Shown here in pieces: positions 1-64,000 of a stretch of 64,000 nucleotides of DNA. The translations under genes and the position numbers were made by a program. The stretch spans positions 43,890,890 through 43,954,889 of the forward strand of contig OX387183.1 of the NCBI GenBank assembly GCA_947561395.2, written 5' to 3'. The DNA is from Buxus sempervirens (Eukaryota; Streptophyta; Magnoliopsida; Buxales; Buxaceae). The stretch's first letter is position 1. Each line of letters opens with the position of its first letter. Below the pieces are notes generated by a model that was not told where the DNA came from, searched no databases, and saw only the letters and a list, made by a program, of their open reading frames with translations.

Positions 1-74
1 AAGGCGGCCAGCATATGAGAGGGTAGACATCTTCCATGCTTGTACTTTTCTTCGAACTCGCTCAATTAATGACT

Positions 75-2621
75 TGTAACATCCTAGAATTTGGAATTCT
101 AGTGTTTTTGATGTGTTTGAGATATTTTGGAAACTTCTGTTGATTATTAGTAAATTTATTGCATTAATTTTAATTAAGTATGTTTATTAAATTAAATGTT
201 CTAATTGGTTCGATTTAATTTAGTTTATTTTGGGTTGGTTCAGTTGGTTTGGTTCGATTTAATTTAGGTGGTTTGGTTTGGTTCAACCAAGTTGGTTTCA
301 TGACTGGGCGATTTGATTTAAAATAGGACGTACGGTTTCATGAACATTCACGAAACCGACCGTGTGACAGAGAGGATAGAAAGAGAGCAAAGGAGAAGGA
401 AAGAAGGAGAGAAGAATAGGAGAAGAAGGGAGAAGAAAAAGAGGAATGGTAAGCTTTCATGATTCAGGTATGCAATCTATCTATTTTATCTGAATTCAAC
501 TTTAGCTTTAATCGTTAGATATGTACAATATGTAAATCATTGGTGTTATTTGATTTAATTGTAAATCATGTGTTCTTGGATGAATTGATTTGGTAGAAAT
601 CTATGGATGCTCTGTTTTAAGAATGGTCTATTTTAAATGATTTCAGAAAGTTTTGGAGTATTTTCAAAACTATATAAACATTACTGTAAATTTTAGTATA
701 ACAGCTTATAATTAATTTTAATAGGTGTAGATTTGATAGGAACTAGTTTTAGGTTGATAGGATTCTTGGATTGTTCTCTAAAATTTGGCAAAGCATGCTT
801 GTTGATCACAGTTTTTGAATGACTAGTACCGTCAGAGATGAAAAATATTTAATTTTAAAACATTTAAATTTTTTAGTGTAAAACTTATATATTAATTAGA
901 AACTGGTTTATATTAATCTAAGAACATCACTTACAGAATTAAGCTTTAGTTAAGATTTAAATTAAATTATACAAATTAGTTTAAATCCTTATAAATAATT
1001 ACATTTCAGTTGAAATTTGAATATAAAATAAAAATTCAAGGAAAAAGTGTTTAAAAATGTTTCTCAAGGTTTATAAATTAATTTAAAAATAAGACATGAT
1101 CATTTTCATAAAAGTAAAGAGAAAAGTTGTAATTGAGATGCAATTTGGCATATTAAATGAAAACAATTTTGGGGAAATTGGGCCAAAATAGGAAACTTTT
1201 TATATTAATGCATTAGATGATTTTGTGATCCATTTAATTGCATTTGATCATTATGAATTGGATTTTATTGATTATATAAGTAAATAAGTTTCAAATAATG
1301 ATGTTTACCTTTGGTATTAAATATTTATTATGAATTCCACTTGCATGGTTTAAAATTGCATAAACATTATTATATTATTCTTTGGGGACAAATATGCATA
1401 TTAAAGTAGGTTAACACAAACCTGGGAATTTCTAATTTTGATTTGTGTATGTTGCACCCTAATTAAATATGTCTTGCCTTGAGAAAATTTGATTATTAAT
1501 TATATGGGTTAGCACTTTACCGATTAGTAAGGTAGAAAAATGAATTTCATTATTTTATCTTGGTAAAGATCCTTATTATGTTTTGGATATCTAGTAGCTT
1601 GTGTAGATGCTTAAAAAGATAACTAAAACTTGAGTGTATGAGGACTATTCAGTATGGGAGTAGAGGGAGTTGTACTAAAGTAGCGACGCGGAACCAGTTG
1701 CGTTGATTAAATTCTGCCTGGCATTTATATGATTAAACCATTTGCGTTCATTAAATTCCGCATCGTATTAATTTATGTGACATGATGGTGACCTACCGGT
1801 TGCGTGGATTAAATTCCATACGGTATGGATGTGAGCGATATGAATGGTATTTCCCAGTAGAAGGGGGTTTACCCGAAATGTGTTGTATGTGGTGATCTTA
1901 TGATCTAGAGGCTGTGCGTCATAGTCTAACTACTATAGTTGTAGTCCTGACCGATGTATATAGTTCCGCCTAGACATTACATTGATTAGCCTTGTATATA
2001 TAATATGAATGGCTTATTGGATTAATCGAATTGTTTTGGTTTAATTTAAGTTATAAATGGATTTATATATTCCAGTTGATAATTATTGTTATTTTTCTAA
2101 ACCTTATTGTTAATTCCTGCTATTTAGTGAGATATCTATTTCTCTCACTTGCACATGTTGATTTGTGGTGTAACATGGTTTGTATTATGTAATGCATTTC
2201 TTTATTTAAGTCAAATGATCGCTAATTGTGATCTCTGATCTCATTTAGATTATTTATATAAACTGTACAAATTCTAGAATATTGGCAGTTGGTTCGGACA
2301 GATCCAGATTTAAAGGTAGTTGTTGTCATTCTCATTTCTTGTATTTATTTGTATTTCGTTTTAGTGATTGTACATTTTGAGAGAGATATTTGTTTAGTCT
2401 TCCGCTTTATCATTATTTTATTTGACGCACTCTAACATATTCGATGAGCATGGATTATTTGTTGATATCAGATGAGTGGTAGTGTACATAGATGAGTGGA
2501 TTCGGATTTATTATCTTAATTTTTAATTAAGATCCAAATTTATTTGTTTCGCTACATACCAATTCTAGTAATTTTGTGATTTAGACCATAAGATATTAGA
2601 ATTGAACTGGTGTATGTCACA
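75..2621 (+). mobile_element. Solo-LTR-like insertion, long gypsy-type LTR (LTR1)
   Basis: The segment opens TGTAACATCC and closes TGTATGTCACA, so the ends form an imperfect TG...CA inverted pair as LTRs do. It has no coding capacity. It shares layout with the LTR at 49408-51895: a short hairpin array about two thirds along, then a segment with a GAGATATC...TCTC hairpin (2130-2150) followed by ACTT. A purine-rich tract lies at 370-450. I find no convincing 5 bp target duplication (TGACT left, AGTAT right), so the ends are my inference or the duplication has decayed. The plus orientation is inferred from the layout shared with the other LTRs. Confidence 0.6.
1690..1830 (+). repeat. Short hairpin array in LTR1
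   Basis: Three units share the core TTGCGTxxATTAAATTCC. Unit 1 is flanked by CCAG (1694) and CTGG (1718). Unit 3 is flanked by TACCG (1794-1798) and CGGTA (1821-1825). Unit 2 (about 1737-1765) has only a weak stem. Unit cores are alike while the flanking arms differ, as in the other LTR arrays of this window. Confidence 0.55.
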
Positions 2622-2859
2622 AGTATTGCCAATTTAGCCTTCATGAAATCAGAGGAATACCTAGATATTTCATAGGTAAACTCCCTTCTTCTTTGTTCCA
2701 TGCCTCACAGATTGAATGCTTCACGTACTAGTCTACATTTGACAAAAAAACAATACACTTAAGGTAATTTATTTATAGTCCTGTTGTATTTCTAAATTGC
2801 AACCATGCCTTTCTAAGAAATTTTGAAGAATCCATGAACTCTTCCATTAATCACAAGGG

Positions 2860-3130
2860 ATCTAGATGCCGTCGAGAGACATAAAGATCTCTGAATCACT
2901 CAACAAAAATCTAATGAAGGCCATCAAGATTGAGCATCTTGATGCCATCCAACATAGCCCTTACCTCTGCCTTTAAGCTGTTGCTCTCATCATCAAAATG
3001 AGCAAATGCTTTGATCATTACCCCCTGTCATCCCTTAAGATGCTACCACCGGCTGCCGATCCTGGGTTCCCCAAGCATGCTCCATCTACGTTGAGTTTCC
3101 AAGCTCCATTTGGCGGTTTCTTCAGGTCCT
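2860..3130 (-). pseudogene. RNase H (RVT_3-type) fragment of a LINE-like gene
   Basis: Read on the minus strand from about 3125, the translation begins KKPPNGAWKLNVDGACLG, the start of an RNase H domain with its first catalytic Asp in NVDG. After RDDRG there is a stop. The domain resumes in another frame with AFAHFDDESNSLKAE, where the catalytic Glu sits, and continues with a helix reading VRAMLDGIKMLNLD. At least one frameshift and several stops make it a pseudogene. The LTR at 3155 was inserted just upstream of it and LTR1 lies just downstream. It could belong to a LINE or to a domesticated RNase H-like gene; the short length does not decide. Confidence 0.7.
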
Positions 3131-4257
3131 TGTGATAGTTAACTAGACTAAAAATGTGACGTCCCAGACCCGGACATGTTCATTAAAGATATATGCAGCT
3201 TCCTAGACATCAAGTAAGGTCGCAGTAGCACTTCTTAAACCGGATTGACTAATTAACATCAAAGTGCACTAACATTTAAAACAAAATAAAATAAGTAAAA
3301 TGTGGGTATAAGTGTTGAAAAAATCTAGACCTGTATATACATTTTCAAAATAAAAGTCTACAAATATAGTTCCACTAAGTTTCACACACACACTCTCTCT
3401 CTCTATAAATAATATTTACATGATCCAAAAAGATAGAAAAACTACAAAAGAAAAATCTCTAGTTCTAGCACGGAAAATAGTAATCCTCAGGACGATAGAC
3501 GTCTGAACCATTATCTCTATCTACCCTAGCACGTACTTGCTCTGCAGAGTTTTCTAAAAACAAAACCGATAAAACAAAACACATGAGAATTTCTTCCCCA
3601 TAAGTAGCAAATGCATGCTGAACAACATTTATGCAGTTTATAATACAATGAAGCAGATCATCCTTATTTAAACAATAATTGAACTATTCAGGAGTCATAA
3701 ATAATGAGAATATAAAATCAAATCAATCCAAACCATGATATCAGTAAACCACAACCAATAACAAAGATGTGTCAATGTAGGACTCGTGGATTATAATACC
3801 ATGGGTGATTTAACACTAGTGTCCAATTTTGCCACCTCACGGTTTACAAGGAAAGACCCAGCCAGGGTCACTCTTCCAAAGCGGAGTACTCATGCATGAG
3901 TTGGGAAGTACAACCCAGTCAACTAGTTAGTAGGAGTTAGTGATTATAGCATATTTGAATATATTAAACCATCAAATTGACCTCACAGGTTGCTGCAGCT
4001 CACCCGCACAGAGGGTGGCCTTAATTCTATGGTGGATGCAACTTCACTATCCCCGGCTCCTCACGAGCTAGGGTGAACAACCGTCCATTACCCACAAATC
4101 AATGAAATGCATGCTGGACAAGAGTATTAATTCCACACAAGTCACTCCAACACACTATCTAGCTTAGACATGGATCCAACTCTACAACCAAGCCCACTAG
4201 ACCATAAAAACAAACAATTGTTTCCATTTACTCAATTATAAACAATCTCACAATTCT

Positions 4258-4525
4258 GAGCTTCTAGGGTGAATTTAGGTTCACTACCCACAATGCCTCA
4301 AAGCATGTGGTGAACTTGAATTCACTACCCCTAGAATCCATATTTATGGTGGATGCAGGTTCACTACCCTCAATTAGGGTAAACAACAGTCCATCACCCC
4401 CAACTAAGGTGAACAGAAATCCACTAACCACAAATATCTACGTCTGTGGTGGATGTGAATTCAGTACCTCTAGCTCTCATATCAAGAGTGAACAGCAATA
4501 CACTATCCACAGAATCAACATGCCA
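4258..4525 (-). repeat. Hairpin array in LTR2 with conserved linkers
   Basis: About six units of roughly 42-45 bp. Read on the minus strand, linkers of the form GGTAGTGAATTCAAGTTCACC recur, and between them lie different small hairpins. One has arms ACCACA and TGTGGT, another ACCCT and AGGGT, another ATGC and GCAT extended by CACA and TGTG. Weaker units extend the array toward 3830. Confidence 0.6.
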
Positions 4526-4854
4526 TGTACTATACTGGTACAATTCATATAGAAAACCATTTCTAAATCATCTCAATGCAAGTGTTATTAGATCTAATTA
4601 TTTACTAAAGATCACTTTTATATAAAAAATGTATAATTTATGGCATAATTTAGGGTTTTCACTGATTATTAATTTCTAACTCATTTTGTGACTAAAAATT
4701 AATTATTTACCAAAATAAGAACTCACTTTTGATTACAGTATACATTAAACACTCAAACTAAATTTTATTATCCAAATGACTAAACATTAAAAATTTATTA
4801 TGATGTAAACTAATATATAATTATAACATTAAAACTTGTTTTGTATAGGGAACT

Positions 4855-5045
4855 TGGTTTGGTCGCCTGGGCGACCTAGCTAGGCGCCCCTTTTAATTTA
4901 CTTCATGTGGGCGCTTGGAAGGTTGTCTAGGCGATCCTGCTGGGCGCCCCTTTTATTTGATTTGTGGTGGGTGCTTGGCAGGGTCGCCTAGGCGACCTAG
5001 CTGGGCTCCCCCCTTTATTTTCTGGCCAACTTTGGTTGCCTAAGC
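4855..5045 (-). repeat. GC-rich palindromic tandem repeat in LTR2
   Basis: Three copies of a roughly 62 bp unit, each containing a GGTCGCCTAGGCGACC-type palindrome. The copy at 4982-4997 is a perfect 16 bp palindrome; the copy at 4861-4876 has one mismatch and the middle one is more decayed. Between palindromes lies GGGCGCCCCTTTTA. The surrounding LTR is AT-rich, so this block stands out in base composition. Confidence 0.75.
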
Positions 5046-5619
5046 AACCGACATGAGCGACCAAAAACCTAAATTTTACGGAGACTCTGTTTTTCTGATT
5101 TCAAACTACAAAACTGATTTTCTTCACTCTAAATAACTTAACAACCATTAACAAACATGCATGAATCAAAACCTAACAACCTACAACTTGATTTACACAA
5201 TATAATTCGTTCAATCCAAATCAAACGTCTGAACTATTGAAATCTTGTATGAAACAAAATGAACAGTATTTTTCTGTTGCAACCCAAAACTTCTACACAA
5301 TCTAATTAAGAGTAAAAGATGCTACTTATAACAAGTTATAGATTCGACCTCTCCTTTTCTCCTTCTTCCTCTGCTGTCCTTCCCACAATTCTCTTCTGTT
5401 TTTCCTTTCACCGACTTTCGACGAACAACCCTAAAGTTCTGGGTTCGTCAGATAGACTTATACATAACCTAAACCAACCAAACCGGTTTTACTTAAAATG
5501 AACCGACCCAACCAAACCAAACCAATTGTTTCTTTTAAATTTGATTTAATTAATCTAATTAAATCCTTTAATCTCAATTTACTCTTAATTAAAAATATTT
5601 AAAATTACAGGATCGTACA

Positions 5620-6252
5620 AAAAATAAGGGAGAATTTAACAAGGAAATGACCAAAAAGCTAGGCCTAGTTAATACAAAATTTGTCCCAAGTTTTTCAGTG
5701 GCTCAAGCGATTAACTTGGTAAACATTCAAAATAAATACTCTTCATTTTTTAATTAATTTCAATTATTTTTTAAACATCTTTCATGTTAATTTTTTTTAT
5801 TTTAAAATATTAATAATATCCATTACTGTTATAAAGCGAACACCCTGTTTTTTGGTTAACATTTTCATACCAAAATAACCCTCTACTTTTTTATCACATT
5901 AATTCTTACACCCATTTGTTAGTGCCTTGTGTACCAATAACTAACTATGCCCCTCATATGTAATGCCCAAAACGCCATCAAATCTGGTTCAAATTTGCTA
6001 CACACGCGCGAGCATTCCCCAGTATTTTTAATGACCAGGTCGTTGTTAGGCCTATCCGTGTTTTAATTTTAAACAAGGGTTTCAACATCAATAAAATCTA
6101 CTACTTTTTTTTTAAAAAATTTTATCATCAAATTAATATTAAAGTTTTTGAATTGTTAATGTTTCTTAAATTTTTTTTGGGTAGAATGGTTCAAGAAGCA
6201 AAAAAAAAAAAAAAAGTTGTTATAAATGTGTTTAAGAATCAAATGCCGTACC
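5620..6252. other. AT-rich spacer
   Basis: No coding region or recognisable element. It holds poly-T and poly-A runs (about 5785 and 6196-6216) and leads directly into the left target duplication of LINE-A. Confidence 0.5.
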
Positions 6253-6269
6253 GTACCGAGATAAAGTGA
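6253..6269 (+). repeat. Left target-site duplication of LINE-A
   Basis: GTACCGAGATAAAGTGA here matches GTACCGAGGTTAAGTGA at 33212-33228 at 15 of 17 positions. The right copy follows directly on an A8 tail. The 27 kb distance is explained by later insertions into LINE-A. Confidence 0.8.
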
Positions 6270-7079
6270 GCCAGCTGATAGACCACGAAATAGGGAAGCT
6301 GAATACCTTCTGGGAGCTACCGATGGTTACGAAAATCTTGTCCACACATATTGACCCCAGCAGCGAAAGGGATTGCAGAATGTGGTTGAGTACTGCCTCA
6401 GGAAAATTCTTGGTGGCATCGGCATATCGCCTTATATCCAGAACCTATGTACATGAGGAAGATCCAATGTGGCATTTAGATTGCTCTAACAGGATTAAGT
6501 TATTTTTATGAAAATGCCTTTCTAATGCTGTTCCTACATGTGATTTGTTGAATTCCGGGATTGGGGGATATGATCCAAGTTGCCCATAGTGTCAAGAGGC
6601 TGAAGAGAGCCTTGAACATCTGACCTTGAAGTGTCCATTCTCTAGGGCGGTGTGGCGCCAGGAAATTGGTGGCGCCACACAGTCCCTTGGCCCTTCCTCT
6701 TCCTTCTTACAGTGGTTTTCTTTCATTGCAAACCTACTTGGTTAAACCAACTGCCCTAAAAATTTTAGTAGAAGATTTTTTCTATCACAGGTTGCTAATT
6801 TCATCTGGGCAATCTGGAAAGAAAGGAACGGTGTACTCTTTGAAGGAAGCTTGCATCCATCCTACGTGCATGTCAATACGTCTCCAAGCTCCAAAATGAT
6901 TCTCTTTAATTTCCTGCAAAAGCAACGAAAAGAACAGAGACGCTCGATGCAAGTGATATGGAGAAGACCTGTTTATCCTTATGTTAGGATCAACTTCGAC
7001 GAAGCATACAAACATCAATCAAAAGAAGCGTCCATAGGCAGAATTGCTAGAGGTAGTCAAGGGAGATTTATTGCTGCTT
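6270..7079 (+). pseudogene. LINE-A part 1: zf-RVT and start of RNase H
   Basis: Conceptual translation in shifting frames gives a plant LINE ORF2 C-terminus. There is a region around CRMWLSTASGKFLVASAYR, a zf-RVT-like segment with SLEHLTLKCPFSRAVW (about 6610-6655), then RVRINFDEAYKHQSKEASIG-like sequence at about 6985-7035, which is the start of an RNase H with Asp in NFDE. Stops occur at about 6509 and 6588, and there are several frame changes. The EN and RT domains are absent, so the copy is 5'-truncated, as is common for LINEs. The sequence breaks off in GRFIAAF where LINE-B begins. Confidence 0.8.
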
Positions 7080-10000
7080 TTTCTTTTTTGAAGACCAACC
7101 TAGACGGGAAATTTTATTTATGACGAAGGTATACAACTTTTCTAGCATCACAAGACAAAAAACTACTCAAAAAAGATGGAGGGTTGTTAACCCACATACA
7201 AGGAAAGTTATCGATAGCGAAGTTAGCTAACGAATCTGCTGCTCCATTAGCTTCACGATAAACATGACTCGCCTGAACTCGGTGGAAAGAAGACCATAAA
7301 ACCTTGATGAGATCAATTGTGGCTGTTAATCTCCAAGGATAACTGTTAGACGGCTGAGTGAGATGATAAATCATTACTTGGGAATCCCCTTCAATCACAA
7401 CATGAGTATATTTGTTCGCTTTGGCCAACTTCAGCGCCTCCAGAGCTGCTAAAGCTTCTGTCTGAATGGCTTGTTGGGCTTCACAAGTAGCAGCTACCGC
7501 AGCTAAGAACCTTCCATTGTGGTCTCGAGCAATCACACCTATTCCTGCTTTGCCTGATGACTGCCTAAATGCGCCATCAAAATTAATTTTAATGAACGGT
7601 GTGGGAGGTGAGCTCCAAGAAACAAAAATCTCTGAGGAAGTAGATGGAGTATAGATCTCTCGATCAATATTAAGAACTTCTTTATTTAGTGTGTTGAACC
7701 TCCTGATCACCTAAAAAACATTAGGCTTCCAATTTTCAAAGCATACTTTATTTCTATGGTTCCATAAGGTCCAACCAAACAAAGCAATATCAGAGAGAAT
7801 ACTATCAAAAGATGAGTATTTCGCATCTGGTTTATGCTTAAATAGGAGCTGAATCCATTTTCTGAGAGAATCTGCAGGTCCATGATTCTGTGTTGAGCCA
7901 CCCAAACAATGTAACCAAACAGCGCGTGAAAAAGGACAATAACGCCACAAATGGTCCAAAGTCTCCCTTTCAGATTTGCATAACATGCAGTTAGGATCCC
8001 TTCCTTGAATTATCCTATTGATCAGATCCGCTGTGGGGATGGCATTATGAACCGACTTCCATAAGAAGAATCTACAACGTGCAGGTACTTGCAAATGCCA
8101 AATCTTGAGCCATAGCTTATCTGAATCATCCAATTGGTTATCCAAGAACATACGGTATGCTGAGGCTATCGTAAAATTTCCATGGCTTGAAAATCTCCAT
8201 ACCTGCTTATCTACTTGAAGTAAAGGCGAAACCGTTGTATGTAAAATGGATGAAGCTATGGGGCTTGGTCAGGTCTGTGAGATTAAATATTCATTCCAGG
8301 TGTGAGAATTGGGGGAAATGAGTTCACTTACCCGTACTAAATGGCTGGACTGTGAATGCGCAACATCCAATGGTGGAGGTAAAAATTCTTGATTGTGTAG
8401 CCACCTGTCTTTATATAGATTTATCTTGGATCCATCTGCTATAAGCCACATTAAACCTTTCTTCAGGTGGTACTTGATACTCTGTAGCTGCCACCAAGCA
8501 TAGGATTGTCCTGCCTTTGCAGATGCATCTAAAAAGGATGAAGTAGGAAAATATATACTGGTCATCATTTTAACCCAAAGACTTGGTTGCTGAGTTTGTA
8601 ATTGCCATGCAGCTTTTAACAGCAAAGCTTTGTTCATGAGTTCTGATTTCTTTATGTTTAATCCTCCATTCCTCCAAGGCATCGTGATCCAATCCTAGCA
8701 AATCAATGGCATGGCTTGAGCATCATTACCTTTTCTCCAGAAGAACATTCTTGCAAGCTGATCCAATCTGTTCAATATTGATTTGGGAAGCAAGAAACAA
8801 GACATGAAATAAGATGGTAATGCATTTAAAACAGATTGAATTAGAGTAGTACGCCCCATTTGAGAGAGGAGAAGTGATTTCCAGCCAGCTAGTCTTTGAG
8901 ATACTCTATCAAGAAGACCTTTACAATCCTTAGTTGACGGTTTCCTATATAAAACAGGGATACCTAGATACTTGTCACATTTAGAGGAATAATCAACATT
9001 GAACATGTGCCTGATTTTCTGTCTTTGTTGGCTAGGAGTATTGCAGCTAAAAGTTATAGCCGATTTTTGGAAATTTAATTCCTGTCCGGATTCAGCACCA
9101 TATTTATGAAGTAACCGCACCAGACAATGGGCCTCCCTTTCAGTTGCATGTCCATAGATGATGACATCATCTGCAAACATCAAATGTGACAAAGGAGGGC
9201 TAGATCTGGATAACTTAATCCCTTGAAATCTACCATCACACTCAGCTCTATTAATAGCAAGGCTTAACACCTGCTGGCATAAAATAAAAAGGTATGGTGA
9301 TAAAGGATCACCCTGCCTCAAACCTCTTCCAGCCTTGAAGTTTCCCACAGGGGAACCATTCAGTAAAATACTGAATTTGGCCGTCTGGACGCATGACATA
9401 ATAAGATGAATGACTTGCTCGTTCATGCCATAAGCCTCCGAAACAATTTTTAGAAAGCTCCAATCCACTTTGTCATATGCTTTGGAAAAATCCAATTTTA
9501 ATGCAAAGAAACCTTGCCCACATCTCTTAGACTTAGATACATAAGATCTCTTCTTTCTCTTCTTCTTTTTACACTTTTGAAAAATGTGGACAACTTCATG
9601 GTGCAATAATATATTGTCCCGTATTTGGCGACCTGGAACAAATGCCGCTTGATTTGGTGATATTAGCTGGTCCTGAAGTGGTCTAAGTCTATTTACCAGC
9701 AACTTCGAAATTATCTTATAGGCCACATTACACAGGCTAATTGGCCTATAGTGAGCAAAGGTTCTTGGGTGGGCAATCTTTGGAATTAAAGTGATATAAG
9801 TGTGGTTCAATTGACTAGGCATGCATCCAGACATAAAGAAACTTTGAATGGTAGATATGACATCCTTACCCACAGTATCCCAACAATGTTGATAAAAAGC
9901 AGCCGGGAAGCCATCAGGTCCAGGAGCTTTGTAAGGTGCCATCGCCTTAATAACATTCCATATTTCCTCAGGGGTGGGAATTTTGCAAAGTATGGAATTT

Positions 10001-11655
10001 TGTACCTCATTAATCTTTTGGGGGATTAATCTGAGAAGCTCAAAATCAGTCCAACGAGGTTGCTCCCTGAAAAGAGATTGAAAATGTGTTAACACATGTG
10101 CTTCCAGCTCCTTTGGGTCAGTAATTTCTATATTTGAAGAGTCATGCAGAGAATAAATTAAATTTTTTTGTCTCCGCATAAGTGTGGTCTTGTGGAAAAA
10201 ATTTGTATTCTGATCTCCCCGTTTTAACCAACTTATGCGCGATCTTTGAAACCACATCAATTCCTGCTGCCTTAACAGCTTCTGATACTCGTGTTGTAAG
10301 CTTTTCTCTTCCAAAATCAGTTTGTCTGATGGATCCAGCGAAGCCTCTTCCTGGATGTCTTTAAGTTTGGCCTGTATTTGCATCAATTTATAGTGAATGT
10401 TCCCAACGGTTTTCTTACTCCATTGCCTAAGTTGAAAGGATAGACGCTTCAATCTTAGATCCAGCGGCAAGTTAGAAGGATTTTCATTCCAAGATGAATG
10501 TATAACCGAATTACACATTTCCTCTTCAAACCATAAAGCTTCAAAACGGAAGGGGCGATATCGGCGTCCTTGCATGGGTACCAGCTCCAACACCATTGGA
10601 CAATGATCTGACCCCTGTATAGGCTGAGAATAGAGAGACGGTGAGGGAAATAGATCAAAAAAGTTCGGAGATACAAAACCTCGATCTATTTTCTCCGAGA
10701 TGCGGCGAAAACCAGATTGACCATTTGTCCAAGTAAATTGTGGCCCTTTAATGTTTAGCTCGCATAGACCACAATTATCAATGAAATCACTAAAATTGGT
10801 TACTTGCTGGCTATTCAGTGCATTCCCACCTCTCTTTTCCTCCGGCCTGAGCATAGCGTTGAAATCCCCAATTAGAAGCCAAGGAAGAGAATAGTGTCTC
10901 TGTAATGATTCGATAAGATTCCACTGATTCTTTTGGACCTGTATATTTGAATCTGCATGGACGAACAGGATATAAAAAGATTTATCTTTCCAATTACATT
11001 GTAATTCAAGAAGCCATGAAGTTGTCCATAATACAGTAAGTGATACTCCCTTTGGCCACAGAAGGATGAACCCATTTTTCCGTCCATCTGGTGGGTGGAT
11101 ATAATGGTAAGGATACTGAGATCGGCGAGCTAACTTGAGAGCAACTTTTTCGTTCACAAAAGTTTCAGATAATAGAACTAAATCAGGATTGTGAGCTCTG
11201 ATTTGTTCGCGTAGATGCTGCTGTGTCTTGGCGCGACCTATACCCCGACAATTCCAAAATAGGAATTTCATAATGGTAAACTCCAATCGGAGTCCGGCTC
11301 CGATTTTTTGTTCGCACTTATGATCTCTTGCGAGCAAGACTTATCGACAATGATCAGCGAAGAAAGATCAGTACTTCACACCGTATCGGATGTCTGCAAT
11401 GTTAGCACAGAGAGAAGAGGAAGGTTGTAGAGCAAGAAGATAAAAGCACCACCGCCGTTAGCCTCCAGAAAAACCATAAGAGAGGGCAACCGAAATCTAG
11501 AAGCTCGAAGACGATGGTAGTGATCAGTAAACACTACTTCAATCTGCTAGGAAAGCAGAGTCTGAGCTGGTGCGAGAACGATAGCACTACAGACAGCTTC
11601 GAGGGGAAAAACAGAAACCCTAACTCAAGGATTCGTCCAAGGCCTGGGTTCGCAT
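7080..11655 (-). mobile_element. LINE-B: near-complete L1-type LINE
   Basis: A minus-strand LINE with one long ORF2 and about 380 bp of 5' leader (11272-11655) without an ORF1. After the ORF stop a short 3' UTR ends in AAAAAAGAAAAA (plus-strand TTTTTCTTTTTT at 7079-7090). It interrupts the RNase H domain of LINE-A, which resumes at about 11656. I could not define a clear target duplication. GCTTTTTC on the left and GCATATTTC on the right may be a diverged one, so both ends are approximate by some 20 bp. Absence of ORF1 suggests 5' truncation or a one-ORF family. Confidence 0.85.
7114..11271 (-). pseudogene. LINE-B ORF2: endonuclease, reverse transcriptase, zf-RVT, RNase H
   Basis: One continuous frame of about 1386 codons, broken only by three nonsense codons: TAG at 8695-8697, TGA at 8269-8271 and TAG at 7711-7713. 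I start it at the Met of MKFLFWNCRGIG, the usual start of plant LINE ORF2. An upstream in-frame Met exists at 11337. Residues 1-230 are the APE-type endonuclease (LLSETF, GDFNA, SDHCPM). The RT spans about 430-760, with FADD in FADDVIIYG as catalytic centre. A zf-RVT segment follows around codons 1050-1180 (CMLCKSERETLDHLW). RNase H occupies the last 180 codons with Asp in NFDGAF, Glu in TEALAALEAL and Asp in EGDSQ. The protein would nick target DNA and copy its own RNA. A lysine- and arginine-rich stretch (CKKKKRKKRS) lies inside the RT fingers. No frameshift is seen, so the copy is young or recently silenced. Confidence 0.9.
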
Positions 11656-11790
11656 ATTTCATTGTGGAGGCCACGTCCAGCATTCAAGCAGAAGCCTTTG
11701 CGTCATTAGAAGCCATCAGATAGGCTGTTGTACTGGATCTCAAATTCATCAGTATTGAAGGTGACTCTCAAGTTATAATCAACCTGCTCA
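11656..11790 (+). pseudogene. LINE-A part 2: middle of RNase H
   Basis: Reads YFIVEATSSIQAEAFASLEA, a stop, then VVLDLKFISIEGDSQVIINL. This aligns with the RNase H of LINE-B (AQQAIQTEALAALEAL and VVIEGDSQVMIYHL), including the catalytic Glu and second Asp. The stop after EAIR shows decay. It ends at the MULE target duplication. Confidence 0.8.
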
Positions 11791-11799
11791 AAGATTCTT
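11791..11799. repeat. Left 9 bp target duplication of the MULE
   Basis: AAGATTCTT directly precedes the TIR and recurs exactly at 32934-32942 after the right TIR. Nine bp is the typical length for Mutator-like elements. Confidence 0.95.
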
Positions 11800-13015
11800 G
11801 GGAAAATTTCAAAAACATGCCACTTTACAGCGATTATTACAAAAACATGCCATAAAGATGCAAAATTTCAAAAACATGCCACTTTTGAGAATTATTACCA
11901 GAAAGGGATCATTGCACGTTTGGGGAAATTTCAATGCCCAAAATGCCCTTGGATATAAGGGCATGTTTGCACGTGCCCCGCTCTCTCCCTCCTCTCCTCT
12001 CCTCGCCTCTCGCCCTCGTCCTGTGCGAGCGAAAAAACCCACCTTCGAAACCCTAAACCCGACGACGAACGCCGGCTAATCTTCTCAAAATCCGGCGAGC
12101 TAGGGTTCTTCCCGCGTTCTCTCCTCGTTCTCTCCTCTCCTCTCCTCTCGTCCTGTGCGGAATTTCAAAAAGTGAGAACCCTGCGAATCCCAACCCTAAA
12201 CCCGAAGCCGACGACGAACGACCGGCCAATCCCTTCTTCGCCGGCGAGCTAGGGTTGTTGCCGGAGCAAGTTTGCTTCGTCTCCAAGCCCGACGAACCCC
12301 CACGAACCCCGACCATTCTCATCTTCTTCTCCAGAAGGGCGAAACCCTCTCCTTCCCCCATTCCTCTCTTCGACGAAACCCTCTCGTTTCGTGCATTGTT
12401 TTCCTCTCCTCTCTGTTTGCACACATTGAGGAATTCGTCGTTGGAGAGCCACCGCGGTTGAAGTTTGTTGCCGTCGACGACCTGCTGTTCGTCGCCGTAG
12501 GGAGTGCTGCCGTTGGCGACCAGGTAGCTGCCGAGTGCCTCCTTTGAATTTTATTTTGCAAAATTGAATTTAAATTTGCGCATTTGCATATTTGCACATA
12601 TTTAAATGGTAATCTTCTTGTAGAAATGTCTTAAATTTCAATGATTCTGTTGTTTGCCTTAGCGAAATGTGCCCTTTCGAATTTGAATATGAGTTATTTG
12701 CATGTTTTTCGAATATTGGCTGTAGTAAATGTTTACACCATCGTTGTCCAACTATAGAAGCGAGCAAGCAGCTCCATTACACTGAAAAAAGTCCATGAAT
12801 GATGTAGTGCTCTGAGTTGCGAATGTGTTCTGAAGCCATTAAATTTTTTGCTTCCACTCTAGCAATGGCCTTGTATAACCATGCTTCTTTAGAAGTTCTT
12901 CCCAAATTCAATGAGTTTGTTGGCTCTACCGATGAGACTTCCAATACTTAACAGATTGTTATTGGAGGTTTTTGATCTCTTCTATTTTAAACTGAAAAGC
13001 AAACAGCACCAAACA
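11800..13015 (+). repeat. Left terminal inverted repeat of the MULE (1216 bp)
   Basis: The reverse complement of 31718-32933, with only a handful of mismatches by eye (for example GGGAAAATTTC against GGGAAATTTTC at the tip, and one G/A at 12558). The first 90 bp contain three copies of TTTCAAAAACATGCCACTT-like sequence spaced by about 25-40 bp, plausible transposase binding sites. Positions 11990-12262 hold a GC-rich tandem duplication of about 140 bp with AAACCCTAAACCCGA and CGGCGAGCTAGGGTT in each copy. ORFs seen in both TIRs are mirror copies of low-complexity sequence and I do not call them genes. Confidence 0.95.
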
Positions 13016-14928
13016 GATGTAGAGAGCTAGCTAGTGAGTAGTGACATAAATTTCAAACATTCACAAGTATGTTTTAGCTTACACAATTTGCATAGTATAA
13101 AAAGCAAATTAAATTTATCATTGTATTCGAACTGTAGGCATAAATCTTTGATTTTTATATTATTTGTCATTGAGTTATCCCAAGAAATGCCTTTTAGTAC
13201 CTTCATCAATTCTCATATGTTTCTTGCAATGTCTTTTATTTCTGAAGGATTGCAATTCTGAATCACATTTTCAGCTAAACATTACAATGTCAAGAGATTG
13301 GTATTTTGTTGCCGAGTTGAATTCCAGGGTTTCAATTAAGTATCCATCAATCCATCCTCTTAAGAATTCCCAATTCCAAATCCTAAGGCACCTACTTTTA
13401 TTACCCAAAAAAAAAAAGTTAAAATAAATTTGGGAAATTCGATTGAGGAACTTATATAATCAAAATATGTGAAAAAATAAATTTAGAATATGGGTTTCTG
13501 CTATTTGGTAGGACTTCTATAAAGCCACCAATACATATAACCTATGCTTCGTGTCATGAAAGGGAAAACACTATCAAAGCAGTGCTATCAAATTTGTCTT
13601 CAACACTAATAAAACGAAATGAATATTAAGAAAGCAGAGATGTAGAATGTTAACTTACTGGGTCAAACTCAAATGTATCCCTGGTGCACAGATTCATCTC
13701 AAGTACTAGCAACTTTTTAAAATCCTCAGAAACAGACAAGAAACAAGAAGGCCTAAAATTCAATTGTCTAAACAATTAGAAATATCAAGAAGAGATTCAA
13801 TTGCCAAATGAAATAATGAAAATAAAATGAAAAAGCATCCAAGATAGAGGCGGGATCATAAAAATTAAAATGCAGCATAATGCACCTATCTCCCATTATC
13901 ATGATGCTACTGATATGATCCAGAGGAGTTCAGTTTTGATCATTGCATATGTCTTGTGTTATTCGTACGGTGTGGTCTCAAGTTTTTTGTTTTTAACACT
14001 TTTCCTAGTATTTTGCCAAAGAAAAAGAAATTTGGAAAAGAGGCTGCTTTGTCCGCTTAGTAGATGTGTTTGTGGCTGCAACTTTGGACGAGCACATGGA
14101 CAAGACGAGTCTTGCCAACTCATTTAACATTTGTAGAAATTGTCACACCGGGATTTCCACTGTGATGTATCTGGTCAGCCAAGCATCCTTGTAAAGAGAT
14201 TCTGTTAATGTAGGAAAATGGTGTTTCAATTATTTTGTATTTTGTCATTGTTTTAGACTGGTGCCTCTGAAGGGTTGGGTTTATTGGTTATAGGGTGCTA
14301 AAGGCAATGTGAGGCCCTCTGAAATTCTTTTCCCTCAAGGTCCAGTAGTTCTTTTATTGAAGCATGAAAATCCTTATTATTGGAAATTTAATCAACGTCA
14401 TTAGTTTTGTTGAAACGCTACTTGCAGTCACCTAATATGCATTAAAAATAAGTTGTAACCCACTTTCTTGCAGTTATTTTATTGTTTGTGGATTAAGTTT
14501 TGTTTACCATTGATTTTTTGAGAGAAACATTCCGCATTTCATCTGCTTAAGCCATTAAAATGTAATAGGTGTTGGTGATCCAGTTTAAATGCAGTATGTT
14601 GCATTTAATTGGTCTCTTTTTCTCTTGTTTCTATTTCTGGTAGTTGTTTTGAAGTGAAAACCTCCTACTAGGGAAATAGAATTATAATTTAACTCTACAA
14701 CCTCTATTTTTTATTTACAATTTTTTTAAGTCTAAAGTCTTCCCCAACATCTGTCTTCAATTAATTTGAGGGGATTTGAGGGAAATTGACTGACATACCT
14801 GATCTGCCTATGTATTCTTGTCTTGTGAGTCATATTTATTTTAGTATGTTGTAATATTTCAAAATATATTTTTTCCATTATATTTGAATATGAAGAATTT
14901 AATATTTCAATTCGCTGGACAGTGCACA
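13016..14928. other. MULE interior without recognised gene
   Basis: AT-rich. I see no conserved domain. It probably holds the promoter and leader of the transposase gene, but no TATA box can be assigned with confidence. Short ORFs here are not convincing. Confidence 0.5.
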
Positions 14929-17119
14929 ATGTCAGATGAGATTCTATTCTGTTTTTGTCACATTGGAGGACAAGTAATCACCAAGGAAGATGGGTCAATG
15001 GGGTATAGTGGGGGAAGTAGTAAGGGTGTCGATCTAAATAGCAACATGAATTATACTGAGGTCGTTGAAGCTGTTTGTCGGTTATTGAATATATCCCCGG
15101 TGAGTGTAAGTATGAAGTACTCGGTGAAGTTTGACAAGAGCGTTCTACTAGCACTCTCTGATCAAGATGCGTTATCGTACCTATTTCGCTACAACGAGGG
15201 TTGGGCCAACATTTATGTCTATAATGATGAAGGATCATCACAAGAAAGAGACACTTGTCGGAGGTAATATTCATTAACCGTACATGGGATTATGTTTCCT
15301 CCATATTACATGTAATGATAGTCATATATTGTGTAATTTCAGGACGAGTGTACCTTTAAGTGGTCACTCTGTACTTCCGTACAATGACGATGAAGTAGAG
15401 GATCGGGAGACTCCGCTTCTTGAAAGTTGCACTGAAGTCAGCAGAGGTCCCCTTGTATCTAGCCTGTGGCAGGATGCAATTACTGAGGTCGACCAGATAT
15501 TTAAGAGCCCTAAGGAGTTTAGAGAAGCAGTGTACAAGCATGCTATTGCCAATAGGTTTGAATATGTGATGAAAAAAAATTCTCCAGCATGCATTAGTGT
15601 CCGTTGTGCAGGCACGGATTGTCCTTGGAAGGTAACGGCAAGACGTGTGAGGGATACGAGTTTTATGAGGGTGATGAAGTTTGTGAAGGAGCATAGCCAC
15701 TCAGCCCAAGAGCAATTGTCTATGAAAACGGTTGTGAGAACGAAGTTCCTTTCTGGTGTGATTGAGAGGACAATTAGGAACACTCCAAGCTACTTGCCAC
15801 GACAAATTGGCAAAGACTTTTATCATGATCATGCAATGCCATTGACATATCAGCAATGTTGGAGGAGCAAGGAAAAGGCGAAACAGAGGATAGATGGTAA
15901 TGTGGAGGAGTCTTATAAGTTCATCCCATGGATGTGTGAACGGCTGCAAGAGAGTAATCCTGGCACAGTGGCAAGTTGGGCAGCAAGTGAAGATGGAAAA
16001 TTTAAGCAATTGTTTATTGCTTATGGATGTTCCTTGAGGGGATTTGCGATCGGTTGCAGACCACTGTTGTTCATTGATGGAAGTCATCTCAGTGGGCCAT
16101 ACCAGGGCACGTTGCTTTCTGCTACAGCCCTCGATGCTGATGACGGCATGTTTCCAGTTGCCTTTGCAATTGTTAGTGCTGAGAATAATGAGGATTGGAT
16201 GTGGTTTCTACAACTTCTTAAGTCATCCATAGCCTTCAGAGAGGATTTAGTCATTGTAAGTGACAGGAATCAAAGCATTATAACTGCAGTAAGTACTACC
16301 TTTGGCGCTAGGAGCCACTCTCATTGTCTTCGACATCTGAAGGAAAACTTTAGTAAATTCGTTGGATCCTTTCATTTGAGGGAGGGAAAGAAATTTGCCT
16401 TACGGTTACTTGATGATATTGCTTACGCAAGGCTCCCTCGGGACTACGATAAGGCATTGGCTGCCATGCATGAATATGCACCTGACTTAGCTGATTGGGT
16501 GAGGAGGAATGGGCCCGAACATTGGGCCAATTCATTGTTCCCTATGAAACGGTGGGATAAGCTGAATTCAAATTTAGCGGAATCATTCAATGCTTGGATG
16601 GTAGAAGAAAGGAAATTGCCTGTAATGCGGTTTATTGATGCACATCGAGTGAAGCTTACAGAGCTATTGATGAGGAAGCGGAGGTGTATTGACACGTGGG
16701 TGTCCAATGTTGGTGGTCGAATTGATGCCAAGATTCAGGAGAATCTCACTAGGGCATTGGGGCTGAGTGTCATTCAATGTGGGCAACATGAATATGAAGT
16801 TAGAGGTGATGAGATATATATCATGGTGCATTTAATCCGTCGTGAGTGTACGTGCAAACAGTGGCAGATGGTGGGCATTCCTTGTGCACACGCATGTGCC
16901 GTCTTGAACTTGGTAAGGCTCAATGTATATGACTTTGTCGACCTATGCTACCACAAGGCAACGCAAGGGTTGATATACGACGAATTGATGCATGCTGTGC
17001 CAACACATGACTTCCCCATGGTTGAGGACATCGACGTGGTTTCCATAGAAGATTCAAGTGAAACCCCATCTATCTCGTTCCCACCAAAGACAGCAAGACG
17101 TCCAGGGCGCCCTAAGTAG
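14929..17119 (+). CDS. MURA-type MULE transposase (2 exons, premature stop)
   Basis: Exons 14929-15263 and 15343-17119, joined in phase across a GT-AG intron, give 703 codons. The start is the ATG of MSDEILFCFCHIGGQV; an upstream in-frame TTG is less likely. The N-terminus (to about residue 115) resembles the PB1-like region of plant MURA proteins. The MuDR DNA-binding region follows near residue 150, with a C/H pattern in CAGTDCPW and HSHS. The MULE DDE transposase core is around 340-450, with Asp in LFIDGSHLSG, Asp in VIVSDRNQSI and CLRHLKENF. A SWIM zinc finger (CTCKQWQMVGIPCAHAC) lies near residue 615. The protein cuts and joins the element ends. The TAG at 17117-17119 is probably a mutation: the same frame runs on to 17218 and encodes a CCHC zinc knuckle (CSRCKGVGHNRASC), a usual C-terminal motif of this family. 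Confidence 0.93.
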
Positions 17120-17218
17120 AAGCGCATTGAATCACAATTCCAAGACAAGCGACAGGTTCATTGTTCCAGATGCAAGGGTGTTGGACACAACCGAGCAAGT
17201 TGCAGAGCTTCAATATAG
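17120..17218 (+). pseudogene. Zinc-knuckle tail of the transposase beyond the stop
   Basis: In frame with the transposase, 32 further codons end at TAG 17216-17218. They contain C-x2-C-x4-H-x4-C in CSRCKGVGHNRASC. Loss of this tail by the single TAG at 17117 is the only obvious lesion in the gene. Confidence 0.8.
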
Positions 17219-17680
17219 AGACTGGCATGGTATAATGTGCAGGTTGTTGTAGTCCATCTTACATCTATTCATGCATCTAAGTTCTTGCTGTAGCCTGTAA
17301 TTATCTTTGACTTACCGACGTCTAATTTGCAGGTTGGCGTGATGTGTTTTGCTGGGTGTCGTGAAATGTGGCAACAATTGATCAACAACCCCACGAAACC
17401 TTATTTTTATTACTGTTTTATGAAGAACTGGTTTGCCACTTAGTCGTGGGTGCCGTAACATTGTGAAACATGTTGGTTGTGAAACATATTTTACTACCAA
17501 CATTGGTGGTTTATTAGTTGCATTGTGAAACATGTTTTTGTGTTTATTATGACTTTGGGTAGTTGTAATGTTGCCTTACTTTAACTGTTTGTGTTTGTAA
17601 TCTTACCTGGTATGTAATTACTACTAACCTTCCTTGGTTTTAGTATATGTGCGTTATATTATTTTAGTTGCAGCTCAATA
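17219..17680. other. Spacer between transposase and HMG-box gene
   Basis: AT-rich, no coding potential. It must contain the 3' end of the transposase transcript and the promoter of the next gene. Confidence 0.5.
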
Positions 17681-19429
17681 ATGGGTAAGAAGAAGAAGGA
17701 TGTCGCGTCGGGTAGTTCTTCTAGTGGCCCATCGCGTCCTGTGAATGCCTTCCTCATATTCAGGTGATGAAGTATAAACAATTAAAGCATTGTTGTTTTA
17801 CTGTCCAAATCCGAACTAAGTGGATTTCTAATGTTATACTTACTTCTTACAGAAATGAGTACCTTGAAACAATTCGGAAGAGTAGGTCTTCCATAAATGT
17901 CACGACGGTGAGTTGGTTAAAGTGCTATATATTAGTTGATAATGTTTACAGTGTCAATTGTAATAAATACAGTTGCATTACTATTTTGTAGATCACGCAG
18001 GAGGCGCAAGGCCTATGGAAAGCGATGGATGCTGGTGCGAAGCAGAAGTATAAAGATTTATACAATCAACGAATGACAGAGTGGTTGGAAGCGGCCCCGA
18101 CTCCAACAGGAAAAATAAGAGGAAAGGTATAACTTCATTTCTTGAACATTATGAATGTTTTGTATGTAGTTGCGTTATACTAACACATGTTTATGTAAGT
18201 GTAGGCGTCTCTGGGAACAAGATGCTCCCCAAAGCGATTTGTGCATTTCGTGACTTTGCTTGACGAGGACCAGCGACGTGTAGTTGTTGAGATAGGATTT
18301 GGTTCTCTTCTCCAGATGCGCTGCACATCCCTATGTGTGAAGCTTTGCGCCTGGTTAGTAGACCACATCGATGTACATAGTCGTAGTTTGAGGATTGGAT
18401 CCTCGGTTGTCCCCATTACCCCCGCCGCTGTAAGTACCATCTTGGGCCTTAGGAGCGAAGGGCCCAAGGTTGTCATAGATGGTCCCATTGAGCAGCTTGC
18501 CCAGCTTCGGGCAAGCTTTACTTTTGATAGGCATGGCATAGCACTAAACGATATAGAGTCCAGATTGGCCACTCTAGGTTCCGGCCATGCCTTTCAACAG
18601 GCATTTGTACTATTTCTTGTGGGATGTTTGTTATGCCCGGGTTCGAACCCACACGTGAAGCTTCATTTTCTGCATGCCGTAGCTAATATTAGTAGGGTTG
18701 GGCAGTACAATTGGGCTGCTTTTGTACTTGATGTTCTGTTTGATGAAATTGTGAAATATCGGGAGAAAAAAAAAACCAACATTGGTGGATGCCTCCTATT
18801 TTTACAGGTAATTTCGTCTCTGATTTGTTTTTGGTTGTATTAGTTCAAGATGACAAGTATATGCTGAATACACCATGACTTCCCAAATTTTATTAATGTT
18901 TCAGCTTTTCTACTATGAAGTTGTACGTGTTGGTGATATTGAATCAAGTCGTCCAACGCCACGTCTGGGATGGTGGGACGACGATCGTGTGAAGTCACGG
19001 GAGAAGGCTGAGAAATCAGCAGGCGGGTATGGCAATGGGGAGGTAAAACATCATTTTCTATGCCCCTTCATATTCTACATGGTCTATTGTGGATGGACTA
19101 TTAATATAGTGTAGTCGATGCAGGTGGTGGCACTGACGGTGCGTGCTGAGGAAGGAGTTGGAGATGTTGATGAAGGACCTATTCCAGGGATTGATCCGGT
19201 AAGACTTGTCACCCCCTACGTTGGTCGTCGGTGTTGTTGACATGTTTTAGAATGTTCTAAATTATGAATACTTTGTTGTTAGGCATCCCAACAAGCGTTG
19301 GATGGCATGCGTGCATCGTTACGCATGATGCAGGACGAGTATAAGATGGCTATCGCTTATGCATCCCAAATGGGTAGGCAAGATGGTATGTTCCGCACTA
19401 GACCTGGTTCCGAGAACCAAGTCTTGTAG
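17681..19429 (+). CDS. HMG-box protein fused to a PMD-like domain (7 exons)
   Basis: Seven exons fit perfectly in phase with GT-AG borders: 17681-17763, 17853-17907, 17992-18126, 18205-18807, 18905-19042, 19124-19198 and 19283-19429, giving 411 residues. After a short basic leader (MGKKKKDVA), residues about 18-85 match an HMG box: SRPVNAFLIFRNEY, then EAQGLWKAMD, then KQKYKDLYNQRMTEW. This fold bends DNA. Residues about 97-290 (RFVHFVTLLDEDQRR, GFGSLLQMRC, PITPAAVSTILGL) resemble the domain that precedes the Ulp1 protease in KI-type MULE proteins and is distantly like plant mobile domains. The C-terminus (SQQALDGMRASLRMMQDEY) is probably a coiled coil. No stop or frameshift interrupts it. 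In this element the protease is a separate gene on the other strand. The HMG call rests on motif reading; the PMD-like call is weaker. Confidence 0.85.
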
Positions 19430-20062
19430 ATACGAGATTGTAGTAGAATTGTATAAATACTTAACATGTGCTTACTGTTCTTGTCATTCAAAATTGGTTT
19501 CGTTTCGTCTTTGTTCTTGATAGTTACTTAAGTTTGGGTTTGTGTCTGTGAATGCAGGTCCATCTGCAAACTGAGGAAGAAGACTGGCTTCGTGAAATCT
19601 CCATCAAGTTATCATTTGGGAGTAAAGGCTGCAGGTAGCATGGTGCTCCCAAGTGAATGTTTCGTATACTATTATATTTTTGTTTTTTTCCCCCCTTCCT
19701 ACGTCATAATACCAATGAGCAAGTTTTTTTTGACATTTGTAATTCTTTCTTTAAGTACTTGAGATGTCTTGCACGTTAAAACTGAGATTCCTTTTCATGA
19801 GATACTGTATATGTATTGTGATGGGCGCTCTTTTAATTTATGGGTTCACACTTCACAGAAGGAAACTAAGAAGGCCACAGCTGTTACATGGATGGAATTA
19901 TCGATGATATTTAATATATTTATCCACCACCTTGAAATTGAATAAAGAGGTCCATGATGCTTCCTTTTATCTTGTTGTCCTTTTCCAAAAAAGGTATTGA
20001 ACACCAATTGGGGAAACCTAAATTCAGTGTGTGTTTGTTCCCTCTGCAAGGACTAATTACAG
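19430..20062. other. Spacer downstream of the HMG-box gene
   Basis: Presumed 3' UTR followed by AT-rich sequence; no domain recognised. Confidence 0.5.
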
Positions 20063-20461
20063 ATAATGTTAGGTTCTTGTTCCCAGCCTTCGGAGGCTTA
20101 TTATTTGGATATGATATTGGTGCTACCTCTGGGGCGTATAAAAGAGGAATGTGAGAAATTGGCATCAGAGAACACCTCTTTAACTGTAAGTTTTGCATAT
20201 GGTTCTGATATATTAGTTTTTTCCCCCAAGCATGATACTGATTCCATATAGGGCTACTGTCTTAATATTCCATATTTTTCTGATGTCTGATCTTTCATAT
20301 TTTGCTACTCTTTTGGTGGATTTATTTGTAACTTGATGCTTTCTATCATACATATGTAGGAGAAGCTTCAGAAGTATCAAGGACAGAACTCAGTAGAAGA
20401 TGAGAGTAATGGTCACCCAGATGCTGATCCCCAAACAACAGCTAACATAGATGCAATCTAA
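20063..20461 (+). pseudogene. Chimeric captured host fragments: sugar transporter plus bZIP
   Basis: 20063-20137 encodes NVRFLFPAFGGLLFGYDIGA, the first transmembrane helix of a sugar/H+ symporter of the xylose/plastid type. From 20138 the sequence changes without an intron to RIKEECEKLASENTSLT (ending 20185). A GT-AG intron follows (20186-20359), then EKLQKYQGQNSVEDESNGH and a stop at 20459-20461. The second part looks like the leucine-zipper end of a G-box-binding bZIP factor, with its original intron kept. The two parts are in different frames, so the junction is a fusion of fragments and not a gene. Retained introns point to capture at the DNA level, as in Pack-MULEs. Confidence 0.75.
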
Positions 20462-22879
20462 TGAGATTTATGAATGCAGGTAGCTTATAGTTCAAATAAC
20501 TCAATGGCCAAGCAGTTTGGTTTTTAGAAACTGACTTCTGGTGTTATTAGTGAAAGCTCTGTTCCCTTTCCCTTCTTAATTTTCCTCTTTCAAGAGAAAG
20601 GTGTCCCACTATGATCGGTATTTCTGGAGATGGATGTGTACTTTTTTTTTCCTTAAAAAGAAAAAAACCCTATGCTAATTATGTTACAGGAAACTCTTAC
20701 TAACACTAGAAGAACTAATGCCAGAATTACAATTATGGCTTTGTATCATTATTTAACTATCGGATATTGTGGAAACTCATGTTTGGTTAAACCGTACTCT
20801 CCATTTCCAGTGCTTTCTTCATGGTTTGTTTCATTTCAGTATGAAATGTCAACTGGCTGCATCTGCAATTGAATATAATCTTGGATATGAAAAAATTCAA
20901 TTACATCTCCCTTCCCTGCCCACGCCAAGCCCAGACTTCAGCCTTTAGATAATCATTATATCCAATGAGATCAGAATGGTGGCTATAATACCCTTGTGAT
21001 CCTGGTTTTCTCATTGAGCAACCATTAAATTGAGTTTGGTAGTTCCCCCTTTGGGAGGCTTTTATGAAGCCCTGCTACAATTTGTTGGTGAAGATGATAA
21101 GGCTTCTGTATACCATGCATTTGAAAATATTTGAAACTGATAACTGTCTGAACTCTTGAGTGGTGCATATCAAAGAAGATACTAAGTATGCATACTTAAC
21201 AGATGGAAAATGGTGCAAGCAAGTGTAGTGTGCCAAACACCAAAATTTTTTTTTTTTTTTAATTTTATTTGAAAATTGAAATAGAAGGCCCAAATTTCTG
21301 AGCTGGCTAAGTAGCAGATGCATTTTCATATTTCCATGCTTACATTAAAAATGGTTTAGTAAGTCTATTAAATCTTCTTTATTTAATGCATGGTTACATG
21401 GGTATAAAAGATGCAGGCTTATCTGTATTAACAGCAGATTAATGCACATTATATTTTTCATGTAGTTCAAATAGTTTAGTCTCTTATAGACCTTAAACCA
21501 AAACCCCAAAAAATGTGCCTTTTAAGGCTCAAATCTTGTATTATTTCTATGGAATTGTAGATTTTTTAAATATCAATAAATTCCATGTTTGAGAGGCATT
21601 AAATATTTTTATGAAATGTGGGACCTTGAACTTGCAGGTTGATCGAGGTATCTAAAGGTGCCACATGGTGGGAACTGCAATTATAAATATTGGATTTCTT
21701 TAGTCATATGGAATCTGGGATGTCTCCCAAATTTAATGAGCCAGTACTTTACAAGTCCACCTAACAGCTACGTTTCGTCAAGCTGCCACAACAAGATATT
21801 TAAAGCAACACCTTTATCACAATAAGTGTTTTGCAATTGGTCATCTGTTGCATTTATGGAGTAATTTTTGTTGGGTTTTGGTTTTTCTTCCCAAGGGTTT
21901 TTGTACTTTTTTGTTGTTTTGTTTTTTACTCTGTTTGCTCAACCCTTGTGGGTACCTTGTACTTTTTCCCCCTTTTAATATTTACGTTTCTGAAACATTC
22001 AATCAAATGTACACATTTGTCGTACGTGGAGTTCTCCAGTCAACAGCTATGGATTTCTGCAATAAGAAAATGTACAGAGTTGTGTGCTTTAAATGTCTGT
22101 ATCTCCCAAGTGTGCTTTAAATGCCTGTATCTAGCTATGAGATTTAAATGCATGTATCTTCCATTATCTAGATACAGGATTCAAATGCCTGTATCTAGCT
22201 GTGTGATTTAATAGGTTACTTCACAGTCTTTGGAACCACGGTCCGGCAAATGAATTGATTAAAGATTTTATCCAGCTGTCTGAGTCATTAGATAAACCCA
22301 GAAATTTTGTTGGAGAAGATAAATCCTTTGTTTGTTGTTTGGAAAATTGTGTTATGTATTGAGATTGTGAGATCCTAAGATAGTAAAAGAAAGGGCGTTT
22401 CTTTGTTTTTCTTTTTGGTGGTACCTGCTGCATTTCTGAATGGGAGCTTCAATTGCGATACAGGTAAAAGCAACGGAGTTGATTAATCAAATGGAAGTCA
22501 CAATGCGTATTTGTGGGCCATACAGTGGTGGACTTATACAGGGGTAACGTTTTCACAATTTGCAGTTAACCAATGAAGAGTGATTGAGGTCTCCATTTTC
22601 ACTATTTCCTTCATTCTTATTTTCTGGGCACTATATGATGTAAGTTCTTTTCCTTTGTATCATTAGCGAATGTGAACATTGTATCAAACATAATGTTCCT
22701 TTTCCATGAAAATGGAAATAAAACTACTTTTACGTTCTCATACATGGTCTTCAGTTACATATTACACAATAGTTACTAGCATTTTGTCAAACCAAATAAA
22801 ACTACATTTAGTAGCATTTTGTAACCAAAACTCAACGACAACCACACCAAACATGCATCTCCATCACCGGTTAACCAAT
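20462..22879. other. MULE interior, no gene recognised
   Basis: AT-rich with poly-T and poly-A runs. A possible captured exon lies at about 22463-22543 (KATELINQMEVTMRICGPYS), which I cannot assign. The rest shows no domain. Confidence 0.4.
22085..22210 (+). repeat. Short tandem repeat, about 35 bp unit
   Basis: Four imperfect copies of TTTAAATGCCTGTATCTAGC-like sequence separated by short variable stretches. No coding role is apparent. Confidence 0.65.
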
Positions 22880-23551
22880 TCATTCGTCCAGTTTAACTTT
22901 GTCAATGTCGTGAAGCAACTCACGGTATATGTCGGACATCCTTCTCGCATGATCACGCTCCTCCTGCAATAGCCGTCGTTCTACTTCCCATGCCCTTGGC
23001 TGTATTTGTTCAGTGTTTTCTGCATCGCATGAATTCGATGATTCACCCTTTTCTACCCCAACTTCATTCAACCAGGAGAAGAAATGGCAGCTTTGTTCGC
23101 CCTGGAAATACAATGACATGAAAATCAATTAGGAAGTCCCCATTGTGAAAAATATCTCGTGTGGGAGGAACGTATTTGAGTGCTAAACAACTCCACACAT
23201 ACTTCAAAAGGACATCGGTAAAATCTTCTCCCTTTGTTTGTTGGAGTTTTTGTGGTTAACACACGGCATGGTCCCCTCCCACATTCACACAGTAATAACT
23301 CATCGCACCAAACAAAATACCCACATCCATTCCCACCATTGCCCTGTAAGAAATAATGCATTTAATTTAGACAGTCTTATAATAGTTGAATGGCCAGATT
23401 GGTAAAAATGCATACTTACAGACGATGGACAAGTGAAAAAAAAGCGCCCTGGATTACGTGAGGTGTGGGAGAGTTTCCTTTTAAGCATCCCTTTCCCGCA
23501 TGGACATGGGACATGAGCGTGGGGATCGGTAGCCTTTGCCGAAACTTCCAT
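22880..23551 (-). CDS. Double GRF zinc-finger protein (3 exons)
   Basis: Exons 23551-23420, 23343-23203 and 23101-22880 join in phase 0 with GT-AG borders, giving 164 residues. Two GRF-type zinc-finger segments are visible: CPCGKGMLKRKLSHTSRNPG with RFFFTCP, and CECGRGPCRVLTTKTPTNKG with RRFYRCP. Each is followed by an aromatic segment after the next splice (GNGGNGCGYFVWCDE, GEQSCHFFSWLNE), the usual end of the GRF motif. A charged helix (WEVERRLLQEERDHARRMSD) closes the protein and may be a coiled coil. GRF fingers bind nucleic acid. An upstream in-frame Met at 23578 is an alternative start. Single- or double-GRF proteins are common in plant transposons; which step of transposition it serves, if any, is unknown. 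The minisatellite lies just upstream of it. Confidence 0.85.
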
Positions 23552-23757
23552 TCTTCCTTCGCACAAAGGGTAGCGCATAAGTGACTCGCTTGACACACTT
23601 GTATTTATAAACGAGCCGGAAGGCAGGCCCACGTGAAACACGTTGGTTGTATTAGTAGATGCGAGCACGCAAAATATGAGGGCACTTGACCTATTTACTA
23701 AGGACTCGACCGTACTTGACATACGACTCAAGGACACCAACATAGGACTTTTAGTAG

Positions 23758-24893
23758 GAGGGACTCGAGCAATTTTACATGGGACGCGAGCTAAGTATAT
23801 GTGGGGCTCAAGCAATTTTACATGGGACTCGAGCTAAGTATACGTGGGACTCGAGCAAATTTACATGGGACTCGAGCAAATTTTACATGGGACTCGAGGT
23901 AAGTATACGTGGGACTCGAGCAAATTGTACATGGGACTCGAGTTATTTTACATGGGACTCGAGGTAAGTATACGTGGGACTCGAGCAAATTTACATGGGA
24001 CTCGAGCAATTTTACATGGGACTCGAGCTATTTTACACCGGACACGAGCTAAGTATACATGGGACTCGAGCAAATATACATCGGACTCGAGCTAAGTATA
24101 CATGGGACTCGAGCAAATATACATCGGACTCGAGCTAAGTATACATGGGACTCGAGCAAGTATACATTGGACTCGAGCTAAGTATACATGGGACTCGAGC
24201 AAATTTACATGGGAATCGAGCTATTTTACACCGGACACGAGCTAAGTATACATGGGACTCGAGCAAATTTACATTGGACTCGAGCTAAGTATACATGGGA
24301 CTCGAGCAAATATACATCGGACTCGAGCTAAGTATACATGGGACTCGAGCAAATTTATATTGGACTCGAGCTAAGTATACATGGGACTCGAGCAAATTTA
24401 CATGGGACTCGATCTATTTTACATCGGACACGAGCAGTTGGATACATGGGACTCGAGCAAATTTACATCGGACTCGAGCTATTTTACATGGGACTCGAGC
24501 AAATTTACATCGGACTCGAGCTATTTTACATGGGACTCGAGCAAATTTACATCGGACTCGAGCTAAGTATATGTAGGACTCGGGCAATTTTACATGGGAC
24601 TCGAGCAAATTTACATCGGACTCGAGCTAAGTATATGTAGGACTCGAGCAGTTTTACATGGGACTCGAGCTACGTATACGGGAGACGACTCGACGTGGTT
24701 TACATGGGACTCGAGTTATTTTACATGGGACTCGAGCTAAGTATATGTAGGACTCGGGCAATTTTACATGGGACTCGAGCTTAGTATACGTGAGTGCCGT
24801 AGCTAATTACATGGGACTCGAGCTAAGTATATGTAGGACTCGAGCAATGTTACAAGGGACTCGAATTATTTTACATGGGACTCGAGCTAACGA
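23758..24893 (+). repeat. Minisatellite, about 50 units of 21-22 bp with CTCGAG
   Basis: The basic unit is ACATGGGACTCGAGCAAATTT, varying at the tail (TTTT, AAGTATAC). Two units often alternate (ACATGGGACTCGAG, ACATCGGACTCGAG) as a roughly 43 bp higher-order repeat. Nearly every unit has the palindrome CTCGAG. Units at both edges are decayed. The ORFs crossing it in several frames are by-products of the unit length. Confidence 0.95.
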
Positions 24894-25374
24894 TAGGCGG
24901 GACCACGGGACTGGATCATATCCCCTTCACATAAATCTAAACAAAGTAAAAGTTCAAATATCCTGAGCCCAAGAATTTTTATCAAACTTCAACTTTTCAA
25001 ATAGCCTGAACCACCCAAGGTCTAAGAGCCTGAGCCGAGCTCGTTTACAGCCTTACCAAACTCAAATTTTAACCACCTTCTGTTAATACCACCCACGTTT
25101 TTTTTTTCTCCAGCTGTTCACGAAGATAACAAGGAACGCATACTGATCTGACCTCCGCGTAGTTGGACAACCCATTCTCTTACTAATCAGCCATCACAGC
25201 AACATGCCGACCTGTTTTTCAGTCCTCGGCTCTAAGCAGTTAAATTTTGAGGGATGTGAAGAGTATCCATTTTCTTTAGAATTTACATAATGATTACAAT
25301 TTTGCTATGAAGAAACCTTTCAGAAAATATAAGACCATGCTCGTTGACAATTCATCAAATTTGTTAATAGGATT
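24894..25374. other. MULE interior, no gene recognised
   Basis: No domain or repeat stands out between the minisatellite and the ABC-transporter fragments. Confidence 0.45.
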
Positions 25375-25455
25375 ATTTTTCTGCCATTGGAATCAGCACC
25401 ATCGATAAGGTCATTATGCTGTCTCCAGAGCTGTGTATATCTTCCTGCTTTTTAT
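25375..25455 (-). pseudogene. Second, diverged copy of the ABC transporter C-terminal exon
   Basis: The minus strand reads AGRYTQLWRQHNDLIDGADS, parallel to SGRYAQLWGQQNNPIDGVDS in the neighbouring fragment at 25478-25627. It is a partial second copy lying directly downstream, so the exon end was duplicated or captured twice from related genes. Confidence 0.65.
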
Positions 25456-25477
25456 AGGGTTTCAGTGTGTGCTCTTC

Positions 25478-26198
25478 TCACACTCTTGCTTCAACTCTGA
25501 CGTTTGAATCAACCCCGTCAATAGGATTATTTTGCTGTCCCCATAGCTGTGCATATCTTCCTGAATTTGATAATAAAACTTCATGTGGCCCCTGTTCATG
25601 CACCTTCCCATTCTCTAGAACAATAACCTGGAAAAAAATAAATAAATAAAAAATGGAAAATAAAGTAAACAACGAACAAGATAAGCCAATTGAAAAGAAA
25701 TCATATCTGTACACACCCACACACAAGAAGCCAACCCACAACCACTGCCGCTGCAGCACCACCAACACCGCCCTCCTCCCCCCCCACCAAACACAAAACA
25801 CCACCCCACCACCAAAAAAGCAAAAAATTCAACCACACACCCCCACCACCAAACCCAACCACAGAAAAAAAAAAAAGGAACACCAATTCCCTGCAGAATC
25901 AGTAACAAGGAAGATAATATGCAGATGGTGGTTAGTCTAGTCTAGCTTTCTCTACACCCAGTTATCAATGTACTCAGATAAGTCAAAAGCGAGAACCATC
26001 AGAAAAGAAAAAAAAACACACAAATACATTTATAACCAGTTCCCCCAGCAAGAAATGCTCACGTCATCACACTGCATAGCAGTTGTAAGCCTATGAGCAA
26101 TGAATATGGATGTCCTATTATTCGCTAGGGATTTCAGTGCACTTAATATCTCTGCTTCTGTTGTACTGTCTAGAGCACTCGTAGCTTCGTCACAAAGC
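25478..26198 (-). pseudogene. Captured fragment of a mitochondrial-type ABC transporter (ATM/ABCB25-like)
   Basis: Two exons on the minus strand. 26198-26063 encodes CDEATSALDSTTEAEILSAL and NRTSIFIAHRLTTAMQCDD, the Walker B/D-loop and H-loop part of an ABC domain. 25627-25478 encodes VIVLENGKVHEQGPHEVLLS and SGRYAQLWGQQNN, ending at a TGA. The wording matches the half-transporter family of the mitochondrial inner membrane that exports a sulfur compound for cytosolic Fe-S assembly. Walker A, the signature motif and the membrane domain are missing, so it cannot work as a transporter. The intron between is retained, with A- and C-rich low complexity at 25700-25890. It is a DNA-level capture. 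Confidence 0.85.
25700..25890. repeat. Low-complexity CCA/CAC-rich tract
   Basis: Long stretch of C and A on the plus strand with runs of C and A. It lies inside the intron of the captured ABC transporter fragment. ORFs read through it are not genes. Confidence 0.8.
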
Positions 26199-26926
26199 CT
26201 AATTGGAAACAGATCAACAGGCAATATTATAATCTGCTGAAAACAATTGTTTTCCTCTTCCTTTTGCCATCCATAAGAACTAAAATAAACCAAACTTTCA
26301 GAAAAGCCTGAAGAATCATTACAGATTTGACATGAGTAGAGGCACAATAAAACAACAGGAAAGAACAAAAACAGAGAAACGTAAATAATCATGTTATCAT
26401 GAAGCTAGTGTGATGTTAACATATGACATGGAGAAAACAATGAAGAAGTCGATTTAAATTTTACAAGTCGAAACAATATTTGACAAAATTGAACTGCCTC
26501 AACTCAAAAGATCTCTGAATATTTCACAATATACTTAAGAAGGGCTTCAGATATTTCGAACGTGAGGAAGAAAAATCCATTCCATACACATGATTTAAGT
26601 AATGGCAGGATCTTTCACGTGACTGAACCAAAAGTTGATAATGTACAGCTAAAATCACTAATATTGAGGGAAAAAAGTACGCATCCACATTATCATGAAC
26701 GTTTAAGCATCTCAATTACCCGTACTGGATAGATCCACGCTTGCTTGCATACACAAAACAAAGTTGTAAGAAGACGAAGAGACATCGTGAAGGACACGTA
26801 AAAGAAGGACGAAACTAGCATCAGCATCATTGGTGCTAAGACAAATGACTTGAAGTGAAAATAGACTGACAATAGGGATTTTTCCTTATATTGATGTGGT
26901 AAACAATTTAAATAAACTATGCATAC

Positions 26927-27145
26927 CTCAGACAATATAATCCACAGAATGGGTCCCATTCCCAACGACTATGCTATTACAAAAGCCTGAAAGATAAAAG
27001 TTATGTAAAAATAAGGTTACAAATCATTGACAGAAAAAAACTAACAAGACTTCAGAAAATTTCACATAACTAGACATACCACGAGTCCAACTACAGACAG
27101 TATGCTCATAATACTATGAAAGTGAGGATCTTCTGATACAACACT
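26927..27145 (-). pseudogene. Captured fragment of an ERD6-like sugar transporter
   Basis: Two exons on the minus strand with GT-AG borders. 27145-27080 encodes HSIMSILSVVGLV and 26986-26927 encodes AFVIA, a stop, then SLGMGPILWIILSE. The order and wording match the tail of a transmembrane helix followed by the SLGMGxIPWxIMSE motif of ERD6-type monosaccharide transporters. The TAG inside the second exon shows decay. The rest of the transporter is absent. It sits between the ABC transporter fragment and the Ulp1 gene, on the same strand as both. Confidence 0.75.
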
Positions 27146-27353
27146 CTGACAGCAATAGGAACAGCAGAAAAGGCATTTCAAAAAGAAGAATATAAATCGC
27201 TTCTACTAAATTCCTGGAATTTTCATAATCTAATACAAAAGTAAACAAAAATTAGAAGAAGGTCACAAAATTAAGAGACTTTAGAAAGAATGCAACTCAA
27301 GAAGGTCGAAATTCGTACGCATCCACATTCTCAGGAAGGTTTAAGCATCTCAA

Positions 27354-30042
27354 TTAGAACGGGAACTTGATTGTGTTTGCAGGGTGGAGCAACAGGTATG
27401 CTAACAATTCATGCCGAAAGTGTCCAATATTTTCCTGTTACAATTTAAATGAAACACTTGCTAAAAAAAATTCTGTAAGTCTTAACCACATCATGTTGCA
27501 TAGGAAAATATATACTTGCCTGCCCAAACCTAGTCGACAATTGATGCCCATCCCAATATTCCATGTACTTCATTACGAATACACCACAATCGTCACTACA
27601 CAACAAATGGAAAAGATCAAGAGAAGGTAGACATGGCAAATAACTAGAAAGTACAGGTGTTATTGGGGGTAAGGTAAAGCTATAATTCAATGTAGTAATT
27701 ATTCATGATCGAACAATAATGATTTCATGTTTTTTCCCACTGTATTTTAAGCATGTAATATTATTGCAACACCGAGGATACTTTTAATTTCATTTCAAGA
27801 TTTATTCTTCAATAAATATCACCATTATTCAGATGATAATACCCAATGAATCTAGCAAAAATAATTTTAATAATTGGAATTACAAATAAAATCAAAATAA
27901 ATTAGACTCCACCAATACGTATCTTGCTAAAGAATTTTAATAATTGGAATTATTTATATCATAATACCCAATGATATACCTATAATATTTGAGTTTCAAT
28001 CTCAACGACTAAAAGAATGTGGCACCCCGGAACCAGGTCGACCCATATCAGGTTTATATTGGCTCCTGGGCGCTAGCTTAGGGCCCAAAGTAATGAAAAC
28101 CAACTTCAGAACTAACCAAACACACAAAATAACCTCTTAAATTTTTTTCAGAAAAACGGCTATATAACGCCTGTAAATAGGAGTATGGGCTAAGCCCTCA
28201 AACACAAATGACCACCTGATAAATACAATTTATACATCCACGCAAAATAACTAAACCATCCTAATATACAACTGTATAATCTCACTAAGTTTACATCGTC
28301 TCTCCATCTTCCCATCTACACCATCTTTGAGCTCCACAGGTTGCTTATTTGGAAATAAGCAAATAAGCAACCTAAGGGCATTATCCAATATCTCTATAAT
28401 GGTCATGTAATTTAAGGTAACATATGAGTGATAAAATTGGGAACTTACGAAGTACTTTGACAGGGCACAGACACAGGCACCACTGACCACTCCTGCACTC
28501 TCTTGTCACAGCCACGTTTAAGCTCCTCAAAGACTTTTGAAAAAAAAGTTGTCTGCAATGAAAATTGAACCATTCAATATCAATTTATATAATACATTGA
28601 AACTATATAGCTTTTTACATACCAATTTCGTTGATACAGCACGGTAATCACCAGGCCGACTCTTCGGTACCGAATCTAACACTTCGATCCGTTGGTCCTT
28701 GATGTTCAAAACAACCAAGAACCAATGGTTCCTCCTCAAGATCGGTAGGAAAACCTATCAAATGACAATACAAGGTGTACTAGGCGTTAATAATTATGTA
28801 AATGAGAGTAATAAAATATTCGAAATTTATCATACCATATGACATCGAAGCAAACTACATCCTACAACATCTCGTGAAAATTGACTTCGTACAGCATCTT
28901 CTACAGTCACTGTTCCTTTTAGGATTGCAGCCTGTAAACCACAAGTACAATATATTAGTCCGCTGTAGTACTCCATATGCATTGATAATTAATTATTCTA
29001 AGCGTCCTAACATACAATCCTATATACGTACAGATGTGTAGGGTGTAATGTAATGACGACGGATAGTTGATGCATGTTCCCGCGTAGATTTGACACGAGC
29101 AAGCACATACATGTGCATAACCTATTCCACAATCACCTGAGTGAGAAAACTAATCCAAGTACCATTGTAACCTAAAACAAATGATACACTTTTCGATACA
29201 AATAACTTACCAGGTCGCTAACCCTTCGTCGTGGAAAAAGACCAAGTAGATCGAATCGAGTCGCAAAGCAATCACCGAAATCAACAAGTTTTTCCCTGCA
29301 TGCGTCAATTCCACTTATAAGGGAAAAAAAAAAAAACAACAACCAACTATAAACACAATATTGAATGGTGTAAATCTGTTAATTACTCTCAATTACAGAA
29401 GATATATACTTACATCGGCGACAACCCTGGTGTCATGGCATACATCCACGCTTTTGTCTCTCGTTCAGGTAATGGGGGGAATCTATGCGTCTCGACAAAG
29501 GGTGACCTCAATTTATGTACAAGGTGCTTTACTCGCTTCCCCCTACCTCTGGGACAAGATTGCATCGTACTTGGACCCTCAGATGTACTTGCGGGTTCAT
29601 CAGTTGGCACACTTCCAGCAAAAGGAGGTGATGAAAACTCTGCGTGTGCATCAACAGTGCCATCGCCATCTGGAGGTGGTGGAGGAGGCACATCATCATT
29701 ACAAGGCCAGTCGGGCTCCGCATCTGGAGGTGGTGGAGGAGCCACATCATCAGTACAACGCCAGTCAGGCTCAGCATCTGGCGGTGGTGGATGTCGATGG
29801 GAGTGGCGTAAAGAGCCAGCAAAGTCAGTACAATGCCGTGTGAAGTCACGGGCAAAGCCGATCATACGAACAATGTGACTTCGTAATACCTACGACAATG
29901 AAAACATATTGATGAAAGGAGATGTATAGAAGAATGTGTAAAATAAAAGAAATAATGCAATGGCTTGCCTTACCGGATCTATATCTGTCGGCACGTGAGT
30001 CACATCATCTGCCGCCCGCTCCTGATCCCGTGCAAAATCCAT
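27354..30042 (-). CDS. Ulp1/SENP-type C48 cysteine protease (9 exons)
   Basis: Nine exons join in phase without a stop: 30042-29974, 29889-29414, 29295-29211, 29121-29032, 28931-28836, 28754-28623, 28552-28449, 27595-27520 and 27434-27354, giving 402 residues. Exon 2 encodes a proline-rich region with tandem PPPPPDAEPDWPCNDDV units. The C-terminal half is a C48 peptidase: catalytic His in RRNHWFLVVLN, Asp in RIEVLDS, Gln in PCQSTS and Cys in DDCGVFVMKYMEYW. It ends in a helix like that of other Ulp1 domains (HFRHELLAYLLL). Such enzymes remove SUMO or similar modifiers. Intron 8 has a GC donor in the strong context CAG|GCAAGT. Intron 7 (28448-27596) is long and holds an LTR relic. An upstream in-frame Met (30060) is possible. 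All catalytic residues are present, so it may be active. The element probably uses it on its own or host proteins, which is inference. Confidence 0.88.
28019..28240 (-). mobile_element. LTR-derived relic in intron 7 of the Ulp1 gene
   Basis: Its minus strand contains TTTGAGGGCTTAGCCCATAC and CAGGCGTTATATAGCC, also found near the start of the LTR at 49408. It ends CCGGGGTGCCACA, comparable to the CCGGGGCGTTACA end of that LTR. It is therefore an internally deleted or short relative of that LTR. The right end is uncertain. Confidence 0.6.
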
Positions 30043-31717
30043 GCCTAAGGCACATAACATTCACACACAAAATATGATTTTAAACTTTAATACAAGATGC
30101 CACCTTGCCTCATTCCTGTTTAATAGGCCTTTAAGTTACATCCATTCCATATGGAAAATGCCTGAATTACAGATGGTGAAGGGTCTCTTCTGCCATGTTT
30201 TCTGGCCACAAAATGCCTGAACTAGGTATCAAATTTGGCAAGCTATGCCTTTTTCACTATGATTCTCTGTATTTGTTTAATTCTTATCTGGTTGTTTGTT
30301 CCTTGTAAAAAACTTTTATTTCATTTCTTTGTTTGCTTTTATGCATTTTTCATTGCTTGATAGATTTATTTCTGCAACAACTTATTGGCTGGTTGTTCAT
30401 TTTAAGTTGCCTGTATTGGTAATTGAAATTTTCAGGTGATTCAAAGGAAATTAATTGATGTAGCCACACCATTAACCCCCATAGATGGTAACATTGGACC
30501 TGATGCTGTTCATCTTCTTGCTTTAAAGGAGGGTTGTGCTGCTTTTTGTTGGTTGCTTTGTTATATATATTTGTTGAAAGTCTTTAGTCATTGGGCAACT
30601 TGTCAATTCAGATTTCTTATGATCCATATTCTTGTTTTCATTGTTTTCAATGTTATCTTTTGGTTTATTACATCTATTAATTCGTTTTGGAGATTGAGAT
30701 TGGATGATAGGAGAGGTGGGTTTTGATTCAGATTCAGCAGAAAATAATGATATGAGGAGGAGGAGGTGATGGGCATAACAGCATCTACTGCTGATAAACA
30801 TTTGCAGTAAGGCTTGATGCTCTGTGCAATGCAGAAAATAACTGATTTTGGCATGGCAGTAGCAGTAAGGTTTAATTCCTCTCTCTATCTTTAATGGGTT
30901 TATTTATGTTTATTTAACCAAAAAATTAGACGGTAAAACAGAGGTAATAGATACACTTATTTGTGCTAAAAGTATTTACATTTACTTAATTATATTGTGG
31001 TCAATATCTACTACAAAAATTGAGGTGCAGCCTCCTATCAAGATGTCCTGAGTCTAAGCCTGAGAACACAAAGGTGGCAATGTTAAATTCAGGCCACTTT
31101 GTGAAACTACCCCTTTGGAAATAGGGATCTGTTATCAAAGGTATCATCACCATCAGATCTTTGATTTGGCACAAAGGTTATAAAGTCTTATCTACTGCAG
31201 CTGATAGGTTCCAGGTCATGGGTCATTACCTGACACGAGGCTAATATGATGGTTGTGATCTATGACGACAGTGAAAGTATTTGTGGTGGTTGCATGGGGA
31301 GTGGAGCATTCACCCTTAAAAGAAGGCATGATTGAAGGCTTTGTTGGTATGGAGTAAGGACTAGGTAGGCGTCGGTCATGTTCCATATTTCTTAATGCCT
31401 CACAACACACTCCAAAAGCCTATTATCATGTTCCATATTTCTTATGCAACTGACCTGATTGGGGGAAGAGGAGGACTCAAAATGTTATGTGGCTGTTAAA
31501 TATACCTTTTATTTACTAAATTGTAAAGACTATGGTTGCTCTCTCTTTGCCTCTCTTATAAGATGAGAAATTTTCATTCCTTTTGATTTGAATTGTCACA
31601 GGATATGAAGAAGATACAGCAAAAGCAAAAGTTCAGTTTTTGGTCCAAATGAGGAGAAAAAACCAGCATCTCAAGCAACCCTGAATAGCCTGCACAAGAG
31701 ATATCCGAAGATACTAT
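30043..31717. other. MULE interior, no firm gene
   Basis: Leader side of the Ulp1 gene. A possible captured exon on the plus strand at about 30436-30534 reads VIQRKLIDVATPLTPIDGNI, preceded by TTTTCAG, but I do not recognise it. The rest is AT-rich. Confidence 0.4.
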
Positions 31718-32933
31718 TGTTTGGTGCTGTTTGCTTTTCAGTTTAAAATAGAAGAGATCAAAAACCTCCAATAACAATCTGTTAAGTATTGGAAGTCTCA
31801 TCGGTAGAGCCAACAAACTCATTGAATTTGGGAAGAACTTCTAAAGAAGCATGGTTATACAAGGCCATTGCTAGAGTGGAAGCAAAAAATTTAATGGCTT
31901 CAGAACACATTCGCAACTCAGAGCACTACATCATTCATGGACTTTTTTCAGTGTAATGGAGCTGCTTGCTCGCTTCTATAGTTGGACAACGATGGTGTAA
32001 ACATTTACTACAGCCAATATTCGAAAAACATGCAAATAACTCATATTCAAATTCGAAAGGGCACATTTCGCTAAGGCAAACAACAGAATCATTGAAATTT
32101 AAGACATTTCTACAAGAAGATTACCATTTAAATATGTGCAAATATGCAAATGCGCAAATTTAAATTCAATTTCGCAAAATAAAATTCAAAGGAGGCACTC
32201 GGCAGCTACCTGGTCGCCAACGGCAGCACTCCCTACGGCGACGAACAGCAGGTCGTCGACGGCAACAAACTTCAACCGCGGTGGCTCTCCAACGACGAAT
32301 TCCTCAATGTGTGCAAACAGAGAGGAGAGGAAAACAATGCACGAAACGAGAGGGTTTCGTCGAAGAGAGGAATGGGGGAAGGAGAGGGTTTCGCCCTTCT
32401 GGAGAAGAAGATGAGAATGGTCGGGGTTCGTGGGGGTTCGTCGGGCTTGGAGACGAAGCAAACTTGCTCCGGCAACAACCCTAGCTCGCCGGCGAAGAAG
32501 GGATTGGCCGGTCGTTCGTCGTCGGCTTCGGGTTTAGGGTTGGGATTCGCAGGGTTCTCACTTTTTGAAATTCCGCATAGGACGAGAGGAGAGGAGAGGA
32601 GAGAACGAGGAGAGAACGCGGGAAGAACCCTAGCTCGCCGGATTTTGAGAAGATTAGCCGGCGTTCGTCGTCGGGTTTAGGGTTTCGAAGGTGGGTTTTT
32701 TCGCTCGCACAGGACGAGGGCGAGAGGCGAGGAGAGGAGAGGAGGGAGAGAGCGGGGCACGTGCAAACATGCCCTTATATCCAAGGGCATTTTGGGCATT
32801 GAAATTTCCCCAAACGTGCAATGATCCCTTTCTGGTAATAATTCTCAAAAGTGGCATGTTTTTGAAATTTTGCATCTTTATGGCATGTTTTTGTAATAAT
32901 CGCTGTAAAGTGGCATGTTTTTGAAAATTTCCC
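31718..32933 (-). repeat. Right terminal inverted repeat of the MULE (1216 bp)
   Basis: Inverted copy of 11800-13015 of exactly the same length. The inner boundary is sharp on both sides: homology stops after CAGCACCAAACA. It carries the same GC-rich duplicated block and subterminal repeats, and would provide the promoter-side end for the minus-strand Ulp1 gene. Confidence 0.95.
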
Positions 32934-32942
32934 AAGATTCTT
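32934..32942. repeat. Right 9 bp target duplication of the MULE
   Basis: Exact copy of AAGATTCTT at 11791-11799. Confidence 0.95.
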
Positions 32943-33131
32943 CCTCCCCCGGTCCGTGGAAGATTTCTGAAGCTATTCCATTATCCGTTCCTTTGTAATT
33001 TTCAGAGTTTTGATTTCCATCATGTTTTTCGAGAGCGTAACCAGGCAGCGGATCTTTTGGCAGATTTTGCTCTTGATAGGTACCCCTGTCTAACTGTCTT
33101 TGGGTTAACTCTCCCCCTGTTTGTATTCTGA
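32943..33131 (+). pseudogene. LINE-A part 3: end of RNase H
   Basis: After a short stretch with SSPGPWKISEAIP and a frame change, the sequence reads FDFHHVFRERNQAADLLADF and ends at TGA 33129-33131. This is the C-terminal His/Asp part of RNase H. It matches SHVYREANGAADSLANFA in LINE-B. Confidence 0.8.
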
Positions 33132-33211
33132 ACCTTCTTTCCAGTGACTTCACAGAGGGTTCGTTCGTTATGTTAGTTAATATATTTAATCTGTAGGTTA
33201 CCCAAAAAAAA

Positions 33212-33228
33212 GTACCGAGGTTAAGTGA
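33212..33228 (+). repeat. Right target-site duplication of LINE-A
   Basis: Follows the A8 tail and matches 6253-6269 at 15 of 17 bases. Confidence 0.8.
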
Positions 33229-33802
33229 TTACACGTAGCCAATTAGCCATTACTGGCTTTAAGCCTTTGATAGCTTCATGATGTAAGCCATAATAGTGTA
33301 TAGTCAAATAAAAGTAGGTTGTGGAAGAAAAGATCACAATAGCATGGAATCTTTTTTTCTTTCTTTTTTTTTTTGGTAAAACAATCGCATGGATGGTTAC
33401 GGCTTCCGAAGTTTAATTGTACCAATTACGACTTGAAAGAATCAGATCATTAATTACTAACAAAAATTCAACCAAAGTCCCAGAAGGTACATTTAATACA
33501 TAGGTAGGTATATATATATATATATCATCACCTTTGAGGTAGGTAGGCCATTACCAACAAAAAAAAAATCACCTTGAGGTAGGTGTGTCAAACAATTCTC
33601 TTTCCTCTCTCTCTAGATTTCTCTCTCTGGATAGGTATGTACATCACTGTCAGCTGGTAGGTATATCTCTCTGGATAGGTATGTACATCACTGTCAGCTG
33701 GTAGGTATATGGAGCAAGTCTCTATCCGCGGTAGGTTTAAGTTCATTGACAAAATAATTTAATTAATTTGTCTTTTCAAAAGTTCTCTAAGCTTATTCCC
33801 AC

Positions 33803-34080
33803 TATCATTTTTTCTTTTTTCGTAACGAAATGAGGAACTGGGGCTACCAGCGTGGCCGACCCCCGGGTGTGACCATAGGGGTTTCTTTCTACAGTGAAAT
33901 GTTGGGATTAAGCCATAATTACCAAATCGACCCTGCCTTACTCGGGGCAGAATTGAACCGTTACCATAACACCAAGGAAGTGCATAGTTCTTGCAGGCAG
34001 AGATAATGGGTTCGGTGGATGCAGGGGATCTGATCACTTGAGAGTTACCCGCAGGACCCGTGAACCACCACTTCCGTGGT
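33803..34080 (-). mobile_element. SINE-like retroposon, 278 bp
   Basis: A GC-richer 278 bp block in AT-rich surroundings is flanked by a perfect 10 bp direct repeat, TTATTCCCAC (33793-33802 and 34081-34090). On the minus strand its 3' end is A-rich (AAAAAAGAAAAAATGATA) next to the duplication, as expected for a retroposon copied by LINE machinery. A GGTTCAATTC motif resembling an RNA polymerase III B box lies near the middle. I could not place a good A box at the usual distance, so tRNA origin is uncertain. Confidence 0.6.
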
Positions 34081-34242
34081 TTATTCCCACGATCCATAAT
34101 GTTCTAAACCATAAGACTGGTTGCGGCTAATCGACAGAAATGGCAATCGTACTACCCACCACGTCTGAACTGAACTCAATTTAAGCCTACCTTATTAACT
34201 CCCCAATGACCGTTGACCGGCCGCATCTTGGCCCATATTACG

Positions 34243-34243
<1 letters not shown>

Positions 34244-34292
<49 letters not shown>
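34244..34292. repeat. (TA)n microsatellite
   Basis: About 24 uninterrupted TA dinucleotides. Confidence 0.98.
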
Positions 34293-34296
<4 letters not shown>

Positions 34297-35200
34297 CGGC
34301 TGATGTTATCCATGGTCATTCCATTTTGTTGCAAGGGAATTTAAATTAAATTTTAGAGATACTATTTATAAATATTTAAAATTCAGTCCGTACTATTTGA
34401 AGTTGCATGTTTTAGGAAACCTTTATCAAAATAATTGACTTTTACAATACATAAATTCTGAAAATTTTGCTTCTAAAAACCAATAATATCTGGCACACAA
34501 CTTTTTTGATGAAATTGTATTACTATAAATATATTAAAATATAAGGAAACTATAAAAGAGAATGCATCAACCAAACATAGAAAAAAAGACTACTCACCAA
34601 GCCATACTTGTCCACTCTCGAGAAACAACAAAAAAAAAATAATAATAATAAAAAGAAAAAGGAAATTAAAAAAAAGAAAATAGAACCAGCTATATATGGT
34701 TGAATGAATAATTCAAACCAATATTCATGGTGCTTGCTAGATTGAATAGGGAATTCAAGCCAATACGTGCTAACCATTAGCTATTGATATCTAATTACAC
34801 ATGACAAAGCTCAGGAATGAACCAACCAAAATGCACGCATCAATCTGATGTCTTCAAACACCTCATCCTAACAAGATAATATTTCCCTTAATATCCTCCA
34901 CACTTCACTTTTCTTATCATACCCATGTTGAAAGTTGTACAATATGGAATGGATATAAAATGTATGCAATAACTAATGTACATGCCCATTACCCAATTGA
35001 AGTTCTACCATATTCCCATGTCTATGGACACGTACACAACAAAAATGCATGTATATGTTCGTTAAAATGGTTAAAACTATTGCTGATTTTACTTGACACT
35101 AATTATCACATTTAGACTCCTCACTAAAGAACTATACTCACAGTATAGAGGTTATATGGACTTGGCACATAGATGCGTGCTGACTCGATACTTAAACTGT

Positions 35201-36307
35201 TGTTGCTTTGAAATTGGGCCGGTGTGGACACGTGTCGGTGTTGATAATGTGTCTCTACGCGGGCGTGCCAGTATCGTTTGATACAATGATTTTGGGTCGA
35301 GCCCTGACCCCGGGCACCTGTTCCGAATCTAAACCTGGATCGGTTCAGTCGTACTGCAAGTCACCTGTAATAAAATCGGTCAGGCGATGATATGAAGACT
35401 AGGGGTTCGGTCTTCGTTTGGGTTCTTATAAGTGTTTGAAAGCGAAAACAACTAATGGCATACAAATCCTTTATTATGAAATCGGCCGACGGGCTGAAAG
35501 CGACAACAGATAATCCTCAAAAGGGAAACAAAAAGTAAAAAGAAAACTGACAGGGCTTGCAGGACCGGCTGTCTTGGTCTTATAGCCGTAATCGGATATA
35601 AGCACAGGAGGAAGGGGCGGCTGCTAGCAAAGCCAATCCAGGGGGTTCACCTTGGATTGCTGCTTACCCGAAAATACACAAGTCACCTGGCTTGATCAGA
35701 GTGAGTTTCGAGATCGGTTGCTCGGGATTCTGTAAACACAGAACTGCGAGTCAGGGGCGGCCTCAACTTACCCTCCGGTGGCAGGATTCTGGTGTTAATT
35801 GGAGTAAAGAGGGGTCTAAGATGCACTGCGACTGGAAGCAGTGAAAGCAGTCCTAGTTTATCCTTCTGACTACAGTGTAGGAGAGGGGATAAAGATCACG
35901 GATGATCAAAATAATATTATAACCGGTTGCGGTTGTGTGGATTGTGTCCTCGAGTTCTTCGAAGTTGTGTCTTTTATAGTCGATCCTTGACGGTTGCTCA
36001 ACATCCTACTCTTGCACGATCTTCATGGTGGTTGGCCGTCTTCAGTCTTTTGCTCCAGAAAGATAACTGCCCGGCCACGATTTTAAATAGGTTACTTTCG
36101 AACGACCGATGGCACGATCTTCTGATAGTTGTGAATGAGGTTTGTCGTATTGGCTTGTGTGGCTTTACCTGTATTCTTGGTTTATGCGAATGCTGACATG
36201 GCTTGTCCAACTGTGCAAAGCCTACGTAAGTTGATGCCATGGCCTAAGTAAGCCACATAGGTACCACGTGTTCCTCTCTTATTCGTTGGTCATATAGGGT
36301 GTAAACA
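35201..36307 (-). repeat. 3' LTR of the Tat-lineage element
   Basis: Starts TGTTGCTTTGAAATTGGG and ends GGGTGTAAACA on the plus strand. Collinear with 53173-54282. Adjacent on the internal side is TTGCCCATCTAC, the complement of a purine tract (GTAGATGGGCAA), the likely polypurine tract. Confidence 0.93.
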
Positions 36308-36540
36308 TTGCCCATCTACTTATTTATTACGCCGTCATCAGCCGATGTGATGAGTAAGTATTTTGGGTTTTTCAAAATATGTCCGTTGCTTGATGTGAAA
36401 GATTTTGCCACTTTCCCACGATCTAAATGATGAGACTTTTCTGGTTTCATCTTCCACTTTGCTTAAAAAGTACTGCAGCCAAAATTTTCACTTTCCTTGT
36501 CTCTTTCGGCTATTTGTCTTCTCTTCTCCCCTTTTCTTCA

Positions 36541-39513
36541 ATGGCGGGTAATATCATATGCTATACTTCTACGGTCGAAGTTTTCGATGGCTCGTTATCT
36601 GTCGGTCCCTTCCTTTGTGCTCGTGATGCTCATTTGGATGCCCTGACTGAAAGAGTGAGGGGTCCCTTACTTTTCACTTATGGGAGCAGTTTCAATAAAT
36701 CTTCCCGTTTTCGGAGTTGGCCGACCGTTTATCCTGAATGGGTAGCCTGGGTCGACAGGATGAAAGAGCGTTTTGCAGTTATTTGGCGTAAAACTGGTAT
36801 TTATGATATGATCCATTTTTCTTGTCGCTCTATTCCTTTGAATCGCGAGCTTCTCTGTTCCATGAGTTTATTCTGGAATGCCTAGACCAATCCTTTCAAC
36901 TTTCCTTGTGGGCCGATGACCCCCACTGTCATGGATGTTTGCTTCATTACCAGCTTCCTCGCAACTGGTCATGAGGTCCGGGTCGGCATGGCAGATCTCC
37001 AGAATTGCCAGCATTTACCTCTGGTGGAGGTAGGTGAGAAGGGAAAAGAGGTGGTAAAGAAAAAGAAGCAACCCCTCGTGAAGGAGAAAAAACCCTCTAA
37101 GAAGGCGGGATCCTTGCAGCAGAAAGGGATTGTTTTGTCAGGAAGTAAACCTCAACAGACGGATACGATCCGTACCTCTTATCGGTCCTATATCAAGGAT
37201 TGTGCGAAGTTTCAATCTCCAGATTACGAGGATGATGTAGAACACTTCTACTTCCTTCTTTACTTCTTCTGTAATTTCTTATTCTGCTCCAAAGCTCAAG
37301 CGGTTACCAGAGAATACTATTCACTGGTTAAGCTTATTCTGGGTGAGTATGAAGTCGCTCTTGCTCCCTATTTTTTGTCGGTCTTATACCGTTCACTTCA
37401 ATAATTTATCCATGGCACCCTTCAGACTCCTGGGGAACCGTTGTGGTTTCTCAAATTTTTGGCATGCCACTATTTTCCGTCCAAGTTTTATACTCGGGTG
37501 CCGAATCCTCCTAATGTGCCTCCTGAGTTTGGTGGTCACGCCTGTTTTCTGAATGCTTTCTTTTCTTTTTTGGTCTTCGTCATTTCCCCAAACCTCCTTT
37601 CAAAGTTTCTGCTAATGCCCCCGGTTTCCTTTCTATGGTGGATGATATAACCGATGCTTAACATCTTATCTGGGCCAGCTTTCTGATAGCCCGGAATTTG
37701 AATTATGCTGTGAAGTCAATGAACAAGAAACCGGGATTCGAAGTCTATTTGCCGAATTGTATAGGTCGGCAATTCCAATGTGACCAGAGGATCCCCTTGC
37801 TTGATATGGATGGTCTGTTTACCATTAATACCAGCTCCATTGAACGACCATCTGTCACTGCAGTTGACGCTACTCGAATGGAAGAGAGTTATAGCACAAT
37901 TGCTGTCGATTTTCGTCTTCCCTTTCTTCCTCCTCATGATAGTTGCAGCTCTAATTTTCATGTATGGTGGGATTCGTTTTGGAGTGGAATCTGCTGCCAT
38001 CCGGCCGATTATTATCTCGAAAGATTGGGTCTGCTTGAGTCTTTGCATGCACCGATCCAAGAAGGTATATTCTCCTCTTCCTTGTTTCCGATTTATGTGA
38101 TGCTAATTCAATTATTCAGCCACCAGGTGAAGTATCGTCTCTAGCTTTAGAAGCTTATACTTCTCCTCCAAGGGAATTGGCCGAGGATGATGTTTTCTCG
38201 CCAGAATGCCCTGCCTCGCCGATTGTTCCAGATGAAGATCCCGATGACGTCCCATTACGACGGCGTTCTAGGAAGGTGTTGAATCTTATAGATTTCTTAT
38301 TGTTCATTCTTCTTCTTTTGTCTTTTCTCTTGACACACTATTTCTCTAGGTTTCAAGTTCCTTGGGTCCGGTCACTCTTTCTTCCAATGTTATGGAATCT
38401 TCTTCAGATCCAGTTGTTGATCCTATGTTTGTTTTGGACCCGGCCGATTTCGTCGATCCTATCGAACCAATGGATTCTCTTGGTAGTGCCATTGGTGAAA
38501 TTCCTTTAGCACTTCCTGAAGGTCAGGAGCATTTTTCTCCTCGACAAGACTCTTCAGAGAGAGGTTCTTCTCCAGAACTGCCTCCAGGGTATGAACAGGA
38601 GGCTGCCCCTCCGATAGCTGAAACCACTACGTCTACTGCCTCTATTGGGACTTACATTCCCCCGGGTCCTTCTGCTATGACCGATATCCCCCTAGGTTCT
38701 TCTGCCATAAGGGCGGGAGATGATTTTGACCGGCCGAGGCAAGCGCTCGTTGAATTAGGGAGCACCAATTCATATCTTGCTCCCGTATCTGTTCCTGACG
38801 CGGGACTTCTTTCTCATGATGGGCGAGGGCGATTGGGTGTGATGTTAAATGACGTTCGGTCCAATTTTCTGTCGAGCAGTTCTACTGATCCTTCCTCTTT
38901 ATCTTCAAGACGTATTCGATCAGGGATTATCTGCATTCTTGCTTCGGGCATAGTCGGTATTTCAGAGGAAACTCTTACTCGTTTGGTGGCATTGGCAGCA
39001 AAGCTTAATGATATTCCTTCGGTGTCTTCTGACGTAAAATCGGTGTTCTCCCGACTTTCTCTCCTTTATTCTCATAAAGTTGTTTTTGACCATCATTCGG
39101 TCAAGATACATGAAATAACCAATGCGGCCGATTCTGTTAATGGCCGATATCAACTTTTGCAACAACTGAAGAATGAACGTGAGGCTTGTCATCATCAGTA
39201 TATGGAAACGGTCCACCGTGTGAACACCATAAATAGTAATATTGCGGATCTTGATCGTCATATTGCAGAGTTGCAGTCTAAGAGGTTTGAACTCGTAAAT
39301 CAACGGGAGGAACTCCTCCATACTAATGAAGTCGCTGATGATGCCATGAAGGAAAAGACCCGTCAGTGCAAAGAAATTGCCCGTGAGCTGGAATCGGACA
39401 TAGAATTGGCTCGAGATTCCTTTCTACTTCGGTCCACTCTGGAAGATGAAAAACAATTTGCCCAAGATTCCTTTGGCCGTATATGTTCTGAAATTTTAAA
39501 CACATCTTTGTAA
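36541..39513 (+). pseudogene. Antisense ORF 1 of the Tat element: PMD-like plus coiled coil, 3 exons
   Basis: Antisense to gag-pol. Exons 36541-38064, 38127-38275 and 38350-39513 have GT-AG borders and fit in phase. The first exon carries in-frame stops at 36883 and 37402 and a frame change near 37660-37700. It encodes a plant-mobile-domain-like region: SWPTVYPEWVAWVDRMKERF, then GPMTPTVMDVCFIT, then ALAPYFLSVLYRSLQ, a stop and WFLKFLACHYFP. Exon 2 is acidic. Exon 3 ends in a long coiled coil (NTINSNIADLDRHIAELQSK and onward). PMD-like antisense ORFs are known in Tat elements. The function is unknown. Confidence 0.8.
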
Positions 39514-39857
39514 AGTGTTTAATGAATTCAAATCCTTTTTTGAAATCCATGTGCCAACTATCATGGCCGTCAGAATCGGCCCCTTTTTTGACAAAACCTA
39601 TCTTTTCAAATCGATTCGTCCGTATGATTTTTACTTTCAGAATGCTTTAATCGAAAAGATATTCAACCGCCGTTTCAATTTCTTCGGGAAGGCAATCGTA
39701 CCATCAGCACTTTTTTTCGGGAAGACAGCAGTCTTATCAAAGCCCTTTTCGATACTTCGAATCATTACGAATCTTTCTCTATCGGCAGACGTTTTCCTAT
39801 TGCGCTTCGTCTTCCTTCTCTTTGCGATCTTCCTTTGTCTGGTTTCTGATATTGATC
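39514..39857. other. Spacer between the two antisense ORFs
   Basis: Holds the 3' end of antisense ORF 1 and the presumed promoter of antisense ORF 2. A short ORF crosses it with no recognisable domain. Confidence 0.5.
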
Positions 39858-42625
39858 ATGGCGGACGAAAATCCTAATGACTTGAATCTGTTTGGCGATG
39901 GTGAAGATGGACCTGTTCTCGGTCCATGCACTAATGTAGAGACGGTAGAGGCCCCCACTGTCATGCGTTCTTCTTATCACTTAATCGATGCTCATGACAA
40001 CGTGAAGTGGGGTTCTCTGATTCTGCTTCCTCGTTCTTGGCCTAAGCTTTCTCCTGAGTGGAACAAGTGGGTTGACAGGCTACGGCCTTATCACATGGAA
40101 ACCTGGGTTAGACTTGGATTGGCGGAGATAATCTTTTACTCCACCTTCTACATTCCCTTCAATCCCTTCTTGCTTGGGGTGGCTTCATTTTTCTGGTGTC
40201 GGGGTTCCAACACCTTCTCTTTCCATCATGGTCCTATGACTCCCACACTCCTGGACGTCTGTTGTATTACTGGCCTTTCGGTTCTTGGAGAGGAAATAGA
40301 TTCCAGTCTATCTCTTTTCCCATCTTCTGTTTTTAATACCGTCCATACTTCTTTTGCTTTTGGCACCTTTGTTTGTGCCGAGTGTGTTTCAGATGATGAC
40401 ACTCCTCCTTCCTTTCAAGAGCACTGTTCTTTTTTGCTGTTTCTTCTCTGCCATTTTTTCTGTTGTGGCCCATCTGCTCAGATGGTAAAGGAGTTCGCTG
40501 GTATTGCGATGGCCCTCGCTTAGGGTCGCCGTCTGGCTTTAGCTCCTTTTTTTCTCAGCTAGGTCTATCGTGGCCTTCATAGTTTATCTTCCTGCCGATT
40601 AGGGGTAGCTACTGGCCCTCTCTAGTTCTTACAATTTTGGTTCTATGAATACTTCCCCAGCTTCTTCTCTGAAGCTGTAGATAATCATTTTCCTGATTAT
40701 TACTATGCCGGTCATCGTTGGCTTACCGCGACGCCCAGGCAATTGTCTTTTAGAGCCGTTCTTGATTTCTTTCTTGTGGGTATATAGGAAGCAAATCTAC
40801 CCTTATTTCACTGCTTTTCCTTAGAGCAATTCCATGGGTACCCTCTTTATGCTGCCATTAATTCTTCTCCTGAGGCTCGTTGTCGTGCTATGGCTAGTTT
40901 TCTCATTGCACGGGAGCTCCCTTTTGGCTTGCATAACCGGGATGCTCCTGCTACCTCCAGAAGAGAAGGAGTAGAAATTTATCTGCCGCATTTTGTCAGC
41001 CAGCAACTTGGATATGGCCAAGGCATTCCTCTTGTTTTATTCCCATTTACCAATGGTGACTCTCGGTCAGTCCTCAATCCCAGCTATCTGTCGTTAGCTA
41101 ACCGTCAGTTTCATGACCTTTCTGATCGTTTCCGCAATTATCTTTTTCCTCGGGAATCCTCGGCCGAACCTTCCTTTCGGAGATGGTGGGCTCGAATTTA
41201 TCCTAACTTTGTCAGGCTTGATCTGGAGTCGTATGCTACGCTTTTTCGGCCGACCGCGGCCGATGTTGCGAGTATAGGGAAATTCCGTGGGCATTATGAG
41301 GCTCACTACTCAGGTAACTCTCTCTTACCTTCTTGCGATTTTATTTTTTTATATTCCGTTGATTCTAATCTTCTCAACATCCACTAGATGGTCATCGGTC
41401 GACCAGTGAGAAAGGCAAGAAAAAGAAAGCCCAGATGACGCTGACGGTCACCGTCTGTTGGAGGCGACCTTCGAAGGCTACTGCTAGTCGGAGTAACCTT
41501 TCCTCCAAAACCTCGCCATTGAAGAAGCGGAAGATCAGCGGGATATCCAGTAGCCGTGCTTATGTCACTCGATCCAGTATGCGATTTCGGGTTCAACACC
41601 TGGATGAACATATCACTGTGGCTAATGATTCTTCAGATGAGGAGGAAGATATTGATTTATCTCGCCCTCAGCATGGGCCTCCCGTTGGTTTTGGAAGTAG
41701 TGGTCTATCGTCTCCCATGCCGACTCCTCCCCGTGCATTCTATTATGTTAGCCCTCCATCACATCCTTCAACTAACCTTGTCACCTCCCTGGCTGATCCA
41801 TCGCCTAGCGCGTCTAGGCAGGTTCCTCTCATCCCTTGTCCTGGCCTTGATGAAGCCGGCCCGTCCACTTTCCCTGGCGTTTCTTTACCGGATTCATCTT
41901 CTGATGAATTACCTTCTGAGCAAAAAATCCCTGTGGTCGATGAAGATAATTTTAGACCTCTTCCTGGCACTTGCTTTGGATTCGTCAGATCATGTTTCAC
42001 GGAGGTAGATTGTTGTCTTGCATCTCCAGAATTCTATGATCTTCGTCCAGAATTTCTTCCAGGTTTTGATAGTCGGGACGAACTCCACTCTTTTGTTCTT
42101 CGTCGACCTAAAGATCTTTCTGATGATGAACTGGCTGAAATCCGATTGTTAATATGTTGAGCTGCGGTGACGAATTCTCATGGAGATCTTACGGCCGAAG
42201 GTCGGCTAATGTCTATGCTCGGATTTTACAGCACTGTGCCGCAGCTAAGAGAAGCTATGGACTTTCTTCGTTCTGTCAATATGAGATGCTCCGACTTTTG
42301 CCGAGAAATTCATGAGGTATTCAGTCATCATCGTCAACTAGAAGCTTTGAGGCAGAATCTATGTGCCAATTCTCTCGATCAGGCCTCTATTGCTGGTAGT
42401 CCATTGGCGGCTGCTCCGGCCGAGTTATCTCGACTCCGATCTGAGGAACAACGCCTTAAAGAATCTATTAAGGCTCAGTGGATGCTGATTGAGTCAAGCT
42501 GTCATCGCTTGGAGAAGCACATGAGAGATGAAAGGGAGGTGGAGATACGCCGGGCTGAGATGCAGTTCTTGTTGGAGCTGGCGAAGTATGATCATGCCCG
42601 ATTTAAAACTTGGTTTGAAGGGTAA
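39858..42625 (+). pseudogene. Antisense ORF 2 of the Tat element: PMD-like plus coiled coil, 2 exons
   Basis: A diverged paralogue of antisense ORF 1, in the same orientation. Exon 1 is 39858-41313 and exon 2 is 41388-42625 (GT-AG, in phase). It reads SWPKLSPEWNKWVDRLRPYH, then GPMTPTLLDVCCITGLSVLG, then LALAPFFLS followed by stops, then LWFYEYFPSF, the same order as ORF 1. Exon 2 begins with a lysine-rich segment (EKGKKKKAQ), continues with a proline/serine-rich stretch and ends in a coiled coil. In-frame stops occur at 40521, shortly after it, and at 42158. Both ORFs start with ATGGCG and are introduced by similar sequence, which supports tandem duplication. Confidence 0.8.
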
Positions 42626-43573
42626 GATCTTTAAACAATATACCGTTTGTTCGGTATTAACTTTTCGATGATAATGCCATGTGGTTGGCATTTTAAACTT
42701 ATTTAGCCGGTTTCTCGGCTTCTTTATTTGAATGGTAGTTTCTTGCATATTTTTAGATGCGTAATATACTCGTTTTATTTTATACCAACTGCTCGCTACA
42801 GAAAGACTAAAATATGAAACAAGAACAATCAAAATGCATTTATTTCAACATTGATCTTTCATACAACCAAAGCCGAGCTCTTTTGGCTCTTTCATACAAC
42901 CAAAGCCAGATGTTTCAGCTGGGGCCTGATAATTCAGCCGAGACCGGTATGTCCCTAAAATTGCTCTACACGCCAATATGGATGGCGTGAGCGAAGGGTA
43001 GTTTAATCAAAGGGACAAGAGGGAAGAGGGAGGAATGGCGAATACTCCGACCGGCGTAAATGTTGGTCAAAGAAGATAACTCTCGTCTCTACACAGACCT
43101 TGGTGGTAGAAGACCTACCGTGATGGGGTCAACGAGAGTAGAGCCGCCTTTTCCAATTCCGCCCATTCTTATGAAGTAATCGGCTTTGTCGACTTCTTCT
43201 TCTTCGATCATCTCCTTAGTCCGTAGTCGGCCTTTGATCACTCGCCATTTCTTTTCCTTCATATTACTTAGCTTCCTTTTCTTGAAAGAATGGAGAACAT
43301 CTCCTTTAGTATTTATAGACCGAACGTTTAGAGGAAGATCAATGGGTTTGAGCGGATCTCGAAGAGATCTTCTATTTCAGTCTAATCTGCACCGTATACT
43401 GTCGGCACTTCGATTTGACAATGCCATTTATTTGGCGTTGCGGGTACCGAGCAGTAGGTATTTATTTTATTCCTGATTTTCCTCAGGTTGGTTATCGATT
43501 TGGTGGCTTTCCCATAGAGTGGGAAAATACCGTTTTAAAAACTGGCCGTTGATAATCTTCTTTTCTTGGCCAT
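42626..43573. other. Noncoding stretch between antisense ORF 2 and pol
   Basis: The two convergent reading directions meet here. A short direct repeat containing CTTTCATACAACCAAAGCC occurs at about 42857 and 42890. No domain is visible. Confidence 0.5.
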
Positions 43574-46500
43574 CTAATCACTATATATGGTATGCCCCCC
43601 CCCCCCCCCCCCCCCCCCGGGAAAAACCTTGCTAACTTGCAATGGTCCTTCCCATGTAGGTGACCACTTTTCGTACAAAGAGTCCTTCCCTATCGGCAGA
43701 AGGGTTTTCCACACTAAATCCCCTTGAGCAAATGACTTGTGTTTTACTCGGCGGTTATACAATCTAGCAATTCTTTGTTTAAGTGCCGTCTGTCGGTCTA
43801 GGGCTAGCCTCCTCATTTCTCCCAAGTCCTCTAGCTCAACTAACATTGCTTCCGTGTAATCCTTGGGAGTGAAATTATTTTGAATAGCCACCCTCAAAGA
43901 TTTGACCGTGATCTCCACTGGAATAATTGCCTCATGGCCGAAGGTTAAGGCAAAAGGGGTAGTTCCAATAGACGTTTTGTAAGACGTACGATACGCCCAC
44001 AATGCTTCAGATAGAAGTTTATGCCAACTTCTTGGCTTATCTTCAATCATCTTTCTCAGAATATTCTTCAACACCTTATTGGTTGCTTCAGCCTGCCCAT
44101 TTGCCTGTGCGTAATAAGGTGTCGATTGAATCATTCTTATGCCATATGTTTTGGCAAATTCAATCATTTCCTGTCCCACAAAAATGGTGCCGGAATCGGT
44201 CGTAATGGTTTTTTGGATGCCGTATCTGTGAATTATCTGCTCCCTGATAAACTTGATCACATCAGATTGTTCCACCTTTTTCAAAGGTTTGGCTTCCACC
44301 CATTTGGTGAAGTAATCGATAGCTACTATGATGAAATTATGTAGCCCAGATAAAGGAGGATACACCTTTCCAGTTAAATCCATTGCCCATCCTTTGAAGG
44401 GCCATGGTTTGACTATTGGTTGCAACTCGAGTGCTGGTACCCTTTGAACTGGTCCATGTTTTTGACATTCTTGACACCTCGTGGCAAATGTTTGGCAATC
44501 TTTCAAAATTGAAGGCCAGTAATAACCATGCTGACGTAATAACCATCGCATCTTGATTCCAGCTTGGTGTGCGCCACAGACCCCTTCATGTACTTCGGCC
44601 ATTACTAACATGGCTTCGGTAGGGTTGACACATCTAAGTGGGATGTCATCAATACTCTTTTTGTATAGCTCGCCGCCCAGAATGAAATAGTTGGCGGCTT
44701 TTCTTTTGGTTGATCTGCTAGTCTTCACAGTAGGATCTTTAAGATATCCCCAGATTTCACCTCTCCAATCCTGTCGTATTGTCTGATTACAACATGCCAG
44801 TGAATCCACCAAAAATGGTCTTTTCTCGGAATTAGGGAGAGATTGTATAGTCACCGTTCTGACTGGATCGCGTAGCCTGAGTCCGGATGCCAAATGGGCC
44901 AATTCATTAGCTTGGTAATTTTATTTCCTTGGTCGATTTTCAAATTCAATTCTATTGAACTGCTGGGCCAAGAATCTCGCCTTCCACAGCAAGAGTACTA
45001 ACGACTCACTATTGCAGTTATATATGCCCTCCATTTGCTTCAAAACTAGATGGGAATCCCCAACAATATTGACCGCTCGAGTACCCATTTCCCATAGAAT
45101 TTCTAATCCTATGATCGTAGCTTCAAACTCTGCTTGATTATTCGTCGACAATTCTTCGAGTTGAAATGCATGTTCATGTTTATCGCCAGTTGGTGAAGTT
45201 ATTACTACTCCGATCCCAGAAGCGAATTCTGTTTTTAAACCATCAAATTCCAGTGTCCATGGTTGGAATTCAGCATAGCAAAAACTAGCATGAAACACTG
45301 GAATATCAAGTTCTTTCTCTTGTACGCTAGATGGATGATCGGCCAATGCTTGCCCTTTTACCGCTCTCTGTGGTACGTATTTGAAGTCAAACTCCATCAG
45401 GGTTAGGGTCCATTTCCCAAGTCTACCACTCACCGTGGGTCGAGTGAGCATATACTTAACCACGTCATTGGCTGCTATGACAAAAATCTATCTGGCTGAA
45501 AGGAGGTAATGTCGCAATCTGGTAGCCACATAGTAAAGTGTGAGACACAACTTCTCCAGATTGGTGTACCTTTCTTCTACCGGAGTAAGAAATCTGCTAA
45601 GATAATAAATGGCCTGCTCAAACCCTTGATCGTTTTCTTGGGATAGCAATACTCCAATTATATCATTCGCAGTGGCAATGTAAAGCATTAGTGGCCGTTC
45701 TTTTGAAGGTGGCACTAAGACCGGTGGCGTTGCCAAATATTGCTTAATTCTTTCAAAAGCGGCTTGGTGTTCCTCATTCCAAATAAATTCTTCAGTATCC
45801 ATGATCTTTAGCAATGGAGATAGAACCCTGATCTTTCCGGCCAAGTTTGAAATGAATCTCCTCAAGAAATTCACTTGGCCGAGCAATCTTTGTAGTTGTT
45901 TTTTATTGACCAGTGGCTTGGCTTCTATGACCGACTTTGCTTTATTTTTGTCAACTTCTATTCCTCTTTGGAGCACGAGAAAGTCTAGGAAATTTCCAGC
46001 TGATACACCAAAAGCACATTTTAATGGGTTCATTTTCAAACTGTACTTTCAAAGTCGCTCAAAAACCCGCTTTAAATGTTGCAAGTGGTCCATTTCGGTC
46101 GTAGATTTTATTACCACATCGTCAATATATACCTCAAGTATTTGACCGATCATATCATGGAAGATAAGATTCATTGCCCTTTGATACGTTGCACCAGCAT
46201 TTTTTAACCCGAAGGGCATAACTACCCAACAGTAAGTTCCTAGTGCTCCAAGACAACGAAATGCCATTTTAACTACATCATCTTTGGCAAAAAAATTTTG
46301 ATTATAACTAGAGTGGCTGTCCATAAATGACAAAAATTTATGCCGTGATGCGTTATCAACTAAGAGATCAACAATCGGCATTGGATATTCGTCCTTGGGT
46401 GTTGTAGAATTCAGATTACGGAAATCAATACATACCCTAATTTGACCATTCTTCTTGATTACAGGCACAACGTTGGAAAGCCAATCAGCATACTGTATTG

Positions 46501-47044
46501 GCCTAATGAACCCGACTGATAAAAGCCGTTCTATTTCAACCTTTACTTTACATATCACATTGTCACCCATCCTCATTGAAGGCTGTCTGAATGGTCAAAA
46601 TTATGGCTTGATAGAGAGCCTGTGTTCTACCATTTTTAGATCCAACCCTGGCATCTCTTGGTAAGTTAAGGCAAAACAGTCCGAATATTCGGCCAAAAAT
46701 TGTTTCATTTCTTGTCTGACCGAAGGTGGTAGTAATTTGCTTATGAAAACAGGCTTTCGTTCCGCTTCTATCCCTAAGTTGATTTCTTCTAATGGATCTT
46801 GGGTGTCTACCTTTAGATCTTCTAGCTTGGCTAGTGCTGCTTGCAGATCGGCGAGAGTAATCTCATCCCGATCTTGTATCCTTTCATCATCTTGTTCATT
46901 GATGAATTCGGCTGAGTTTATCATTATCTCGCCGTTTCCCAGCCATTCCTGATCCTGTTGCAATTTCCCTACCTTTTCTTCCTGCATGTAAACCGTCATC
47001 TTTCTTAAGACGGCTTTTGCAACTTCTGATGGTTCAACCATCAT
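43574..47044 (-). pseudogene. Tat pol: RT, RNase H, archaeal-type RNase H, integrase
   Basis: One frame on the minus strand, broken by stops at about 46601, 46049, 45488 and 44921. RT comes first: RVCIDFRNLN, FMDSHSSYNQ (usually FMDGYSGYNQ) and YIDD in LEVYIDDVVIKS. A gypsy-type RNase H follows (AFERIKQYLATPPVLVPPSK). Then comes a second, archaeal-type RNase H: Asp in WTLEFDGLK, Glu in NNQAEFEATIIGLE, Asp in NIVGDSHLVLKQ. The integrase has an HHCC finger (EVHEGVCGAHQAG, CQTFATRCQECQ) and DDE residues in MDLTG, TTDSGT and GQAEATNK. The double RNase H is diagnostic of the Tat lineage. A run of 24 C (43595-43618) lies in the last codons. Confidence 0.92.
43595..43618. repeat. Homopolymer of 24 C
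   Basis: Uninterrupted C run on the plus strand at the 3' end of pol, read as a glycine string. It could be slippage or an assembly artefact. Confidence 0.9.
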
Positions 47045-48021
47045 TTGGTAGTTCTTTGAGTTCGACGACTCTGGCTACCTCTATAAGCCGTTGTTGTGCT
47101 GTTTGTAGTATAGCCGAACTTGAAGCGATCGGCTGCCCGTTCTTGTCATATCCACTAAATGAAATAGGTTTTACCCCTTCGTTATAAAGGGATGCATGTG
47201 CGGCATTGGAATCTACGGCAAATGGTCGCTTGTCGGCTTTTACTTCTTCGATCTTGCCATCTTTCCAAATTAGCAACGATTGGTGTAAAGAAGATGGTAC
47301 ACATCTATTCGAATGGATCCAATCTCTTCCCAGCAATGCGTTGTATCCGGCCGATGATTCAATCACGAAGAATGCCGTGAGAGATTGCCGTGCCCCAACC
47401 GTTAGTTCGATTGGGAGGATTCCTCTAGTTCCTGTAATACCCCCTGCAAAGTTAGTAACAGTGATTGCGGAAGGAATTAAATCCAAATAAGACTTACCTA
47501 GCTTTTTCAGTGTGGAGATCGGGATGAAATTTATTGCTGCCCCATTATCAATTAGAATTCTATTGATAGGGATCCCGTTCATGTGCGCCTTTATAAATAA
47601 AGGTCTCAGATGTTGAGTCATGGCTAAGGATGGTTTTGTTAACAAAACATACCTCTTCAACCGGACCAATTTGGTCACCATCGGCCGGTTTCTGGTCTTT
47701 TTTCTCTTCCTCAAGTTGTTCCGGATCGATCACATACAAAGCTACTGGGTCCTCTTCCTCATTGATCTCTTCTAACCGTGGTAAATCCACACTCACGTCG
47801 AAAGTCATGGGTAAAGTGAGGACCATATGACAATCAAGTGGAATCGGGGGCATCCGGCCGAAACAAATTTCAGCTATTGATGCATCAGCACTCAAAGGGG
47901 GTTGACCCAGTGATTCGCTGATCTCATCTTTCGGAGTTTCGAGCGTCAATTCCTCGGTTATTTCTACCGTAGAGGGAGTCGAAATCCTACTATATTTAGT
48001 TAACAATTGTTCAACTAACAA
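47034..48021 (-). pseudogene. Tat protease region (aspartic protease)
   Basis: On the minus strand, HMNGIPINRILIDNGAAINF contains the active-site Asp of a retroviral-type protease as D-N-G; the family usually has D-T/S/G-G. The region continues TVTNFAGGITGTRGILPIEL and LLGRDWIHSNRCVP, as in Tat proteases. 48021-47560 is the acidic linker before it. Frames change near 47700 and again near 47040 relative to pol. Together with the stops, this makes it inactive as it stands. Confidence 0.85.
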
Positions 48022-48965
48022 CTATTCTCCTTCCCCTTAGGCAAAATTGTCCGTTAGATCATCGTCAAAAACCAGCCTTTCATTTACTGCATCGGAACTC
48101 TGTTCGGGTGCAGTATCTGGGGCAACTGATGAACCGGGCAATGGGCTCTTCACGAGCTTTTGTGGTTTTGGAGTGCACCTTTTGGCGACAAACCTGGATG
48201 ACCAATATGGTTCGGAAGATCCAGTACTTTGTTCTTGGTATCGTCTCTTAGCTTGCTGTCGCTGCCAACGTCACTTCTGTGTTTTGGTTAATTTTGTGAC
48301 ATTTCCCTTAGCATAGAAAGGAAATTTAGGACGAGTCAATCTTTTCCAGTGACCATCCCGAATAATAGGGGGTTTTACCATCCTGGGCTTGACCCTGTTT
48401 ACCATCATATATTGTTCATGGGTCATATAGCCGCTTTCCCAAGCTGAGCTATATGTGGCTGCCGTCCTTGTCAGCGAGCCTACTTGCCTTCCAGAAGTTA
48501 AGTAGAGTGGTCTCTTGCCCCCTGAGTATGGCGTGCATCTTCATACTTGACGGATTTTCCTTTGTTATACTGAGTATGCTGGTATCCTGTTATCACTTTT
48601 TGCCTGCACTCTTGACAAAGGTGATCTGGTGATACTTCTATTTTCTCCAAAATCTTGCATGATGCATCCTTATTAAAGGAAGAATCCTCTGAGGATTTAG
48701 CAACCGTTTCCGGTCGCTTTCTGGTTGCAACTTGATTGGAAGATAATTCAAAAGAATCCGAAGCCAATTTCTTTGTTATCATCTCGTTAGGATCTCTCTT
48801 TCTGTTCTCTTCCGTCCTGGGCTCGTGCCTGGACTAATGCCACCATTAACCCCAGATTTCACCTCTCCTTTCTTGACACCATGATCGTCCTTGTGTGGGT
48901 GGATACTTCCAATAGTTTCTTGGTTGCAAGTTCACCTGGTTCTGAACTAGTTGTGTTCTTTTCCC
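48022..48965 (-). pseudogene. Decayed gag-to-protease linker
   Basis: Only broken frames. A stretch at 48498-48782 is in the expected position for the end of gag, but no zinc knuckle is recognisable. Confidence 0.5.
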
Positions 48966-49402
48966 CTATTTTTCCGATGAGGATCCGTCCAAGTCGACTT
49001 TAACTGCTGGAGTGCGTTTTGGCAAGCCAATGGTGACCATATTCGCCGATACCTCTTTAGGGAATGGTTGTGTGTCAACCTGCATCTTCCCTTTGTCTGC
49101 CTCCACAAACTTCAGGAGTCCTTTATCAATATTCTCCTGTATCACATTGCGAAGCACAGTACATTCATTAGTTTCGCGAGTTTTCATTCCGTGCCATTTA
49201 CAAGCTTTACCCTTGGCCGCTACATTGGCCAAGATAAAAGGATGGTCTTTGGTTAGCCTGAAGAATCCTTGCTTTAGAAGGTATTCAAATATTTCAGCCA
49301 TCTTATTTATGTCAAAGGAATAATTTCGGCTAAAAGTATTTGTCTCTTTTGTCGGTTCTGTATCCTTGGTTTTTCGGATAAGAATCGGACAGGTAATTGA
49401 TT
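48966..49402 (-). pseudogene. Tat gag, 3' part
   Basis: Continues gag beyond the solo LTR insertion in the same frame: FEYLLKQGFFRLTKDHPFI and CKWHGMKTRETNECTVLRNV, sequence usual in the C-terminal part of Tat gag. It ends at a stop at 48966. Confidence 0.8.
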
Positions 49403-50284
49403 GTTTTTGTAAGACCCTGATTTTTGGTGAGTTATTTATTTATTTAGTTATTTATTTTGATATATAAACTGTGTTTATCAGGTGATTTTTGTGGTTTGAG
49501 GGCTTAGCCCATACTCGCATGTACAGGCGTTATATAGCCAATTTTTCTGGAAAATTTTATTATTATCATTATTATTAGGAAAGTATAGTTGTGTGCTTAT
49601 TAACGTAAGTGGATGCGGAACATGTAGTGTTTCCAGTGGGCGAGCACGCATAGGATCAAGGAGTTAAAAGATTAATCGAGCGGCGTATGTATCGCAAGGT
49701 AAATGTACAAAAAGGGAAAGTAGGGTTTTGGGTTTAAGGGAATATGCGTATCATACTTACGGAAACATTGTTCGTTAGTCTGATATTCAGGAGAACCAGC
49801 TGGAGTGGCGATTAGGGTTCTGCTCGTGAAGAACCAGGATCGCAAGGGGTAAGAGACGGATCTTGAAGTTGAAGTTGAGTGGGTTATTTCTCTCTGCTCG
49901 AGACGTATTGTTTGGGTAGATTCTGTACTCGCGTGCATGGCCGGAGTGGTGATCGACCGAGGTTTTGCTATATTCTGGAATAAGCGCATTCATGTGAGTA
50001 GCACTGATTTACAACTGGGTTTTGTGTTTGATGTTTTCGTGGGCTTATTCTTATGCATGGTTTGTATTTTAAGTGATGTATGAGTTTTCTGGTTTTCTTC
50101 TGGTTTTCTGGAATGACATGAAACAGAGTCGGAGATTGAATTTTATCTTGAAATTAAAAGTGTTTAGATTAAATCCAAATATGGTTGGGAAGTCTTCTGG
50201 GAGTACTAGGAGGGTATTGGAGCAATAACAGACCGAAACAAACCAGCCAGAGATATAGATCTCGAATTTACAGAGAACTGGAAA

Positions 50285-50560
50285 TCGCAAGGGGTATCCG
50301 CGAACCTGGCGCCCACTAGTGCTCACCTCTTAGCTAGACGCCCCGTTAAAATTCGACTTACCGCCGAGCTCGCGCGAACCCGGCGCTCAGCTCGCGTGCA
50401 CTAGAAAACCGGCCGCTCGGCTCGCGCGAACCTGGCGCTCAACTCGCGCCTATCTCGCGCTTACTTAGCGTCGAGTGAGCGGAAGCAACTTTTACCCTAT
50501 TTTTCTTACCGCCGACCGACGTCCACCTAGCGCCCACTTCAGCAAGTGAGCGCCTACCCT
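50285..50560 (+). repeat. GC-rich degenerate repeat in the solo LTR
   Basis: Many short units of the form GCGCTCAGCTCGCG, GGCGCCCACT and AGTGAGCGC, which can pair with one another. The copy at 62990-63260 has the same character with different exact order. Confidence 0.7.
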
Positions 50561-51163
50561 ATTTTACTTACTGAAATAGAAATCTGATTTAGCCAAGAGT
50601 AATTGGGTGTCTTAAGGGTTAAACCACTTCACTATTAACTTGTTTGGGAACTTTGGGATCTACTTTGCCTATGAAAATATTAGAGGAAAATTTAGTTAAC
50701 TTCTTAAAAGCTTCCAAGTTGAATTTAGGTTATTTATGATTGTTGTGCCGGATGCCAAACCACTAAGAGTTACCAGTTACATTCACTCTGTTTTATACAC
50801 TGTTTTGATTGAGGAGTTATTCTATTCTGGTTTCACTTGTTTGGAGACTTTAAATGTCTTGTAAGGATTTCCTTGGTATGAATAAATTGAGTTTTGTTTC
50901 CGAATGGCATGTGTTACGAAAATGAGAAAATGCTAAAAGTACTTGAGATACTGCTTGGTCCAGAGGGACAGGTGATGCACTGTGATGGGTTTTACATGAT
51001 GTGGAATGAATAGTTTTACCTTGATATTGGAATTGTGATTATACGATGTTTTACTGTTTTGGTCTAGCTTGTCCTGGATCCAGATGGTTAAGCTTAGTAA
51101 TGTGATGTTATTGTTGGTTGTTGGAATTGCATGGCCTTGTGTGTTGCCACGACCGGTGTAGAG

Positions 51164-51287
51164 CAGCCAGAAACCCTGAGTAGGCCTGGTTGTCAATGCA
51201 GAAACCCGGGGAGTAGGCCTGCATTGGATGACGAAACCCTGAGTAGGCCGTCATTTCAGAGTATCCGAAACCCTGAGTAGGCCGGAA
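51164..51287 (+). repeat. Four-hairpin array in the solo LTR
   Basis: Four units share the loop AAACCCTGAGTAGG (unit 2: AAACCCGGGGAGTAGG). The stems differ: CCAG with CTGG (51167-51189), CAATGCAG with CTGCATTG (51194-51226), ATGACG with CGTCAT (51228-51254), and TCCG with CGGA (51264-51286). The loops are conserved while the stems vary but stay complementary. Confidence 0.9.
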
Positions 51288-51900
51288 CTGTGTACATGGA
51301 GGTGTGGAGTGTCTACTTGGCATGTTTAATTTATCAACTAAACGATAGTCATGACATTGACCAATCGATGTGTTGCCGTACTTAACTGAGATGTGATTTG
51401 TTTGATTAGAACAAATTTTGATTTGAACTTGGGAATTGATGTTGGTTGTTAATCCGTATTGAGTGTTTGTCGATGCATAGTTTTAAATTGTGGTCAACTA
51501 TTTCTGCATCCATGTGCTACTCGCTGAGATATTCGTATCTCACTTCGTTGTTTGTTTTGTTTGTTTTCCAGATACTCGTGGTGAGGCGATTATTGGGGTA
51601 GATTCTGCTAAGGCTTATAGGGAGGAGGATTACTATTACCTTCCTTAGACTTGTAGGTTATCTTGTTCTGAATTTGAGAACCTTGAATAATTGAGATGTG
51701 TTAAAGTTAATTGGGGTTGAACCATATGATTCTAGTTCAGTTTTAAATGTTACAATTTTGGATAAATCAAATTGTGCACTCTGTCAGGTTATAGCTAGAT
51801 GATTATCCAGCGATCATAATTGTTAAACGATCCTTGCCTAACCTCCGTGAGACGTGTTATATCTTTATTGAACAACACGGATCCGGGGCGTTACAGTTTT

Positions 51901-53123
51901 CCCACGACTTCCATGATACCGTATTCAAAGTCCGGGTCCCTGTAATAAGACTCGTAAGATGAAGCTTTCTTTTCGTTGTCTTCCTGCAACAGCCATTCAT
52001 ATTTGGCTGCTCTGGCCGACAACTCGAATAAGTCTTCGAACTGTTCACCTTCGAATTTCTTTCGGAGTTCAAAGTGTAGTCCGTTCAAGGCCAAATTTGC
52101 AAATTCCGATTCTAGTAAAAGAATTCGGCATTTGTTTTTCATATATTTAAAGCGAGCGATGTACTTATCGGCCGATTCCCCTGGTTGTTGTCTTAACCGA
52201 GCAAGATCAACCATGGTTACTTCGGGTTCCGTTCGATAAAATTGAGAGTAAAATTTCTCTTCCATCATTGCTCAATTTGTAACGGAATTGGCCGGTAATG
52301 TAATGTACCACGTAAAGGCCTGTCCGGTCAATGAATTTCTAAATAGTCTGAGTCTAAGGAAATCATTACCGGACGCCTCTCCACATTGAACCGTAAATCG
52401 GCCGATGTGTTCAATGGCAGACTGTTGACCTTCTCCTGAAAACAAAGTGAATTCAGGAATCTTGTATCCCCTAGGAAATTCAAATTACTGGTCAATCCAA
52501 CCTGGGTAAGGTTTCTGATAAACTGGCCTAGTCATTCGTCAGTGATATTGATCTCCGATCATCTCTTGAATTACATTTTGAATGTAATTACGATTTATAG
52601 CCATATTTCTTACCCCAATATCTTCTCTATGGTTCTCCTGTGCTTCCCTTTACCCCATTGGGCGTACCTCGATCGGAGGTACATTAGGAGGAATTGGGAT
52701 ACTAGGGGATATTTCTCCTCTGAAAGCAGCGGTATTGGCCAGTTCATTTCGGCCATTTCCATCCAAGTTCATGGGTGGTGGTTGCTTCGGGATATTTATC
52801 CTTTCATGAGCATTCGAACCAACAGCCGATGTTTTGGCTCGCTCGGCCATCATAGTCGGCCTTGCCATTGTGGAGAAACCTTCCTGTAAAACCGCTAGGA
52901 TTCTACCATTATCAGAAGAAATTTTGTAAATACCCTGACCAAAGCCTGCCATTTGTTGGCTAAGACCTTGTATGGCCTAGATAAGTCGTTCATTAAGATC
53001 CGGCTGAGAACTCGAAGGTCCTTCTTCCGGGACTTCTGAAACATAAAGAGGATTTACCTGAGATTTGGCAGGTTCCTCAGGCGTTGCATTTTCAGCATGC
53101 CGAGTACTTCTTCTTGCCGCCAT
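51901..53123 (-). pseudogene. Tat gag, 5' part
   Basis: Starts at the Met of MAARRSTRHAEN (53123), about 50 bp inside the 5' LTR. The gag core is at 52268-51901: VDLARLRQQPGESADKYIAR, FANLALNGLHFELRKKF, typical of retrotransposon gag. Upstream it reads FGQGIYKISSDNGRILAV. Several in-frame stops, no net frameshift. It is cut by the solo LTR after EVVGK. Confidence 0.85.
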
Positions 53124-53144
53124 TAATGCTCTTTCAAAGACTAA

Positions 53145-53164
53145 TGGTCCCACCGGGCGTGCCA
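53145..53164 (-). promoter_or_regulatory. Candidate primer binding site
   Basis: On the minus strand, eight bases after the 5' LTR, the sequence TGGCACGCCCGGTGGGACCA begins with TGG, the complement of a tRNA CCA end. I cannot name the tRNA. Confidence 0.6.
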
Positions 53165-53172
53165 AAAAGGGA

Positions 53173-54282
53173 TGTTGCTCTGAAATTGGGTCGGTGTGGA
53201 CACGTGTCAGTGTTGATGATGTGTCTCTATGTGAGCGTGCCAGTATCGTTCGATACAATGATTTCGGGTCGAGCCCTGACCCCGGGCACCTGTTCCAAAT
53301 CTAAACTGGGATCAGTTCAGTCGTACTGCAAGTCACCTGTAATAAAATCGGTCAGGCGATGATGTGAAGACTAGGGGTTCGGTCTTTGTTTGGGTTATTG
53401 TAAGTGTTTGAAAGCGAAAGCAACTAATGGCACACAAATCCTTTATTATGAAATCGGCCGACGGGCCAAAAATGACAACAGATAATCCTCAAAAGGGAAA
53501 CAAAAAGTAAAAAGAAAACTGACAGGGCTTGCAGGACCAGCCTGTCCTGGTCTTAAAGCCGTAATCGGGTATAAGCGCAGGAGGAAGGGGGCGGCTGCTA
53601 GCAAAGCCAATTCAGGGGGTTCACCTTGAATTGCTGCTTACTCGAAAATATACAAGTCACCTGGCTTGATCAGAGTGAGTCTCGGGACCGGCTACTCGGG
53701 ATTCTGTGAACACAAAACTGCGAGTCAGGGGCGGCCTCAACTTACCCTCCGGTGGCAGGATTCTGGTGTTAATCGGAGTAAAGAGGGGTCTAAGATGTCA
53801 CTGCGACTGGAAGCAGTGAGAGAGGTCCTAGTTTATCCTTCTGACTACAGTGTAGGAGAGGGGATAAAGATCACGGATGATCAAATTAATATTATAACCG
53901 GTTGCAGTTGTGTGGATTGTGTCCTCAAGTTCTTCGAAGTTGTGTCTTTTATAGCCGATCTTTGACGGTTGCTCAACGTCCTACTCTTGCACGATCTTCA
54001 TGGTGGTTGGCCGTCTTCATTCTTTTGCTCCAGAAAGATAACCGCCCGGCCACGATTTTAAATAGGTTACTCTCGAACAACCGATGGCACGATCTTCTGA
54101 TAGTTGTGAATGTGGTTTGTCGTATTGGCTTGCGTGGCTTTACCTGTATTCTTGGTTTATGCGAATGATGACGTGGCCTGTCCAATTGTGCAAAGCCTAC
54201 GAAAGTTGATGCCATGGCCTAAGTAAGCCACATAGGTACCACGTGTTCCTCTCTTATTCGTTGGTCATATAGGGTGTAAACA
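53173..54282 (-). repeat. 5' LTR of the Tat-lineage element
   Basis: Collinear with 35201-36307, 1110 bp, starting TGTTGCTCTG and ending GGGTGTAAACA on the plus strand. Confidence 0.93.
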
Positions 54283-54287
54283 ACTGC

Positions 54288-54653
54288 ACTATATTATAAT
54301 AAAACAATAATTCCACGTCAACCAAAAAAAAATGAAATGGATGAATTACTAACCCCTAATTTCATTTTTTTTATGCTCTGCTATGAAATAAATGATTTTC
54401 ATAAGAATTTAAAGAACACAAAAAAAAGTAAGAAAACATGCTAGCCAAAAAACCAAAAACTTCACTTATTAATCAAACAAGAAATGAAAATTTCAAACCT
54501 ACAAAATATAAGAGAATAACAAAGCTCACTCAAAGCAGATATCGTCATAATAGAAAAACAATGTTTATCCTTATAAGAAGGTTACTAACCTACAGGTACA
54601 AATAAATGTTAACTAAAAGATTTTAAATAACACAAGAAATACCAAAACACATG
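54288..54653. other. AT-rich spacer
   Basis: No gene or element recognised. It is the flanking DNA into which the Tat element was inserted. Confidence 0.5.
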
Positions 54654-56144
54654 TGTTTCTCCAAAATTGGGCCGATGTGGACACATGGCGATGTTGATGA
54701 TGTGTCTCTACGCAGGCGTGCCAGTATCGTTTGATACAATGATTTTGGGTCTGGTCCTCACCTCGGGCACCTGTTCTGAATCTAAACCGGGGGTCGGTTC
54801 AGTCGTACTACATGTCATCTGTAATAAAACCGGTCAGGCGATAATATGAAGACTAGGGGTTCGGTCATCGTTTGGGTTCTTATAAGTGTTTGAAAGCGAA
54901 AGCAACTAATGACATGAAACTTATTTATTATAAAATCGGCTGATGGTCGTAAGTTACAAAAGATAATCCCCAGAAGGAAATAAAAAGAAGAAGAAAACTA
55001 ACAAAGCTTGCAGGACCGGCCTATCCTAGTCTTATAGCCGTAATTGGAGTATAAGAGCAGAAAGAAGGGGGCAGCTGCTAACAAAGCCAATTCGGGGGTT
55101 CACCTAGGATTGCTATTTAACCAAAAATACGCAAGTCACCTGGCTTGATCAAAGTGAGTCTCGGGACCGGCTGCTCAGGATTCTATAGCCATGTTCGGGG
55201 TATAGAACTGCGAGTCAGGGGCGGCCTCAACTTACTCTCCGGTGGCAGGGTTTTGGCGTCAATCGGAGAAAACAGGAGTCTAAGGTGTCACTGCGACTGG
55301 AAGCAGTGAGAGAAGTCCTAGTTTATCCTTCTGGCTAAGTGTAGGAGACGGGATAAAGATCACGGATGATCAAAATTATAATAATCGGTTGCGGTTGGAT
55401 GGATTGTGTCCTCGAGCTCTTCGAGTTTGTGCCTTTTATAGCCAACCTTTGACGGTTGCTCAACGTCCCACTCTTGCACGATCTTCGAGGGATCCCTTTC
55501 TCATGTTTGCAGGTCCCTATTTATTATCCATTTTGCTTTACGACAAAGTCTCCCAACGACCCACTTTTAGGAAGTTGAACCCCACCTTATATAACCACTC
55601 TACATTTTTAGAAAGTGGGGGATCCCACTCTTCACATCTTTAGAGAATTACCGGAGTATCTTTAACGAGCCGTAATCGGCCAAAAATAACCTTTTCTTAA
55701 ATAAAAGGTTACTCAAATACCTTCTATTAAAATAAAAGATACCGGAGTATCTTTAAAGAGCCGAAATCGGCCAAAAGACATAATTGGTCAAATGCACCTT
55801 TCATCAAATAAAAAGATATCGAAATATCTTTTCTTCAAATAAAAAATGACCAACCGATTAAATGGCCCGGGAAATGATCATGGGGTTGATCAAGCGTCCA
55901 ACAATTTTCCTCAAACCCAATAAAGTACCACATGCAATGATAACTCCTTTAATGGCTTTAATGGCAAGAAAAAGTAATCATTCACTATCGCTTGACCAGT
56001 TTTTCTGATTTAAAAATTGGTCATGTTTGTGACCAATTAGCTGAAAAGAGTGATTAGCTAATTTACTCCGGAATTGATTTGGGGCTCTTATTTTGTAGCC
56101 ACATGAGACTCCATTCTACGGCCAGGCTACGGTGGGTGTAAACA
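54654..56144 (-). mobile_element. LTR of a second, diverged Tat-family element
   Basis: Starts TGTTTCTCCAAAATTGGG and ends GGTGGGTGTAAACA, matching the Tat LTRs over their length with an extra AT-rich stretch around 55500-56050. The next 12 bp (TTGCCCCCCCAC) are the complement of a polypurine tract, GTGGGGGGGCAA. It is therefore the 3' LTR of a minus-strand element whose body was to the right and is now displaced by the LTR at 56157. Confidence 0.85.
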
Positions 56145-56242
56145 TTGCCCCCCCACTGTAGACACCCCAAATTGCACAGGAAAAATGATAAATAATTGGC
56201 AAAAATCATTCTTTCCTATAAAACCAGCACAAAATTTGAAAA

Positions 56243-56402
56243 ATATGCATTTGTTCTTGTATCCGACAACTCAGGTTGGATACAAGCATAGCTCCTTATA
56301 TCCGATATAAGTTGTCGGATACAAGCAGACCTTAATGTATCCGATGACATATGTCGGATACATATAGGGGCTCTTGTATCCTACCTGATATGTCGGATAC
56401 AA
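56243..56402 (+). repeat. Palindrome array upstream of the LTR TATA box
   Basis: Four units of about 30 bp, each TGTATCCGA-N-TCGGATACA or close to it. Stems are conserved and centres vary. The array ends about 165 bp before the TATA box. Confidence 0.85.
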
Positions 56403-56567
56403 GATTTTTGCTCAAAATTAGGGTTTTCCGAGAGTTTTCACTTTTTACTATCATATCCTTCATTAAAGGAGTGGAAATCTCGGAAATAGCCTTAGGGTTA
56501 AGGTTGGTGGGCTCTAGACATTATTTTGTGTCTACCATCATGAAAACCCTAACCCTAGCTTTTGCCT

Positions 56568-56575
56568 ATAAATAG
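56568..56575 (+). promoter_or_regulatory. TATA box of LTR copy 1
   Basis: TATAAATA in the context GCCTATAAATAGGAGGC, identical in core to 60130-60137 of copy 2. Transcription would start about 30 bp downstream. Confidence 0.75.
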
Positions 56576-58653
56576 GAGGCTCCTCCTTAAGCAAAAGGCC
56601 AATAAGTTGGAGATTGAAGAGCTCCGAATGAAGAAGGGAACCGCTGCCGTATTGCTTCCAGAAGCTCAGGTAAGCCTCAAACCTCTCTTTATTTTCCTGT
56701 TCTAACATTCTAGGTCTAGTTCTCTTTTTCTACCTTTCTGTAGAATAAGGCCTAATCTGTGTGTATGAAAACCCTTCCTCTACTCAAAGTACCTCGAAAC
56801 TCCCCCTAGCCGTAAAACGTGAAGGCGGGATCTAGGGGAAATGAGACTGAGGATTGATCCTAGTGTTAGAACCTTGTTGAATAAGCCTTTTGATTCTATA
56901 AAAACCGTTTCATATTCAAAGTATCCCAAGATTATCTCAAAGAACCGTTAAACGGGGAGAGAGAACTAAGGAAAACGAGAATGGAACGGAACCCTAGGTT
57001 GTTTTAGAACCCCATTTGATTGATATGAATACATGCTATATGTTGTTATATTATTGAAGAATAGATTTTTACACACACACACATATCACTTGTTTTGTCG
57101 GATTCGGCTTATGTTTCGGATTTATTGCATTCATTGTGATAGATCTGGAATAAATAGCCCCAAGCAATTCTGGAATATATTTCAATGATTTTTGAATTGA
57201 TTTCAATCAGGTTTATCTTGAAGTATTGAAGACCTCTAGGTCTAGCCTCTCGGTTTTGGGCATTTTTGCTCACTTTTGAGGTTTTTGGCATATTCTTTCC
57301 AATCGGAGAGAATGGTGAGCCAAACTTGTGCCCCATTTCTTCTTAGAGGTTCTTCAATATCTTTTTAAAATGATTTTGATTTATCTTGCACGGATTCCAC
57401 ACACCTTATCACTGTTTTGAGTTGATTTTCTTTAAAAAGGCTTAACTTGATAGCAGCTGTACCCCAAATTCGGACACTCGTAACTTCATCGTCCGGATGA
57501 ATTTTGGAGTGATTCTAGAGCCGTGGAAAAGGTGAGGCTGTCTAGTTTATGCCAGCAAAATCTCATTAATTTTATCAAGTGGATTTTTGACACCACTCAG
57601 TCGAAGTTGATAGGTCAGTTCAGGTCTGATTGTAGAACCTGTTACTTCGACTGAGCGCCATGTGTTCGTTTCAAGTCCGATTCGAGTGATTCTTGTTTCT
57701 CAGTTTTCCTTTGAAAGTCTAATTTCAAATTCAGTTGGTTTCATAATTTTTTGACTCCATTTGTGTCGTGGGTAACAGATTTACTCAGAACTGCTCAACA
57801 ACGCTTTTTTGGGTAAATCTGTGATCTTCGTGGCCTGTTCGGGAGGTCACCCAAGGCACATCCGAATGAATGTTTGTATGAGGCTAGTTTTCTCTGAAAT
57901 ATGGCCATACATACTTCATTCACACCAAATTTCATGGATTTATATGGAGCCAAGTTTTCTAAATGATTTTCCAAACTTGCCCACTTGTCACTTTTAACTA
58001 TCTCCAGCAACAGATTTCAAAGGAGAATAACTCCTAGGATTTTAACCGGAATTGACTGAAAATTTGCATGAGTCTTCTATTTATCATAATATTTCAAGTG
58101 GATTTGGTTTAATTCAATCTAAACTAGATTTGAATGATTTCAAGACAAATGGCTCTATCTTTTACCGAATTTTCTGGATTTGACTCAACTTGGTTTTGTG
58201 CAATTTTTGCTTTGATTTCCATCTATTGGTGATATTCTAGAAGTGACATTGACATAAAAGAGGATCTGGAATTCATTTGGATTTCTCATGTGAAGGTATC
58301 ACACATTTGTTTAATCATTTTTCAAGGTTTTTGATTATTTTAGCAAGCTTTCTCATTTTTTTAGCATGAACAACACTTGGCAACCACCTTGTGTGGGTGA
58401 ATGGGGGTGCCTAATACCTTCCCCCGTTCATAATCTAATCCCCTTACCTATCTCTGGATTTGATTTTAAAGTAGAGTTATTTTTACTCTAGTATTTGCCT
58501 TTTTGCTTTTTTGATGATTTTGGTGTCCATTCACACCCCAAAAATTGAATGGTGGCAACTCTCCCATTTTCGTTGAGCCCGTGTGTTGATGGAGGGGAAT
58601 CATCTCGGTGATTTTTCCATGTCTCACACCCACTTTCTGATTACGTTGCTACA

Positions 58654-59222
58654 GTAAGACGTGATGAGAAAGTGTATACCTATCGTGGGACCGATCTTAT
58701 GATGGGTCTCATTTGACCCATAGGTAAGACAAGATTCGGCCAAAAGTTTATTTTGACCGAAAAATAACGTGGCCATGTGAATCGGCCTAAAATTTCATGG
58801 CCTTTTCGGCCAAATTTTGTTAAAAATTGTAGCCACATGACCACTTTGTAAAACGACGTTCTTGGTTTCACTTTTTGTTAAATAGTTATGGTCAGATGAC
58901 CATTTTGTAAAAAAGATATTACCGGTTTCTTCTTTTTTGAAGAACATGTGGCCGGTTGACTTTTTTGTAATGCATGTGAAGTCGGCCAGTTTCACTTTTA
59001 GTTAAACAATTATGGTCAGATGACCATTTTGTGAAAAAGATATTACCGGTTTCCTCTTTTTGGAAGAACATGTGGCCGGTTGACTTTTTTGTAATTACTT
59101 GAGTATTAGGGCCGAAAAAAGCCTGCTTTATCTTGATCTTATCAAATCATGGCCACTTGATAAAAAGTGATGGCCACATGGCATCAAGAGATGTAATCAT
59201 GAGAACAATGAATTCATGGCGC
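58654..59222. other. Segment between the two TGTAGACAC LTR copies
   Basis: No coding region. It contains a tandem repeat of about 124 bp (58866-58989 and 58990-59095), with GTGGCCGGTTGACTTTTTTG in both copies. GGCC-rich wording resembles the Tat LTR noncoding sequence. Confidence 0.6.
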
Positions 59223-59676
59223 TGTAGACACTCCAAAATTGCACGATTTTTGATAAATCTTGAAGGAGAGAAATATTTTATTGGAATTTTCAATTCTTAG
59301 CATTGGGCTTGAGATCCTTAATCCATTTGAATCCAAAACCACAGAGAAAAGGGCCCAAATTCAATCTTTTGCGCAAAGTCAAACGTTTTCCAGTTGAATT
59401 TTGTTGATTTTTTACCCCAAAAAATGAAATATTTTTTTATGCAACATTTCAAGATAATTTCTCTCGGTAATTAGGTTTTTAGCCATGTTATTGCATAAAT
59501 GAATTTTTTGAGATTTTAAATCTTGACGAATACCTTGGTTTTAACATGTTGAATCTTTTTACCGGACTTGAAAAACCGGAATTTAGCCTGGAACTAGAAA
59601 GTTGACTTTTTATTCACTTGAAATTTGGGTCTGGACTATTTTTAATAGATTCAAATTGGGGGGGGGGGGGTGTTTG

Positions 59677-59758
59677 CTTATTTACATGTAATATCTTAAG
59701 TAAATGGAGATTAAAAAATACGAGGACATTTACTTAAATGATATTACATGTAAATAAG
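59677..59758. repeat. Long hairpin, arms of about 30 bp
   Basis: Left arm 59677-59706 and right arm 59727-59758 are inverted copies, differing by a 2 bp bulge, around a 20 bp loop. CTTATTTACATGTAATATC opens the left arm. It is absent at the matching place in copy 1, so it may be a small inserted element. Confidence 0.85.
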
Positions 59759-59818
59759 TATTGCTTGTGCAGGTAAGGGTCAGTGCCATGCAGAAGCTGT
59801 GCAGAGAAGCATTTTTCT

Positions 59819-59966
59819 TTGTATCCGATATTATATGTCGGATACAAGCCTTTTTCTTTATATCCGATGGATAATGTCGGATACAAGCCTTTTTCTTTGT
59901 ATCCGATGTATAATGTCGGATACAAACATTATTGTTTATATCCGACCTAAGTTGTCGGATACAAGG
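59819..59966 (+). repeat. Palindrome array upstream of the TATA box, copy 2
   Basis: Four units of TTGTATCCGAT-N-GTCGGATACAAG type separated by CCTTTTTCTT spacers, same position relative to the TATA box as in copy 1. Confidence 0.85.
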
Positions 59967-60129
59967 GTTTTGCTCAAAATTGGAAAATTCCGAAAGTTTT
60001 CACTTTTTACTGTCTTATCCTTGTATAAGAGGTTATAATTCCTAGAAATAACCTTAGGGTTAAGTGGAGGGATTCTAGACACATCTTTGTGTCTACCATT
60101 AGGGCATCCCCTTTGCCCTAGCCTTTGCC

Positions 60130-60137
60130 TATAAATA
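60130..60137 (+). promoter_or_regulatory. TATA box of LTR copy 2
   Basis: TATAAATA in the same context as copy 1. Confidence 0.75.
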
Positions 60138-60699
60138 GGAGGCCTCTCCCCAAGCAAATGGCCAAGAGTTGGAGATTGAAGAGCTCCAAGTGAAGAAGGG
60201 AACCTCTGCCCCATTGCTTCCAGAACCCAGTTAAGCCCTAACCCTCTTTTAATTTTTTGTTTTTAAATTCTAGGGTTAGTTCTCTTCTTCTACTTTTCTG
60301 TAGAATAATGGCCTACTGTTTGTGCTTGAAACCCCTTTTCCTACTCAAAGTACCTCGAGATTCTCTCTAGCCGTAAAACATGAAGAGAGACCTAGGGGAA
60401 ACAAGAATGGGAATTGACCTTTAGTCATAGAACCTTCTTGAATGGCTTATTGTTGTGTGAAACCCCATTCCCTACTTAAAGTACCCCAAGATTATTTCTA
60501 GCCGAAAAAGGCGAAGAGAGAACTAAGGGAAACAAGAATGGGAATGGAACCCTAGACATAGAACCCCATTTGATTAATGTACTTTTAATGCTACATGTTG
60601 TGATGTATTGATTTAAAGAGATGATTTTTACACATGCACACATCGCACTTGTTTTGTCGAAAAAGGCTAGTATTTTGGATCTATCGTATTCATTACGAT

Positions 60700-61321
60700 A
60701 GATCTAAGATAAATAGCCCTAAATTTATTCTTGGACATTTCTTAATGGTTTTCAAATGAATACAAGCAAGTTTTCCTTGGATATAGGAGACCTCTTGGTC
60801 TAACCTCTTTGTTTTGAGCATTTTTTACTCCACTTTAGGGTTTTTGGTATATTCTTTCCAATCAAAGAGAATGGTGAGCCAAATTCTTGCCCTATATCCT
60901 TCTGGAGGTTTTTCAATACTTTTTCAAATGATTTTGGTTTGGATTGCATGGATTACACACACTTGATTACTGTTTTGGGTTGATTTTACTTAAAAATGTC
61001 AAAACTTGACAGATCTAAGATAAATAGCCCTAAATTTATTCTTGGACATTTCTTAATGGTTTTCAAATGAATACAAGCAAGTTTTCCTTGGATATAGGAG
61101 ACCTCTTGGTCTAACCTCTTTGTTTTGAGCATTTTTTACTCCACTTTAGGGTTTTTGGTATATTCTTTCCAATCAAAGAGAATGGTGAGCCAAATTCTTG
61201 CCCTATATCCTTCTGGAGGTTTTTCAATACTTTTTCAAATGATTTTGGTTTGGATTGCATGGATTACACACACTTGATTACTGTTTTGGGTTGATTTTAC
61301 TTAAAAATGTCAAAACTTGAC
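60700..61321 (+). repeat. 311 bp tandem duplication in LTR copy 2
   Basis: 60700-61010 and 61011-61321 look identical; copy 1 has the segment once. A recent duplication, or an assembly artefact. Confidence 0.9.
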
Positions 61322-62989
61322 AGCATCTGTACCCTAACTTCGGACACTCATACCTTCATCATCCGGATGAATTTTGGAGTGATTTCAAAGACATGTGAAA
61401 GGTGAGGCTGTCTAGTTCTTGTCTGTAAAATTTCAGCCATTTTTATGAATTGGATTTTTGACACCATTTGATCAAAGTTAACAAGTCAGTTCAGGCCAGA
61501 TTGCTGAACCTGTCATTTTGACTGAGCACCACTTGCTCGATTTAAGTCCGATTTGAGTGATTTTTATTTCTGTGTTTTCCTTTATGAGTATACTTTCAAA
61601 TCCAATTGGTTTCAAAAAATTTTTATTTCATTTGTGTCTTGTGTGTCTAATTTATTCAGAACTGTCCGATAGCACAATTCTAGGCTGATCTGTGATCCGC
61701 TGGGCATGTTCATGAGGTCACATAAGTCACATCTGAATGAAGATTCATGTGAGGCTTATTTAATTTGAAAGATGGCATCTTGTACTTCATTCTGGCAAAT
61801 TTTCAAAGATTTATATGGAGCCAATTTTCACAAATAGGTTTTCAAAGTTGCTCACTTGCCACTTTTATAAACTTATAGCAGTGAATTTCCAAAAAGCATA
61901 GCTCTTAGGATTTTAATCAGATCTACCTGAAAATTTTCCTGTAAAATCCCGAATTTTAATAAAATTAAAATTTAGGATTTTATGCTTTTAAAACTTATTT
62001 AATTAAGGGAGAACTTTAGAAACAAAGAAAAGGAAATTAATTAGAGTTAATTTCAAAATGTTAAATAGGACGAATTATTAAAATGGGAAAATTTGGTTAT
62101 TGGACTTCCATGGATTTGGATTTTGGCGGTTCGGTGTTGGAACAAGTGGGGGTAGTCTTGGAATTTCCCAAGCCTAAATTATGAAGGTTTAAAATTAAGT
62201 TAAATAGGCATCAAATATTGGTTTAAATAAATTGATAATAGTGTGTTTGAAATTTATTATAAATTGGAAGGTGCTAATGTAAGGTCTTGGTGGAGTGGCG
62301 AAAATTAAAGAGTAGGGGTTGCCTAGGTAGGATGTTGCGGTGGATGAGCACGCACCAGATCAGAGTTAAAGTTCGTCGAGCGGCAAGTGTAATTGCGGAG
62401 GGTATAAATACTTTAAGAAATTAGGTTTTGGGTTTTTGCCCTAAATGCGCGTATAGTCTATTGAGGGGTTTGCGGCTGCGGCGTCTATTTAGGGTTCTTC
62501 GAGAGAAGGAGTTGAGGAAGTTTCTGCGGGAGAGTCGAGCTGAGGAAGATTTACCGCCAGTAGGTATTGGTTAACAAGAAGTTCGGAAAGGTTTTTCTTC
62601 CTTCAGGGAACCTCTGTTCGACCATAGCGAGCAGTCGGCCGAACTGCTGATTTGGGGATTTTCTCTTCGGGGTTGCCGATTGCCAAGACTTGGAAGCATA
62701 AAAAGGTGAGTGGCACTGTTTTACAACTGAATCTTTGGTTTATTCCTGTATTTGGTTTGAATGAATGCATGTTTATTGAATGAAGTATTCTCGGTTTCCT
62801 GGGCAAAGACAGTTCCGAAGGGTTTCGCACAGCGGAATTGGGGATAACTGGGAAGCATGATAGATTAAATCCAAATTAGGTCTGGAAGTGTTCTGGGGGT
62901 ATTGGGAGACTAGAGAAGTAGTTACAGACTGAAACAAATCAGCCAGACATAGAGATCTCGAAATAACAGAGACGTAAAAATCGCAGTGG

Positions 62990-63260
62990 GTATCCGCCCA
63001 CTTGGCGCCCACTTGCGCCCACTTCGGGAAGTAGGCGCCTAAGAAATCTGACTCGGCGCCGAGCTCGCGCTCACTTGGCGCTCAGCTCGCACCCACTTAA
63101 TTTAGATGCGCCTATCTCGCGCCCTTCTTGCGCCTATCTCGCGCCTATCTCGCGCCGAGCTCGCGCCCACTTACCATCGAGTGAGCGCATACCCTAGTTT
63201 TTACTTAAAACGATCCGCTCACTCGGCGCTCACCTGGCGCTCACTTCAGGAAGTGAGCGC
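62990..63260 (+). repeat. GC-rich degenerate repeat, second copy
   Basis: Units such as CTCGCGCCTATCTCGCGCC and GGCGCTCACCTGGCGCTCAC, ending with a pair TCAGGAAGTGAGCGC. Same position as 50285-50560 in the solo LTR. Confidence 0.75.
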
Positions 63261-63814
63261 ATAGTCCATCTTTCTTGTTGAAGTTCAAAATTGAGTAAAC
63301 CAATGGGGATTTTGATGCTAGAGGGTCTCCGATCACTTAGCGAAGTACTTGTTTAGGACGTTAGAGACAAAATTACTTATGAGAACAGTGAAGATAGATC
63401 CTGGAATTTCGTAAGAGCTTCTGAGGTAGACGTAGAGTAAGATTTAGGTGATGTTCGGGATACCCAACACTGGGGCTCTTATTTTAGTCCTTTTGGGTTA
63501 TACACTATACTGTACTTGATTGAGATTTATTAAACCCTGTTTTCTTGATGGCGAGTTCTGAATTATATTTCAAAGATTATTTACTTGTTTACTTGTGAAG
63601 AATTAATTGTTCTGGTTGGAACACTTGTGAAGAATTACTGTTCTGGTTGGAACAATTTGTGATATGTGTACTGAATGCGGAGTTTTGTTGGTTTTTATCG
63701 GTTTTTGGCTTAGCTTGTCCTGGATCCAGAGTCTAAGCTTAGTAATATGATGTATTTTGTTTTATTGGTGTAATGTCATGGCCATGGAATGTTGCCACGA
63801 CTGGTGTAGAGCAG

Positions 63815-63927
63815 CCAGAAACCCTGAGTAGGCCTGGTTGTCAGTGCCGATACTCGGAGTAGGCCGGCATTGGATGACGATACCCTGAGTAGGCCGTCAT
63901 TTCATAGTGTCCGATACCCTGAGTAGG
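63815..63927 (+). repeat. Four-hairpin array, second copy
   Basis: The same four units as at 51164-51287. In unit 2 the stem is CAGTGCCG with CGGCATTG (63842-63849 and 63865-63872). This keeps pairing although two stem positions differ from the other copy. Confidence 0.9.
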
Positions 63928-64000
63928 CCGGAACTGTGTACATGGAGGTGTGGATGTCGCTCTGGCATGTCGATTAACCAATTCAAGCAACTACATGACA

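Follow-up and report, generated by a model that had tools for sequence, protein, structure and literature searches.

The window, that is the whole stretch of 64,000 nucleotides of Buxus sempervirens DNA analysed here, contains two LTRs on the plus strand, each of which carries an array of four short hairpins.

49408 to 51895, plus strand: solo LTR, copy a, 2488 nt, TGTAAGACCCTG...GGGGCGTTACA, nested in a minus-strand Ty3/gypsy element
51163 to 51193, plus strand: hairpin 1 of copy a, arms GCAGCCAG / CTGGTTGT, loop AAACCCTGAGTAGGC
51194 to 51226, plus strand: hairpin 2 of copy a, arms CAATGCAG / CTGCATTG, loop AAACCCGGGGAGTAGGC
51227 to 51255, plus strand: hairpin 3 of copy a, arms GATGACG / CGTCATT, loop AAACCCTGAGTAGGC
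51260 to 51289, plus strand: hairpin 4 of copy a, arms AGT(A)TCCG / CGGAACT with one bulged base, loop AAACCCTGAGTAGGC
61940 to 64000, plus strand: second LTR, copy b, solo, extending to about 64595, some 595 bases beyond the window
63811 to 63935, plus strand: four-hairpin array of copy b, with a compensatory change in hairpin 2

Copy a is bounded by a 5-bp target duplication, GTTTT (49403-49407 and 51896-51900), and copy b is flanked by TTTCC and TTTCT, a 5-bp duplication with one mismatch. Both LTRs are solo, so they have no PBS or polypurine tract of their own. The element hosting copy a extends from 35201 to 54282, with LTR-like repeats at 35201-36307 and 53173-54282 that are 94% identical. 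Its pol frames are found on the minus strand at 43577-47729, including an RT piece that matches plant proteins among the named matches; at 39651-40520 a frame on the plus strand encodes a plant mobile domain. Copy a is located between the pol frames and the upstream LTR-like repeat of its host, an order from which we infer that it sits in the gag region. Being nested, copy a is probably younger than the insertion of the host element. With copy a this young, the divergence between a and b must stem mostly from active source elements, in which the array would have been kept meanwhile. Blast aligned the two copies in pieces, with 70% at 62861-63303 and 87% at 63703-63970 versus 51057-51325. Over 60-column windows identity reached 0.95 in the array region and 0.80 in a GC-rich block and stayed below 0.62 in most others, shuffled controls (n = 15) peaking at 0.60. 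GC-rich short degenerate repeats of the GGCGCTCAGCTCGCGC type (50305-50570 and 62990-63260) form part of this second most conserved block.

One relative was found in five pieces (L094/L093) encoding gag, zinc knuckle, protease, RT, RNase H, integrase and chromodomain in that order. The order and the common strand suggest that these pieces are one element, with the rve and Chromo matches scoring below their curated cut-offs (24.5 versus 32.6 and 23.4 versus 25.1, respectively). Copies a and b belong to one diverse Ty3/gypsy chromovirus group, with TG...CA ends and a 5-bp target duplication; the chromovirus relative is probably of the Tekay/Del lineage.

Two further features were noticed in the window. 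An inverted repeat of 1,225 bp that is 99.7% identical (11791-13015 and 31718-32942) encloses a MULE transposase frame (15278-17116) and may represent a large Mutator-like element of recent origin; for this candidate no target duplication of at least 8 bases was found. A minisatellite of 1.1 kb with 21/43-bp units (GGGACTCGAGCAAGTTTACAT) is located at 23760-24887.

Hairpins with a near-constant loop

The array of copy a (51163-51289, plus strand) consists of four adjoining hairpins that share the near-constant loop A[A/T]ACCCTGAGTAGGC on unrelated stems, as a sequence-only reading of this DNA had described. The loop is constant in three of the four units of copy a, unit 2 having AAACCCGGGGAGTAGG. 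In copy b the loop reads AAACCC in unit 1, ATACTCGG in unit 2, and ATACCC in both of the last two units. With cognate arms matched, each copy has 29 of 32 positions paired, compared to 24 (copy a) and 27 (copy b) for the best mis-assigned arms, and none of 20,000 random arm sets reached 29 pairs for copy a. Unit 4 pairs at seven positions only if a one-base bulge is allowed. All eight occurrences of GAGTAGGC in the window lie within these hairpins, and a covariance model built from the eight hairpins recovers them with no other window match below E 0.27.

Comparison of the two copies confirmed the covariation claimed for unit 2, where one A-T pair is changed to C-G on both sides and another A-T to G-T. 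Taken alone, the covariation between two copies is weak evidence, the chance that nine random substitutions leave every pair intact being P 0.024. In a stricter alignment made by hand from the five distinct stems of the window, 35 of 35 cells were paired and only 1 of 20,000 column shuffles was as good. Stems 3 and 4 of copy b are those of copy a, and the same A-to-T change occurs in three loops of copy b; such a parallel loop change would fit one common ligand.

Stem variation among copies across the genome

In the whole genome (676.5 Mb) the exact sequence CCTGAGTAGGCCG occurs 8,893 times (4,467 + 4,426), compared to 3 matches (0 + 3) for the reversed control. We took 30 loci, then 40 stretches (39 from contig C1 and one from C3) and then 8 more. 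Loci L059-L128 except L097 derive from the first of the exact 13-mer matches listed on contig C1, which biases the sample toward intact loops, and L129-L136 were obtained with an exon-junction query. The first 30 loci represent 17 distinct arrays. A fuzzy array search returned 71 array calls, 58 of them distinct, and two (L094 and L112) look like chance by eye. The 58 distinct arrays have 2-4 units, a count in which the fuzzy search misses units; five were found in L067. Three arrays on C1 (8882522, 8943549 and 9004577) are spaced by 61,027 and 61,028 on one strand with an identical PBS context after each, reflecting either a tandem duplication or an assembly repeat. In L116 (450-960) a constant-loop hairpin (GCATTCCG/CGGAATTG and variants) is part of a tandem repeat of about 118 nt in a satellite-like array.

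When hairpins were collected by their loop alone, with pairing unused and duplicate contexts removed, 213 distinct contexts with 77 different arm pairs were obtained. All seven pairs are kept in 179 of these 213 hairpins, allowing a one-base bulge. Replacement stems, changed on both sides and still paired, were found for units 1, 2 and 4, and for unit 3 in L071. Stems that replace one another are CAATGCAG/CTGCATTG, CAATGCCG/CGGCATTG and CAGTGCCG/CGGCACTG in one set; GCAGCCAG/CTGGTTGT and GCAATCCG/CGGGTTGT in another; and, in a third, AGTTTCCG/CGGGAACT together with AATATCCG/CGGATATA, the latter in the second domains described below. The loop varies as well, with ATACCC in 44 hairpins of the main type and AAACCC in 106.

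We also assessed covariation in an alignment produced with a covariance model and hence fitted to the structure. Matches were obtained from 64 of 79 sources (the window and L059-L136, leaving out overlapping loci, L090, L091 and L097); 150 of 197 were counted, giving 50 distinct rows. Pairing amounted to 87.0% compared to 71.2% after shuffling, and the covariation score was 0.347 compared to 0.111 for shuffled and at most 0.170 for slid alignments. The percentage paired, the number of cells changed on both sides and the covariation score exceeded the values of each of 500 shuffles and of all slides. As many pairs changed on both sides were obtained in 154 of 500 shuffles, and as many pair types in 70 of 500; in a separate shuffle test two covariation measures were also matched (30/500 and 24/500). 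Of the five measures, three thus stood out from the shuffles and two did not.

Stem changes in units 1-3 that affect one side only yielded G.T in 24 cases, A.C in 11 and another mismatch in 3, counting arms with up to 3 changes from four reference pairs, where each of the two common unit-2 stems served as its own reference. The remaining changes comprise one on both sides that stays paired, one on both sides that is broken and one from G.T to a Watson-Crick pair. Since G.T changes are commoner than A.C, the pattern is as expected of a sense-strand RNA, which tolerates G.T. Arm pairs seen at least twice were fully paired in 14 of 17 cases (three broken) and those seen once in 32 of 60, a marginal difference (p 0.048) that fits weakly with rare propagation of unpaired forms.

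Arrays without any function could have spread by recombination or exchange among thousands of LTRs, their likeness reflecting module swapping and recent copies. Mosaic hairpins that arose by recombination at the loops do exist, such as GCAGCCAG combined with CTGCATTG, CGTCATTT or CGGCATTG, and the unit number varies. However, swapping makes no new paired stems, each mosaic is single-copy in the sample, and the conservation peak described below persists between LTR types with strongly diverged flanks. We consider this explanation very improbable.

Conservation peak and predicted five-way junction

We aligned 16 diverse LTRs from about -850 to +600 of an anchor (position 0 corresponding to 51157; L071 was dropped as it has no anchor). 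The array part is the most conserved portion of the aligned stretch, with a mean pairwise identity of 0.82-0.94 over about 275 nt, a peak wider than the array itself; the rest is mostly at about 0.5-0.6. A lesser peak of 0.72-0.76 is found 325-400 nt after the anchor, near an acceptor-like site. The earlier claim of selection on a folded structure is supported by this conservation peak, by stems that change in a compensatory way in many copies, and by pairing and covariation that exceed those of the shuffled and slid controls. At the sequence level there is good support for stem covariation and for conservation.

The consensus fold predicted by RNAalifold for the 16 LTRs closes the hairpins by GTGTA/TACAT, CC/GG and CCAC/GTGG stems into a five-way junction. 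In copy a the predicted closing stem has two arms:

51147 to 51160, plus strand: left arm of the closing stem, CCACGACCGGTGTA
51293 to 51307, plus strand: right arm of the closing stem, TACATGGAGGTGTGG

Copy a (51146-51310) has this five-way junction as its minimum-energy fold, and the minimum-energy fold of copy b deviates between arms 2 and 4. The closing stem is paired in 94.9% of cells and in at most 72.7% when slid, slides omitting arm pairs of differing length. Closing-stem changes in first-type domains are nearly all wobbles. Some 300 nt beyond the first domain, four loci (L062, L120, L122 and L127) have another, diverged one that folds into the same five-way junction, with a shorter arm 3 in L062. 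In arm 3 of the second domains the stem is kept and the constant loop lost, the loop being reduced to GCT in L120, GTA in L122 and GCA in L127. L120 uses CCAATGTA/TACATTGG as the closing stem, and arm 1 of L120 and L062 has a different stem, CAGCATCAT/ATGGTGTTG. We therefore predict that the array hairpins are the arms of a five-way junction. Closing stem and second domain, together with the flanking splice-like sites described below, go beyond what had been noticed before.

Folding energies are mostly unremarkable and alike on both strands. Plus-strand arrays gave z-scores of -0.56 and -1.57 and plus-strand cores -0.38 and +0.17, with -2.72 for the minus strand of core b; second domains ranged from -0.95 to -3.7 (both strands, four loci). 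The fold depends on the stretch chosen: over 51050-51335 of copy a the pair probability drops to about 0.14 for hairpin 2 and about 0 for hairpin 4, and a longer stretch restores both. For hairpins 2 and 4 of copy b pair probabilities are mostly low.

The array could also act as a DNA element, either as cruciforms or as repeated protein sites (enhancer, chromatin or recombination) in which the constant 14-mer is bound. AAACCCT resembles the plant telomere repeat and the telo-box. In line with a DNA element, the primary sequence is highly conserved too, the minus-strand hairpins are about as stable and A.C pairs do occur. However, a binding site would not require flanks that are complementary and yet different from unit to unit, the loop motif varies to ATACCC while the stems remain paired, the sense strand prefers G.T over A.C and the predicted fold joins the hairpins in a larger junction. 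We regard a DNA element as improbable. The sequence-only reading had allowed for either RNA or a cruciform; the G.T preference and the sense orientation with a PBS downstream (see below) favour RNA, although the minus strand folds about equally well.

Dimerisation of the genomic RNA, another of the earlier suggestions, could proceed via loop-loop contacts or via the upstream palindrome CTGGATCCAG, which is identical in a and b. The loops contain CCT...AGG, able to pair between molecules. This inner pairing fits most units but is broken in unit 2, and we rejected the palindrome as the main idea since it is kept in only 6 of the 16 LTRs. Of all explanations considered we find dimerisation the most improbable.

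Splice-like sites and possible role

Relatives show PBS and polypurine-tract contexts, namely GGGGCGTTACA-GAGA-TGGTATCAGAGC in L096 and AGGAGGGGAGGA|TGTAAGACCC in L093. Because the PBS lies downstream of the LTR end in these relatives, the plus strand of the window is taken as sense. A PBS-like TGGTATCAGA directly follows 4 of 36 LTR ends, the others being solo LTRs, 3' LTRs or unresolved. In 33 of the 36 the last loop-like match is located 492-739 nt before the LTR end. Candidate signals were located in both window copies:

49994 to 49999, plus strand: splice-donor-like GTGAGT of copy a, starting a conserved 24-mer and preceded by CAT
51551 to 51571, plus strand: splice-acceptor-like TTTGTTTTGTTTGTTTTCCAG of copy a, the sole such site in LTR a on either strand, similar in relatives
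62403 to 62410, plus strand: TATA-like TATAAATA of copy b, about 1.4 kb before the array
62703 to 62711, plus strand: splice-donor-like AAG|GTGAGT of copy b, the window's single match to MAGGTRAGT (chance expectation 2.0)

A fuzzy donor search returned 28 rows, of which 19 were counted and 9 dropped: seven without a downstream array, L065, where the match is the hairpin loop itself, and L122, a poor match 341 nt before the array. All 19 counted array-bearing LTRs have GTGAGT, the preceding sequence differing strongly between types. The donor-like site has G at position -1 in 13 of the 19, and 15 of them have an acceptor-like site downstream of the array. Five of the 19 LTRs (L060, L084, L089, L096 and copy b) have a TATA-like box 290-303 nt upstream of the donor; in the remaining 14 none was seen at that distance. 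The donor-like 24-mer is present in 12 of 17 distinct three-kb loci (L062 included), with splice-like sites flanking the array; it was not found in the other five (L067, L071, L079, L085 and L087). Both sites are present in 17 of 21 rows, with distances from donor to acceptor of 1,392 to 1,941. These positions suggest a leader intron enclosing the hairpin domain.

No clear enrichment in U was seen for the putative intron. A search for intron-less LTRs, covering two of several exon-1 types, found none, with 0 matches at up to 3 mismatches for the a-type junction. For the b-type junction 90 matches were obtained compared to 9 for the control, all with 2 mismatches among the matches listed; in the initial search 40 of 1,543 candidates were scored. 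An absence of intron-less LTRs fits a lack of splicing and an exclusion of spliced RNA from reverse transcription equally well.

Rfam has no family at gathering score in the window and none at E <= 1 in 51000-51400. Arrays with paired stems were found in none of 58 loci from viral and genome contig collections, which are non-plant and silent on other plants. The later loop patterns had no matches in non-plant DNA collections, plasmids, phages and translated frames. Titles and abstract starts of the open-access literature contain no description of such a hairpin array, and a search for the loop letters in paper texts returned no plant-retrotransposon paper by title.

With moderate confidence we propose that the array is a structured RNA domain of the unspliced element RNA, serving as a multivalent docking site for Gag packaging or RNA export. 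The domain would typically consist of four short hairpins that present near-equal loops around a five-way junction in a probably transcribed part of the LTR. Lying inside an apparent intron of 1.4-1.9 kb in the 5' leader, it would be carried by the unspliced full-length RNA only. The docking site could thereby mark the unspliced genomic RNA, most likely for packaging by Gag, with nuclear export as an alternative. Several equal loops would allow cooperative binding, and the stems would be free to drift as long as pairing holds. A constant loop on changing stems, several times per domain, has the look of one ligand that is read repeatedly. Transcription, splicing, ligand and function of the domain are what we infer from these features, and the binding of Gag envisaged by the sequence-only reading is likewise kept as a candidate role.

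Alternatively, the domain might control how the LTR intron is spliced (its retention, or the efficiency of splicing) or how the leader is translated, and bind a host RNA-binding protein in place of Gag or an export factor. In most of the LTRs examined the domain does have a donor-like site before it and an acceptor-like site after it, and BARE is reported to draw on separate pools of spliced and unspliced RNA (PMC3735527). However, the sequence offers nothing that favours a host protein, and simple occlusion of a splice site needs fewer than several equal loops. We consider this alternative possible, though rather unlikely.

Retroviral packaging signals are located downstream of the splice donor, and the Rev response element has a multi-arm layout. 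An element of the RRE or CTE type would have repeated binding modules in a compact branched fold; here a five-way junction with repeated loops is predicted, and its fold is not stable in every stretch. The HIV-1 Rev response element and the M-PMV constitutive transport element are described as structured elements in unspliced RNA that act in export (PMC4488727, PMC4829213), and packaging signals of retroviruses as leader hairpins marking unspliced RNA (PMC7599994). Unlike these, the plant domain lies inside an LTR and repeats one constant loop; export and packaging roles are suggested here by analogy. In satellite tobacco necrosis virus, assembly reportedly favours a loop sequence whatever the stem, and several such stem-loops improve assembly (PMC3593212). 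The likeness lies in several stem-loops with a common loop motif; that virus is a plant satellite virus with a four-base loop, whereas here adjoining hairpins in a predicted junction are found in an LTR retrotransposon. BARE of barley, also a plant LTR retrotransposon, has spliced and unspliced RNAs, and dimerisation and packaging signals are mentioned (PMC3735527). BARE belongs to the Copia superfamily and has its intron in gag, whereas the intron proposed here would lie in the LTR; the BARE passages at hand contain no hairpin array. Retrozymes likewise place structured RNA in a plant LTR, according to extracts that describe hammerhead ribozymes (PMC4918200) located in the LTR (PMC9695139). 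They are catalytic and non-autonomous, whereas the domain described here reaches no Rfam threshold.

More specifically, and rather tentatively, we suggest that the branched RNA of the LTR intron sorts unspliced genomic RNA from spliced mRNA, similar to a packaging signal or RRE, and that its loops coevolve with one ligand. Little is known about how plant LTR retrotransposons sort their RNA for translation versus reverse transcription. A loop present thousands of times together with natural compensatory variants would make this sorting testable, with the loop as bait and the variants as ready controls. The findings suggest that a conserved branched RNA can reside in LTRs, which are usually regarded as promoter DNA.
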